A stretch of 64,000 nucleotides of DNA. Origin: Arabidopsis thaliana (taxonomy: Eukaryota > Streptophyta > Magnoliopsida > Brassicales > Brassicaceae). The position numbers and the translations under genes are program-made. The DNA lies in the NCBI RefSeq assembly GCF_000001735.4, contig NC_003074.8, positions 17,863,261 to 17,927,260 on the forward strand. The letters are read 5' to 3'. Of this stretch, positions 1-64,000 are shown one piece after another; position 1 is the stretch's first letter; the number at the start of each line of letters is the position of its first letter. Under the pieces are notes generated by a model. It did no database searches. It had not been told where the DNA came from and saw nothing but the letters and a program-made list of their open reading frames with translations.

Positions 1-208
1 AGATCTAAATTTTGTCTTTCTTCGAACACTTAGTATATTCTTAATTTATTGGTTAATCGTTTTCTTTATGAATTGTTTATTGTTCTAGGTGCTTCCACTT
101 GAATTATCGTGACATCAATTCTTGTTAATTGCAATTACCACCGCTCACTGCCTCGACTTTGTTAATCCAGGTGCTATTTTGACTTTTGATCATGGTTTTG
201 TGTGGAGA

Positions 209-2640
209 TGACAAAGTAAAGAAAAGAAAAAGATATGCATTATTTATTCAATCTCAAAGAGGGGCTATGGATAAATTTGTTAAAAAAGAGGTGATAATGC
301 TAGTGTTTCTCAACAAACCGAAAACGTGAATGATTTAAATGATGGTTCCAAACTTCCAATAATAATGTTCCAAATGCATTTGAAAGTTTTAATGTTCATG
401 AGCAAGAAAATATTTCCTTGAGTATCGATAATGATCCTAATAGATTGAGTGAGCATGATAATGTGTCAAATGCATCTTTACATGAAAGTTTGAATGGTAA
501 TGAACAACAAAGATTTCAGTTTAATACTTTTGATCCTAGACATTGGGAAAATCTTGATAATAAAACGAGAGATGAGTTAGTTGCATGTGGACCTAAAAGA
601 GAATTTAATTTGACTTTTCCTCTTGATAAGTATTATAGACATTTCTCATATCAATATTATTCTAGAAAATTGAGTAATGGAGAAACTTGTGATAGAAAGT
701 GATTAGTTTATTCGAAACATGTGAATAAAGTTTATTGTTTTTGTTGCAAGTTGTTTACTTAAGTGTGCTAGCAAATGATGGATTAAATGATTGGAAGCAT
801 CTTAGCGAGAGACTTAAAAAGCATGAGATAAGTGTAGAACATATGGCTAACATGAAAACTTGGAATGAAATGCTAGTTAGATTAGAGACAAGTCAAACTA
901 TTGATAAAGAATTACAAAGAGAAGTTAGAAAAGAGAAAGAAAGGTGGAGGCTTGTTTTGATTAGAATTATTGCGGTTATGAATTGTCTTGCTAAACAAAA
1001 TTTAGCTTTTCGTGGGTCAAATGAGAAACTTTACCAAGACAGAAATAGTAATTTCTTAGATATGATTAAATCCATAGCTGAATTGATGTAACAATGCAAG
1101 ATCACATTAGGCGCATTCATTCTCGTGAAATACATCATCATTATATTGGTCATAATATTCAAAGTGAATTGATATCTCTTTTGGCTCATAAAGTTCAATT
1201 TTCTATTAAGAATGTCATAACAGAGGCCCAAATATTTCTCAATCATTCTTGATTGTATCCCGGATGTAAGCCATCAAGAACAAATGACTTTAATAATATG
1301 ATGTGTAAGAATGGTAGATAGAAAAGTGAAAGTAGAAGATTACTTTTTAGAGTTTCTTATCGTAGATGATACATCCGGATTAGGTCTTTTTGAAAGAATA
1401 ATTGATGCGCTAAAATCTCTAGATCATAATGTTAGAAATGTGAGAGGTCAAGGTTATGATAATGGGTCTAATATGAAAGGAAAGCATCAAAGGGTTCAAA
1501 AGAGATTGCTTGACATTAACTCAAAAGCATTATATATGCCTTGTGCTTGTCATAGTCTAAATCTTTTAGTAAGTGATATGGCTCATTCTTGTGTGAAAGC
1601 TAATTCTTTTTTGGAGCATTGCAACGAATAATATATGTATTATTTTCTAGCTCTACAAAAAGGTGGAAAATTTTGCTTGATCATGTTCCTTACTTAACTA
1701 TGAAATCATTTTCTAATACTCGATGGGAAAGTCGAATAAAAAGTGTCAAAGCTATTAGGTTTCAAGCTCCTCAAGTGAGATTAGCTTTAATTGATCTATA
1801 TGAATCATGTGGTGATGCCATAACAAATAGTGAAACGGAAAGTTTAGTGAATTCACTTGAGGATTATGAGTTTTTACTTGGTATGAGTACATGGTATGAA
1901 ATTTTGTTTGTCATAAACAAGGTAAGCAAGAGCTTACAATCCAAATCTATATACATTGATAGTGCTGTAAAACAATTAGAAGGTATAATCTTATACTTTA
2001 AAAAGTATAGAGATGAAGGATTTAGTGCTTCTCTGAAAGTAGCTCAAGGTCTTTCCCATGATATGAATGTTGATCCTATATTTCCAAGTAGGCGTCGTGT
2101 CTTTAGAAAAAACACTTTGATGAGAATGATCATGATGAAGAAGCATTATCGGTTGAAGATGATTTTAGAGTCAATTATTTTCTTGTTGTTGTGGATATGG
2201 CAATTTCTTCGGTAAAGAATAGTTTTGAACAAATGATGACTTTTAAAAGTGTATTTGGATTTTTGTTTGATTTATTGAAATTAAAATCACTTGATGAAGG
2301 TGAATTAAAAGAGCATTGCATTATTTTTCACAAAACATTTTCTCATGAGAATGTCTCGGATATTGATTTAAATGATCTTTTTCGGAATTAAAAGTTTTGC
2401 AAATGACTTTATACCAAGTGTCAATGACACCTAGTGAAGTGCCTGAGTTTGTAGAAAATGTAGGATGTTATCCCAATGTTTCAATCGCTTATCGAATCCT
2501 ATTAACAACACCCGTGACGGTGGCTTAGACCGAGAGAAGCTTCTCAAAATTGAAGTTATTAAAAAATTATATGAGGTCCTCTATGTCTCAACAAAGGTTG
2601 AATGGTCTAGTTATTCTATGCATTGAAAAAGTTAGTGATG
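209..2640 (+). mobile_element. Degenerate hAT-superfamily DNA transposon (transposase remnant)
   Basis: Several successive open stretches on the + strand together look like a plant hAT transposase of the zinc-finger MYM/DUF4371 kind. The order is: a Lys/Arg-rich start followed by MDKFVKK (about 220-290); a TTF-type zinc-finger region with DPRHWENL and [16 protein letters not shown] (530-690) leading to a Cys-rich [10 protein letters not shown] stretch; a DUF4371-like core with [13 protein letters not shown] (about 1000-1045); GQGYDNGSNMKG (about 1450-1480) and CHSLNLLVSD (about 1550-1580); and a C-terminal dimerisation region with AYRILLTTPVTVA and KLKLLKNYMRS (2490-2590). The frame is interrupted many times, so this is a dead copy. 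I did not identify terminal inverted repeats or a target-site duplication. The left end may lie outside the window. Confidence 0.85.
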
Positions 2641-3470
2641 AGGACATAAATTCAAACTGTACTGAAGTTACTCGGGTTCCGACAATGTATCAACCGCCTA
2701 GAACAAGGTCCGGTTCAAAGACGATGCGGGAAGAATTCAACAAAGCTGTGGAGAGTTTGATAACCTATAGAGAAATGGAAAACACCATCAATCAATTCGA
2801 TAATCTCACTCTTTGTAGTAACAAGCTTAAAGAACAAGAAACGGAGTCAACGGAGCAACAAGTTACGGTTACAACTCAAGACTTAAGTGTTGCCCAAGCT
2901 TTTGTGATCCAACAAGTGAAAGGCCTCTCCTTAAGACAAACGAAGCCCATGTTCTCTTTGTCATCACTCCAAGGGACGCCATTTAAGGAATGTCCGTAGT
3001 GGACGCTTCCAAGGTCGTGAGCTTCCTCTCCAAACTAAGGTATGCATTTAAATCTTCTAATTAGCTGTCAACTTTCCTTTCTTTTGCAGGTTGGGTTGAA
3101 ATTAGTCTAAGTTTATTTTGTCATTTATTTCTCAATTATTTGTTGCCTTTTTCTTCTCTTTTTCAAGACCCTTGAAGGTCAACGCTGTCGACATATTAAT
3201 AAGGTCCATTGCAGCCATTGTAGTTCATATTTTTGCTTATTATCAATAAAGAGAGAATTTTCTTTAAAGTGTTTACGAGTTCACCGGTCTTGTGCGGCTT
3301 CCCCCTTGATCGTGAGTTCTTTGACTTATTACAATCTCATCATCGATTGTGTGGCGTCTTCGATCCATTCCACCTATTAGCTGAACCAAAGAGAACCGTG
3401 TGGTCCTTTGTACCGGCTCCGCCATCTACGTAGAGAGTATCGTGTGGTCATCTACTTGGATCTTATATCA
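2641..3470 (+). mobile_element. Probable Ty3/Gypsy-type LTR retroelement remnant (fossil)
   Basis: Directly after the hAT C-terminal region the open stretch continues into unrelated sequence containing PPRTRSGSKTMREEFNKA, which resembles the segment seen near the end of plant Gypsy polyproteins. Non-coding sequence of LTR or 3'-UTR character follows (about 3000-3470), including an AATAAAG polyadenylation-like site near 3246. No long reading frame or second LTR is visible. I read it as a broken, old 3' fragment abutting the hAT copy. The family call is tentative because no polymerase or integrase motif is present. Confidence 0.4.
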
Positions 3471-3999
3471 GTTAGTTAGAAAGCATAGACTTTGACACTG
3501 TCATTCATGACTTTGCGTTGACTAGAGTTCGTCAAAAGCGTTTCTTTATTTCAAATTAACTATTGTGTTTTATTTTGTTGTTTTAGATCCAATAGAAGAG
3601 GATGCATAAGATATGAAGCAATTTAAAGTAATGTGGTATTGATAAATGAAGATATAGAACTTAAAACATGATTATATGAAATGGTTTTTGTTTTAGCATG
3701 CTTGAAAAAACTCCTTTTTGTAAGTTGCCGTAAGGCTTCTCGATTGTTTGAGCCGGGACTAAATTTACATGAAAAGATTTGGTTTCGAGAAAGTGTATCA
3801 ATGAATCGACGACATTAATACATAATTAATTACAGCCAATAAATATGAGCCACTTAACTTCAAAAATACACAAAACTCGATTTCTTTGCGTAATGCGAGG
3901 AGAATTAAAAGAGTATTGGGTTATTAATAACAAAATTGTCCAAAACAGCCTTGTGATGTCCAACAAAGGAACGAATATTTTCATTTCCCTGTCCAACAA
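3471..3999. other. Intergenic: transposon remnant edge to PB1 promoter
   Basis: AT-rich sequence without a convincing reading frame or recognisable repeat. Its right end grades into the PB1 promoter. Confidence 0.6.
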
Positions 4000-4024
4000 T
4001 GACGTCATTTCCTACCTATAAATA
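4000..4024 (+). promoter_or_regulatory. Core promoter of the PB1 gene: TGACGTCA element and TATA box
   Basis: A palindromic TGACGTCA (4000-4007), the classic bZIP/TGA binding core, is followed within about 10 bases by CTATAAATA (4017-4024). The TATA box is about 100 bases upstream of the ATG at 4121. The arrangement is seen in the sequence; bZIP control is inferred from the motif. Confidence 0.55.
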
Positions 4025-4120
4025 AGTTCCACTCGTCCCCCAGAATTCTCGGTTTAAGAGAAAAAGAAACCAAAAGGCAAAAAAGACACAGAAAATTTTG
4101 AAACCTAGAAGCTTCTAACA

Positions 4121-4747
4121 ATGGTGGCCGTAGCTGAGAATCAGAAAACGAAGAACAGTCTCAAGTTCCTCTGCAGTTACGGCGGAAGAATCCTCCCTCG
4201 TTCTATCGATGGAAAGCTCCGTTACGTCGGCGGTTTCACCAGAGTACTCTCCGTTCATCACTCTATCTCTTTCACAGGTCCGTTTCAATCTTTTTCCCCC
4301 CATTCCAATTTCATCTAACTTTTCCAATTCATCGAAATTGATTTTTCTACTTCTCCTTCAGAATTGACGATGAAGTTGGAGGAATTTTGTGGATACTCCG
4401 TTGAATTGAAGTGTCAATTACCAAATGGAGATCTCGAGACACTAATCTCCGTCAAATCGGACGAAGATCTGGTGAATATCGTTGAAGAATATGATCGTGT
4501 TTACGGAGGCAAGATCCGTGCGATTTTGTCGCCTCCTAAGCAGATGTCACCACGATCTAGCGGCGGCGGTGGAGATCTATCGCCGAAATCGCCGTTCTCC
4601 GTCGTGGCTTCTCCATCTCCGCCTCGGTATTGTGTGGCTCCGCCGACGGAGAATCTTCTCAGTAGATTCCGTATGAGAACTGGAGAATACTCTCGTTGCT
4701 GTAACTGCCGTGTTCCAAACAGAGACTCCAAGCTTATCTGGCAATAA
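4121..4747 (+). CDS. PB1-domain (octicosapeptide/Phox/Bem1p) protein
   Basis: Two exons, 4121-4277 and 4362-4747, joined by a GT-AG intron (phase 1), give 180 residues. The PB1 domain fills about residues 15-100: KFLCSYGGRILPR supplies the basic strand, GGFTRVLSV follows, and the acidic OPCA-type segment is SDEDLVNIVEEYD. Next comes a Ser/Pro/Gly-rich linker (MSPRSSGGGGDLSP) and a short Cys-containing tail (RCCNCRVPNRDSK). PB1 domains mediate head-to-tail protein dimerisation; plant stand-alone PB1 proteins of this size have no assigned enzymatic role. It corresponds to At3g48240 as I recall it. The gene lies 0.7 kb from the transposon remnants and appears intact, with a good TATA-containing promoter. 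Confidence 0.9.
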
Positions 4748-6803
4748 CGTCAGACGGAGAAATAAAAATGGCTTAGAAAAAATAAATGTGAAAAAATGAA
4801 ATCTAGGGTTTTATGATGTGTTGTTGTATGTGAAGAGAAGGAATTATGAAAATTAGTGAAATTTTGTGGTCGGTGAACAAACGGAGAAGTTGACGGAATA
4901 TTTTCCCGGCGGTTATTAACCGTTAACTTTGCCGTTAAGATATGTGGGCAACGTACGACGTCAGTTTTATTCAATACGTGGTATGTTGCGACTGTTCCAG
5001 ACGTGAAACGTGTCGTAGTCAGATGCGAGTACACGTGTGTATTGTGGGGATCAGTGGATGTGTATCCTCACACGTGTACCTCTGTTAGAGTTTCTTATTT
5101 TGTTTCCTCAGCAGAGGTTTTGCTCTCCATTCATTGTTTTTGTATTTTGCTAAACTTTCATTTTGTTTTTGTTTGTATATTATATAGATTTATATTGTAC
5201 ATTATTTTATTTTATTTTGTCTTATTTTATGGGTCTAGTCAGGATGACATATATCCAACTAAGTTTTTATTTTCCCAAGAAAAAGAACAAAAAAAAACAG
5301 GGAATTATATATAGATCCCAAAAACTATTAATTATTAAATCCCACACTCATAGACAAAAAAAAATAAATTTTTTTTTTTTTGATAGATTGTCAAGTGACC
5401 AAAGATCGTAAGAACGCAATTAAGATCTTAACAATATGAATGCATAAACACTGAGGGAGACTGTTTTCTGAAGAAGAATTAATCAAAATTTTATTTTGTT
5501 AACAATATGTTAAAATTTGATTTGACCATTTCTCAACAAATTTGATTTACTCGACATCGTTGGATCTAATTGAAGCAAATGTCTTAATCATGTCACTGTG
5601 TCACTGAGCCAATCGATCTTCTAACCTTTACAAGTAAAAATTTGGAAAAATAGAAAATGTAGGGCAAGTGGACACTTCTCTAACTTTGGTGAATGGTTAA
5701 ATGTCAGCATCACTATCACTATAACACACAAGATTAGATACGTGACCGAAAAACCTAAGCATCAATAGACAGTTTCCATGTCAAAAGTTTATTCCTTTGC
5801 ATCTTTTTCTTAATCCTGAATTGCTTTTTCATCCAGAATATCCATCTCTGTTTTGTTAGTTTACGGTAAAATGCTGTCATAGGGCTTAACCAGTTTCGAT
5901 CCGGCTCGGTTTGATGAAGATTGGTTCAAATCAAAACCCTATTTTCAAAGTGTAAACCTGATCCGTCCATATAATGATAAAACACTAACGAACATTATTA
6001 AGACCTTAATGTTTTTTTAGGTAGAAACTAAGACCTTAATTGTTTCAAAAACCGTTGTACAATTTTCATGACTTGTCTTTGCAACGTATGGTATAAGAAA
6101 CAAAGAGAAGTTGATGTATCAAAAGCAACAAGAAAAAAAAGTCTAGAGACCAAAACACTTGGCTGATAATTAAATACATTGATTGAAGTGACATTTTATA
6201 GTATGATGTCTCTTTGTGAGCTCTCTCTTCATTCAGCTACTTCAATCAGAGACAGCCGCATGTGTGAAGAAGGAACACGTAAGCTTAACAGACTTCTGGA
6301 ACAAACCTCACATGGCCAAAGCAGACAGGTCTGGAGGTTAATATTCGGATAAGAGTTTTCTGACTTTTCATGTCGTCTAATACTTCCAACAATGATCCTC
6401 AATAAAGATGAAAGCAAAGAGAAAGATTCTACCAGGACATGATCAAGACCTCAATCCATAATTGCATTCTCTGATGAAAATAATGATATCCATTCAATAC
6501 TGAGTTGAAGAAAACAAGAAAGAGACAGAGAAGCTCAACAATTGCAAAATGAATAAATAAATGCAAACTGTTTATGAACAATCCTACAACATCTTTCAGT
6601 TCCATCAACAAAGCCTACAAAATCATCTTACTACCCTGCAGCACGTAGAACAGAGGAATGGACATTATTCGCAAAGAGAGTAGAGTTTTATTCCAGAGAG
6701 GTTGAATGGAAAGACTTCCAAACAGTAGATGACCTCTTGGTTGTATTCTTGTAGCTGAATGGGATGAACATGTCTCTGCGGAACAATTGGGTGACATAAT
6801 ACC
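4748..6803. other. Intergenic, 3' flanks of PB1 and PPR genes
   Basis: The first few hundred bases are probably the PB1 3' UTR, and about 6.2-6.8 kb is likely the 3' UTR of the leftward PPR gene. The open stretches here are short, low in complexity or on the wrong strand. No RNA gene or transposon was recognised. Confidence 0.55.
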
Positions 6804-8669
6804 TCAAGCTGCAGCACCAAAGAGTTCGGAGATTTTAGGGTGAGTTTTAAAGTGATGGGGACATATGAAGAGAAGATTTTTCGCATCAGTGAGTCTTCCT
6901 TCTCGATAGAAAGCTTCAATGACATGAAAGTAGGCTGCAAAGGAAGGAGAATCCTTTGAGCTAAGCACATCCAAGAACTTCTTAGCGTCTTCCAAAGTCC
7001 CAAACTTTGCAAGGTATCCATCAAAAGCTTCTGCATACGCAGGGTAATTTTGCTTCTTCATCATCTGAAGAAGATCTAGTGCTTCTTCACTCTTCTTGAT
7101 CTTTAGCAGCTTGTCTATAAGAAGTTTGTACGTGCTTTGCCAAGGCTTTACATTGGCATTTTTCACCATCTCCATAAGGAATATGCTTGCCCCCTCGAAT
7201 TTGTTGTGGATAACAAACCCATCTATCAAGACATCAAGCAGATTAGAGTCAATATCAAACCCTTTCTCTAGCATATTCGCAAAACACGCCAAGGCCTTAT
7301 CCAATTCATTGTTTTTGCAGTGCCCTTGGATCAGTATAGTCCAAGTTTTTATGTCGGGAAAGCATCCTTGTGCTTCCATTTGATCAAGGACTCCTCGTGC
7401 TTCTTCTAATCTCTTAGCTTTACAAAGACCAAACACGAGTTGGCTGTATGTGATGTTATCCGGCTCATAACCCGCATTTCTCATAGCCTTGGTGATTTCC
7501 TCAGCTTCGTCAAACCTACCTACACTGGTTAAAGACCTGTGGATTCCATCATAAACAGCTTTTGAGAGAGACTTCCCTGTTGATTCATATTTCCTCGAAA
7601 CCCGAAACACCAAATCCAAATCTGGATTGGGACTACCCGATAAATACCTCAACAAAAGACTACAATCTTGAATAGATGGTTTGAACGGACCATCCATCAT
7701 ATATTCATAAAGCTTAACTGTCTCAGCCATCATTCTAGATTTCTGAAACTGCCTTGAAACCTTTATATAAGTGTCAAGATCCATATCATACCCTGCAGTC
7801 TTCATTTCATCAACAACACTCCAAAACTCTGCAACCGAGTTAGGCCTAGCCAAAACCCTCAAAGCTGCGTTATAAGTAACAGTACTGTGTTGATAACCAG
7901 AAGAACTACCACCACCACCAACCCAATGGAAAAACGCCAAAGCTTTCAAAGGATGTTCCCTTAGTTCTTTCAACACCCTAATCACAAAATTATCCGACAA
8001 AACGAGCTTCATCTCCTGCAATTCCCTCTCAACCTCACAACTCCAATCCCCCTTAGTAACAACAGCAGAAACCTCTCCAGCAACAACAGACATTGCGTTC
8101 TCCTTAAGCATTCTCTCATAAAAATGAGCCACAGCCACAGCATCAGCTTTCGATTTCTCCTTACTAAGCTCACCATAAATAGTCTTATAAGTATCCTCGT
8201 CTAAATAAAACCCTCCTTGTTTCATCTCCCTCAGAGTCATCCAAAACCGTTTCATTGATCTCTGCTGCACTAAAATCCTCAACATAATGCTATAGAGTGG
8301 AGTACTTGGACTAAGCCCTGAATCTCTCAAAACCCAATCGAGAAAGTAATAAGCTTTTTCAGGATACTTCTCCAATTTCCTCAGAACGTAAATTGCAGTC
8401 TCGTGTGTCAAAGACATATCAGGTTTCCTCAATCCTTCCTCTACTTCCTTAGACCAATCATTCTCAAGCACTAATTGAAGCATAGAATCTGGTTTCGAAG
8501 AAAAGGTTCGAAATTTCCAAAGAAATCGACTAGGGACGATTGCAAATGAATCGAGAGGCGAAGACAAGTTTGAGGAAAAACCCACCTTAGATCGGCTTAG
8601 ATACGATCGAGTAGAGATCTGTGAGTACGCGTGTCGAAGAGAAGACAGGATTGCCATTGATCTGTACAT
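6804..8669 (-). CDS. BIR6: Mitochondrial pentatricopeptide repeat (PPR) protein, BIR6-like
   Basis: Single-exon P-class PPR gene of 621 codons. I start at the ATG at 8669 (MYRSMAILSSLRHAYSQ). The frame stays open 24 codons further upstream, but only with a TTG and no ATG. The N-terminus is rich in Arg, Ser and Leu without acidic residues, as in a mitochondrial presequence. Degenerate PPR units follow from about residue 80 to the end, clearest in the C-terminal half: EPDNITYSQLVFGLCKAKR, then FPDIKTWTILIQGHCKNNE. It matches my recollection of At3g48250 BIR6 (buthionine sulfoximine-insensitive roots 6), which is needed for splicing of mitochondrial nad7 intron 1. RNA binding is established for the family; the exact target is taken from the A. 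thaliana gene. Confidence 0.92.
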   Translation of the reverse strand: MYRSMAILSSLRHAYSQISTRSYLSRSKVGFSSNLSSPLDSFAIVPSRFLWKFRTFSSKPDSMLQLVLENDWSKEVEEGLRKPDMSLTHETAIYVLRKLEKYPEKAYYFLDWVLRDSGLSPSTPLYSIMLRILVQQRSMKRFWMTLREMKQGGFYLDEDTYKTIYGELSKEKSKADAVAVAHFYERMLKENAMSVVAGEVSAVVTKGDWSCEVERELQEMKLVLSDNFVIRVLKELREHPLKALAFFHWVGGGGSSSGYQHSTVTYNAALRVLARPNSVAEFWSVVDEMKTAGYDMDLDTYIKVSRQFQKSRMMAETVKLYEYMMDGPFKPSIQDCSLLLRYLSGSPNPDLDLVFRVSRKYESTGKSLSKAVYDGIHRSLTSVGRFDEAEEITKAMRNAGYEPDNITYSQLVFGLCKAKRLEEARGVLDQMEAQGCFPDIKTWTILIQGHCKNNELDKALACFANMLEKGFDIDSNLLDVLIDGFVIHNKFEGASIFLMEMVKNANVKPWQSTYKLLIDKLLKIKKSEEALDLLQMMKKQNYPAYAEAFDGYLAKFGTLEDAKKFLDVLSSKDSPSFAAYFHVIEAFYREGRLTDAKNLLFICPHHFKTHPKISELFGAAA

Positions 8670-8790
8670 GGCTACAGATGCTACTACTGTGATTTTGTGT
8701 GTTTTCGAATAAGGAAGAGGGAGAGGAAGAGAAAGTGACAATAATAGGGTTTAAGCAAAAATGCAATTTTCCTGAAAATTTAGGGGTTTA

Positions 8791-9265
8791 ACTCCTGAAA
8801 CGCTGCGTTTTAATGCTGTGATATGATATTTTCAAGTTGGTTTATTCTGGCTTGGGCTTTTAAGCCCATTTATGCCAGATATTTGGGTCCAGTCCCGGAA
8901 TCGCTTACCAACAAGAACAATTTAACTTAAATTACTTTTCGATTTTAGTTCTTATGAAAATTGAGGGCTTTTCTCGGTGCCCTAGAATTGATCGGAAAAA
9001 TGTTTTCTTCATGGCAGAGCAAGGGAGTGCATGCTTCGACGGATCAGAAACCAATTCCTGAACAAGTATGAGAATTTAGTTTATTTCAGTTTTTGTTTTG
9101 ATTATTTATTTGCTCTTTGTAGTTTTGATTGGATCCCTTGAGTCCTTGACGCTGCCATATGCTTATATTTGCTTACTCCCTGAAACGCTTTCTTTCCTAT
9201 AAAGATGTTTTAAGGTAGTTTTATGAAATTTTGGGCTTTTAGCCCATTTATGCCAAATGTTTTGG
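8791..9265. repeat. Duplicated PPR upstream block
   Basis: Two diverged direct copies, about 8791-8887 and 9175-9265. Both begin with a CTGAAACGCT core and end with a GGGCTTTTA-GCCCATTTATGCCA core. The core contains the GGGCY/GCCCA site II elements common in promoters of organelle and translation genes. The first copy lies just upstream of the PPR start and probably forms its promoter. The second is about 380 bases away and may be an orphan promoter. Confidence 0.6.
9000..9065 (+). pseudogene. Possible orphan first exon of a lost gene
   Basis: A 22-codon open stretch starts at an ATG and ends exactly at a GT donor-like GTATGAG (MFSSWQSKGV... IPEQ). It lies between the two copies of the duplicated promoter-like block. 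No continuing exon is found downstream before the WNK gene. It could be an exon relic or chance. I do not recognise the peptide. Confidence 0.2.
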
Positions 9266-9483
9266 TGATTAGGTTTATTATCTATGAAACCCTAATATAT
9301 TATCTTGAGGCATACGCTATTTAAGAAACACCAGTACCCATTAAACCTAATAGGCGAGAGAGAACAAAATATGAACCGCTCTATATCTTCTTCTAAGATT
9401 ATGAGAGGCGAGCATAGATCATAAGACAACCTTATTAGAGTCTCTGCAAGTGAGTCCAGTGAAGACGAGTAAGGTTCATAAGA

Positions 9484-9609
9484 GTTGGGTGAAGAGGACG
9501 AGGCTAGCTCAGAAGAATCAAGTGAATAAGAACACAGTGATGTGACCTATCATCACCGCGTTCTTTTCTTCTCCCAGACTCTTCTGAGCTAGTTACGTCT
9601 TCACCTAAC
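9484..9609. repeat. Imperfect foldback with about 59-base arms
   Basis: Left arm 9484-9542 and right arm 9551-9609 are inverted copies at roughly 80% identity with a loop of about 8 bases. A shared core CTAGCTCAGAAGA reads in both arms. The arm sequence looks like former acidic/Ser-rich coding sequence (EEDEASSEESSE on the + strand). A transcript would form a pre-miRNA-like hairpin. Confidence 0.65.
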
Positions 9610-9751
9610 TAATTCAAGAAATATTATTTGACAAATAGTTTTCCTTCAATCATAACTGTCACAATTTTGTTACACATTTACTTACCTTTAGTACAACATA
9701 ATATTGCAAACCAAATTAATCTTGACGAGAGTGTGTAATGTAAAAAACGTA

Positions 9752-11960
9752 CTAACACAATAAGTTATCAGAATCTTTAACTTGCAATCTCACCAAAGCC
9801 TCTTCACAAATCTCAGGAGGAAACTCTTTTAAGAACTCAGTAACAATACGTTCTTGATCTCTCTGCATCTCTTCAATCTCCTCTCTCTGTTTCCTCAACA
9901 AAGACTCAAGTTTCTCTACTATAACCCCAACTTCTTGATTGATCGGTCCTTGTGCTGACGACAACTTAGAATTAGACCGTGGCGCAAACGGTGAACGTGA
10001 GTCTCCAGCTCCAGCTTTAGGAGAGGACCAGAATTTTCTCCCTGAAGGAAATCTATCTAAATGGAGCGTCTCTGGAGAAGACAAACATTTTTGTACCGCT
10101 GAATCATCACCGATAAGTCGAGAAGGGGTCCAATCGGGGATGTGTGAATGTATCTCTGTGTCGATCATTTTAGCTATCGTTGAGATGTCTTGATCATCGG
10201 TTAAGTCTAGTTCTTCGACCATTTCGATGGCGACTGAGAAAGATGTGTCTGTCTCTATGTTAAATGGGAAGTGGATATTGCGGATTTGACCTGTATAAAA
10301 AATGTTATTATTGTGTCAAAAGAAGATTTAGTAATGATCTGAAGATTTGTAATAAAAAAAGCAAAAAAGATTTTGAACCTTTGGAATCGGTGATACGTAG
10401 TTTTAGGAAGATTGTGTTGAGGTCTTTACGTTGGCCTTCTACGGTTAATAAGCCTACCTCAGAATCCGAGAGTTTATCCACGATTCCGTTTCCGTTGTAA
10501 CCATTTTCTGTGACAATGTTATTGAACTTGGTGTTAGAAAATTTCACATAGAAAAAATATAGAAACTATCTTATGTTACTATTATTGATTTTAACTTTTA
10601 AGAAAGGAGTCCATGACACTTCATATTGAGATGAAATGAAATACCATAATCTGATATTACCTTTGTGAGAGCTGACGTTTTCGGTATTTTCCTTGTAGCA
10701 TTTCAGAAAAGGATCATCAAGTAGTTCCTTGGCTGACAAGCGTTGCGAGACCTTTGCGATACACTTCTCTATGAATGCTCTCACTTGCGGATCAGTCACA
10801 TTTAAAAGAGCGGCTGGTTTGATTCCCTAAGAAGCATTGAGAAAAATGGATCGACAATATGGAAAAAGTCATTCTTGATTGGATATGAGATGGGAATATG
10901 ATCACTTACCGATGTAACTTTCCTATAAATCTGAGCAGCATTTGTGCATTCGGAATACGGGTATTCAAAAGTTACCAGCTCAAGCAAACACATTCCAAAC
11001 GCGTAGATATCGACAAGTACATTATAGTCCTCTTCATAGAGTTCCGGCGCCATAAATTCAGGAGTTCCTTAAACAATTTCAAACACAAAATTATAGTTTC
11101 ACAATGGAGAAACTTTTTCGTTTGAGAACAAGATTAAAGATCTCACCGATGACGCTATGAGCAGAGCGAGCGCGGTGCAGAATCGCGGCTAGCCCTAGAT
11201 CTCCAATTTTGACCTCACCTTGGTTCCCATTAATGAAAATGTTATCACATTTAAGATCTCTATGGATCACAGGAGGATCATGGCTATGTAGATAAACAAG
11301 CCCTTCTAAGATCTGCCTTGACCATTTCTTCAATGCTCTTAGATCAACACACTTATGTTTCTTCCGGTACCTATAAGGGTTTGTCAAACATGAATAATAT
11401 TGATCAAATAAAAAAGATTTGATTTGACTTCTGAGAGAGGAATCTGACTGTCTAAGATTTCCGGAAGTGAAGACTTCGGTGATGAGATTGATAGTCATGT
11501 GTTGGTGATCGATCCAAGAAGTGTAGAATTTGATGATGCTTTTGTGTTTAAGGGTTTTGAGTAAGTGAACTTCAGAGTAAAGACGATCTAAATCCTCTGA
11601 GCTACAGAATTTATCATCTAACTTAACTTGGTTCCAAGCCACTTCGATTCCTTCAAGTTGGTCAAATGCTCTGTATCTGAAGAACTCTCTGATCAAAGAA
11701 ACCCTTTAGTGACTGTGTCTTGTCCGAATCTAATCTGATTTGTCTCTGTAGTAATAACAGAGATCTAAGAAAAAGGATACACTTCTTTGAAAGCTCCTTT
11801 GCCTAGAACTTCTTTATACTGAAAACATGAGAAACAAAAACATTAGAATTGAGAAAAAGGTAACACTAAAATCAAGTAAAGAAGAACAGACCCGGCCATA
11901 GCGACCAGTGGGATCAATCTCAACGAATTCTTCCTCGGAGTTATTCTCGTCTTGTCGCAT
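9752..11960 (-). CDS. WNK3: WNK (with no lysine) Ser/Thr protein kinase
   Basis: Eight exons on the - strand: 11960-11892, 11818-11781, 11676-11449, 11370-11147, 11067-10910, 10826-10661, 10507-10379, 10290-9752. All splice GT-AG with consistent phases and give 516 residues. The kinase domain spans about residues 24-280. The usual VAIK lysine is absent (VAWNQV), while a Lys sits in the Gly-rich loop (GKGAFKEVY), the WNK hallmark. Other motifs are [16 protein letters not shown] (DLG instead of DFG) and GTPEFMAPE. The C-terminal part carries the PF2-like stretch around [18 protein letters not shown] and a coiled coil ([19 protein letters not shown]). It corresponds to At3g48260, which I recall as WNK3. 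WNK kinases act in ion homeostasis, circadian and flowering pathways; the specific substrate is unknown from sequence. Confidence 0.93.
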
Positions 11961-12238
11961 TCTTGGTTACTTGCAATTCAAAACAGATGATAGGAGTTCT
12001 TGAGAGAAGAGAGAAATTTAGTCAAGGAAGAACAAGTTTTGAAGCAGTTTCTGATAATAATAATAATCATTACTTAGCTGTCTTTTTGTGTATAAATCGA
12101 TTATTTAGATTTTGTGCCATTAAAACCAAGCTTAAGCTTTTCCAGCTGCTGATCATAATGGTGTCGACTGTAGAATGTTGTACACTCTCTCTCTTTCTCA
12201 TCTTCGAATTTAGGACACTCAGATCCACTGGACAAGAC

Positions 12239-12244
12239 CACGTG
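12239..12244. promoter_or_regulatory. G-box (CACGTG) upstream of the WNK gene
   Basis: A perfect CACGTG followed by GC (ABRE-like CACGTGGC) lies about 280 bases upstream of the WNK start. Such sites bind bZIP or bHLH factors. Use by this gene is inferred from position only. Confidence 0.4.
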
Positions 12245-12944
12245 GCAAAGGTGTGGGTCGTTGCTTTTTTCGCGCCATGGATCTGGTTTTTTATTTGATT
12301 TTCTTCTCATTTATTGTCATGTTACTCTAATCAATTATTTTGCTTATTCAGTCAACTTCATGGTGTTGTGAATATAAAATATTCGGACTTTTTTTTTCCC
12401 CTTCTTAACTCTTAAGTCACTGTTTTAGCTGACTAAGAACCCTATAATTGACTATCCTACAAATCGAATAATGGGTTTGGTAAATTACAAAATGTTTAGC
12501 CATTGAACCCGCTTGTCATGGTAACGAATTCGATTTTACTGTGTGTAAACAACAATTTGGACTTCAGCTTCAGTTCTTTTAAACTTAAGGAAACTTTTCA
12601 CTAAAGGGTTTTGCTCTCTCTCTCAGGATTAATAGAATAATAGTCATAGTTTTTGGTGAAACATAAATATTCAATGTTGTTACACTTTAAATAGAAACTT
12701 GTACTGACACAAATCACTACACTAATGTTATGATCATTTGTTATAATCTATTACTTCTACTTATATCTCAAAATATAAATGTTTTACATATTGGAGACAG
12801 AATGTTTGAGACGAATTAGGACATTTAAATTTTCATGGAGAATTGTTTGTTGAACAATGTTGTCGTTGTATTTTTGATGAGTATGAATTGGCGGTTCAGC
12901 CGTTTAAAAACCGATTATATACAATGATCATCAAATTTTTGTAA

Positions 12945-12971
12945 GGCCCATTGGGCCCAGAGTATATAAAT
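12945..12971 (+). promoter_or_regulatory. Compact site II palindrome plus TATA box with no gene assigned
   Basis: The palindrome GGCCCATTGGGCCC (12945-12958) is followed immediately by TATATAAAT (12963-12971). This is a complete plant core-promoter arrangement about 340 bases upstream of the CYP71A26 ATG, too far to be that gene's TATA box because a better one lies near 13235. No reading frame follows, so a short non-coding transcript is possible. Confidence 0.4.
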
Positions 12972-13183
12972 CCTTAGAGCTGACGGCAGCCTGAGACCAT
13001 TATCCTAGGCACTTGTATTGTATGGTGGTAAGACACATCGTGGAAGCACCGAAAGACTAGAACGGTGACACGACCAAAATAAGACATAAATCGTAAACGC
13101 ACCAAATGACTTTCACAAGGAAAAATCTCGAAGAACTAAACATTAAAAGACTGGTGCATGCATAAATACATAAGTCCAAAAGA

Positions 13184-13239
13184 TTGAGTGGACAGTAATT
13201 ACGTACTAGTACTACCGTGAAGAAACTTGGCTTGTATAT
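13184..13239 (+). promoter_or_regulatory. Shared CYP71A leader block, CYP71A26 copy
   Basis: TTGAGTGGACAGTAATTACGT followed about 20 bases later by GAAACTTGGCTTGTATAT. The same pair (TGAGTGGAC... GAAACTTGGCTT-TATA) recurs upstream of CYP71A23, 22 and 21, and in weaker form before CYP71A25. It contains the TATA-like segment and probably marks the transcription start. Confidence 0.6.
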
Positions 13240-13310
13240 GTAAGTCCAAAAAAACCACAAATAAAAACTCTTCACAAGAACACGTTTTGATGTACTTGAA
13301 GAATCCAGAC

Positions 13311-14913
13311 ATGATGATCATGTTCTTTCTGTTATGCTCAATAATCTTTGTAGTTACCATCATAATTTTCAGAAAACAGAAGAGAGGGAAGAAAAGAAAC
13401 ACACTTCCGTCACCACCGGGACTACCGTTGATCGGAAACCTTCATCAACTCGGCCGCCACCCTCACCGATCACTATGCTCTCTCAGCCACCGGTACGGTC
13501 CTCTTATGCTTCTTCACTTTGGCCGTGTCCCCGTTCTTGTAGTATCTTCAGCTGAATTGGCTAGAGACGTTTTGAAGACGCATGACCGTGTTTTCGCAAG
13601 CCGGCCACGGTCAAAAATCTTCGAGAAACTTCTTTACGATAAGCATGATGTGGCCTCAGCTCCTTATGGAGAGTACTGGAGGCAAATGAAAAGTGTGTGC
13701 GTCCTCCATCTATTCAGCAACAAAATGGTACGATCCTTTCGAGAAGTGAGAGAAGAAGAGATCAGTCTGATGATGGAAAAGATCAGGAAATCGATTTCTT
13801 TGCCGGTAAATCTAAGCAAGATCTTGGTGAGTTTAACTAACGATGTGATATGTAAAGTTGCTTTGGGACGGAAATACGGTGGTGAAACGGATTTTAAGGA
13901 GTTAATGGAGAGACTAAATAAACTATTGGGGACGTTTAGTGTGGGGAGTTATGTACCTTGGCTTGCGTGGATTGATTGGATCCGCGGTTTAGACTGTCAA
14001 CTAGAAAAGACGGCAAACGATGTTGATAAGTTCTTTGAGAGAGTTGTGCAAGATCATGTCGATGGAAACAGAGATATGACTGATTTTGTGGATGTATTGC
14101 TCGCTATTCAAAGAGATAAGACCGTCGGGTTTGAAATCAACCGTGTTAGCATAAAGGCAATTGTCATGGTGAGGAAACACACTTTTGAATGATACCAATT
14201 CAGATTTATGATGTTTTATTGTGTAATGTTTTTTTTTTTTTACAACATGATGTGTTAGTAAGTATATAACAGTAGTTCTTGTTTTGGTTTTAACTTTTCA
14301 GAATGTTTTTGTGGGTGGTACGGATACATCGTCTACACTTATGGAATGGGCAATGACAGAGCTTCTACGTCATCCAAAGTGTCTGAAAAGACTCCAAGAA
14401 GAAGTCCGCACGATTTGCAAGGATAAATCAAGTGTGTCAGAAGAAGAAATTCAAAACATGAGCTACTTAAAAGCTGTAATCAAAGAGGCACTCAGGCTCC
14501 ATCCTCCACTTCCATTGATGGTTCCTCACGAATCAACACAAGATGTCAGATTAGGAGATCACCACATACCAGCCGGTACACAGGTATTGATCAATGCATG
14601 GGCAATCGGGAGAGAGGCTGCGACGTGGGGACCAGACGTGGAGGAGTTTAGACCAGAGAGGCATTTAGATTCGTCTGTTGATTACCGGGGTCAGGCTTTT
14701 GAACTGATTCCATTCGGATCAGGAAGAAGGATTTGTCCAGCAATATCATTCGCTGTGGTGTTGAATGAGGTTGTTTTGGCTAACTTAGTGCATCGGTTTG
14801 ATTGGAGATTATCAGTCGAATCTACAGAAGATCAGACCGAGGTCGCTGAATCAACGGGTATTGCGATCCACCGCATGTTCCCACTCTACGCCATTGCATC
14901 AAATACTACTTGA
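13311..14913 (+). CDS. CYP71A26: Cytochrome P450, CYP71A26
   Basis: Two exons, 13311-14168 and 14302-14913, with a phase-0 intron, give 489 residues, the normal length for a microsomal plant P450. I start at MMIMFFLLCSIIF, which supplies the ER membrane anchor; an in-frame upstream ATG at 13227 would add 28 residues and break the anchor pattern. Features are: the Pro-rich hinge PSPPGLPLIGNL (about 27-40), I-helix GGTDTS (291-296), ExxR KEALR (E348, R351), the PERF-like FRPERHL, and the heme loop FGSGRRICPA with the Cys ligand at about 431. The heme loop has Ala where the consensus FxxGxRxCxG has Gly. CYP71 enzymes are NADPH-dependent monooxygenases of specialised metabolism; the substrate is not known from sequence. 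It is the first of six tandem copies. Confidence 0.95.
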
Positions 14914-15022
14914 CCAGTTGACCTAGGCATCTTATATATATAGAATCATAGAAATGCTTTGTTCTGTTACGTGTACGATAAACATACACGTTTACTCATT
15001 TCAAATGTGCAACCATAACTTT

Positions 15023-15097
15023 GCGAGTTCTCCACCATATAGCTGTGTTGTTGTTGATATTGCTTGGACTCCACAAAACAAATTACCAATCAGGACG
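15023..15097 (-). pseudogene. PIMT 5'-end relic downstream of CYP71A26
   Basis: The stretch around GTTGTTGATATTGCTTGGAC aligns with the start of PIMT1 exon 2 at about 30505-30580, including the intron-side ACAAATTACCAATCAG tail, and lies in the same orientation as PIMT1. A small insertion and a gap separate the aligned blocks. The rest of the PIMT copy is absent. This is a host-gene duplication remnant. Confidence 0.7.
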
Positions 15098-15721
15098 AAA
15101 AAAAAACAAGTATGTCCAACGTATTTATCAAACTTCTTTTTTAAAAAAAGAAGTAGAATCACAATTAGATCTATTGGTTCCTTTCAAAACGATTATACAG
15201 CTAACTAGGAGATACAGTACTTTCATATTGTGACCGAAACCATCCGAAAAAATGTTCAAGATCTTTTTGTTTCTATTCTGAGCTTATGTTTATATATATA
15301 AAAAAAAAAAAAGGTGGAATGACCCGAAATAATCGTCTTATCTGTATGTGTTTCTAATTTCTATTAGTGTTCAAGCAAAACTATAGGTGGTCTAGTAGAA
15401 CGTCTGATTGTGTTATTTAAAAATTTAGTGTTACTAGTAGTACGTCTAATCATTTTTTGTATTGAATATATAAATTGTGTTATCTTATTTATTATTTAAA
15501 AGCATGATAAAATTTAATATTTGTTATATAATTAATATTGTAGAAATAAATGCAAAGTTGGTTATCATTAGAAAATTGTGATTAATTCGATTTCAAAATA
15601 TACAATTACGTTAAAATCAGATTTATTTAAGATACAAATTTTGGTTGTCGTATTTGTTATATAATTATGTTTAGTTTGTGCATCCATTAATAATTTGCAC
15701 TGTGGATGTATATATTACATA

Positions 15722-15843
15722 AATCCAAAAATTGAGTGGTAATTACGTAAAGTGTAAAGTTGTGCATAAGTCCAAAAGATCAAAAAGAACTTTAAAACTC
15801 ACAAGAATTTTGTGTAAAGAACTTACAGAATCCAGACATGCAA
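15722..15843 (+). pseudogene. Ghost 5' leader of a lost CYP71A copy
   Basis: Matches the CYP71A26 leader: ATTGAGTGG, AATTACGTA, CATAAGTCCAAAAG, CTCACAAGAA, then GAATCCAGACATG ending at the ATG position. Past that ATG the sequence no longer resembles a P450. It lies about 490 bases upstream of the separate CYP71A25 promoter, so it is an extra, truncated copy. Confidence 0.7.
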
Positions 15844-16212
15844 AACCTTTTTACTGGATACCTTTTATGACTACAAAGTAAGGTATTCGAAATATACAAA
15901 TTATGATATTATTGTATTTAAGAAAGTTATTTGAAATATACTAATAAGGTATATAATTTTAAGAGATAAATAATTCTGTGGCTATTAAAAAATCAAACAT
16001 ATAGAAGTAGAAGATGAAATATATTTTTTTTTGGTAAAATATTATTTTTGTTTATTTTATCTTTGAATAGCAAAATGGATTGTTTCAGTTTAATTGTGAT
16101 GTGTGATTGGGTTGTCAGTAATATTGTAGAGATTTCTTTGCTTTTTAGGCATAGGATTTGTCCATTTGAGAGGAAATTTTATTTTGCCCATTAAAGCAAA
16201 GAAAGAAGAAAA

Positions 16213-16264
16213 TCTGAGTGGACCCTAGTAACGTAACATACGTAGAAAAACTTTGATTATATAA
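16213..16264 (+). promoter_or_regulatory. Shared CYP71A leader block, CYP71A25 copy (diverged)
   Basis: CTGAGTGGACCCTAGTAACG and a weakened GAAAAACTTTGATTATATAA replace the GAAACTTGGCTT-TATA form. The ACGTAAC element is shared with CYP71A23. Confidence 0.55.
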
Positions 16265-16333
16265 CCCTGTCCAACAGAACATAAATTAACAAGAGAAATC
16301 TCTAAGAACTGTGAAACCAAAATAATAAAAAAA

Positions 16334-17904
16334 ATGATGATGATGATAATTCTCTTGTGGTCAATAATTTTCATGACCATTCTCTTCTTAAAAAAACAGT
16401 TGAGTGGGAAGAAAGGTAAGACACCTCCGTCACCACCGGGACTTCCGTTGATCGGAAACCTTCATCAGCTCGGCCGCCACACTCACCGATCACTATGCGA
16501 TCTCAGTCGCCGTTACGGTCCTCTCATGCTCCTTCACTTAGGTCGTGTCCCCGTTCTTATAGTCTCTTCCGCGGACATGGCTCAAGAAATCTTGAAGACG
16601 CACGACCAAGCTTTCGCAAACCGCCCACGGTCAAAACTCTCCCAGAAGCTTCTTTACAACAATCGTGATGTGGCCTCAGCTCCTTATGGAGAGTATTGGA
16701 GGCAAATGAAGTCCGTGTGCGTCATTCATCTCTTAAGCAACAAAATGGTACGATCTTTTCGAGATGTAAGAGAAGAAGAAATCACTTTGATGATGGCAAA
16801 AATCCGGAAATCGAGTTCTTTGCCGTTTAATGTAAGCAAGGTCTTGGAGTGTTTGACCAACGATGTGATATGTAGAGTCGCTTTGGGACGGAAATATGGT
16901 GGTGAAACTGACTTTAAGAAGTTAACGGATAGACTAAGCGAGCTATTGGGAACGTTTAGTATAGGGAGTTTTGTACCGTGGCTCGCGTGGGTTGATTGGA
17001 TCCGCGGTTGGGATGCTCAGCTAGATAAGATGGGAAAGGATCTTGATGACTTCTTTGAGAAAGTTGTGCAAGATCATGAAGATGGTGACCGCCGAGATGG
17101 GACTGATTTGATTGATGCATTGCTCAGGGTTAAAAGAGAAAAGAGTCCCGGGTTTGAGATAGAGCGAGTCAGCATAAAGGCAATCACGTTGGTGAGGAAC
17201 AATTAATACTCATTTTTGGATGATACAAATTTTAGATTTTATGATGTTTTAGCATATATAATTTTAGTTCTTGTTTTTTGTTTTTTCAGGATGTTTTTGT
17301 GGGTGGTTCGGACACATCGTTCACGCTTTTGGAATGGGCAATGACAGAGCTTCTACGTCATCCGAAGTCTCTGAACAGACTCCAAGAAGAAGTCCGTACG
17401 ATTTGTAAGGGGAAGTCAAGAGTATCTGAAGATGACATTCAAGGAATGAAATACTTAAAAGCTGTGATCAAAGAGGCACTCAGGCTACATCCTCCATTTC
17501 CAATGATGGCTCCTCATGAATCAACAGAAGATGTTAAATTAAGAGACTACCACATACCAGCCGGTACACAAGTGATGATGAATGCTTGGGCGATCGGGAG
17601 AGAGGTTGCCACATGGGGACCAGACGCGGAGGAGTTCAAACCGGAGAGGCATTTAGATACGTCTGTTGATTTCCGAGGTCAAAACTTTGAGCTGCTTCCA
17701 TTTGGAGCAGGGAGAAGGATTTGTCCAGCAGTATCATTCGCTGTGGTATTGAATGAGGTGGTTTTGGCTAACTTAGTGCATGGGTTTGATTGGAAACTAC
17801 CGGAGGAATCTAAAGAAGACAAAACTGATGTCGCTGAATCCAGCGGTTTTTCGGTTCACCGCGAGTTCCCTCTTTATGCCGTTGCATCACCTTACTTGAC
17901 TTAG
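16334..17904 (+). CDS. CYP71A25: Cytochrome P450, CYP71A25
   Basis: Exons 16334-17191 and 17290-17904 (98-base phase-0 intron) encode 490 residues. The start MMMMIILLWSIIFMTI gives a membrane anchor, followed by PSPPGLPLIGNLHQLG. Key sites are I-helix GGSDTS (291-296), KEALR, FKPERHL and heme loop FGAGRRICPA with Cys at about 431; Ala again replaces the final Gly of the consensus. The I-helix has Ser in place of the Thr of GGTDT. It is the second member of the array, the same way round as its siblings. It is the most diverged in its leader, and no PIMT remnant was seen in its 3' spacer. Substrate unknown. Confidence 0.95.
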
Positions 17905-19263
17905 GCATTTATATATATTAATGCTTTGGTATGTTATGTTGTGGATCTTTCTCTTCATGGATTCTGGTTTTATATATGTGTTTTTCTTCTCTAAGTTGTT
18001 TTCGTTAATTGTTATGTGATTTTAGTTATTTTAGTCAAATCATCTTTGCTCTCTCGCTCACATAAGTTACGTACTCTCACTCTTCCAAATATTTGCTATT
18101 TTACGAAAGTTTCTTTTCATTTTACGAGCGCTAAGAGAATCCACATTGGTTATATCTTTGTAAGTGTATTAAAAATAAATTAAAATTAAATTTAAAGGAG
18201 ACTTCTATTTGGAGGTCTGAAATGTCTTTTTAAAAGACACTATTACACATTTAAAGATATTTTCTTCCTTTTTTCTCAATAATTTTTAATTTAAAAATAC
18301 TCTCAAAGTATCACCGATAAAGATGGTCTTACGTATCAAAATCGGCATAACGTAACGTTTTCAGGATTTTCATGGAAGCATTTGTTATAAAATAATCGAC
18401 TTTTAAAAATCACTCGTTATCGGTTGAAATTCCTATAGCAAAACTACCTCTTCTAGAGGTTACGCCTTTTTTCTCTAGAGTTCGAGAAAACGTTTTGTAA
18501 AATTTGTAGTGTGTTTAGCATTCTTTTCCAGAAAAAAAATTCTTATGAAGAGGATAAAAAGTTCAACGCTAGAAACTGTTCTTCGAGGTAATTACTAAGC
18601 CAAAATCTGGTGATGCTTGGTCAAAAAGGTAATGGATTTAAATGTTATTTTTATTATATTTAGAGGAAATTGTGAATCACTCAACCGAAAGTCCGAAACT
18701 ATTCTTTGAAACGGAAAAAGTGAACGTTATATATTATAAAAAAAAAGATTAAAAATAATGCATTTTTTTTTAGTTAGTTTGGTGGTTTTATTACAAACTA
18801 ACCACATGATTAATAGATATGCCCTGCTGCTATCACACAATTCACAAATCAATGTGACAATAATGCACATGCTTTAGAATTGCCATAAATCCTTAGGCAT
18901 GTGAGTGATTAAAGGATTGAAAACCCCATTGTCCCACTACAAATAGAATAATCTCACATGTACGCAGCACGCGTCTACAATTGACATCCAAGTTAGGTCC
19001 CAACTCTCAAGGAAAACTTAATATTGCCCACATGACTCAAAAAATATTTTGTTTTTAGATGTTATGTTTGTTACGTCTAAATAATTTTAATTCACGTCCA
19101 CAATTTCGTTACTTAGGCACTTTAATTGCCATCAACTAAATAAAAGCTTGGGCTTATGAGAAACTGAAAAGTATAACACATCCATGAGAAAATGTAGCTA
19201 GTGTATGTTTAGAAAACATGTGAAACTGTCTATTCTTGCAAAAATCAATCCCTTTAATAATTG
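17905..19263. other. Spacer CYP71A25-CYP71A24
   Basis: AT-rich, 1.36 kb. I see no PIMT relic and no shared CYP71A leader in it. A weak inverted pair (CATGTGAGTGATT near 18900 and AATCTCACATG near 18950) is the only structure noted. Confidence 0.5.
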
Positions 19264-19295
19264 ATATCCTTCATCAGCTCAGCCTCACCCACACA
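19264..19295 (+). pseudogene. Scrap of P450 coding sequence just upstream of CYP71A24
   Basis: CCTTCATCAGCTCAGCC and the following CACCCACAC match the codons for NLHQLGRHPH found about 70 codons into every gene of the array. Here they lie 35-65 bases before the CYP71A24 ATG, where siblings have leader sequence. Confidence 0.6.
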
Positions 19296-19329
19296 GAAAT
19301 CTAAAACGATTTTCTTAAAAAATCCAGTG

Positions 19330-20874
19330 ATGAAAATGATGATGATGATCATACTTCTCTTATGCTCAATAATACTCATAACCATTCTCTTCTTCAAAAA
19401 ACAGTCGAGAGGGAAGAAGAGCAACGCACCTCCATCACCACCGAGACTTCCTCTGATAAGAAACCTTCATCAGCTCGGGCGCCACCCTCACCGATCATTA
19501 TGCTCCCTCAGCCACCGTTACGGTCCTCTGATGCTCCTCCACTTTGGCAGTGTCCCTGTTCTTGTAGTCTCCTCCGCAGATGCGGCTAAAGACGTTTTGA
19601 AGACGCATGACCGCGTTTTTGCTAGCCGTCCACGGTCAAAAATCTTTGATAAGATTTTTTACAACGGGCGAGATGTGGCCTTAGCTCCTTATGGAGAGTA
19701 TTGGAGGCAAATGAAAAGTGTGTGCGTCCTCCATCTCTTTAGTAACAAAATGGTACGATCCTTTCGAGACGTTAGACAAGAAGAGATCAGCCTGATGATT
19801 GAGAAGATCCGAATATCGAGTTCTTTGCGGATAAATTTAAGCGAGATCCTGGTGAATCTTACAAACAATGTAATATGTAGAGTTGCTTTGGGACGGAAAT
19901 ACGGCGGTAAGACCGATTTTAAAGACTTAATGAAAAGGCTAACGAGGCTACTAGGCGAGTTTAGTGTCGGGAGTTATGTATCGTGGCTCGCATGGATTGA
20001 CTGGATCCGCGGTTTGGATGGTCAACTTATAAAGATAAGCAATGATCTTGATGAATTCTTGGAGAGGGTTGTCCAAGATCATGTAGATGGGGATGGACAC
20101 AAGAATGATTTTGTGGATTTCTTGCTCACAATTGAGAGAGAGAAGAGCGTTGGGTTTGAAATCGACCGGTTAAGCATAAAAGCAATTATCTTGGTAAAGG
20201 GAAGATACGAAAACAAATTTAAATTCACTGATGAGTTAGTATATAACCATAGTTCTTGTTTTGGTTTTCAGGATGTTTTTGTGGGTGATATGGACACAAC
20301 ATACACTCTTTTGGAATGGGCAATGACAGAGCTACTATGCCACCATGAGTGTCTAGACAGACTCCAAGAAGAAGTTCGTATGGTTTGTAAAGACAAATCG
20401 GGTGTATCAGAAGACGACCTTCAAGACATGAAATACTTAAAAGCTGTGATTAAAGAGACACTAAGGCTACATCCTCCACTTCCATTGATGGTTCCTCACG
20501 AATCAACACATGATGTCAAATTAAGAGACTATCACATACCTGCCGGTACACATGTAATGATCAATGCTTGGGCAATCGGGAGAGAGGCTGCGACATGGGG
20601 ACCAGACGCGGAAGAGTTTAGACCAGAGAGACATTTGAATTCGTATGTTGATTACCGAGGTCAGGATACGGAGCTGGTCCCGTTTGGAGCAGGGAGAAGG
20701 ATTTGCCCAGCAATATCATTTGCTGTGGTATTGGATGAGGTGGTTTTGGCTAACTTAGTGCATCAGTTTGATTGGACACTACCGGAGGAATCTACAGAAT
20801 ATCAGACTGATGTCGCTGAATCAACCGGTATGGCGGTTCATCGCATGTTCCCACTCTTCGCCATGACTACTTGA
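19330..20874 (+). CDS. CYP71A24: Cytochrome P450, CYP71A24
   Basis: Exons 19330-20193 and 20272-20874 give 488 residues when the 78-base intron (20194-20271) is removed. The intron is a multiple of three with no stop, so retention would give a 514-residue protein with 26 extra residues just before the I-helix. The GT and CAG borders align exactly with introns of the other five copies, which supports splicing. Departures from the siblings are LPLIRNLHQLG (Arg for Gly in the hinge region) and an I-helix GDMDTT (Asp for the second Gly). KETLR, FRPERHL and heme loop FGAGRRICPA (Cys about 433 in the spliced form) are present. The start MKMMMMIILLL is chosen for the anchor; upstream codons are non-homologous. 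Confidence 0.92.
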   Translation: MKMMMMIILLLCSIILITILFFKKQSRGKKSNAPPSPPRLPLIRNLHQLGRHPHRSLCSLSHRYGPLMLLHFGSVPVLVVSSADAAKDVLKTHDRVFASRPRSKIFDKIFYNGRDVALAPYGEYWRQMKSVCVLHLFSNKMVRSFRDVRQEEISLMIEKIRISSSLRINLSEILVNLTNNVICRVALGRKYGGKTDFKDLMKRLTRLLGEFSVGSYVSWLAWIDWIRGLDGQLIKISNDLDEFLERVVQDHVDGDGHKNDFVDFLLTIEREKSVGFEIDRLSIKAIILVKGRYENKFKFTDELVYNHSSCFGFQDVFVGDMDTTYTLLEWAMTELLCHHECLDRLQEEVRMVCKDKSGVSEDDLQDMKYLKAVIKETLRLHPPLPLMVPHESTHDVKLRDYHIPAGTHVMINAWAIGREAATWGPDAEEFRPERHLNSYVDYRGQDTELVPFGAGRRICPAISFAVVLDEVVLANLVHQFDWTLPEESTEYQTDVAESTGMAVHRMFPLFAMTT

Positions 20875-21032
20875 TTTAGACATTACAGCATATAGATATG
20901 CTTTGTTAGAAGCGTACAATACGCATGTCAGTGGTAAAGAGATCTTAAGATTTGAGTTCTTAAGTAAACTATAGACTAATAGTTTGACTCAAAAAAAAGT
21001 AACCACACTAATTAAGTAAGCCAAGCGGCATA

Positions 21033-21097
21033 ATCAGTTCCCTCGCAATTATCAACGGAATATAACAGATCGATGTTTCCTTCTCAATTAGGCTCTT
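21033..21097 (-). pseudogene. PIMT 3'-end relic downstream of CYP71A24
   Basis: ATCAGTTCCCTC and then ATCAACGGAATATAACA... align with the last codons and 3' flank of PIMT1 (about 29708-29790), in PIMT1's orientation. About 13 bases around the stop are missing and several bases differ. Confidence 0.55.
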
Positions 21098-21340
21098 AGT
21101 ATAAGTTCCACTGTAGACATAAATGAGTAAATATAAGATATAGATAGAGACCATGTATGCATGCAAAACTTAAAAAAAACAAACAGAAATCAATTATATA
21201 TTTTAATTAGGGTGGGATCAGATTAAAACTTCTGGAACTTTAGGATATCCTTTCGATCTTGTAAAATTTTTATAAGATTTTTATCTTCCTATTTTAAGAC
21301 TATATATTAAAAAGTGGAAAAGATTGGATTATATCAACCC

Positions 21341-21440
21341 TAATTCACCGTCTAATTTGTTTTCCTCTTTATGCCATTACATCATCTACTACTTGATTAA
21401 GGCATTATATACATTAAAATGATTTATATTATGTTACTAG
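21341..21440 (+). pseudogene. Ghost 3' end of a lost CYP71A gene
   Basis: AATTCACCGT, then CCTCTTTATGCCATTACATC, CTACTACTTGATTAAGGCA and the trailer ATTATGTTACTAG match the last 15 or so codons and 3' flank of CYP71A21, 22 and 23. No other P450 sequence precedes it, so the body of this copy is gone. Confidence 0.75.
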
Positions 21441-22110
21441 ATCAGAACCCATTTGATACATGGGTTAATCAATAAATGTTTTTTTATAAAGTTTAATAAG
21501 GTTTTTTTGCAGTTTTATCTAAATATTAATAGGCTATGAAAATATAATATGGTGAAGATTTTAAGATTTTATGAAAATATAATAGACTTCTGGAATTTGA
21601 TGCTTTAGTTTTATTACAAAAGCTTGTCTAGAAGACTTGAAGTATTAGACAATATAATTGAGGAAAATGAAAGACAGTAAAACGCTTTTGTTGATGAAAT
21701 CGAAACAATTACCAAATTTCCGAGGCTGAAAAGAGATATGTCAATGCCTTAGATTAGAGGTGAGTTACTTTTTGGTGTGTTTTCACATATTTCTTCAAAG
21801 TTATTAGCTTTGATATTTAAATATTCTACATTTACAAACAAATAGGTGGTAGAATCATACCTAAAATTTAAAAAGTTATTAATATACAAATAAGGACTAT
21901 ATATTTTAGGAGATAAATAGTTTTCTTGGACCTTGTAGCTGTCTAAAATCTAGCAAAATAGGTATTAAAAAAAGTAAAAGATTTCTTTTTTGTTTGGTCA
22001 ACTTACTTGTATTGTGGAGAGATTTTTTACCTTTACTATATAGGATTTGAGAGAATATATATTTAATGCAAATTTACTTTCCTACTATACTTGGGCAAAA
22101 CAGAAGAAAA

Positions 22111-22163
22111 TTTGAGTGGACCCTCGTTACGTAACGCATAGAAGAAACTTGGCTTATATATAA
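22111..22163 (+). promoter_or_regulatory. Shared CYP71A leader block, CYP71A23 copy
   Basis: TTTGAGTGGACCCTCGTTACG and GAAACTTGGCTTATATATAA. The second half includes a clear TATATATAA box about 100 bases upstream of the ATG at 22258. Confidence 0.6.
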
Positions 22164-22257
22164 CGCAAGTGGCGAAGTCCACAAGAAGAACACAAAAAAC
22201 TTAAGAAACTCTTCACGAGAAAAACTTGAAGAACTTAAGAATCCAAGTTTACAAAAT

Positions 22258-23858
22258 ATGATCATGATACTTTTCTTATGCTTAATAATATTGTTCATCA
22301 TAACCATTCTCTTCTTCAAAAAACATAAGACAGTGAACAAAATCATCAACTTTCCATCCCCACCGAGACTTCCGTTGATCGGAAATCTTCATCAGCTTAG
22401 CCAACATCCTCACCGATCACTCTGCTATCTCAGCCACCGTTACGGTCCACTCATGCTCCTCCACTTCGGAAGTGTCCCCGTTATTGTAGCCTCTACAGCA
22501 GAAGCAGCTCGAGACGTTTTAAAGACGCATGATCGCGTTTTTGCTAGCCGTCCACGGTCAAAAATCTTCGAAAAGCTTCTTTACAAGAGCCGTAATATGG
22601 CCTCAGCTCCTTATGGAGAGTATTGGCGACAAATGAAGAGTGTTAGTGTTCTCCATCTCCTCAGCAACAAAATGGTACGGTCCTTTCAAGACGTGAGACA
22701 AGAAGAGATCACTCTGATGATGGAAACGATCCGTAAATCGAGTTCTAAACCGGTAAATCTTAGCAAGATCTTGTCGAGTTTAACTAACGATGTTATATGT
22801 AGAGTAGCTTTGGGACGGAAATATGGTGTTGGAACAGATTTTAAAGAGTTAATAGACAGGCTCATGAGGCAACTTGGTACGTTTACTATCGGGAGTTATG
22901 TACCGTGGCTTGCGTGGACTGATTGGGTCAGCGGTTTGGAGGCTCGACTGGAAAAGACCGCTAATGATTTTGATAAGCTATTGGAGAGAATTGTGCAGGA
23001 TCATGAAGATGGAGACGGCGACAAGACTGATTTTGTGGATGTATTGCTCGCAGCTCAGAGAGACAAGAGTTTCGGGTTCGATATTGACCGGTTAAGCATA
23101 AAAGCAATCGTCTTGGTAAGGGAAAAAATATATATCAAATTCAAATCCAATGTTTTAGACTATTAGTGTAGAACCATGCATTAATTGTTTATGTCTATAA
23201 CCATTATTTGTTTAAGTATATAACCATTAATTGTTTTGGTCTTGATTTCACTTTTCAGGATGCTTTTGTGGGTGGTACAGACACATCCTCCACGCTTGTG
23301 GAATGGGAAATGACAGAGCTTCTACGACACCCAACGTGTCTAAAAAAACTTCAAGAGGAAGTCCGTACGATTTGTAAGGGAAAATCAAGTGTGTCTGAAG
23401 ATGACATTCAAGGAATGGAATACTTAAAAGCTGTGGTCAAAGAGGCACTCAGGCTACATCCACCAGTTCCATTGATGGTTCCTCATCAATCAACACAAGA
23501 TGTTAGGTTAAGAGATAACCATATACCTGCCGGTACGCAGGTTATAGTCAATCTTTGGGCCGTCGGGAGAGAGGCTGCGACGTGGGGACCAGATGCGAAT
23601 GAGTTTAGACCGGAGAGGCATTTAGAGTCGCCTTCTGATTTCCGGGGTCAGGATTTTGAGCTGATTCCTTTTGGAGCAGGGAGAAGGATGTGTCCAGGAA
23701 TATCATTTGCTGTGGTGCTGAATGAGGTAGTCTTGGCTAACTTAGTGCATGGGTTTGATTGGCAATCTATAGACGATGAGACCGATGTTGCTGAATCAAT
23801 CGGTAGTGTGATTCGCCGCATGCACCCTCTTTACGTCATTCCATCATCTACTACTTGA
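22258..23858 (+). CDS. CYP71A23: Cytochrome P450, CYP71A23
   Basis: Exons 22258-23115 and 23259-23858 (143-base phase-0 intron) encode 485 residues. The N-terminal anchor MIMILFLCLIILFIITIL is followed by a basic patch and PSPPRLPLIGNL. I-helix GGTDTS (291-296), KEALR and FRPERHL are present. The heme loop is FGAGRRMCPG (Cys about 431, Gly 433), so this is the only gene of the six with the full FxxGxRxCxG signature; the others have Ala at the last position. The region before the C-terminus is shorter by several residues than in the siblings. Microsomal monooxygenase; substrate not deducible. Confidence 0.95.
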
Positions 23859-24720
23859 TTAAGGCTTATTATTATGTTATGTCTACAATAAACCTGTTCA
23901 TTTGAAAATGTTGTAAGCTAAGATATGTTTGAGATTTTAAAGTTTCGAGTTCCTAATTAAACCAATTTAGAAAGCAAGGTGAGCTTACTTGATTCATTAT
24001 TCTGTACAACAAGCATCATTTTTTTTTTAGATTTTAGATTTTATAACGTTTATATTTTTTTATATTTTAACTTTAAAATATAAATAAATTTGATTACAGA
24101 AAACTGATTAGAGAGCTCTGATTTGGATTAGTCGTGAAAGAGGTGAAAGTATACATCAAAATTTGTTTAAAGTAAAAATCTAATGATTTGTTAAAAAATT
24201 TGAATAACAGGTGATTTTGTTGTATTTAAAACCTCATGGTACAAATGCTTAATCCAATAAGAATTAATTTATCGCATTTGACTTTAATATACGTTCAATT
24301 CCATTAGTTCAGTAGTTTTGCTTGACTCTGCTATTTGTTACTTTGACGTGATTGCATGACTCTCTACCTCACAGCTTGAATTAATGTAAGTGGAAATATT
24401 CTTAGTCTTACTTGGTTGCATTTGTTCTCTCTCTCTCCATTGTTTTGTTGATGAAATTCTTAAATCTCATGATTTTGCCGGGGTTAGGGCTTTACCTTGC
24501 ACCTATCAAGAAATTATTAACGTGAAACGCCTCTTCTTTGCACATATCTAAAAAGAGCAATCCAAATAGTAAAAAGATTAGATGAGAAATCCTAGTCCTC
24601 AAAGAGAACTTGTGCACTAAGACAATTTGAAAGATTCAACGTTTTTTTTTTGTCAAACGTTAAATAAATGAATTTTGAGAAGAATGATAATTATCCATAT
24701 GGGGGAGAGAAATAAGAAAA
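23859..24720. other. Spacer CYP71A23-CYP71A22
   Basis: The left part carries the PIMT 3'-flank segment. The part from about 24250 onward is homologous to 27290-27990 upstream of CYP71A21 (shared TTCAATTCCATTAGTTCAG, TCTACCTCACAG, AAGTGGAAATATTC), marking the boundary of the most recent tandem duplication. Confidence 0.6.
23946..24022. repeat. PIMT 3'-flank segment repeated after CYP71A23
   Basis: GCTTACTTGATTCATT and CTGTACAACAAGCAT match the intact PIMT1 3' flank (about 29660-29708) and the same place after CYP71A22 (26600-26662). Similarity stops in a T-run just before the PIMT coding end would begin. Confidence 0.65.
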
Positions 24721-24770
24721 TTTGAGTGGACAGTAGTTTTGGTCCCAAGAGAAACTTGGCTTCTATACAT
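24721..24770 (+). promoter_or_regulatory. Shared CYP71A leader block, CYP71A22 copy
   Basis: TTTGAGTGGACAGTAGTTTT and GAAACTTGGCTTCTATACAT. It is almost identical to the CYP71A21 copy, including the intervening GGTCCCA. Confidence 0.6.
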
Positions 24771-24931
24771 AAGTCCAAAAGAGGTACACGAAATTCTGGC
24801 TTACTAGAGGTATTTTGTGGTTCGTTCACTCTATTTCCATATGACTCAGATCATCTAAGTTCAAAAAGAAGACCACAAATTCTTAGAAACTCTTTACTAG
24901 AAAATCTTGACGAAACTTGAAGAATACAAGC

Positions 24932-26489
24932 ATGGAATCAATGATCAGGATAATTCTGCTAAGCTTGATAATCTTCATTACCATCCTCTTTTTCATAAAA
25001 CAGAAAAAAGGGAAGAAAAGCAACACACCTGCGTCACCACCGAGACTTCCGTTGATAGGAAACCTTCATCAACTCGGTCGCCACCCTCACCGATCACTAT
25101 GCTCTCTCAGCAATCGTTACGGCCCTCTTATGCTCCTTCGTTTTGGCCTTGTCCCCGTTCTTGTAGTCTCTTCCGCAGATGTGGCTCGAGATATTTTGAA
25201 GACGTATGACCGCGTTTTTGCAAGCCGGCCACGGTCAAAAATCTTTGAGAAAATATTTTATGAGGCCCGTGATGTGGCCTTAGCTCCTTATGGAGAGTAT
25301 TGGAGGCAAATGAAGAGCGTGTGCGTCCTCCATCTCCTCACCAACAAAATGGTCAGATCCTTTCGAAACGTGAGACAAGAAGAGATCAGTCTGATGATGG
25401 AGAAGATCCAGAAATCAAGTTCTTTGCAAGTGAATCTAAGCGAGCTCTTGGGGAGTTTAACTAACGATGTGATATCTAGAGTTGCTTTGGGACGGAAATA
25501 TAGTGATGAAACGGATTTTAAGGAGTTAATGAAAAGGCTCACGAAGCTACTGGGCGAGTTTTGTGTGGGGACTTATGTACCATGGCTTGCATGGATTGAT
25601 TGGATCAGCGGTTTGGATGGACAACTAAAAAAGACAGGTAATGATCTTGATGAATTCTTGGAGAAAGTTGTCCAAGATCATGAAGATGGCGACGCACAAA
25701 GGACTGACTTTGTGGATGTATTGCTCAGAATCCAGAGGGAGAAGAGCGTCGGGTTTGAAATCGACCGGTTAAGCATAAAGGCAATCATCTTGGTAAAACA
25801 GAAAAGAAGAAAATAAATTCATATTCAATGATGTTTTAGTATATAACCGTAGTTCTTGTGTTTTGGTAACTTTTCAGGATGTTGTTGTGGGTGGTACGGA
25901 TACATCGTACGCACTTATGGAGTGGGCAATGACAGAGCTTCTTCATCGCCCAGAGTGTCTGAACAGACTCCAAGAAGAAGTCCGTACGATTTGTAAGGGA
26001 AATTCGAGTGTATCAGAAGATGACATCAAAGACATGAACTACTTAAAAGCTGTGATCAAAGAGACTATGAGGCTACATCCTCCACTTCCATTGATGGTTC
26101 CTCACGAATCAACACAAGATGTCAGATTAGGAGATTACCACATACCTGCGGGTACACAGGTAATGATCAATGCTTGGGCGATCGGGAGAGAGGCTGCGAC
26201 GTGGGGACCAGACGCGGAGAAGTTTAGACCGGAGAGACATTTAAATTCGTCTGTCGATTTCCGAGGTCACAATTTTGAGCTTATTCCATTTGGAGCAGGG
26301 AGAAGGATTTGTCCAGCAATATCATTCGCTGTGATCTTGATTGAGGTGACTTTGGCTAACTTAGTGCATCGGTATGATTGGAGATTACCGGAGGAATATA
26401 TAGAAGATCAAACCAATGTCGCTGAATCAACCGGTATGGTGATTCACCGTTTATTCCCTCTTTACGCCATTGTATCATCTACTACTTGA
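24932..26489 (+). CDS. CYP71A22: Cytochrome P450, CYP71A22
   Basis: Exons 24932-25792 and 25878-26489 (85-base phase-0 intron) encode 490 residues. I start at MESMIRIILLSLIIF; five upstream in-frame codons lack an ATG. The anchor, ASPPRLPLIGNLHQLG, I-helix GGTDTS (292-297), KETMR, FRPERHL and heme loop FGAGRRICPA (Cys about 432) are intact. It is closest to CYP71A21: the two share the MESM start, about 700 bases of upstream sequence and many residues, with a duplication period of about 3.05 kb. Substrate unknown. Confidence 0.95.
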
Positions 26490-27751
26490 TGGATGCATTA
26501 TACATAAATGCTTACTATTATGTTATGTCTACAATAAACATGTTTACTCATTTGAAAATGTTGCTACCAAAGAGAAGTTTGAGATTTTAAAGTCTCAAGT
26601 TCCTAAACTAATTTAGAAAGCCAGGTGAGCTTACTTGATTTATTGTTATGTTCAACAAGCATCATTAGTCCCTTCTCAAGTGGGCTTCAAGAACACAAGC
26701 TGATATCAAGAACACGCATACCCGGTTTCAAATTATTTCCAATCATTAGACGATTGCGCATAATAGCACTGCGCAGAGGTCAGTTCGAGTTGACTGTAAA
26801 TTAGTAGCTTGATTGGTATATTTAGTTCAAATTTTGTGTTTTTTTTTTGTGTGATGTTATTAAATATTCTGATAAGTAGTTTAGTGGCTTTGTAGACCAT
26901 TATTGAAACCAGATTGAGGGATAGCTATATACTAAAGTAGCTAACTAAAACTCACAACAATAATAAGTGTTGCAATATTAACGACCAAAGCAACGACTTT
27001 GAGGAATCCAACACTTTCAAATGACGCGTTAATAATAAAATTAAAAACACTATAGAAAATCTCCAAACTTAGAGAGAAACTAAAACACGAACCAATTTGA
27101 TATTTTTTCCTGAGTGATTCGTTCTTAATTTCTCGTTAATGAGCTTGATTGGTTTGTTTAGTTCAACTTTGTGTTATTTACTAGTTACTACTTAGGGGTT
27201 GTTATTGAATTAATGTATTTGAATTTGCAGTTTTCTTTGTGGGTTTTATTTTATCAAATACATAATTGAATAACAGTGGATATCGCCTTGACTTTAAAAC
27301 ACATTCAATTCCATTAGTTCAGTAGTTTTGCGTGACTATGCTATTTGTTACTTTGACGTGCTTGCATGACTGTCTACCTCACAGTTTGAATAAGTATAAG
27401 TGGAAATATTCATAGTTTTACTTGGTTGTATCTGTTCTCTCTCCATTGTTATGTTGATGACCTTCTTAAATGTCATGATTTTCCAGGGTTTAATTAGGGC
27501 GCCTTACCTTGAAAGAAATTGGAGAAAGAAATTATAAACGTGAAACTCCTCTTCTTTGCGCATACATAAAAAGAGCAATCCAAATCGTAAAAGGATTAGA
27601 TGAGAAACCCTAGAGAACTTGTTCCTCAAAGAGAACTTGTTCACTAAGACAATTTGAAAGATTCAACGTTTTTTTTTTCTTTGTCAAACTCTTAATAAGA
27701 ACGTGTAATAGTTGAATTTTCTTATCCATGTGGGGCAGAGAAATAAGAAAA
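26490..27751. other. Spacer CYP71A22-CYP71A21
   Basis: Holds the CYP71A22 3' flank, the collapsed PIMT pseudogene, about 500 bases of unassigned AT-rich sequence, and from about 27290 the upstream block duplicated from before CYP71A22. Confidence 0.55.
26661..26768 (-). pseudogene. Collapsed PIMT pseudogene downstream of CYP71A22
   Basis: Three short blocks of the PIMT1 locus survive in their original order: the 3' coding end (26661-26690, with CTTCTCAAGTGGGCTTCA), the exon 2/3 junction region (26702-26734, with ATCAAGAACACGCATACCCG), and the 5' flank (26750-26768, GACGATTGCGCATAATAGC). About 1 kb of gene has been reduced to about 110 bases. This is a host gene remnant, non-functional. Confidence 0.75.
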
Positions 27752-27809
27752 TTTTGAGTGGACAGAGTTTTGGTCCCAGGAGAAACTTGGCTTCTATAAT
27801 TGTATACAT
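27752..27809 (+). promoter_or_regulatory. Shared CYP71A leader block, CYP71A21 copy
   Basis: TTTTGAGTGGACAGAGTTTT, GGTCCCAGG and GAAACTTGGCTTCTATAATT, as before CYP71A22. Confidence 0.6.
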
Positions 27810-27980
27810 TAGTCAAACAGAAGAAAACGAAATTCTGGCTTACTAGAGATATTGTGTGGTTCATTCTGTATGCAATCTCTAATTCCATATGACTCAGCTC
27901 ATCTAAGTTCTAAAAGAAGACCACAAAATTCTTAGATACTCTTTACAAGAAAATCTTGACGAAACTTGAAGAATACAAGC

Positions 27981-29544
27981 ATGGAATCCATGACAATGAT
28001 AATTCTGCAAAGCTTAATAATCTTTATTACCATCCTCTTTTTCAAAAAACAGAAAAGAGGGAAGAAAAGCAACACACCTCGGTCACCACCGAGACTTCCA
28101 TTGATCGGAAACCTTCATCAACTCGGCCACCACCCTCACCGATCACTATGCTCTCTCAGCCACAGATACGGCCCTCTCATGCTCCTCCATTTAGGCCGTG
28201 TCCCAGTTCTTGTAGTCTCTTCCGCCGACGTGGCTAGAGATATTTTGAAGACGCATGATCGCGTTTTTGCTAGCCGTCCACGGTCAAAACTCTTCGAGAA
28301 GCTATTTTATGACGGGCGTGATGTGGCCTTCGCTCCTTATGGAGAGTATTGGAGGCAAATAAAGAGTGTGTGCGTCCTCCGGCTCCTCAGCAACAAAATG
28401 GTCACGTCCTTTCGAAATGTGAGACAAGAAGAGATCAGTCTGATGATGGAGAAGATCCAGAAATCAAGTTCTTTGCAAGTGAATGTAAGCGAGCTCTTGG
28501 GGAGTTTAACTAACGATGTGATATCTAGAATTGCTTTGGGACGGAAATATAGCGGTGAAACAGATTCTAAAGAGTTAATGAAAAGGCTCATGATGCTAAT
28601 GGGCGAGTTTAGTGTGGGGACTTATGTACCATGGCTTGGATGGATTGATTGGATCTCTGGTTTGGATGGACAGCTAAATAAGACAGGCAATGATCTTGAT
28701 GAATTCTTGGAGAAAGTTGTTCAAGATCATGTAGATGGTGACGGACAAAGGACTGATTTTGTGGATGTGTTGCTCAGAATTCAGAGAGAGAAGAGCATCG
28801 GATTTGAAATCGACCGGTTATGCATAAAGGCTATCGTCTTGGTAAAGGGATAAGAAGATCTCATATTCATATTCATTGATGTTTTAGTGTATAACCGTAG
28901 TTCTTGTTTTTTTGGTTTTGATCGCTTTTCAGGATGTTTTAGTTGCTGGTACGGATTCATCGTACGCACTTATGGATTGGGCAATGACAGAGCTTCTACG
29001 TCACCCAGAGTGTCTGCGCACACTCCAGGAAGAAGTTCGTACGATTTGTAAGGGTAATTTGAGTGTATCAGAAGAAGACATTCAAAACATGAGCTACTTA
29101 AAAGCTGTAATCAAAGAGACAACGAGGCTACATCCTCCACTTCCATTGTTGGCTCCTCACGAATCAATACAAGATGTTATATTAGGAGATTACCACATAC
29201 CAGCCGGTACACAGGTAATGATCAATGCTTGGGCAATCGGGAGAGAGGCTGCGACGTGGGGGCCAGACGCAGAGAAGTTTAGACCGGAGAGACATTTAGA
29301 TTCGTCTGTTGATTTCCGAGGTCACAATTTTGAGCTGGTTCCATTTGGAGCAGGGAGAAGGATTTGTCCAGCAATATCATTCGCAGTGGTCTTGATTGAG
29401 GTGGCTTTGGCTAACTTTGTGCATCGGTATGATTGGAAATTACCGGAGGATTCTAAAGAAAATCAAACCAATGTCGCTGAATCAACCGGTATGGTGATTC
29501 ACCGTTTATTCCCTCTTTACGCCATTGCATCATCTACTACTTGA
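27981..29544 (+). CDS. CYP71A21: Cytochrome P450, CYP71A21
   Basis: Exons 27981-28841 and 28933-29544 (91-base phase-0 intron) encode 490 residues. It starts at MESMTMIILQSLIIF. The hinge is RSPPRLPLIGNLHQLG. I-helix is AGTDSS (Ser for the conserved Thr next to Asp), then KETTR, FRPERHL and FGAGRRICPA (Cys about 432). It is the last of the array and is followed after only 164 bases by the convergent stop of PIMT1. That shared 3' end is the arrangement whose remnants recur in the earlier spacers. Substrate unknown. Confidence 0.95.
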
Positions 29545-29708
29545 TGGAGGCATTATATATAAATGGTTTATTATGTTTAGTTGTACCAAAACAAGTTTAG
29601 TCATTTGAGAGTTTTACTCACAGTGATTTGAGTTCTTAACTAACTATGCTAATTTAGAAAGGCGACTGAGCTTACTTGATTCATTCATCTGTACAACGAG
29701 CATATTCA

Positions 29709-30715
29709 TCAGTCCCCTCTCAGCTGGGCTTCACGGCTAGTCAAAGGAACATAACGAACTGAAGTTTCATCCTTGATGCTAACAGAACCATCTGAGTTCT
29801 TATCCACCACTTGCAGATCTTGGAATATGTTCCCAACCGGAATCACCAGTCTCCCACCGGGCTTCAACTGATCAATCAACGCCTCTGGGATCTCCGGTGC
29901 TGCTGCTCCGACGTGAATAGCATCATACGGAGCAAACTCAGCCCATCCTTGCCTCCCATCTATTTTAAAACCATCAAGAAACCAGCAATGTAAAAACAGA
30001 AACACCAAAGAAATCTCAAAAACTTGAACTGATGCTCACCACCAACATGAACAGCAAGAGACCCTTCTTTCAGAAATGGCGAAGCAGCACTCGCTTCAAT
30101 ATTCTTAACAGAAGAAGCCACCAATTCAGGAATATGTTCCACACCAATAGCACGCCCTTCGGTTCCAACCATAACCGCAAAGCAAGCAGTTAAGTACCCG
30201 GTCCCTATCAAAATTCATCATATTCAAAAGCAAGAAGAAGAATGTACAAAACTAATTCAAGAAGAGAAAGTAAAACAAACCCGAGCCAACATCAAGTACA
30301 CGCATTCCCGGTTTCAAATGTTTTTCAAGAAGTTGAAGACACATTGCATGCATATGAGGAGCTGATATAGTCACATTATAACCAATAGACATGGGACTAT
30401 CAACATAAGCAGAGGAACGATCTGTTACAAATACGCCTCTATCCACAGCCTCCATAGCTTTAGCAACTTCATCTGAAGTAACTATACCATGATTTTGCAG
30501 ATTCTCAACCATAGCTTTGTTCTTGTTGATACTACTTGGACTCCAGAATTGCTACAGAATCAATTACAAAACAGAACCAATAATTAAATCTGACAATCGT
30601 AGTGATCTCAATCGAAAATTCTCAAGTATTGAATCGATTGGGCAATGGAAATCGCAATTACTTATCTTGATTCGAATCGAATCGATTACACATCGGAGAG
30701 AAAGAGTACCTTCAT
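29709..30715 (-). CDS. PIMT1: Protein-L-isoaspartate O-methyltransferase
   Basis: Four coding exons on the - strand, 30715-30710, 30551-30281, 30204-30040 and 29959-29709, encode 230 residues. The first coding exon holds only Met-Lys. It transfers a methyl group from S-adenosylmethionine to isoaspartyl residues, starting repair of age-damaged proteins, notably in seeds. Motifs are [15 protein letters not shown] near the N-terminus, the substrate-side [20 protein letters not shown], the SAM-binding motif [30 protein letters not shown] and [12 protein letters not shown]. It corresponds to At3g48330. Its 3' end faces CYP71A21, and fragments of this gene are scattered through the P450 array. Confidence 0.95.
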
Positions 30716-31150
30716 CTTTTGTGAGAGAAATATTCCGGTGAGCAGAGAGAAGAAGGGTTCAATGGAGGCAAAAGCAGTGTGAGAGAGAGAAGAACTGATC
30801 GGAGAGGAATGGGAAAGTGATGACGAATGCGCATAATAGCGGAAATTGCACGCAACAAGAGTAAAGGGAATCATTATCGTGCGCGTGTTTTTGGGGAATT
30901 TTATTTTGCAACGTTCCCCACAGCTTTTTTATATTTTAGTATTTCTTATTTGTATCCCCAAACTATTTTTCTTTATCAGTTTGGCCCAAAATGTTTGTTT
31001 TTGCTACTTTATGGTCTTTTTGTTTGCAACATTTCTCTATCTTATTTTAGCATTTATCCCATATTTTTTACCTTTTGTATATATGGCCCAAAATGTCTGT
31101 TCTTTGAGGTTTTGAATTTTTTTGCACATCACAGATAACTGAGCAAAGTT
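30716..31150. other. PIMT1 5' region to tRNA gene
   Basis: Includes the PIMT1 5' UTR and promoter with GCGCATAATAGC near 30829, then pyrimidine-rich AT-rich sequence up to the tRNA gene. The open stretches here are low-complexity Phe/Leu/Tyr runs, not credible genes. Confidence 0.55.
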
Positions 31151-31222
31151 GCCCTTATAGCTCAGTGGTAGAGCGTCAGTCTTGTAAACTGAAGGTCCGT
31201 AGTTCGATCCTGCGTGAGGGCA
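31151..31222 (+). tRNA. tRNA-Thr (anticodon UGU)
   Basis: A 72-base cloverleaf. The acceptor stem GCCCTTA pairs with TGAGGGC and has discriminator A. The D arm contains AGCTCAGTGGTAGAGC (A box). The anticodon loop is CTTGTAA with anticodon TGT flanked by pairing CAGT/ACTG. The T arm contains GTTCGATCC (B box). No intron. CAA lies just upstream at about 31144, as is common at plant Pol III starts. Confidence 0.95.
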
Positions 31223-31224
31223 CC

Positions 31225-31231
31225 TTTTTTT
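31225..31231 (+). terminator. Pol III terminator of the tRNA gene
   Basis: A run of seven T residues begins three bases after the tRNA end. Confidence 0.85.
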
Positions 31232-31397
31232 AATTTCTCATCACCAAAATGGAACCTGAAATGTAGTCGTTTAGAAGTTTATAACGTAAAAACACAAAAC
31301 GTCGTTTTGAAGATTCAGACTCCACAAAAACCTCAATGATTACGAGAGAACACACGAGCACGACCGTCGTAGGCTTCGCTTTAGGGTTAATCTGAGT

Positions 31398-31463
31398 ATG
31401 GCGAATCTTATGCACAGATTTCTCAGGAACCAATCATGTTTAAGAGCAATCCCAAGGCTTTGA
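31398..31463 (+). other. Small reading frame with presequence-like composition
   Basis: Twenty-one codons (MANLMHRFLRNQSCLRAIPR...) with five Arg and no acidic residue, like a mitochondrial targeting start, followed by a stop. It lies in a 3.2 kb gap just after the tRNA. It may be the start of an alternatively spliced or lost gene, or chance. Confidence 0.2.
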
Positions 31464-34010
31464 TCCGCTAGTTCATGCAAGTGTCTTGATCCTGGTAAAT
31501 TAATCCACCAAGGATAGTGTCATATAACTTGATATCTAAAGCTAAGTGTGTTACATGAAATTACTTACTCTTCTAAGCTCTTTAGGGAGACCTAGATCCT
31601 GAGATATTGTAGGTTAAAGTCTGGTTGTTTTCTAGTCACTGGATGAGATCAAGGTAGTATCATTAGATTCTTTAAGAACTTGGTTTTGCCATCCGATGGC
31701 GGGTTTGTGTCATTTTTGTTTCTGCTGTAACTGACTTGATATAGATCGACACAAGCTGATTATTGAGTAGTTTCTTTAGCCAGAAATGAGGATTAGCATT
31801 CATCAACAAAATTTTAATGGAGGAAATCAGTCAATCACACAATTGGGTTGCTTAGGCAGTGATCGTCTAGATATAAGATTGACACGTAGAGTTTCTTGCT
31901 TCTACCATTGAGATTACTTGTTGTTCCAAATCTCTTGAGTGGGTATTAACCCGAGGGTAATCAGACCTAATTTCAAGAATCATCCTTAGACCATTGTTTC
32001 TTGCGACTTATGATTCTTCAGCTTTCTCAAAGTTTGTTTTAATACGTTTGTTTTGTTCCGATTTGATTACCAGGACATTCACCCCACACACAGTGTTTGC
32101 GAATATAACTAATTTTGAGATATGTTAACAACATAAAACTTTTTAAAATGATTTTGCAACTGTACGATATATAAAAATTAAGATGGTAAATTATATAGAT
32201 AGATTGTTTCATAAATAACTATATATTAAAATGACACAAAAGTATTGACTTTAGAGGTGGGAAAAAACTCTTGTAGCCAAAAATGTTTCTATCGGACTTT
32301 TTGATTGGAATCCTCTTCAGACTTCAATTATTTGAATCTTTCAAAAGATTTGGGAATCTTCTAACGTTTTGGATTTAAAATTGGATAGGCTTTTAAGGAC
32401 AGTTCAGACACGCCAGCTGTTTGGATCGGTCCACGATCCCTAGAAAAAGAACACGTCATTGTAAATTAAAATTTTTGGGTTTCGAACGTATAATATTCAT
32501 AACCAATAAAATAGTAGAGTCACTTCCAAGAAACTAGGAAACATCAAACCACGTCGTTGCATTTTGGGGATCTTATGAAATACACAAGCTTATACAAAAA
32601 AAAATATTATAAAAAAATGAACGTATATTAATTCGTAATTACATAGGCTTAAAACCAAGATAAGATCGGTACATGTTGAAAATGAAAATTATTCAATCTC
32701 CTAATAGAGGTGAGACAATTATCAATTCGAAACTCATACATCAATCATAAAAGCTACAATATTTTCTCAACTCCATCAATTATCCGTGGGAGTCATACAA
32801 AAAAAAAATTAAAAAAATTATTACATATATATGTATTTTTTTTTCAGAAAAGTGAAATCTCTTTCGAACATATGAAATTATGAATATTCATCAATTGGCC
32901 TAGGATTACGAGATCAACGTAAATTATTTAAATAACAAAAATAAAAAATATGTTTCCTTGCATTAGGAAGCATCATTATCCAACCACGACGCCGGGTATT
33001 AAGCCAAGATCCATTCCAATTATTCATTCATATCTACTACCTAAAACGACATTAGCTTTTTATAAAGAAAGTCTTAACCCACGATCGGTGTTCATATTTA
33101 AATATTACATTTGTTGTTAAACACCAATGTTATGCCTAACAACTTAAATAAAACCGCCATAATTGTTTTTTATTGTGTTTTTGAAAAACTACTTGCCCGT
33201 TGTTATCTTGTGGCCTGAGTTTTTTTTCTCTTTTGTTTTTAATATATGTAGTATGAAACCACGTTTCAACAAATGGGCTGCGCCAAATGTTCACGCATCT
33301 TGCCTTGAGAATTTTGAATAACAACTAATTAGAGATTAAGGTATGGAAATGTACAAAAATCGCCACGAGATCCTTTCGTAGATCCACATGGTATTACCGG
33401 GATACATGGAGAAACATGTTTTCTTAAGATCAGTACATTACTCATTAAATGGTCGATATTAGTAAATTATTTTTGTACGTAATTGCTCGGTGCATGGTTT
33501 AAGACGTGTGTTCTTAAAAGCTACTCCAATTAATAATGATGCTTTCATGTGGTGTGGAATTAAAAGTTTTGGATGCGTAGTGGCTAATCAAAAAATCATA
33601 AAGTTCATAGTTTAAGCTTCGAAAATGCAAATAGCTTGGGGATACAAAAGCTATCTTTACAAAAATCTTAGAAATGGTGGAGTCTTACATAATCACGTGT
33701 GTGATCCAAATTATAGATGTAATAGAAGAAATTTTTCTTGTATTTTCATGTATTATATGCATCGCCTTTATCGTCTACACATGACCAAAATTTTTTCCCA
33801 TTTTCCCATTTTTAATCCTATACAAAAGAAGTTTTTTTTATTGTACAAGGCATTAGGTCAACAATGCCATGGTGTGAACAACTTTGTCTCCACATTTTTG
33901 GGGACATATCTTAATCTAATTATCGCTTTCATTACTTCCCTAAGCAACAAGTTGCTTCATCTTAATTTTCCCATTATTGTATAAAACTATCCATCAACCC
34001 TGACAAATTT

Positions 34011-34084
34011 AAACGATGAAAGCCTGAATTATTGATAATGATATTGATATCATTATCATCCAAACGATGAAAGCCTGAATTATT
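34011..34084. repeat. Direct repeat enclosing a perfect palindrome
   Basis: AAACGATGAAAGCCTGAATT occurs twice (from 34011 and from about 34062). Between the copies lies a perfect inverted repeat with 11-base arms, GATAATGATAT and ATATCATTATC (34034-34057), with a 2-base loop. Confidence 0.8.
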
Positions 34085-34478
34085 CAGTTTTAAAAGGATA
34101 TTCAGTTTTCTCTCACTGTCAGCTAACTTAGTCAAATCAAACATTCATAAATATATATTACACAACATATAGATCTATAAGCATGACATTTATAAAACCA
34201 TATATTATAAATCTTATGATTTATTATCCTAAACTATTTAGAAAGAATATGATGGGTTCCTTATTCCTCTCAAATGCGTGTCCTAGAAGTTCCACAAGTC
34301 TAACCAAGACGTATACACAATGATACACAATAATAATTCATTTTCCAAACGTTGATGGTATTTGAGTAATTTCAAATCTCTACAGAAAAATATTTCTCTT
34401 TCCCTATATATATCCGATACCATCTCATTGCACTTTCAACCTCAAACAAATAACCAATCAACCAAAAAAAAAAAAAAA

Positions 34479-35814
34479 ATGAAGAAACTTCTTTTGATAT
34501 TTCTCTTTTCTCTTGTCATTCTCCAAACTGCTTGTGGATTCGATTACGACGACAAGGAAATAGAAAGCGAAGAGGGCTTATCAACGCTTTATGATAGATG
34601 GAGGAGCCACCACTCCGTTCCTAGGAGTCTAAATGAAAGGGAGAAGAGATTCAACGTTTTCAGACACAATGTCATGCATGTCCACAATACCAACAAGAAG
34701 AACCGATCCTACAAACTTAAGCTCAACAAGTTTGCAGATTTAACAATTAATGAGTTCAAGAATGCATACACCGGTTCCAACATCAAGCATCACAGAATGT
34801 TGCAAGGACCAAAACGCGGCTCAAAACAGTTCATGTATGATCATGAGAATTTATCCAAATTACCGTCCTCCGTTGATTGGAGAAAGAAAGGTGCTGTCAC
34901 TGAAATCAAGAATCAAGGAAAATGTGGTAAGTATTACTATAAAGATAGTCCAATTATTTTTGAGGTCTCATTTTTTAAAACAATATAGTAAACAAAATTA
35001 TAATATAATCTTTAATTTGTTGATCGAATTCTAATGATATAAAATTCCTGAATAATTACCAGGAAGTTGTTGGGCATTCTCTACCGTAGCAGCTGTTGAG
35101 GGAATCAACAAGATCAAGACTAACAAACTGGTCTCACTGTCTGAACAAGAACTAGTGGATTGTGATACTAAGCAGAATGAAGGTTGTAACGGAGGTCTTA
35201 TGGAGATTGCATTTGAATTCATCAAGAAGAACGGTGGTATCACCACTGAAGATAGCTATCCTTATGAAGGTATCGATGGAAAATGCGACGCTTCAAAGGA
35301 TAACGGCGTGCTTGTGACGATAGATGGGCATGAAGATGTACCCGAAAACGACGAAAATGCTCTTCTTAAGGCTGTTGCAAACCAACCTGTATCTGTTGCA
35401 ATTGATGCTGGAAGTTCAGATTTCCAGTTTTATTCAGAGGTAAAAAGATAATCAGTACACTATCTTCGTTGTAATAGAAATATCATATCTTGTAATAATA
35501 TAGCATATGTCATGTATATAAACTTTGGTCATATCTTTGGTAACATGTTGTAGGGAGTGTTTACGGGATCTTGTGGAACAGAGCTGAACCATGGTGTGGC
35601 AGCGGTCGGGTATGGATCTGAGAGGGGGAAAAAGTATTGGATAGTGAGAAACTCATGGGGAGCTGAATGGGGAGAGGGAGGCTATATAAAGATTGAAAGA
35701 GAGATTGATGAACCGGAAGGGCGTTGCGGTATTGCGATGGAGGCATCGTATCCGATCAAGCTATCGTCGTCTAATCCTACCCCGAAAGACGGTGATGTCA
35801 AAGATGAGCTCTAG
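34479..35814 (+). CDS. CEP2: KDEL-tailed papain-type cysteine endopeptidase
   Basis: Exons 34479-34926, 35063-35439 and 35554-35814 give 361 residues. It has a signal peptide ([20 protein letters not shown]), an I29-type inhibitory propeptide with the ERFNIN-like stretch around [10 protein letters not shown], and a mature enzyme starting near LPSSVDWR (about 128). Catalytic residues are Cys152 in GSCWAFS, His288 in [11 protein letters not shown] and Asn308 in NSWG; the oxyanion Gln lies in KNQGKCG. The C-terminus is KDEL, an ER-retention signal. Enzymes of this C1A subfamily are stored in ER-derived ricinosomes and released during programmed cell death; this copy matches At3g48340 CEP2. It forms a tandem pair with CEP3, pulled apart by repeats. 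Confidence 0.95.
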
Positions 35815-36120
35815 ATATGTGTACACATTGTGTAAAACCATATCAAAGGTGATCCCAATTCCTTGTTGATTCATGTTGTTAGTTTCGTCTTCATGATTTG
35901 ATTTTGTTGTTGGTTTTGAATTTGAATAAAAATGTCTCGTGTTTTCTCAATCCTTTGTTTATTAATTATGTACAAGAGAGCAATAAGACACTTTTGGCGA
36001 ATAAGTTTTCATTTAACACTACAGCGTTTGTGTTTTAGACGCACCAAACGCAATAGTTTGAGTATTACACTATTACTATCGAGATGTGAGGTCAAATTAA
36101 TGTTAGGCCTTTGATTGATA
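35815..36120. other. CEP2 3' flank
   Basis: A polyadenylation-like GAATAAAAATG lies near 35920. No further gene was recognised before the MITE. Confidence 0.5.
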
Positions 36121-36357
36121 CTCTCTCCGTCCCATGAAAATGAATTTTAAAAAAAATTCACATTCTTTAAGAAATAATGTATAATGACAATTTTAATTTT
36201 TTATAACTATTTAAAAATAATAATAACCATTTATCTAATTATTTAATAAGGATAAAATAGGTAAACAGTTCTAAAATTTACATTGGAAATATAAAATTTT
36301 TATATTTGTGGGACAAAAATTTGTTCTAAAAAATTTATTTTTGTGAGACGGAAGGAA
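36121..36357. mobile_element. Stowaway-like MITE (Tc1/mariner type), non-coding
   Basis: A 237-base AT-rich element flanked by TA on both sides (36119-36120 and 36358-36359). The left end CTCTCTCCGTCCCATGAAAA and the inverted right end TTCCTTCCGTCTCACAAAAA are imperfect copies of the plant Stowaway terminal repeat (CTCCCTCCGT core). No coding capacity. It sits just 3' of CEP2. Confidence 0.8.
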
Positions 36358-36599
36358 TATATGATAAAAAAAAAAAGGTTTCGTTATAATTGGGCATTTA
36401 TGTTGCGCTTTTCCAAAATTTAGGATTGGTTTCGAAAACTTTTTTAAATCAGAGAAAATTGGTATATTAATTAATTTTAACGGAGACAACTGGAAAAAAA
36501 TTTCAAATTAAGAGAAAACAAAATTGGCGGTTACTTAGACGAGCACCGTCCTCATTTGTACGTCAGAGAATTCAAAAAGATACTTCTATCTCATTTTTC

Positions 36600-36935
36600 A
36601 TGGCAAAGAGATTTCTAGCTAGGGTTTTACCGATAGCTTCTGATCAATTTCCAAATTGCAATCTCGCAGTCGAAGCTATAGAAAAGCTTTATATAGATCG
36701 TGAACCAGAGGAATTTGAATCGTTATCGAACAATCCCTTGTTCGGTTTCTTGAAGATCGATCACTACCGATTCCGATCTGGGCGATTAGATTTGATGACA
36801 AAAATTACGGTGTGTGTGTTCTTCTCTTATCGATTTGATCTCATTTCTCTGTTTGGTTCTGTTTTTGTCTGTACCCTAACTTTTATAGCGATTAGGTTTT
36901 ATAGAATCAAATACTCTAGAATTCACTGTTCTTGA
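36600..36935 (+). CDS. Uncharacterised gene or gene fragment, first exon
   Basis: The open stretch begins MAKRFLARVLPIASDQFPNC and continues through LYIDREPEEFESLSNNP to about DLMTKIT. There a good donor (ACG followed by GTGTGTG near 36809) suggests the exon ends; the rest of the frame looks intronic. The composition up to there is protein-like. The pattern of LPxxxxxFP, then about 25 residues to an acidic-Phe-x-x-Leu and Gly-Phe, reminds me faintly of the N-terminus of plant DUF1985/Ulp1-associated proteins, many of which are transposon-carried. I cannot define downstream exons with confidence, because the following 4.5 kb is repeats. It could be a lineage-specific gene or a relic. Confidence 0.35.
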   Translation: MAKRFLARVLPIASDQFPNCNLAVEAIEKLYIDREPEEFESLSNNPLFGFLKIDHYRFRSGRLDLMTKITVCVFFSYRFDLISLFGSVFVCTLTFIAIRFYRIKYSRIHCS

Positions 36936-37569
36936 TCGTCTTTTATGTATACATCGTTTGATTTTGCCCATCCTAATAAAATCAAACCCTAGATTCGTGC
37001 GTGAATTGGATTTCCGATTTGATATATTCGCTAACTTGATAACTCTCGCGTCTCTCAGATTTGTCTCTTATTGACGGTGGAGAAAATTACAGGGTTTTAC
37101 TCGTTCCTCAAATTACCATGTATAAACTCTTATCCTTCTTTCTCACCAAATCTTACTGATCTCTGACCAGTTTTCTTTAGATTTTAAGGAAGTTGTATTT
37201 GTTACTATCTCTTGTTTTACGGGTCCTATGGTATTTGTTTTTGTTTCTAGTTATACCAAGGAGGTGTACACAACGTGGAACTATCGGGTGTACACAAAGT
37301 CAATTATCTGAAACACTTATGAGTAAAGGTATGTTTCGAACTCATTGGGTTGATAAATCTAACTCTTCCTTGAAAAGGCATATAGTTTGATTAGGAAATG
37401 TTCTCTTTTCTAAGTGTGGTATTGGTCATGAATTAAATAAGTGAAGAAATCACTAAATAATGAAAATGGTCACGAATTCGAATATTCTCTATCTCCTTTT
37501 AAATATGCCTTGCCTCTCATTAGGTAGGTTCTTTTGATTTTTCTCTTATAGTTTGATGTTACTGTCTCT

Positions 37570-37679
37570 TTTCTTCTGCAGTGGGAGAGTTCAGAGTCTA
37601 GTGTGACTATGTGGGCTTACATCAGAAAGGAAAGAATTCTACATACGTTCTTTCAGATCACTTAAAGAACCATTACGCT
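37570..37679 (+). repeat. Repeat segment A, first copy (adjacent to ACAT array)
   Basis: AGTCTAGTGTGACTATGTGG and TCAGATCACTTAAAGA occur here and, diverged, at about 41060-41150. Each copy is followed at once by an ACAT-type simple array, so segment and array were duplicated together or share an origin. Confidence 0.6.
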
Positions 37680-37802
37680 TGCATAGAATACATAAATACA
37701 TGCATCATATCATACACACACATCATACATACATGCATCATACATACATACACACATACAAACATGCATATATACATACATACATACATACATACATGCA
37801 TC
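37680..37802. repeat. ACAT/GCAT microsatellite, first array
   Basis: Imperfect tetranucleotide repeat of ACAT, with GCAT and ACAC variants, over about 120 bases. It runs into the CTTG-type array. Confidence 0.9.
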
Positions 37803-38620
37803 ATTTATACACATTGCATACTTGTTTCCTCAATTTGCTTGCTTCTTTGCTTAATTTGCTTACCTGCTTCCATCCCCTTTATTTGCATACTCAATTCTCT
37901 AACTTAGCTCTTTTTGTGTGTTTAATTTGCTTACTTCCGTACTTGCTCACTTTACTTGCTTGCTTGATTACTTTCTTTTGTATTGACTGCTGACTGCTTC
38001 GTTCTTTATTTGCTTCCTTAACTTTCTTGCTAACTTAGTTTTCTTAATTTGCCATACATTTTGGTGATCATCCTATTTTAGCAAGGTTTTACTACAAGTT
38101 CATTGATACATATACTTTGGCTTTTTATTTTGTGCCCTTATCCGCTCTCTGTTAACTTGATTTATTAACTTTGCTTGCTTTTGTCCCGTAACTTTTTAAC
38201 TTACATACTTTCTTTTTTTCATTTTTTGTTTACTTACTTGCTTCCTTGCTTACTTTCCATGATTTTTGCTCGCTTACTTGTTTCCTTGTGTATCCTTCAT
38301 TTACTTACTTAATTTATTGTGTTCGTTCTTTGCTTTCTTTTTTGACTTGCTTACTTTCTTTCTTTAGTTTTTTTATTGCTTCTTTAGCTTTCTTAACTGT
38401 TTTCACTTCTTCCTTACTTGCTTCTCTGTTTCCCTTTTTCCATTCTCTATATACTTTCTTCCTTGCTTACATTTGTAATATGCTTACTTCCATAATTGTT
38501 CAATTTCTTGTCTCCATTCTTTGCTTCGTTCACTAACTTGTATAGTTAGTATTGTTTCCTTTAACTTTCTTGCTTTTGTTACTGTTTGCTTACATTTGGT
38601 GACCATCCACTTCTACAGGT
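37803..38620. repeat. Cryptic pyrimidine-rich CTTG/CTTA repeat
   Basis: About 800 bases dominated by imperfect CTTG, CTTA and CTTC steps (CTTGCTTACTTGCTTCC style), with strong strand asymmetry (C+T far above A+G). The sequence is non-coding; the translated stretches are Leu/Phe/Ser/Cys low complexity. Confidence 0.75.
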
Positions 38621-38824
38621 TTAGCATTTATGCTACATATACTTTGGCTTTTAGTTTGTTCAGTGTGTAGTTGTTATCTTAACAGTTATGACGCTAACCA
38701 ACCTTTTCCTATAACTGTTAGATTAATTACATACATCTCTGCTAACGACACTGAAACAATTTTTGAGATTATCAGTTACTGGTAAAAATTTAATATGATT
38801 TGTTCAGTTTTTCACGCTTCTTGT

Positions 38825-39540
38825 TGTTTAGTTGAGGCGATGCTTTGTATCCGCATGTGGAACATTTGTACCAACGTAAGGCTGGTTTCTGCCTTGTCCG
38901 CTGCCTTCTGCTCTATTACGTATACAGTAAACTGACATAGCAGACACTATTAGTCCCGTCCAATGAGTTGGTAAGAGGTATATGTCAAATGGCATCAACT
39001 GTTTTTCTTCCTTCAAATGTGCCAACAACAGCAAATCTTTTTGCTCTTTTAGTAGGATATGTGCCAATTCAATCTTGATGCGTGATTATGACTAAATCTG
39101 ATGATTTGCGTTTTTGGAATCCTCTGAGATGTGTTCAAAGTAAGGAACATGGTTTATGCTTGCTTGCTTTGTTTTTGTATGTAGAATGGAAAAATGTGGT
39201 GCTCTTTTTTTTATTTTTTTTGCAGGTTTACTCTACAAATATAGTTCATGCAAGCAAATCTGAAGTACAAAAAAGATTATGAATGTTAACACTCCATCAC
39301 TTAAACCATTCTCAAAGGAATTTCTTCTCCTTTTATGATATATGGACTATGGCTCTCATTTCTCTTGCATAAGCTCTGTCTCTATTCTAATGATATATGT
39401 TAGTGTATGATAGGCGTCAAACAAATCATTAAGACTCTGAGGTAAGTGACCACTTGGACATTATCAGTTTGGAGGTAAAATTTTAAGTATAAGTCATCAG
39501 CTTTCCAGTCTTCAATGCCTTCGTAAGTATATGTTGCCTA
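38825..39540. repeat. Repeat segment B, first copy
   Basis: Diverged copy of the segment at 39885-40520. Shared pieces in order include AACAGCAAATCTTT, GGATATGTGCCAATTCAA, GATTTGCGTTTTTGGAATCC, TTGCAGGTTTACTCTACAAAT and CACTCCATCACTTAAACCAT. Confidence 0.75.
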
Positions 39541-39884
39541 ATAATTTATATTGAAATCAGCCTTCTACATTGTCTTCTTGCAGACTCTAAGTGGGTATTG
39601 ATGAAAGGTGTGATATAAATATGATAGTCCTCTCTGCAGTTTCTCCTTTGACTTCATTTGGTATGTCTTCAAAATTTCTGTGATATTTTTTGTTTCTTAC
39701 CTCAGGTAATTTGAAGTCCTTATCTCTCTTCCTCAACAAGTCACAAGTGAGTACCTACTCCTTATACTTTCTAGATCTCATGGAGTGCTTTCTTAATGGT
39801 ATTATTGCTGGTTAATTCATTTAAACTGCATGGCGAAATATATTATGTCAAATTATTAACTTTCCAAATAGTTAAGGTGTATTG

Positions 39885-40520
39885 TTATAACAGATGCGGC
39901 GAACGTTGTTGTTCCAAAGGCATAGTCCACTAACGCCCAATGTGCTAGTAAAGGGTAAATGTGAAACGGCGACAATCGTTCCTCTTACAGAATCGTGTCA
40001 ATAACAACAAATCTTTGACAAATATCTTTGCTGTTTTAACAGGATGTGTGCCAATCAATTTTTGACCCGTGATTCTGATTTATTGATTACTTGCGTTCAT
40101 GGAATCCTTCGAGACGTGTTTGGACTTTGGAGTACTCTTAATGGGAAGAATTTAATGCTTGTTTGCTTAGTTTGTTGTATGTACCATGGGAAAATACTCT
40201 GATGAAAAAAATATTTAATTTGCAGGTCTACTCTACAAATCTAGTTGATGACCGATATCTGAACTATTATGTGCTGACCCAATTACAAAAAGGAGTTACT
40301 ATGTAAGTTAGCTAGCACTCTATCACTTAAACCATTCACAAAGAACTTTGTTCGATCCTTGATATATCTTTGTCTATGATATGTTTCAGAATAACGTTAG
40401 GTTATGAGCTAAATGATCACTTGCCGATCTTTTTAGTATAATTATGGAAAACAGCTATCCATCTTTTTTTTACGGTCTTGCCTATCTTAAGGTAATTCTT
40501 CACCAATATAGTAATTTCAA
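39885..40520. repeat. Repeat segment B, second copy
   Basis: Same order of blocks as 38825-39540 about 1.05 kb away: AACAACAAATCTTT, GGATGTGTGCCAATCAAT, TACTTGCGTTCATGGAATCC, TTGCAGGTCTACTCTACAAAT and CACTCTATCACTTAAACCAT. The TTGCAGGT acceptor-like junction is kept in both. The copies look old and have no shared long reading frame. Confidence 0.75.
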
Positions 40521-41054
40521 CTCATCATTTCTTAAGAGTTCATTATTTACTGCATATTGTTGTCTGAATGCATAGTAATATTTGATTTCAGAATGAGGCT
40601 TCTAGATCTAGGTCACAAAACAGAGGAGACTGAAAGACTGATTTTATTAAGTCTGTACGGTACTCAGAAAACAGAGGATCTAGTTTCTTGCCATATAAGT
40701 TATCTATTCTAGTACTTTTTCTTTTAATCTTATATAAATATCGAAAGCCATGAAATCATACATTCGAAAGATCTATTAAAGGCTTCTTTTTAACTTGGGT
40801 GGTCTTTTTTTTTTTTGGGTGGTCTTTGTTTTTCAAGATATGTTCGTCAATCTCTCTCCACAAAAATGTTAAGCTCTTTTTTTCTATCTTTGTTGTTTTC
40901 AGATTTTAGATTCTTCAAATCGAAACCTTCTCCGAAGGTATGTGTCCTCAATCTTTTTCTTATGTTTGATCTTCTGATTTATTTTTTTAATAATATGATG
41001 GTCTTTTCATTATAAATTTGCTCTTATAATTTTGACCTTTCATCTTATGTAGTT

Positions 41055-41154
41055 GCAGATTTTACAGTCTATTGATATGTGGTCCAATCTCATTAACCAA
41101 AGAACTCTTCGTGGGATCTTCCAAATCACTTAAAGAGGCCGGAGACAACGCATG
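41055..41154 (+). repeat. Repeat segment A, second copy
   Basis: ACAGTCTATTGATATGTGG and CAAATCACTTAAAGAGG match segment A at 37570-37679, again immediately before an ACAT array. Confidence 0.6.
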
Positions 41155-41540
41155 CAAAATCACACACATACACACGTACATAACATACATACAAATACAC
41201 ACACGAATACAAACATACATGCATGCATACAAACTTACATACATACATACAAATATACATACATGCATTCATACATTCATACATGCATACATGCATACAT
41301 GCATTTATACATTCAAACATACATACATATATACATGCATTCATACATACATACATGCAGTCATACATTCATACATGCATTCATGCATTCATACATTCAG
41401 TCATACATTCATACATGCATTCATGCATTCATACATTCATACATACATACATGCATTCATGCATTCATACATTCATACATACATGCATTCATGCATTCAA
41501 ACATACATGTATGCATACATACATACGTACAATATTGTTA
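41155..41540. repeat. ACAT/TCAT/GCAT microsatellite, second array
   Basis: About 385 bases of imperfect tetranucleotides (ACAT, TCAT, GCAT), with a 12-16 base higher-order rhythm in which TGCATTCATGCATTCATACA recurs. It is open in several frames on both strands purely because the repeat lacks stops. Confidence 0.9.
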
Positions 41541-42491
41541 AGTCTTAACTCAAACAATTTATGTATAGAATAAATAAATAAAAATGTATAAAAGACCATT
41601 TTTGTATAGAAACATTGTTGGCCGCGCACTAGTTCACGGACATAGGAAGGGAAATGATAAAACTCGATTAGATAAGGTGGTTTTCTTGTCTTGAACTCGA
41701 TTAAATAACATGAATTATTGACTTATTGTCGTATAGCCTAAGGTACGTATAGAGTCACCAGCTCGAGCTTATTTGCTTTTGCATTACTTTGAGTAAAATA
41801 ATTTCCATTGAAATATCTATAATTTAATTTAATGAAGAGGACCCAACCCATCTTCATCTTATCTTTACCATTTATATAAATCCACTGAAAATGGGAATGG
41901 ACGTACGTGTTCTATTGTGTTTCTACCAAATATTTTTGCGTTTTAATATCTTTCAACTGTCTCTACCAAATCTAAATTGGTTAGACTTCAATATATATTA
42001 TTCATAAAGTTTTGTCGTGTTTCACGTGTTTATGAAACGTACCCGTTCTTGCATTTAGTCCCACGCACTATCTTTTTTTATCCATACTTGATTACTTTCT
42101 CAATTCGTCGATCTCACACATATTATATCCGGCCAAGCGGCTAAGTCCACCATAAAAACGAATTATATCGATAACCGGAATGTTATCAGAAATTTACAAT
42201 GTAATATTTCTGGAATGACTATTAACTTTGACGTTGTTACGAGTTTAATAATTTTTGAAAAGACTATATAACTCTCAAAACGTACATGTAATTTTTAGCA
42301 ATGTCCTTGGAGAAAACAAGTGTAACAATTACATGTACGTGTAAATTAAAAATAATGCAAATGTCAGTCAATATTTCGAGGAAACAATATATTTCTGTTC
42401 CCATCTCTAATCATTTCCTCAATCATATACCATAAAAGGCATAAACAGAACCAACCAACCAACCAACCAACAAGAAGAAGAATCCAAAGAC
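41541..42491. other. CEP3 upstream region
   Basis: AT-rich intergenic sequence and the CEP3 promoter. The leader has a CCAACCAACCAACCAACCA run just before AAGAAGAAG and the ATG. No further feature recognised. Confidence 0.5.
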
Positions 42492-44110
42492 ATGAAACTT
42501 TTCTTTATTGTTCTCATCTCTTTTCTTTCCCTCCTCCAAGCATCAAAAGGATTCGATTTCGACGAAAAAGAATTAGAAACCGAAGAGAACGTATGGAAGC
42601 TCTATGAGAGGTGGAGAGGCCACCACTCTGTATCCAGAGCCTCCCACGAGGCAATAAAGCGGTTCAACGTTTTTAGACACAATGTCCTTCATGTCCACAG
42701 GACTAACAAAAAGAACAAGCCTTACAAACTCAAGATCAATAGATTCGCCGACATAACGCACCACGAGTTTAGAAGCTCCTACGCTGGCTCTAATGTTAAG
42801 CATCACCGAATGCTTCGTGGACCGAAGCGCGGATCTGGTGGTTTCATGTATGAGAATGTGACCAGAGTTCCGAGTTCTGTTGATTGGCGAGAGAAAGGAG
42901 CTGTCACTGAGGTCAAGAATCAACAAGATTGTGGTAAGAGACTCTTTTCTTGATGATTCTTTATATGCTCTGTTTTTTACTCTGTTTCTGAGTGAATTTA
43001 GGCTATCTCGGAAAATTTCAAAAGTACATAGAGTATTTTATTTGGTTTGATCTTTGAGCAAACATATTTATTAATCACTAATTTTTAATCTCTAGGAAGT
43101 TGCTGGGCGTTTTCGACGGTTGCAGCAGTGGAAGGGATAAACAAGATCAGAACAAACAAACTGGTTTCATTGTCTGAACAAGAGCTTGTGGATTGTGACA
43201 CTGAAGAGAATCAAGGTTGTGCAGGAGGTCTCATGGAACCTGCGTTTGAATTTATAAAGAACAATGGTGGCATCAAAACCGAAGAGACTTATCCTTACGA
43301 TTCCAGTGACGTTCAATTCTGTAGAGCTAATAGTATTGGTGGAGAAACTGTAACCATCGATGGACACGAACACGTCCCTGAGAATGATGAGGAAGAACTT
43401 CTCAAAGCTGTTGCTCACCAGCCTGTCTCTGTAGCTATTGATGCTGGGAGCTCAGATTTCCAGCTTTACTCTGAGGTAATCTTTGGTAGTTTAAGTTTGC
43501 GACAGAAAACTAGTTATGAAAAAATAACATATCAATGTTAATAAGCCACCAATAGTCTATGGTTTAGTATGCAAGTCTCTATTAATCAAGATGTATATAG
43601 AGAACATCATCTAGTCTAAATATATCTCTAATCTTAAAATGTTTATGTTATGTATAGTAATTGATTTATTAAAATTTTCTCTATGCAAATAAAGCATATT
43701 ATATACAAAAAGCATATGTTTTAAGTATTTTGAATATAAGTTTATGGTGAACATAATCTAAAACATCAATCTTAGTGAGACAACAAATGCCGAACATTGT
43801 TTTTACTATAGAAAACGTGCTATGCATTCTACTGTAGGGTGTGTTTATCGGAGAATGCGGGACTCAGTTGAACCACGGGGTGGTGATTGTTGGGTATGGA
43901 GAGACCAAAAATGGAACAAAATATTGGATAGTAAGGAACTCATGGGGACCTGAATGGGGAGAAGGAGGCTATGTTCGGATAGAAAGAGGAATATCGGAGA
44001 ATGAAGGACGTTGCGGTATAGCCATGGAGGCTTCTTATCCCACCAAGCTCTCTTCGACTCCTTCTACTCATGAGTCAGTAGTTCGTGATGATGTTAAAGA
44101 CGAGCTCTAG
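42492..44110 (+). CDS. CEP3: KDEL-tailed papain-type cysteine endopeptidase
   Basis: Exons 42492-42933, 43096-43475 and 43838-44110 encode 364 residues, with introns at the same places and phases as CEP2. Signal peptide [20 protein letters not shown]; propeptide with [11 protein letters not shown]; mature part from about RVPSSVDWR. The catalytic Cys is at about 150 (GSCWAFS), His at about 287 ([11 protein letters not shown]) and the Asn is in NSWG. The end is KDEL after a short acidic linker. It corresponds to At3g48350 CEP3. The paralogue pair arose by tandem duplication; the active-site and maturation features of both are intact, so both should be functional vacuolar/ricinosome proteases. 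Confidence 0.95.
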
Positions 44111-45221
44111 AGACTTTAAGTCATTGAAAACTGAATTTCGAACCATTCTTCTAGTGAGCTTACACTGAGTTTATTATTTTATGGATTGAGGTTCATGGGT
44201 TTCAGTTTACACATTTATCGTGTATTCATCTTAAATTGAGACGATTTTTATCTCCTTGTAATATTGGCCAGCATTTGCTTTGCGGAAAAATGGCGTTAAA
44301 TACTTTACTATGTGCAAGTTTAATTGACTTACAAAATGGCCAAGAATTGTAACTTTTGAGGATAGTGTTTGTAATTATTAAGATCATAAAACAATAATGG
44401 ACAGTAAAACATCTTTACTATTACAAAAAGTGCAATTCAATTCTCCAAGATGGACGTTTTGTAATTGTAAAGATGTTTTTTTTTCAAATTATTTTCATAT
44501 TTATTGACATTTTTAGGATCATAACTGGGAACAAACACATTGGACTTAACCCTTGTAAAAGATTACAAAAATTAAAGACATAAATTAAAACACAAAAACC
44601 AAAACGTCCAAATCAAAAGGGTAAACAAACCCAACGGGAGAGAAGCTCATAGGCTTAGAAGGGTAAAACGGCGCACCAAGCCTATGAAGCCACACCAAAA
44701 CCAAAATTAGGTTTTACCAAAACATCGCCAAAGATGTTTTACGGTCGATTATTGGTTCATGTTCTTAATGTCTTACCAATATTATTGAACATATTTGGGA
44801 GTCAAAAATTTGAGTCTTTGTAATCACTAATCACGCTAAACACGATATTTTTTTATTTTCAACACACGTTTGAATTCAACTTTTTTGTAATCGCGAAACA
44901 ACGGATAGAATTATCTAAATTTCAAAATTTTGGCCAAAGTCAATAACATTAAAAACACCTCTTGTAATCCTCCCTTTAATTTGAACATTTATTTGTTTTG
45001 TATTACATGCTGACATTTTTCAGATAAATAGAACAAAACAATTGAATATGACCTACTTATACAGCCAATTTAAAAGGGTTTACTCCTATACAAACTAAAC
45101 CCCTCTAATAAAGAATCGAACTAACAAATACTATTATACTACAAAAAGAATGGATATCAAATTATAAGAAAGCTTCTTACTTAATCTTCTTCAAACCTAA
45201 CTAACTCCTTCCTGGTTTTGA
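44111..45221. other. Convergent 3' flanks of CEP3 and BT2
   Basis: Apart from the foldback at 44406-44479 there is only AT-rich sequence, probably including both 3' UTRs. Confidence 0.5.
44406..44479. repeat. Short near-perfect foldback
   Basis: The arms at 44406-44428 and 44457-44479 (core ACATCTTTAC and GTAAAGATGT) pair over 23 bases with about one mismatch, around a 28-base loop. It lies about 300 bases past the CEP3 stop. No flanking target duplication was identified. Confidence 0.75.
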
Positions 45222-47211
45222 TTAAACCCCTTGTGCTTGTTCACATTTGTTCTTCTTTGACTGACACAACGACGTCATAGCTTTTGCAGACACAACCCTT
45301 GTCACCAGAAGCTTCCACTTGGTGTCTTCACCCATTTTCTTGTCTTGTTCTCCCCGTTTCCTAAATTGCCTAGTCCCAAAAAAAAGAGTTGAAAAGAACA
45401 CATGAGATTCTATTAAAATATCTACAAATTTCAAGAAATGGCAACAATTTGCAGCCGTCGGATTACGACCCATCATCAATTCACATAGCAATTTGCAACT
45501 TTTCTAAAGGTGGGTCTACACAAAAAGATAAACAAACCTTGTCTCTTACCAAAAATGAAATTTTTTCACTTTCAACAAAACATTGGTTTTTATTCATAAA
45601 CATACTAAAAATCATCAATTTCAAACTTACTAATTAAGCGTAAATGGATTCGCTCATACTTTTTGATTTATTTCAAATGTGAAATTCCTAACAAAACAAG
45701 TTGGGACATACCTGCAGAGAGGGACGCGACAAGAATCGGGTTGATCACAAATCAAAGAATGGAGTCTAAAGAGTTGAAGCATCCGCTTGCAACGAAGACA
45801 ACCCTTATCGTTATTCCTCCTCTTGCATACGGCAAAGTGACGTATCAAAAGCTGAAGACCATAACACGTGGAAAACGCCTTACAAGGCTCTGACTTTTCC
45901 GCAGTCATTGACTTTTTGTTGTTATCTACTACGTTTGATGGACCGACCAATGTACAACCTTGTGTGCATATGTGCTCTATGCACTCCATTGCCTCGCTTA
46001 GTTGCATGTAAAGATCCTGCTCCTTTCTATGTCGTCGCCTTCTTTTCTTCCTCTGCGTTAAATTATAAATCAACACATAATCAGAAAAATGACCAAATGT
46101 TTTGGGGTTAATTAGGTATATAAACCAAATCTAATCAAACATGAGTTAACTAATACTCTAAACTTTGTGCAACATGCCAAACTAAATAAACTGAATTTAA
46201 AAAAAAAAAAATTATCTTTTTACTAGCGCGGAACAAAAACTAAACCTAGCTGAACAAAATGTGTTATCGAAGGTACTAAGAAAAACAGAGATGCTGTGTT
46301 TTCAAAACATATAAGTAAGTTTACCGATTCGGCGTCATCGATGAACTGGAGAATGTCGAGCTCGAGGAAAGGATCATGTTCTTGAATAAACTTCCATCCT
46401 TCAGTCTGCTCAACGGTCTTAAACTGCGAATGGATCAGACGCATAGATCGAAGGCAAACATCGGGTGCGTCGCAGAGCCGAGCTAGCTGGAGGACGTCGA
46501 CTACGTTCTCTGTAGTTAAACGTTGTACAACGCCTTTTGAGCACCGTTGCTTCAGCTGGGTGACCATGTAGACGTGAGACAACGCTAAAAGATGGATTCC
46601 ATATCTCTCCATCTCATCCTCCGTCAAACTAAAACAGAGACGCAAAAGGGTAGTTTAGTCATTTCCTGACAGCTATTGTTTCCCCAAGAAAATAGCCCAA
46701 AAAAAAACAGAGTTTCTTCAAATCCGTGTATGAAAAAGAAAAACCGGGAAAATTGTGTAGTACCGGAAATAACCATCGGTTTGAAGTTTCTACATTTGGA
46801 AAATTCAAGAAGAATAACCGAACCAAACCAACCTAGAAGAGTAGAGGAATTTGATAAAAACCGAAACGGCGTCGCATGGAACGCCAAGAATCTTGATGAC
46901 TCTTTTAGATCCACAGCCTCTGTAACGTCTCATCGGTTTCTTCATGATGTTCATCAGTACCGGTGAAGCTGAAGCCTGCATTATCCACAAATTTTAGCTA
47001 AAAACCAAACCAGAAAAATGTAAACCGTAAACCAAAATAAATAACAACTTACCAGAACGCCGGAGTGTGCCGGAATCCGACGGTTATCGGAGGTAACGAT
47101 CTCAACGTCCGACGTCGGCGTTAGATTATATGAAAGTTTATCGGTGATTAACGAAAATCCGTCGTCTTCCGTTGTGGCGGGGACGGACATTGCGACAAGA
47201 ACAGCTTCCAT
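45222..47211 (-). CDS. BT2: BTB-TAZ domain scaffold protein
   Basis: Five exons on the - strand, 47211-47053, 46975-46833, 46628-46325, 46052-45712 and 45369-45222, encode 364 residues. The BTB/POZ domain begins at SDVEIVTSDNRRIPAHSGVL and continues through KRVIKILGVPCDAV and FIKFLYSS, followed by a BACK-like helical part. The TAZ zinc finger is Cys/His-rich (HFAVCKRRNNDKGCLRCKRM, then HSLICDQPDSCRVPLC). The C-terminal basic tail (KWKLLVTRVVSAKAM) is the calmodulin-binding end. It matches At3g48360 BT2, a land-plant-specific adaptor for CUL3 ubiquitin ligases responding to light, sugar, nitrogen and hormones, and linked to telomerase activation (established for the A. thaliana gene). Confidence 0.95.
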
Positions 47212-47292
47212 TGAAATTTTGTAGAGAAGAAGAAGAAGAGAGATTTCTGTAGGTTTGGTAGTTTGAAGAAGAAAGGCTTTGGCACATTTCTG

Positions 47293-47349
47293 GTTATATA
47301 GACATTAGCGAGGTGGGTCCTACCGTAACCTTTTGGTTGCTTACGTGGC
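47293..47349 (-). promoter_or_regulatory. BT2 promoter: TATA-like and ACGTGGC elements
   Basis: On the - strand CTATATAACC lies about 85 bases upstream of the ATG, and GCCACGTAAG (ACGTGGC on +, 47343-47349), an ABRE/G-box-like core, about 50 bases further upstream. Regulation through them is inferred. Confidence 0.45.
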
Positions 47350-47986
47350 GTCTCGCAAATATCTATTTTATTTTTGCGTCTCTCTATTCTTATCTAACAC
47401 GCTCGTGATCTGTTTTCACTTAGATTATCACTCTTTTTTTTCTTTTTTTGGCATTTTTATGTGACGGGAATAGCATTTGTGGATAAAGAGATGAAGCTGG
47501 ATCACTCTTTAAGTCTTTATTACAATAATTTATAACGAACAGGAGAATTCATATTCAAATTTATCTTCCATGAATCATCAAAAAAGAACTGAGAATATGT
47601 ATCATAGTCGAACGAAACTTCCGAGTGTAGTATTTGAATACTGACAACAAATATCTGAAATTTTAAGTAGTTGGAGTTTTTGGTAAACTAATTCCTAAGT
47701 TTTTTTTTTTTTGGTCCGTGGAGATCATGAAAGTTTGGGGATAAAGTTATTATGCAACTATGAACTTTAAGACAATGCAATTATCACGAAATAAAATAAA
47801 TAAAAACTTTAAGACAATCAAAGATATTGATAAGAGGATTAGGATTAGGATCAACTTGTTCCATAATTTTTGATGATAATTGTCACGAGAAGAAAACTCG
47901 CCCAGTGTTTTGTTTCCATGGCATCTTAGCTTATCTAGGGTTTAACGCAAATATTTTGGTTTATACCTTAAGTGGCGCCCCATTTT

Positions 47987-48074
47987 TTCCATGAGAACTT
48001 AGTTAAACAATGTCTCAACCATAGCAAGAGTGATGAGTTTAATTTCCATGAGAAGTTAGTTAAACAATGTCCCA
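47987..48074. repeat. Local direct repeat, about 31 bases, two copies
   Basis: TTCCATGAGAACTTAGTTAA (from 47987) recurs with a single change from 48044, each continuing with ACAATGTC. Period about 57 bases. Confidence 0.75.
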
Positions 48075-50161
48075 CTAACAAGCTCAATTTTGTATTTAAT
48101 TTCAATTGCTTATATTTGTTTTAAACCTTTTAATATATATTACCGACTTGGTGTAACATGCATAAGAATTTAACATAGATAATGTTCTATTTGATTTGTG
48201 TATTGAGCTGGACCAACGGTGTAAGTTACACCGTGTAACACTGTCCGTATTATATTCCCAACATTAGGAAAATAAGATGAAAACAAAAAATGAAAATATT
48301 TGCATAATTTACGTTCCTGAAAAAAAGTGACTATTATAAGGTTGCTTTTGTTTGTGATCCGAAAAACAAGACGACCTTTTTGTTCCATGTAGGCAGATTT
48401 ATGTTTTCTTATCAATCCAATGTGGAAAGTGAACAAATCCGGGACCAATATTGTTTTTGGCTTTGCGTCAAAGAGCTGTTTATTAAAAAAAAACTAGAAA
48501 AGCCGGTTATTGCAATAAACCGACCTTTGCCTCTTCCCAAGAGCCACCTCTCCTCATCCCTCGTGGCATTTTGTTCTCATCCAATCTTACACGCCCTCTT
48601 GTATTGCCAATTGTGATCCTTTTGTTTATCCATTGTGTGACTCAATCTGTGTCAACGGAATTTTGTGTTCGATTAAAATATTTTCCATAAGATAAATGAA
48701 TACATGACTTTTAAATCGAACGTTCTTATCCGTTTTGGATATATTTTTAACTATCTTAGTAATAGCTTTGAATTTCGAACATTTTCTTCCTAATCGCATA
48801 GATCATTAACTTTTGTAATCACATATATTGTTTCATGGTATTTTTTTTTGTAAAAGTATTTCATTAAATTCCTCAATCAATCTAGGTAAGACTACAATTT
48901 ACTACTAAATAATAGTGTTTTTTTTTTTTTAATGTTGGTAGAAAAATTAACCTACCATTTATAGCAAAGAAAAACTCTGTTTTTAGGTAATTGACCTATA
49001 TTTTATCATTTTTAATATTAATTACTTTTTTACTTAATTTTCATGAAACATTTTGGACCCTGTCTATAATTATAAATTTGGAGAAAAAAGAACTATGAAA
49101 TTTATGGAATTAAAAAAAAAAAGTGTATAGTGCGATTGTTACGTTGGATTTGGGGAGTAAGTTCGCCGCATAAATGTTGATTTGTTGGAAATTAGGTTTG
49201 GTGCAATGATTTTGATCCATTAAAAACGCCACGTGGAGAAATGAACATTGGCTTGGTTGGATTTGGAGTTGGCGTTTTGATCTCACGTCCTAGGCCAATG
49301 AATTCATCATTTCAAACCATTTTTCTTGTTTAATTATAAACACAGTTTTAAAATTAATGCAAATAGATTCATTGTAAAACAAAAAGCTAAAAAATTCAAA
49401 GTTTGTTGATAAGTTTCCGCATCAGAAAAATAGTGATCGGTCCGACCCATAAATAGATTTGATTAACTTTCTCATTATTGGTCGGAGTCTCGGAGATGTC
49501 CATTCCCCATATTATTGGTTGAATACTTTATCTAAAAGCCAACTTCATTAATACTAATCAGTGATGATTGATGATCCTGTCCGCATGATATGTGGAGGAC
49601 CAAAAGGTCTCATTTGGATCCTAATACTCGTCCTTATGAGATATATAAATAATAAATTTACAATGTGTTTTTTTTTGCTATGAATGTTAGTATCATTAGA
49701 AATGAAAAGGTTTGACTTTACAAAAGTAGGAGCCTGTGGATTTGAAACCTTGGCAACAAAAAGTAAATACGATCGAGGAGACAAAAGATTTGGATGTCAC
49801 ATAGTTTGAGTTCAAGTTAACCAAACTTACATTTACAATATGTTCTTCCGTCATAACTTATTTTCATGGGATTCGACCTTAATTATATTATTCAGTAGTT
49901 GGGAGATTAAACAACAGAAATGGTTTCTTGGAGATTTTATCTAAATTATATTATAATTTATTTAACTAGATCGATTGCTTTAGGGTTTACTCGTATACAA
50001 AAACCGAAAGAAAATATTTTACACACGATAACTTATACTAGTTGTTAATTATTAGTGGGACATCAGAAGTGGGTTATTGATGATAAGACCTATGTATTGC
50101 TATAATAGCAAAATTTCTATCGGGAACATACTAATATAATAATATACTAAAAATAAAACAA

Positions 50162-50192
<31 letters not shown>
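50162..50192. repeat. AT dinucleotide microsatellite
   Basis: A run of TA/AT repeats with one G interruption. Confidence 0.85.
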
Positions 50193-50194
<2 letters not shown>

Positions 50195-50826
50195 ATCGTG
50201 TGTATCAATATGTCATTAGATTGCAATAGGAAGTTAATATGAGAAATCTGTTTGGTTCAATTGTGACGGTATCTACCAATTTGCACTAAAATATTTATAG
50301 CCAATATCAGCGAATATTTTCATGGACAAAGTATATATGCTAGTCTAGTTATCATGATTTGCTTTCACTTAATTTATCACCAATATAAGCAAATTTTCCA
50401 GGATTTATCTATTACCAATTAATAACGTTAGGTTTATAAATAGTCTAGCGATACCAATATTCTTTTTTATCAAGTTTGATGAGGAAGAACAGTTGTATAT
50501 ATGATGATTGTGGTTATTAGTTTTGTTCTACAATGTCCATATTCTTAGGTTCTAAAAATGAATTTGTATATATGTATTATTCTATTCAAATTAAGGTTGC
50601 ATTGTCGAGAATTCGGAATTGAGTCTTACACTCTTAAATTTTGACCAAATCTAGCTAATATATCAAACTTTATTTCTGACCAAATCCTATATGGTTTGCC
50701 GTTTACGTTTTCTCCCATGGTCTACGGAGTAAGTGACGCTCACATAGGCAACTTCGATCATCAGAATAATTTCTTTACTCATGATCGTAATATATAATAC
50801 TAATCACTAGGTTCTTTCCACCTAGA

Positions 50827-50867
50827 TTTTATTGGCTTATGAGATAACATTCTTTATTTTGCTATGG
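50827..50867 (+). repeat. 41-base direct repeat, left of Copia fragment
   Basis: Identical, as far as I can see, to 51322-51362; starts TTTTATTGGCTTATGAGAT. The pair brackets the retroelement fragment exactly. Confidence 0.85.
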
Positions 50868-51321
50868 TGTTAGTGAATAGAGAAGAAGAGTGTTTGAGAG
50901 AGACGGATTTAGAATTCTTATTGAATAAATCTGTACAAGGTAAAGTATATATACAATTGATACCAAACCAGCTAAACCGGACTAAACCTATGAATACATA
51001 ATTACATAATCCAATAGTCCTCCACAAGATGAGGCATATATGTTAATAAGACTCATCTTGGATTGTAGATGTGCAAATTGGTGAGGAAAGAGTGGTTTAG
51101 TCAGGATGTCTGCGATCTGATCTTCAGAGTTCACATGTAACATTTTGAGTGAACCATCATCAAGCTTCTCCCGAACGGTATGACAATCTATTTCGACGTG
51201 TTTGGTCCGCTCGTGGAAGACATGATTCTTTGCGATGTATATGGCAGCTGTGCTATCTGAGAAGAGAACTGGAACTGAAGGAAGACCAATCCGCAAACCA
51301 GTTAGCAAGATAACCAACTGG
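50868..51321 (-). mobile_element. Ty1/Copia retroelement fragment (fossil)
   Basis: A 454-base piece. On the - strand it carries the C-terminal part of a Copia RNase H ([13 protein letters not shown], then [12 protein letters not shown] and [11 protein letters not shown]), followed by a polypurine-type region and LTR-like sequence ending at 50868 with the complement of a TG start. Most of the element is absent, so this is a dead fragment. It is bracketed by a 41-base direct repeat, much longer than a Copia target duplication. It looks younger than the hAT remnant because its coding piece is still well conserved. Confidence 0.85.
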
Positions 51322-51362
51322 TTTTATTGGCTTATGAGATAACATTCTTTATTTTGCTATGG
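51322..51362 (+). repeat. 41-base direct repeat, right of Copia fragment
   Basis: Second copy of 50827-50867. Confidence 0.85.
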
Positions 51363-52363
51363 ACACACAAAATAATTAGCATGTATTTTAGAACGTTCTT
51401 TATTTTAAGCTAAAAATTATCATGCATATATTATAATATTTATCTTAAAACTATGATTATAGTAAAAAGATATCGGTGTATAGTCAACTACACCTTCTGC
51501 TTCACACCAAAGTTCCAATAACAAATTATAGAATTCCTGTTTCACATTAAACAAGATCGACTCGTAAATATAAAAGATAACACCAAATTACTGTTTGGAG
51601 ATTAAAACCAAATGTCTGAAGAATTACAGATAAAGTTTAGCTCACAACAAGGAATTTTACAAATTCTGATGCCCTCAAAACTATTGATATATTTTGATTT
51701 TTAAAACCCTTGCTTATTGGGTCTCTACCCATGGTCGGCCATGTCCAAACTAATCTCTCAATTAAATAATGTAGTCGTGTAAATGCACCAATCAATAAAA
51801 CTCTCAATAAAAAAATAAAACAATATGTCTTCCTTAAGTACGAATCATTATTCTTTTTTTTTGGGCAAAGAATACGAATCATTATTCATTTTTAGTTTTC
51901 AGTGAACACTTCGTCGAGAATAGCGAAGGCAAATACCGATGATTTCTTAAAACAATTCAATTGGTTGTATTATATATCTAAGGAGTGGACATTCTATAAA
52001 AGACAATACTTAAAAGAATTCAAATGAATAATTTGAAATAAAAGATTTGTTTTTAATGAATTCTGTCCAAATGACCGGTTAAATGCTCGTAATTGATTCT
52101 TCACATTTGTTAAAGGAGATTTCTATTAAATTCCTTTACATGACATGATCATCATACAAATGTCTATGTTCATAAATCATTGTTATTGCATGTATAAAAT
52201 ATTGGATAATCATACGAATGTCAAAATGTAACCAATTTGGATTGGGGAAAACCATATAATAGAGAATAATGTCAAAATGGTCTCCGTTCATAAAAGTAAA
52301 AAATAAAAACTATGAGAATAGATGGAACTATATTTTCACAGTTTTTCAGCGTGAATGGAACTT

Positions 52364-52476
52364 GTTTGTACAATACAACCATTGTAACCCAAAAGAAATT
52401 TGGCTCGGATTAGGTTAACACCGTTAATTGGATTGAGTTGGGAGTTAGTTTGTACAATACAACCATTGTAACCCAA
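52364..52476. repeat. 29-base direct repeat pair
   Basis: GTTTGTACAATACAACCATT followed by GTAACCCAA occurs at 52364-52392 and 52448-52476, 84 bases apart, with a third shorter AACCCAACAAT nearby. Origin unknown. Confidence 0.8.
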
Positions 52477-53092
52477 CAATGTCTTGTTGAACCCAACAAT
52501 CTCCGACGTCCGACGAGTTTATATGAGGCATATGACCACTATGGTATACTATTTTTCTTTTAGTTTATTTTTTGTTATGTAATATCTTAATTGTTTTGAA
52601 ATTTTAATTGTTTTGTATATCGTATGTATATTTTACAATATCTTTTTGTTTCATGGATAGATGAGGAAGTGACAAAGTAGAAGAAGTGAGCAAAGAGAAC
52701 ACCCGTGGCAAAGCGTTAAAAGACTGAAAAATGAAATTTTGTAGAAGAAGAAATAATATAACATCGAGACACGATGAGACTAACTTTTGAATCAACTTCA
52801 TTGTAGTAAAACTTTTGTGGCTACGACCTTAGAAATGAATCTATTTTATTTATTTATTAATCATTGAATATGTGTAGTATTTTTATTTTTTTACAGCCTA
52901 AGCCTTTGTATTTGTATTATCTAAAATAGTTCTGTTAATTTTGGAAGACTGTTAATTTGGTGTTCATTTCATTCAACTACTGTCCTCTCACAATATCAAA
53001 TGACAAAACTAAATCATCAAATACATGAAACATGTTAATATTGTTTTCATAAAGGATAATAAACCACTTATATGGGCTTATATGACTCTATA

Positions 53093-53110
53093 TTGGGCTA
53101 GGCCCATATA
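53093..53110. promoter_or_regulatory. Site II palindrome upstream of UFSP2
   Basis: TTGGGCTAGGCCCATATA, about 100 bases before the UFSP2 ATG, with another TGGGCTTA about 20 bases upstream. Site II (TGGGCY) elements are typical of constitutive plant genes, usually bound by TCP factors. Confidence 0.5.
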
Positions 53111-53207
53111 ATGGTCGCCACATAGTCAAATAAGTCTCACGAACACGAGTAGTCATCGAACGGAAAGTTAACAAAACTGATTTTGCCTGTTTGGTTTTGG
53201 ATCCGAG

Positions 53208-56200
53208 ATGGTTCCTTCGAGCGAGACAGCGACCGTACGAGTCCTTTGCCAAAAGCTGCTTCTCTCACCGAACCATCCTGGAACTCTCCAATGGCTCATT
53301 GGTTCCCCATTTTTCCCGCCTTTCACCGTCGTCTCCACTTTCCGATGTATCCATCACTCTCCTGATTTCCAGCAAGAATCTGGTAAGGAGAAACCCGTTT
53401 CTACACTTATATTATGTCAATTAACAGAATCAGAATGTTCAATTGCATGAATCATGTTCTTTATTTACGAAAGTTGAAATTTTTATTTATGGATCAAATT
53501 GTTTTGTAACTGTTGTTATAGAGTGAGGAATTAAGAAAAAACAAAGTAGCCATCTTAAAACTTGTCTTTTAATGATTATTATTAGGCCATTGATTGTTCA
53601 CAAAGATAGCTCTTTTGGGATTTGTATGCAGATGATCTCCGGAAGTTGTTACCAAAAGGTTTTGAAGTCATTGGAGGTCTGATAATTGGAGATTCTGATG
53701 CTGAGAAAAGCGCATTTGAGGCGGTTCGAGCTGCTCGTAGATTGCGAAAGCATTTATCTGAAGGTGGAGAGTTAGATGATGAAAAGATAGTTGGGGCTAG
53801 TTGCGATGTAGGCACTGGTACCATTCACTTTTTCATCTCTAAAAGTGAAAACACAACGAAACTTGAGCCTGTTGGTTCTGTTGTGTATGAGGATAAGTCT
53901 GGAAAGTATTTATGGGAGAACGGTTGTTTGCTTCACTGTGAGCTTCCAATCAAGTTGCCATTTTATTATCCTGCAAGCTCGCCCTCTGGTATGATTTTAA
54001 ATTTCTGTTATTTATCTTCAGTTTTTGGTTGCATGTGTTCTTTTTCTCAAGTTTATTGGTATCCTTTTTCTAGATTCGAAGGAGAAGTTTTCAGATGCAA
54101 TTGATGCAGTTATTACTCAGTTTAAAGAACCATATGTTGTATACATAGCTGAGACCTTAAAGAAAGCTTCTGGAGGCGTTCCAAAGCCAGTCGTCCTCCG
54201 TGGTAAAGATTTGGGTTTTGGTGCTGATGCATCAAACATTAATCGTCTTCCTTCTGCTGACCAAGTATCTGACATTAAGATGTTGTCATGCTCACATTTG
54301 TGTCTGAATAACAAAACTGCTCCAGCAGTAAATTCGGCTGAGGTAAGTAAACTGAGATCTTTTTATTTCATAGCGCTGTTTGTATCCCTACCACGTGTTT
54401 TTATTGTTGTTTCTCCTCCCCTGAAATTTCTTCTTCTTAGAATGCAGATAAAATCCACATATCTGTTCTGCTTAATAGATCTGAAAAACTTCCAACCTCT
54501 GGTGCCCCTGTTGCAGAATATTTTCCAGGTAAACACTTGAAATATAGATTATTTTATCAAGCATATGTTCGTGGTACTAAGAATACTTTTGTACCATGTT
54601 CTCATATCTTATTTTTTTTACATTTCTACAGCTATGGAAGAAGCAAGGCTCATTGTTGTTGATTTGAATCTTGATGTACTTACTTATGCACCCAAGGATC
54701 TTCCACTTATGCACGCAGTCTCAAATTTAGTTATTCCTGCTTTGGTTGATCAGTTATATTCCCTGAAGAAGATTATCTTACCACACCTCTTGGTGGAACA
54801 TCCTCAGGTTTTTCTTCTACTTATCTAACATAATTTATATCTCAAGCAATATTTTCCTTGGTGAGATGAGATGGTTTTAGTTTTATTTTGCAATTTCTCA
54901 CCTTTTTGGTTTATGTTTTAAAATTTCTTTGCTCTTACAGTTGCGTATATATCACTTTAATCCACCCGGGGTATTACATCCAATAACAAGTATGTACGAG
55001 CTCAACTACGGAGAGACAGAAATGAAGCAAGGTAATAATTGTAGTTATGTTAGAAGACTATGCTGGGTAGATAATTCTATCTGCAAGATTCAGAACTTTT
55101 AGTTGCAAACTTACTTAATACATCACAGTTCATGAGTAATAAATTGTGTAGCAAACTTATCATTCTGCAGTGTCTTAGAACCATTACCTCCACACAAAAC
55201 TGTGATCCTTTGTAAACTCTTATTGCAGCCTCAACCCTTATGTGATTTATGATATTTGTTATATGGTTCTACCTCTATACTTTCTTTGCAGTCGATGTTA
55301 GAAAATTGCTACACTTGAGGCTTGGTCTGCCACTGGATCGCCCTCTTTTAAGAATTGCTAATGCCTTGGATTTGTCTGTGAATGATGACTCAAAGAGTAA
55401 CATGAACAGAAGGGGTAGGTTTGCCTGTTTTCTTAATTTTCTCTCTGTGTCTCAATATTTGCCGTGGTTCTAATTGTTAAGTTGCATGGGCAAATGCCAG
55501 GTTCCACCTTGCTCAAAGATGTGCATATTGGAATCCCTAGCAGCGGAGGTTAGTACTATTTGTATGCCTTTGTTTCCGTTGTTCATCCTTCGGTCTCTCG
55601 ATTCGTTTATTGAATTTGCAATGTTATGCAGTTTCGGAGGGTGTGGCATCTATTATCCAAGGTTCTTATGAGTATTATCATTATCTTCAGGATGGCTTTG
55701 ATGACTCGGTATATCATTTCTCATTCTTCCATGGTTTTAAAACACTGTAAAAGTAGATTGCTGATGACGTGTGGAGTGAAACAAAACTAAAGCAGAAACT
55801 AGGGATTAAAGGCTCTGTGCTAATTTATTAGAATCTTTTACTGCATTCATACCGGAAACTGGAGTTCGTAAATGATTATTGGCATGATAGTTTGTTGCGC
55901 TTCAAGTATTTCTATTGTATTTTAGAAAACTAGAAATACCTTCTCAACATCTAACACTAATTTTCACTTGCCGTGCTAGGGATGGGGATGTGCTTACCGA
56001 TCATTGCAAACTATTATCTCGTGGTTCAGACTTCAACACTACACATCCATATCTGTACCTTCACATAGGTATGAAACTTCTGTTTCTCATGAATATAAAT
56101 CAGAGCTCCTCTTTCCTCGATTCGCTAAGTATTTTTCTGGATTCTCAGGGAAATACAGCAGACACTCGTGGAAATAGGTGACAAGGATCCTTCGTTTGTA

Positions 56201-56839
56201 GGATCGCGTGAATGGATTGGTGCCATAGAGTTAAGCTTTGTGTTGGATAAACTTCTTGGTGTAAGTCTTCTGCTCTTAACTTCTTGGTGTAAGTCTCCTG
56301 CTCTGAACTTGATGTTGAGAAGCTCGTAATGTCTTTTATTTGCAGGTAAGTTGCAAAATTATGAACTTCAGATCCGGATCAGAGCTCCCAGAGAAATGCC
56401 GGGAGTTAGCTATGCACTTTGAGAACCAAGGAACTCCAATAATGATTGGTAAGTCAAGCCAAATCACTCTGATATTATAGCATAAGTGAAAGCGTAGACC
56501 CTATATATAAAGGATCAGTGGACCAGTCTTTAATGCGGTTTAAAGAAACCTATAAGAAGGATCCGTTTAATCTTTTAAACTTTGTATTGTGAATTGGTTT
56601 TACTTGCAGGAGGTGGGGTTCTTGCATACACGCTATTGGGAGTGGATTACGATGAAGGAAGCGGGGATTGCGCGTTCCTGATCCTGGATCCGCATTATAC
56701 AGGAAGTGAAGATCACAAGAAGATCGTCAATGGTGGTTGGTGTGGGTGGAAAAAAGCTGTTGATAGCAAAGGAAAAAGCTTTTTCTTGCACAACAAGTTT
56801 TACAATCTTCTTCTTCCTCAACGTCCCAACATGGTTTAA
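53208..56839 (+). CDS. UFSP2: UFM1-specific protease 2 (peptidase C78)
   Basis: Thirteen exons, all GT-AG with consistent phases: 53208-53382, 53632-53988, 54074-54342, 54441-54528, 54632-54807, 54941-55031, 55292-55414, 55501-55548, 55632-55708, 55980-56068, 56149-56260, 56346-56448, 56610-56839. They give 645 residues. The N-terminal two thirds is the non-catalytic part typical of UFSP2. The C-terminal C78 protease has Cys472 in GWGCAYRS and the DPH motif (Asp596-Pro-His598 in LILDPHYTG), with [10 protein letters not shown] preceding it. It processes the ubiquitin-like precursor UFM1 and removes UFM1 from targets such as ER-bound ribosomes (known for the family). It corresponds to At3g48380. 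Exon 12 begins GTAAGT, which is itself donor-like. Confidence 0.94.
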
Positions 56840-58013
56840 TTATCATTTTCCTACATGTAACAACAATTACTTTTTTTCTTATCACAGTTTTAGCCTGCTC
56901 TGGTCTCCTGATAGTGCAAAAAATGGAGTTTTCAAGAAATTTGAATTTCAGTCGAATAAATAAACCATATTGAAATTAATGTCCGGCTTTTAGATTCGGT
57001 GTTACTTCTTGTTAGATGAATCGTTTGGCAAAGTCCAATGGAAACCTTTTTTCTCATTGCATGGCATTGAGGGGTAGTTTTGGTAAATTTGTAAAAACTT
57101 TTGGATAAGAATGGAAAAAAGCAGCGATAGGAACGATTACGTGCGGGAGTGTAGAGCACGTGGAATAGAATCAACAGAAATAGATAATTACCAAAACTTA
57201 CAAAACTACACAAAACCCCCACATTTAGCCTAATATTTGTATAGAATGCCTAAATTCTAATTGGATTCTTTTAAGAGAAATAATGGCTATGGGTATTGAA
57301 AAATATATGTATATATATAAAATTCGATTTATTTGGATTGAATGTCTGTAAGAAAACTTCTTTGGAAAAAGAAGATATTTCAAAACACGTCAACCAGTAA
57401 AACTAATTAGGACCTATCTGAACTAATAAAAAGTATAGTGTTTGATTTAGAATTAAATTACATTTAATGGCTTCTCCACAATTTAAAAAGCCTTATATGA
57501 TGACGTGTACCTTCCCTTTACTTTTTATTTGTTTTTCCTTTTTCCAATTTTGTAAATCGCCGATTCTCTCTCATCGACTAGTATTTATAGTCTCGTCGAA
57601 CTTAGAAATCGGCGACATTTGAATCTTCTAAGACTCTGGTGGAAATTTTTATTACTTACCTGCGGAGTTCTGATAGCTTCTTCTTCTTCTTCCTGTCTTG
57701 GCTTGAGATCCGAAGCCAAGTACAGAAGAGTTCGTTCGATTAGTTTGGATTCGTTTCGAATTAATCACTGGTATGTATAATTCTATTACTGGATTTAGGT
57801 TTTATATGTTGCTTCTTTGATATTATACAAACCAGTGTGTTTGTAACTTAGAGGTAGTGTTGTTTCGTGTTATTTTTCTGTTTAATTAATGTTATGAAGC
57901 CAAGCTATAATGTTATTTGTTCTAGAATGTAGATTGTTGTGTTCTGTTTTGCTCTTAACTTGTTGTTTTCGGATTTGTTTTCTAAATCATTCATAAATCT
58001 TGAACGTGTTTAG
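56840..58013. other. UFSP2 3' flank, MA3 gene promoter and 5' UTR
   Basis: Contains the UFSP2 3' end, then the promoter of the MA3 gene. A 5' UTR intron runs from GT at 57771 to AG at 58013, immediately before the ATG. No other gene seen. Confidence 0.55.
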
Positions 58014-60010
58014 ATGGCAACGAGGGAGTGGTTTGTGATGAATGCACAACAGACGAAACTGGCTCTAGAGTCTCCTCCTCTGTTTGCTGTCAAGAAAGGT
58101 TAATACTTTATTCAATTTTCTTAGTAAATTTATACTTCCCTTCTTCTTGTCTTGCTTTTCAAACATGAAGCTTATATTTGTACGTTTCAACAGATGATGA
58201 TAAAGATCATACTTGTGATACTGGAGAGGAACCTTATGCACTTGTTGGTTCCCCTGTGTTTAACCCTTTGGAAGATTACAAAAGAGAAGTAGTTTCCATC
58301 ATCGATGAATACTTTAGCTCTGGGGATGTTGAAGTGGCTGCTTCTGACCTTATGGATCTTGGTTTGAGCGAATACCATCCTTATTTTGTCAAGAGGCTTG
58401 TTTCCATGGCCATGGACAGGGGCAATAAGGAGAAGGAGAAGGCTTCGGTGTTACTCTCGCGGTTGTACGCTCTTGTTGTTTCACCTGATCAAATCAGGGT
58501 TGGGTTTATTAGACTGCTTGAGTCCGTTGGTGATCTTGCTTTGGACATACCTGATGCTGTTAATGTACTTGCTTTGTTTATTGCCCGGGCCATCGTCGAT
58601 GAAATTCTTCCCCCCGTTTTTCTGGCTAGAGCAAAGAAGACTCTACCGCATTCCTCTCAAGGGTTTCAGGTTATCTTAGTTTCAGAAAATAGCTATCTCT
58701 CTGCTCCTCACCACGCAGAGCTAGTGGAGACAAAATGGGGTGGGAGTACTCACATTACGGTAGAAGAAACAAAGAGAAAGATATCTGAATTTTTGAATGA
58801 ATATGTAGAGAATGGTGACACTCGTGAAGCTTGTAGATGCATCAGGGAGTTAGGTGTCTCGTTTTTCCATCACGAGATCGTGAAGAGTGGTTTGGTTCTA
58901 GTGATGGAGTCCCGAACATCCGAGCCGCTGATACTAAAATTGTTGAAAGAAGCTACAGAAGAAGGTCTCATTAGTTCGAGTCAAATGGCGAAAGGGTTCT
59001 CCCGAGTAGCAGATAGTCTTGATGATCTTTCTCTTGACATCCCATCTGCTAAAACTCTGTTTGAGTCAATAGTTCCCAAGGCTATAATAGGAGGTTGGCT
59101 CGACGAAGATTCGTTTAAAGAACGCTCTGATCAAAATGGGGGCAGCGAAAATCTAAGGCGGTTCAAGAAGGATGCAGAGACCATAATTCAAGAGTATTTC
59201 CTTTCTGATGATATCCCCGAGCTAATCCGCAGTCTTGAAGATTTAGGATTACCCGAATATAACCCGGTATTCTTGAAGAAACTCATCACTCTTGCTATGG
59301 ATAGGAAGAACAAAGAGAAAGAAATGGCTTCTGTTTTTCTCGCTTCTCTTCACATGGAGATGTTCTCAACAGAAGACTTCATAAATGGTTTCATCATGCT
59401 CCTCGAATCCGCAGAAGATACAGCATTAGACATCTTAGCAGCATCAGACGAGCTTGCTCTGTTTCTAGCTAGAGCTGTGATCGATGATGTCTTGGCTCCG
59501 CTTAATCTCGAAGAGATCTCAAACAGCTTACCGCCAAAATCAACCGGAAGCGAAACCATCCGCTCAGCTCGGTCTCTGATATCCGCTCGACACGCAGGAG
59601 AAAGACTCCTGAGAAGCTGGGGTGGGGGAACGGGCTGGGCAGTGGAAGACGCTAAAGACAAGATCTGGAAACTTCTAGAAGAATACGAAGTAGGAGGAGT
59701 AATATCAGAGGCTTGTCGATGCATACGCGATCTAGGAATGCCGTTTTTTAACCACGAGGTGGTTAAGAAGGCTTTGGTAATGGCAATGGAGAAGAAGAAC
59801 GATCGGATGCTTAATCTCTTGCAGGAGTGTTTTGCTGAAGGGATCATTACTACTAACCAAATGACAAAAGGGTTTGGTCGAGTCAAAGATAGTCTTGATG
59901 ACTTATCTTTGGATATTCCAAATGCAGAAGAGAAATTTAACTCGTATGTTGCGCACGCTGAAGAGAACGGTTGGCTACACCGCGATTTTGGGTGTTCTAC
60001 AGATTCTTGA
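58014..60010 (+). CDS. Four-MA3-domain translation regulator (MRF family)
   Basis: Coding exons 58014-58098 and 58194-60010, plus an upstream UTR intron, encode 633 residues. There are four MA3 repeats (eIF4A-binding HEAT-like domains), beginning about residues 56, 220, 350 and 515: DYKREVVSIIDEYFSSGDV, TKRKISEFLNEYVENGD, FKKDAETIIQEYFLSDD and AKDKIWKLLEEYEVGG. Repeats 1 and 3 resemble each other, as do 2 and 4 (each with a SLDDLSLDIP segment), so the protein arose by duplication of a two-domain unit. Relatives in A. thaliana are the MRF proteins, PDCD4-like factors that bind eIF4A and adjust translation under energy stress. It corresponds to At3g48390 (possibly MRF4; I am unsure of the number, so no symbol is given). 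Confidence 0.9.
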
Positions 60011-60417
60011 CTGATTCTGAGTCTCTACATATATAGAAATATGGAGTTGGTTGGTTTTGGGTGTTCTTCAAACTGTTCTTTGTACTTGTTTCCGACGAAA
60101 GATCATTCTATGTACTTTTTACATAGGTTTTTATAAACGTCACATGCATATGTTCTCTGAAACTTCCCCACCAATTATTCATACAATTGGTTACTAATAA
60201 TGTTTGCAAATATTTCAATCAAAAGAAATTTAATCCATATATTATTCAAATAATTGAACATTATAGCCTCATATTCGATGGTGTTGTGATGTAGCTTATC
60301 ATTTGTTTATTCAACGCGCATATATATTAAACATCTCAAAAACACCACACAAGACATGACAAAAAAAAACAAGGGTTGACTAAAAAGAAAGAAAGAGATC
60401 TGAATCACAAAAGCACA
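60011..60417. other. Short intergenic, MA3 gene to DC1 gene
   Basis: About 400 bases with a TATATATTAAA segment near 60321 that may serve the DC1 gene, about 95 bases before its ATG. Confidence 0.5.
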
Positions 60418-62427
60418 ATGGAGAGATCAGTAGATTTACCGATTCACAAGCATCCATTATACCATTCATCAAGGTTTATAAATGGTCGTTGCCGCGGTTG
60501 CAAGCAAACCTCACCTATCTATAGTGGCTACCGTTGCAATGACTCTGATTGTAACCATGTTTGGTATCACAAAGAATGTGGCGAATCATTACCGGAGATC
60601 AATCATCCTTCCCATCTCGAGCATCCGCTCTGCTTAATCGACTACAGGGGAAGTGGTACGTGTGCTTTTTGTGGAGCTTTCTTGTTTGGTCCTACGTATC
60701 ATTGTTGGATATGCGCCTTTAATATCGATATAGCTTGTGCGAGAAAACAACTACCTCCACTTGCTGCTATTGAAAATCCCAAATGTCATAACCATTCACT
60801 TGTTCTTTTGGAGAAGCAAGTGAAGAAAGATCATTGTGGAGTTTGCAAGAAAACAGTTTTTGGTATGTATCCTTACGTTTGTCTTGAGTGTGATGTGTAT
60901 TTCCACGTCGAATGCATAAATATATCGCGGGAGGTCCACCATTCTTCTCATACTAATCACACTCTCGAGCTTTTCGGATCTGAGTCGCTACCTGATAGCG
61001 CTCAAAAGACTTGTCTTTTGTGTGATGACGTATCAGATCACTTGATTTATCATTGTTCCGTTTGCAACTTCAGCATCTGTGTTTATTGTGCGATAAATCC
61101 TCCACCGCTTGCTATAGAACATCTTAAGACTCACGAGCATACGCTAACTCTCTTGCCTAGACAAGTTAAGTTTATTTGCAATGCTTGTGGAATGAAAGGT
61201 GATGGATGTCCTTACTTTTGTCTTGGATGTGGTTACTTAATCCATCGGAAATGCATCGATTTACCTCGCGTCATTAACATCAATCGTCATGATCATCGCA
61301 TCTCTCTCACGCATCATCTTGGTCTTCAGTATTCAGAATGTGGAGTATGTCGTCAAAGTGTTAATGGATACTACGGAGGTTATTCTTGCTCTCTTTGTCC
61401 CAACTATGTTGTTCATCCACAATGTGCAATGAAAGATGATGTATGGGACGGAATAGAACTCGAAGGGACTCCTGAAGATAGTGAGCAAGATACCGCGCCA
61501 TTCGAGGTGGTTGATGACAACACGATAAAACATTTCAGCCATGAAAAACATAATTTGATGCTCAACAAGAATGGTATCATCACTCAACATGATGAAATCA
61601 CACGTTGCCAAGCATGTGTCCTTCCTCTATCGTCAGATCCTAGCTACAGTTGTGGTCAATGTGATTATGTTCTTCATGAAACATGTGCAAATCTCCCTCG
61701 AAAGAAAAGGCATGTGTTCAACAACAAACCATTTACGTTACACACAGGAGGTAAAGATTCTTCTAGGAATTGGTTTGAGTGTGATGCTTGTAGAACAATC
61801 TCCAATGGTTTTAGATACGTTTCTGGTGATTGGATTCTAGATGTGCATTGCGGTTCGATGTCAGAACCATTGCTCCATGATGGTCATTCACATCCGTTAT
61901 ATTACTACAGAAGGCAAGGCAAGTCATGTCGTTCGTGTCACAACAAAGTGGTGAAACCTAGAGTACTATGTTGTGATACTTGTGACTTTGATTTGGATTT
62001 CTACTGTGCTAATTTACCTAAAACGGTAAAACATTGCTACGACGAGCATCCTCTTTCTCTATGCCACGGCGAAGATGATGTGATTAAGGATAACAAATAT
62101 TGGTGTGACATATGCGAAACAGAAACCGATCCAAAGAAATGGTTCTACACTTGTTATGACTGCGGGGTAACTTTACATGTCAAGTGTGTACTGGGAGACT
62201 TCTCGCGTCTCATGCCAGGGCGGAACATTAATGTCGATGGACGTGAGTATGAAGTTGTTCCTAACAGCAAGAGTTCTCGACCATTCTGCGACCAATGCCA
62301 TTCTCGATGTAAAGATCGCTTCATTCTAAAGGCTTGGAATAATTGCAATGTTGTTAATTGTAATCTATGCGTTGATGTCTACATTTGCTCCCGTAAATGC
62401 CGCCAGCCCTTTCATTTGAGACATTAG
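60418..62427 (+). CDS. Cys/His-rich DC1 (divergent C1) domain protein
   Basis: Single exon of 669 residues from the ATG at 60418 (MERSVDLPIHKHPLYH). In-frame codons 14 positions upstream have no ATG. The protein is built almost wholly of repeated zinc-binding C1-like units, about eight or nine, each of the pattern H-x-L-x-L then CxxC ... YxCxxCxxxxHxxC; examples are CGVCKKTVFGMYPYVCLEC and CDTCDFDLDFYCANLP. No transmembrane or catalytic segment is seen. DC1 proteins form a very large plant family, some linked to defence and hormone responses, mostly of unknown biochemistry. It matches At3g48400. The uninterrupted frame argues for a working gene. Confidence 0.9.
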   Translation: MERSVDLPIHKHPLYHSSRFINGRCRGCKQTSPIYSGYRCNDSDCNHVWYHKECGESLPEINHPSHLEHPLCLIDYRGSGTCAFCGAFLFGPTYHCWICAFNIDIACARKQLPPLAAIENPKCHNHSLVLLEKQVKKDHCGVCKKTVFGMYPYVCLECDVYFHVECINISREVHHSSHTNHTLELFGSESLPDSAQKTCLLCDDVSDHLIYHCSVCNFSICVYCAINPPPLAIEHLKTHEHTLTLLPRQVKFICNACGMKGDGCPYFCLGCGYLIHRKCIDLPRVININRHDHRISLTHHLGLQYSECGVCRQSVNGYYGGYSCSLCPNYVVHPQCAMKDDVWDGIELEGTPEDSEQDTAPFEVVDDNTIKHFSHEKHNLMLNKNGIITQHDEITRCQACVLPLSSDPSYSCGQCDYVLHETCANLPRKKRHVFNNKPFTLHTGGKDSSRNWFECDACRTISNGFRYVSGDWILDVHCGSMSEPLLHDGHSHPLYYYRRQGKSCRSCHNKVVKPRVLCCDTCDFDLDFYCANLPKTVKHCYDEHPLSLCHGEDDVIKDNKYWCDICETETDPKKWFYTCYDCGVTLHVKCVLGDFSRLMPGRNINVDGREYEVVPNSKSSRPFCDQCHSRCKDRFILKAWNNCNVVNCNLCVDVYICSRKCRQPFHLRH

Positions 62428-62525
62428 TACACTTGTATTAACGACTAAAGTTGCTTTGATTTGATTGTTGATCATAACTAGTTTAGCATTGCAAGCAATT
62501 AATTATTCTTAAAAACCACATTGAC

Positions 62526-63986
62526 TTAAACAGAGGCTTCTCTACTCTCACTTACATCTTCTTCCCCAACCAAAAGTGACTTGATGATCTTATCAGTCAT
62601 ACCTTCCACAAATGGTACAAAATGTCCTGATCCAGATATTTCATGGTAACGAATCCATGGCAGCTTTGACGCGACATACCGTTGAAGCTTTACTGGCACA
62701 AACTTATCCTCATCGCCATTCCATACGTGAACTGAGCCATTGTTGTTCGGGAACGGATCTTGAAGGTCTAACGGATCAAACTCCCAGCTTGAAAATGCGA
62801 CATTCAAATCTCGGTGTAAGCTTACATATTCACCTTGTTGTCTTATGTATGCCTGGAACAAAAAAAAAGGAATATACACATCATATGATTCCAAATCATC
62901 TTCTCATTGTAGAGGTATGAAACTTATGATATGGAAACTGAACGTCTATAGATGTGCTTGTACCCGATTTGGATTGACGAATCCGAGCTTCGACAAGATC
63001 TCCATGTCCTGACGTGAGAAAATAATGGGATTACCGGCAATCACATTGGAGATTGGGAACCATTTCTGAGTGTTCCACCAATATGTAAGCCAAGGAGCAT
63101 AATGAGCTACTCGAAGTGACCATTGATCTGCAGGATGCATAAGAGAGAAAGCTTCTCTTGTTAAATCTCCCGGTAAGTTTCTCCACCAATAGTTAATCGC
63201 TGGAGCTACAAGGGCAGCTCCTGCTAACCTGTAAACAAAGTCCATAACCAAAAAAACACATTTCACAACACATCTTAGCTATTGTTTCAAGATCAAAGTT
63301 AATAGCTTTCTCGATACATCGAAAACATTTCCAAAACCAATAAGACAGATTCAAATGCAGTACCTGTGAGGAATGTAGTTAAGGCATGCCCATGTAATTT
63401 CACCACCCATGGAGTAACCAAAGAGATAGAACTGAGGTCCTAGTCCTAACCCATCAGCAAGCTCTTCTATATCCAATGCTATGCTTCTTGGTGACCCATT
63501 CAGGTTAGGATCACTCTCTCCATAACCAGGACGATCAAAAGACACAATGTATATCCTCAATTCCTCCACAAGAGCCTAAGCACAAAGACACCATTTTTCC
63601 CCATTAGCTTCACTAAAAGACACAAATTTTGACATTTTTTCTACATGCTATCGATGATTCAACAAATGGGTGATGTTAGATTTGGCCGGAAAACTTACCG
63701 GCGATAAGAAATTGGCGAAATGCGAGTCTCGCATACAAGAATCGAAGCCGTGGATGTTTATGATCTTGAACTTGGCTTCGTCTCTAGGGATTCCGAATTC
63801 TGTGTAAGCCAGATGTCTTCCGTCTCTCAGTTTGATCCTCGGTGATGTCACGGTGGGTCCACCGGGAGAGCCGACGATTTTGGCGGGTGGTGGTTGGATT
63901 GTTTGATAAACCCATGCTAAAACTCCGACGAACGTTACCAGGAGAAGCGTTTTCAGATAACCTTCATAATTGAAGAAACAAGTCTT
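62526..63986 (-). CDS. Alpha/beta hydrolase-fold protein (5' end outside window)
   Basis: Four exons on the - strand, 63986-63699, 63575-63364, 63228-62964 and 62852-62526; the first exon with the start codon lies beyond position 64000, as an acceptor site (CTTAG) precedes 63986. The visible part is about 363 residues. An N-terminal hydrophobic segment (LKTLLLVTFVGVLAWVYQ) suggests a membrane anchor. The hydrolase fold shows the oxyanion region NIHGFDSC, SFDRPGYGESDP, the nucleophile elbow GYSMGG (Ser), the Asp in WNGDEDKFVP and the His in GSGHFVPF, so the Ser-Asp-His triad is complete. It corresponds to At3g48410. Substrate unknown; related plant proteins are called lipase- or esterase-like without proof. 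Confidence 0.9.
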
Positions 63987-64000
63987 CTAAGACCATTTAG

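Follow-up and report, generated by a model that had tools for sequence, protein, structure and literature searches.

In the human MHC class III region, a P450 gene forms part of the RCCX module, STK19-C4-CYP21-TNX. The P450 and its convergent 3' neighbor are copied together there, the surplus neighbor copy survives as a broken remnant, and the array is remodeled through unequal crossing over (PMC8362596). Gene relics are also described from tandem arrays under birth-and-death evolution, where degenerate copies help to delimit the repeated unit (PMC2822764). In angiosperms, two isoforms of protein-L-isoaspartate methyltransferase (PIMT), derived from duplication of an ancestral gene, are said to exist (PMC12510314). 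Among the literature matches listed, consisting of titles and the beginnings of abstracts with few subscription papers, none deals with the duplication history of the array described here.

Here we analyze a 64,000-nucleotide stretch of Arabidopsis thaliana DNA (hereafter the window) in which six CYP71A P450 genes are followed by a convergent PIMT gene, PIMT1, and in which pieces of PIMT1 recur between the P450s. Judging from sequence comparisons within this single genome, the array very probably arose by co-amplification of P450 and PIMT, with deletions in PIMT and retention of P450s; the last duplication probably had its junction in a P450 3' tail.

Results

PIMT1 and the P450 array

The exons of PIMT1 were placed by hand from splice sites (Table 1); the spliced frame is open, with GT-AG introns. 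Residues 12-224 of 230 make up a complete PCMT domain (Pfam PCMT, E 3.3e-92), and PDB entry 1i1n matches the protein at E 3.5e-65. Values of dN/dS lie between 0.22 and 0.38 in all 15 pairs of P450s.

Table 1. Genes, PIMT-derived pieces and proposed duplication units, in window coordinates.
Feature	Position	Strand	Details
CYP71A26	13290-14913	+	exons 13290-14168, 14302-14913; spliced frame open; Pfam p450, exon 1
PIMT remnant after CYP71A26	15012-15246	-	5' part of exon 2, intron 1, exon 1, 5'UTR; matches 30486-30737
CYP71A25	16334-17904	+	exons 16334-17191, 17290-17904; spliced frame and Pfam
CYP71A24	19330-20874	+	exons 19330-20193, 20272-20874; spliced frame and Pfam
PIMT1 3' flank copy after CYP71A24	20939-21032	-	widest match, to 29607-29704
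Probable PIMT remnant after CYP71A24, coding 3' end	21028-21117	-	widest match, to 29700-29817; core 21052-21079
Lost seventh P450, 3' end and 3' UTR start	21343-21435	+	between CYP71A24 and CYP71A23
CYP71A23	22258-23858	+	exons 22258-23115, 23259-23858; spliced frame and Pfam
Proposed copy 1, most recent tandem unit	23859-26489	+	CYP71A23 3' flank, spacer, promoter, CYP71A22
PIMT1 3' flank copy after CYP71A23	23928-24020	-	without coding part; matches 29604-29706
CYP71A22	24932-26489	+	exons 24932-25792, 25878-26489; spliced frame and Pfam
Proposed copy 2, most recent tandem unit	26490-29544	+	CYP71A22 3' flank, PIMT pieces, promoter, CYP71A21
CYP71A22 block 1, C-terminal codons and stop	26662-26689	-	matches 29706-29733
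CYP71A22 block 2, exon 2 end	26692-26742	-	matches 30278-30328, E 4e-7
CYP71A22 block 3, 5' flank	26749-26767	-	matches 30822-30840, 18/19
CYP71A21	27981-29544	+	exons 27981-28841, 28933-29544; spliced frame and Pfam
PIMT1, intact protein-L-isoaspartate methyltransferase gene	29709-30715	-	230 aa
PIMT1 CDS exons	30715-30710, 30551-30281, 30204-30040, 29959-29709	-

PIMT remnants in the spacers

When the spacers were aligned with PIMT1 (29700-30850), those after CYP71A26 and CYP71A22 gave best local scores of 67 and 53, each above all of 1000 dinucleotide shuffles (maximum 37 in both cases), in keeping with what a first-pass annotation of this DNA had predicted. The full CYP71A26 block reaches E 3e-16. 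These values leave a negligible likelihood that the resemblance is a chance similarity between AT-rich spacers, an explanation to which only the CYP71A24 block lends itself, being no better than shuffles when searched alone and unanchored. All pieces share the orientation of PIMT1, as that annotation had stated.

The fragment after CYP71A26 had been reported as a PIMT 5' part at 15023-15097; its identity stands, but the extent was too short, since a core at 15012-15076 lies within homology that runs over the whole remnant (63% over 261 columns). Its peptide WSPSNINNNTA was compared with an 11-residue peptide of PIMT1, and none of 1724 control peptides was as good. Part of the P450 3' flank comes first after CYP71A26 and the PIMT 5' end follows, so that about 0.87 kb is jumped in one step. 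Within intron 1, the alignment scores 203, whereas 2000 draws reached 161 at most. Dating this copy by intron 1 identity was abandoned: realigning 500 unrelated pieces gives 73% identity on average, against 70% observed, and therefore only the score is informative.

For the spacer after CYP71A22, the extent first given (26661-26768, three ordered blocks) proved right, the three blocks being colinear with PIMT1 with 544 and 493 bp skipped between them. Block 1 has an anchored P of 0.0005 in all four scoring schemes and a weak peptide test (29 of 1724 controls as good), and for the ten-residue peptide of block 2, set against ten residues of PIMT1, no control was as good (0/1724). Block 3 (anchored P 0.0005-0.0035) is, besides the original, the sole site in the window within four mismatches on either strand. 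Taken on their own, the PIMT1 peptide matches have E values of 0.14 and 0.57 over the window.

The block after CYP71A24, earlier placed at 21033-21097 as a PIMT 3' part, held up in anchored tests and not in an unanchored search against PIMT1, where 658 of 1000 shuffles were as good. Anchored (21020-21125 against 29700-29820), its P values in four scoring schemes are 0.0045, 0.0175, 0.0050 and 0.0005, with 1, 5, 1 and 0 of 450 real-DNA windows as good, and its peptide score is equaled by one of 1724 control stretches. It is likely a PIMT remnant, though a weaker case than those after CYP71A26 and CYP71A22. The adjoining 3' flank copy is clearer (anchored P 0.0005-0.0015 in four schemes; 0, 0, 0 and 1 of 450 real-DNA windows as good). 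After CYP71A23 just the PIMT1 3' flank is present, as had been noted (anchored P 0.0005 in all four schemes; 0 of 449 control windows), and in the CYP71A25 spacer a local search against PIMT1 found no PIMT coding trace (990 of 1000 shuffles as good).

Elsewhere in the window, 122 control searches outside the array (61 overlapping windows, both strands) gave a best score of 34, and the best blast match of 29400-31500 outside the array, 54881-54929 (E 0.009), is to 30899-30947, beyond the PIMT1 gene. Filler DNA at double-strand breaks occurs in plants, and the pieces are short, as would be expected of such filler or of gene pieces captured by transposons and inserted independently of any P450 duplication. 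This origin is nevertheless extremely improbable in view of the control searches and of the consistent orientation, internal order and place of the pieces relative to the P450 3' flank, which they join in PIMT1 order after CYP71A22, CYP71A24 and, partly, CYP71A26.

A scan for extra copies across nine stretches (spacer gaps, CYP71A25 spacer, left flank, and PIMT with its 5' flank) gave z over 4 in two of 72 comparisons (36 pairs, two strands). One candidate, 21128-21185 against 30992-31056 reversed, was set aside despite z over 4. Another, 17948-17991 against 12268-12308, scored 42, higher than each of 400 dinucleotide shuffles (at most 40), and was rejected when 286 of 400 were as good under a looser alignment.

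Probable internal deletion of PIMT copies

The PIMT pieces come after the P450-PIMT 3' flank, in order and in PIMT1 orientation. That the duplicated unit was a P450 plus its convergent PIMT, as first proposed, agrees with the presence of both PIMT ends after CYP71A22 and of the 5' end behind P450 flank after CYP71A26; the differing interior parts in these two spacers likewise bear out the proposal that extra PIMT copies were lost by deletion. Because the parts differ and the CYP71A22 spacer has both ends, we infer from these two spacers that PIMT was copied complete, or nearly so, and would then have been cut internally; because the interior parts do not overlap, the deletions would have been separate.

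Units that never held a whole PIMT, with breakpoints inside the gene and copies truncated from birth like TNXA and STK19B in RCCX, could explain why CYP71A24 has just the PIMT 3' end and CYP71A23 just the 3' flank. They fit poorly with the spacer after CYP71A22, where the stop-codon end occurs together with 19 bases from the 5' flank, and with a 5' end that directly follows part of the P450 3' flank after CYP71A26, the middle being absent. The pattern in these two spacers therefore looks like internal deletion and not end truncation, and we regard truncation at birth as highly unlikely.

A single loss, in which a PIMT copy that had decayed early spread in this decayed state along with the P450s, probably does describe the CYP71A22 and CYP71A23 spacers. 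For the array as a whole it is unlikely: the interior parts kept after CYP71A26 (30486-30737) and CYP71A22 (29706-29733, 30278-30328) are mutually exclusive, any shared source would need to have contained every one of them, later deletions would still be required, and the two spacers have no deletion breakpoints in common.

A lost P450 and the question of selective loss

Between CYP71A24 and CYP71A23 lies a further P450 tail, which matches that of CYP71A21 at E 3e-15 and extends to 21492-21494 in three of six loose comparisons run without controls. In a P450 coding search outside the six genes, this tail (21343-21401) was the sole match that was not weak; weak matches at 52871-52933 (E 0.002) and, on the reverse strand, at 16029-15920 (E 0.006) and 21645-21547 (E 0.29) were not used. 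A seventh P450 has thus been lost from the array, leaving its 3' end at 21343-21435, which perhaps reaches 21494.

Loss is thus not limited to PIMT, and the view that P450s were retained while PIMT was lost must allow for the one P450 that went as well. Selective loss of PIMT is not borne out by the counts either, which are not significant (one-sided P 0.09) in a table drawn up by hand, with one PIMT kept and three lost (the weak CYP71A24 copy included) against six P450s kept and one lost; the count is crude, related copies being treated as independent.

A switch in resemblance past the CYP71A22 stop

CYP71A22 combines a coding sequence sister to that of CYP71A21 with a 3' flank like that of CYP71A23. 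The CYP71A22-CYP71A21 pair has a dS of 0.195, whereas the remaining 14 P450 pairs range over 0.37-0.56. Within the final 300 nt of the coding region, 41 sites group CYP71A22 with CYP71A21 and 8 with CYP71A23; in the 3' flank the balance is reversed, with 28 sites for CYP71A23 and 8 for CYP71A21 (P 0.001), an outcome given by all 12 alignment runs. The changeover in resemblance lies between 26499 and 26525, just past the stop at 26489. These 12-run counts replace a Fisher test on earlier site counts (88:28 against 10:30, P 2e-8), which were entered by hand with two sites, 26525-26526, assigned to the downstream side; nine flank sites of an earlier listing cluster in 26525-26535.

With outgroups, 4-6 shared derived flank sites unite CYP71A22 with CYP71A23, against 0-2 for CYP71A21 with CYP71A22 (eight runs). 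With a score of 543, the CYP71A22-CYP71A23 flank is beyond 353, the 97.5% limit in simulations that used the coding divergence (0.49), and flank identity, gaps excluded, is 0.890 for this pair, 0.844 for CYP71A21-CYP71A23 and 0.816 for CYP71A22-CYP71A21. Most of the 28 flank sites may be changes in CYP71A21 only, their derived state not being established, and AU tests on a tree of the five short 3' flanks favor neither CYP71A22 with CYP71A23 nor CYP71A22 with CYP71A21 (p 0.305 and 0.449). The CYP71A22-CYP71A21 flank score, 428, still falls narrowly within the values obtained by simulation at dS 0.195 (412-644), and a plain duplication of CYP71A21 and CYP71A22 with a fast-changing CYP71A21 flank could therefore also account for the pattern.

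Because the flank of CYP71A22 is CYP71A23-like and its coding sequence sister to that of CYP71A21, a single old PIMT copy is probably the source of the traces after both CYP71A22 and CYP71A23, having been copied again at the CYP71A21/CYP71A22 split. This recopying of the CYP71A23 spacer seems likely, and if it took place, the latest duplicated unit would span from one P450 3' tail to the next. The two proposed copies of that unit are 85% identical in the 3' flank and 82% in the promoter counting gaps, or 0.89 and 0.90 without them; the promoter value is above the mean of 0.84 simulated on the flank for dS 0.195, and flank and promoter divergence roughly agree with this dS. For the older PIMT copies, alignment identity is saturated. 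The proposal of several repeats of the unit stands for the copies after CYP71A26 and CYP71A22, while flank likeness speaks against CYP71A22 and CYP71A23 as separate ones.

Discussion

We propose that an ancestral convergent pair, P450 on the plus and PIMT on the minus strand, multiplied as one block, either through tandem duplication or through unequal crossing over. PIMT would have been lost at at least two places (after CYP71A26, and in one copy now found after CYP71A22 and CYP71A23), and probably at a third (CYP71A24), through internal deletions of about 0.5-0.9 kb. The P450s would have been held by purifying selection, and PIMT1, at the array end, would be the single surviving PIMT. The last step was probably another tandem duplication, with its junction in a P450 3' tail, that would have copied the CYP71A23-side spacer with its PIMT pieces, the promoter and the next P450, giving rise to CYP71A22 and CYP71A21. 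Homology, order, orientation, the non-identical pieces and the switch past the CYP71A22 stop are directly observed; that the process was unequal crossing over, and how many rounds it took, is what we infer.

It is distinctly unlikely, as a further step, that the P450 3' tail with the adjoining PIMT 3' flank served as a repeated crossover site, with surplus PIMT removed by dosage selection. The CYP71A22/CYP71A21 duplication and the P450 tail at 21343 would then both have their junction there, and every crossover that gained a P450 would add a PIMT copy too. If selection did remove surplus PIMT, the locus would offer a natural experiment on gene dosage, on a small scale.

Passenger-gene relics such as these reveal the duplication unit, and probably also its junction, from a single genome, and gene counts in a tandem P450 array conceal both lost neighbors and lost members. 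The locus is a clear but ordinary case of gene-array growth and decay. PIMT1 belongs to the same methyltransferase family as the plant PIMT1/PIMT2 pair; unlike that pair, the copies described here would be local by-products of P450 array growth, and their descent from PIMT1 rather than PIMT2 is judged by position. In the arrays covered by the available part of PMC2822764 the relics are those of the arrayed gene itself, whereas here they come mostly from a passenger gene, together with one P450 relic. The array is comparable with RCCX in the proposed joint duplication of a P450 and its convergent 3' neighbor, whose extra copies are broken remnants. RCCX segments are very similar to one another and differ in number from person to person; STK19B is a 3' end only, and TNXA is a pseudogene that is truncated and carries a 120 bp deletion. 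The Arabidopsis array, in contrast, has six diverged P450s and short methyltransferase relics, with large internal deletions as the main lesion.

Array genes and their neighbors

The + strand of the region carries six cytochrome P450 genes; past the last of them, on the - strand, lies PIMT1, an intact methyltransferase gene. Each P450, for which the names CYP71A21-CYP71A26 were taken over from the initial sequence-only reading, has an open two-exon frame whose exon 1 matches Pfam p450, and because dN/dS is 0.22-0.38 in all 15 pairs, retention under constraint is supported. The four coding exons of PIMT1, with GT-AG introns, give a 230-residue open frame that matches Pfam PCMT (E 3.3e-92); its closest solved structure is PDB 1i1n, a protein-L-isoaspartate O-methyltransferase (E 3.5e-65), and the gene is AT3G48330 (PMC12510314). 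To the left lies a protein kinase gene (10802-11498, - strand; Pfam Pkinase, E 6.6e-18), and a tRNA-Thr (TGT) gene is found shortly past the PIMT1 5' flank (31151-31224).

PIMT remnants in the spacers

The first-pass annotation had reported PIMT fragments after several P450 genes. When the five spacers were compared whole with PIMT1 (29700-30850), using 1000 dinucleotide shuffles and 122 control searches in the remaining window, those after CYP71A26 and CYP71A22 scored 67 and 53, above every shuffle (maximum 37 for each) and the top control (34), while the CYP71A24, CYP71A23 and CYP71A25 spacers stayed at shuffle level (658, 918 and 990 of 1000 shuffles equal or better). The CYP71A26 remnant, previously placed at 15023-15097, is real and longer (see table), containing some 5' UTR, exon 1, all of intron 1 and the start of exon 2. 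The three ordered blocks reported after CYP71A22 are confirmed as colinear: the first covers the C-terminal codons including the stop, the second the exon 2 end, and the third 5' flank (18/19 match). In a six-frame search of the window with the PIMT1 protein, these two remnants are the top non-self matches, on PIMT1's strand, with window-wide E-values of only 0.14 (CYP71A22) and 0.57 (CYP71A26). At the peptide level the C-terminal block after CYP71A22 scores poorly, with 29 of 1724 controls doing as well, but as DNA against its positional counterpart it is strong (P 0.0005 in four of four schemes). The CYP71A24 piece, indistinct in the whole-spacer search, emerges when anchored by position (P 0.0005-0.0175 across four scoring schemes; 0-5 of 450 real-DNA windows equally good), and its peptide score is equaled in one of 1724 control stretches; on this sequence evidence it is likely genuine.

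Coordinates of remnants and proposed duplicate copies
Feature	Position	Strand	Evidence
PIMT piece, CYP71A26 spacer	15012-15246 (matches 30486-30737)	-	E 3e-16, looser search
P450 3' end and 3' UTR without body, between CYP71A24 and CYP71A23	21343-21435	+	E 3e-15
Proposed tandem unit copies	23859-26489 and 26490-29544	+	flank, promoter and coding resemblance

The stretch from P450 stop to PIMT1 stop is repeated after CYP71A22, CYP71A23 and CYP71A24, and partly after CYP71A26; after CYP71A25 it is firm to 17942 only, reaching about 18049-18079 under looser schemes (whole-stretch P 0.003-0.024). Remaining PIMT pieces follow this flank in the correct order and, as first described, in PIMT1's orientation. 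CYP71A26 shows a single jump of about 0.87 kb from 3' flank into exon 2, and in CYP71A22 the rest of PIMT is gone in two jumps of 544 and 493 bp. Both PIMT ends are present in CYP71A22, and its interior parts differ from those in CYP71A26, indicating that the sources would have contained a (nearly) whole PIMT and that the deletions were apparently separate events.

Past about 30840, on the PIMT1 5' side, no spacer match was found at E 0.01; a weak reversed match links 21128-21185 with 30992-31056. Right after the CYP71A25 tail, 17948-17991 resembles 12268-12308 in the array's left flank (one of 72 comparisons), possibly a junction, or chance. The CYP71A24 upstream region (17905-19329) yielded no promoter-type match at E 0.01 to those of the five other P450s.

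A probable recent tail-to-tail duplication

CYP71A22 and CYP71A21 differ by a dS of 0.195, versus 0.37-0.56 in the other 14 pairs; the coding tree unites them with 100/100 support, and grouping CYP71A22 with CYP71A23 is rejected (p 2e-7). Their promoters share 82% identity with gaps and 90% without. Past the stop codon, CYP71A22 is closer to CYP71A23: in the last 300 coding bases it agrees with CYP71A21 at 41 sites and CYP71A23 at 8, versus 8 and 28 in the 3' flank (P 0.001; same contrast in 12 of 12 alignment runs). The switch falls between 26499 and 26525, with the CYP71A22 stop ending at 26489. At 543, the CYP71A22-CYP71A23 flank score exceeds the simulated range for coding divergence 0.49 (132-353) and falls within that for 0.195 (412-644). 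Shared derived flank sites number 4-6 for CYP71A22 with CYP71A23 and 0-2 for CYP71A21 with CYP71A22. Three points weigh against the CYP71A23 resemblance: AU tests restricted to the short flank do not discriminate between the groupings (p 0.305 and 0.449); since the CYP71A22-CYP71A21 flank score (428) is just within the 0.195 range and shared derived sites are few, rapid change in CYP71A21's flank may add part of the signal; and nine of the listed CYP71A22-CYP71A23 sites crowd into 11 bases.

Flank, promoter and coding sequence would probably all have been carried by one recent tandem duplication, its unit running from one P450 3' tail to the next. If so, the CYP71A22 pieces and the CYP71A23 3' flank would trace back to one older PIMT copy rather than two; the traces behind the original claim of repeated PIMT copies are real, but these two probably count once. 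In the CYP71A22 spacer, two direct repeat copies of about 39 bases with 87% identity (26806-26844 and 27142-27179) flank about 300 bases, and the CYP71A23 stretch at the position equivalent to CYP71A22's PIMT pieces (24021-24255) holds a 36-base inverted repeat (24054-24089).

Loss of PIMT and P450 copies

The isolated P450 tail between CYP71A24 and CYP71A23, whose match runs on to 21492-21494 in three of six loose comparisons made without controls, indicates that a seventh P450 was also lost. One PIMT was kept and three lost (including the weak CYP71A24 copy), versus six and one for P450s (crude one-sided P 0.09). Selective loss of PIMT, as first proposed, is no more than plausible: a P450 went too, and the count is not significant.

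Comparison with known systems

Among the literature matches listed, no paper treats the history of this P450 array. Relics within tandem arrays are a known class (PMC2822764), and the locus is well supported as a local case of a known process. The closest analogue found is human RCCX, where the P450 CYP21 and convergent tenascin-X are repeated jointly, a neighbor copy is broken, and unequal crossing over occurs (PMC8362596); here too a P450 is repeated with its convergent neighbor, and the neighbor's copy is broken.
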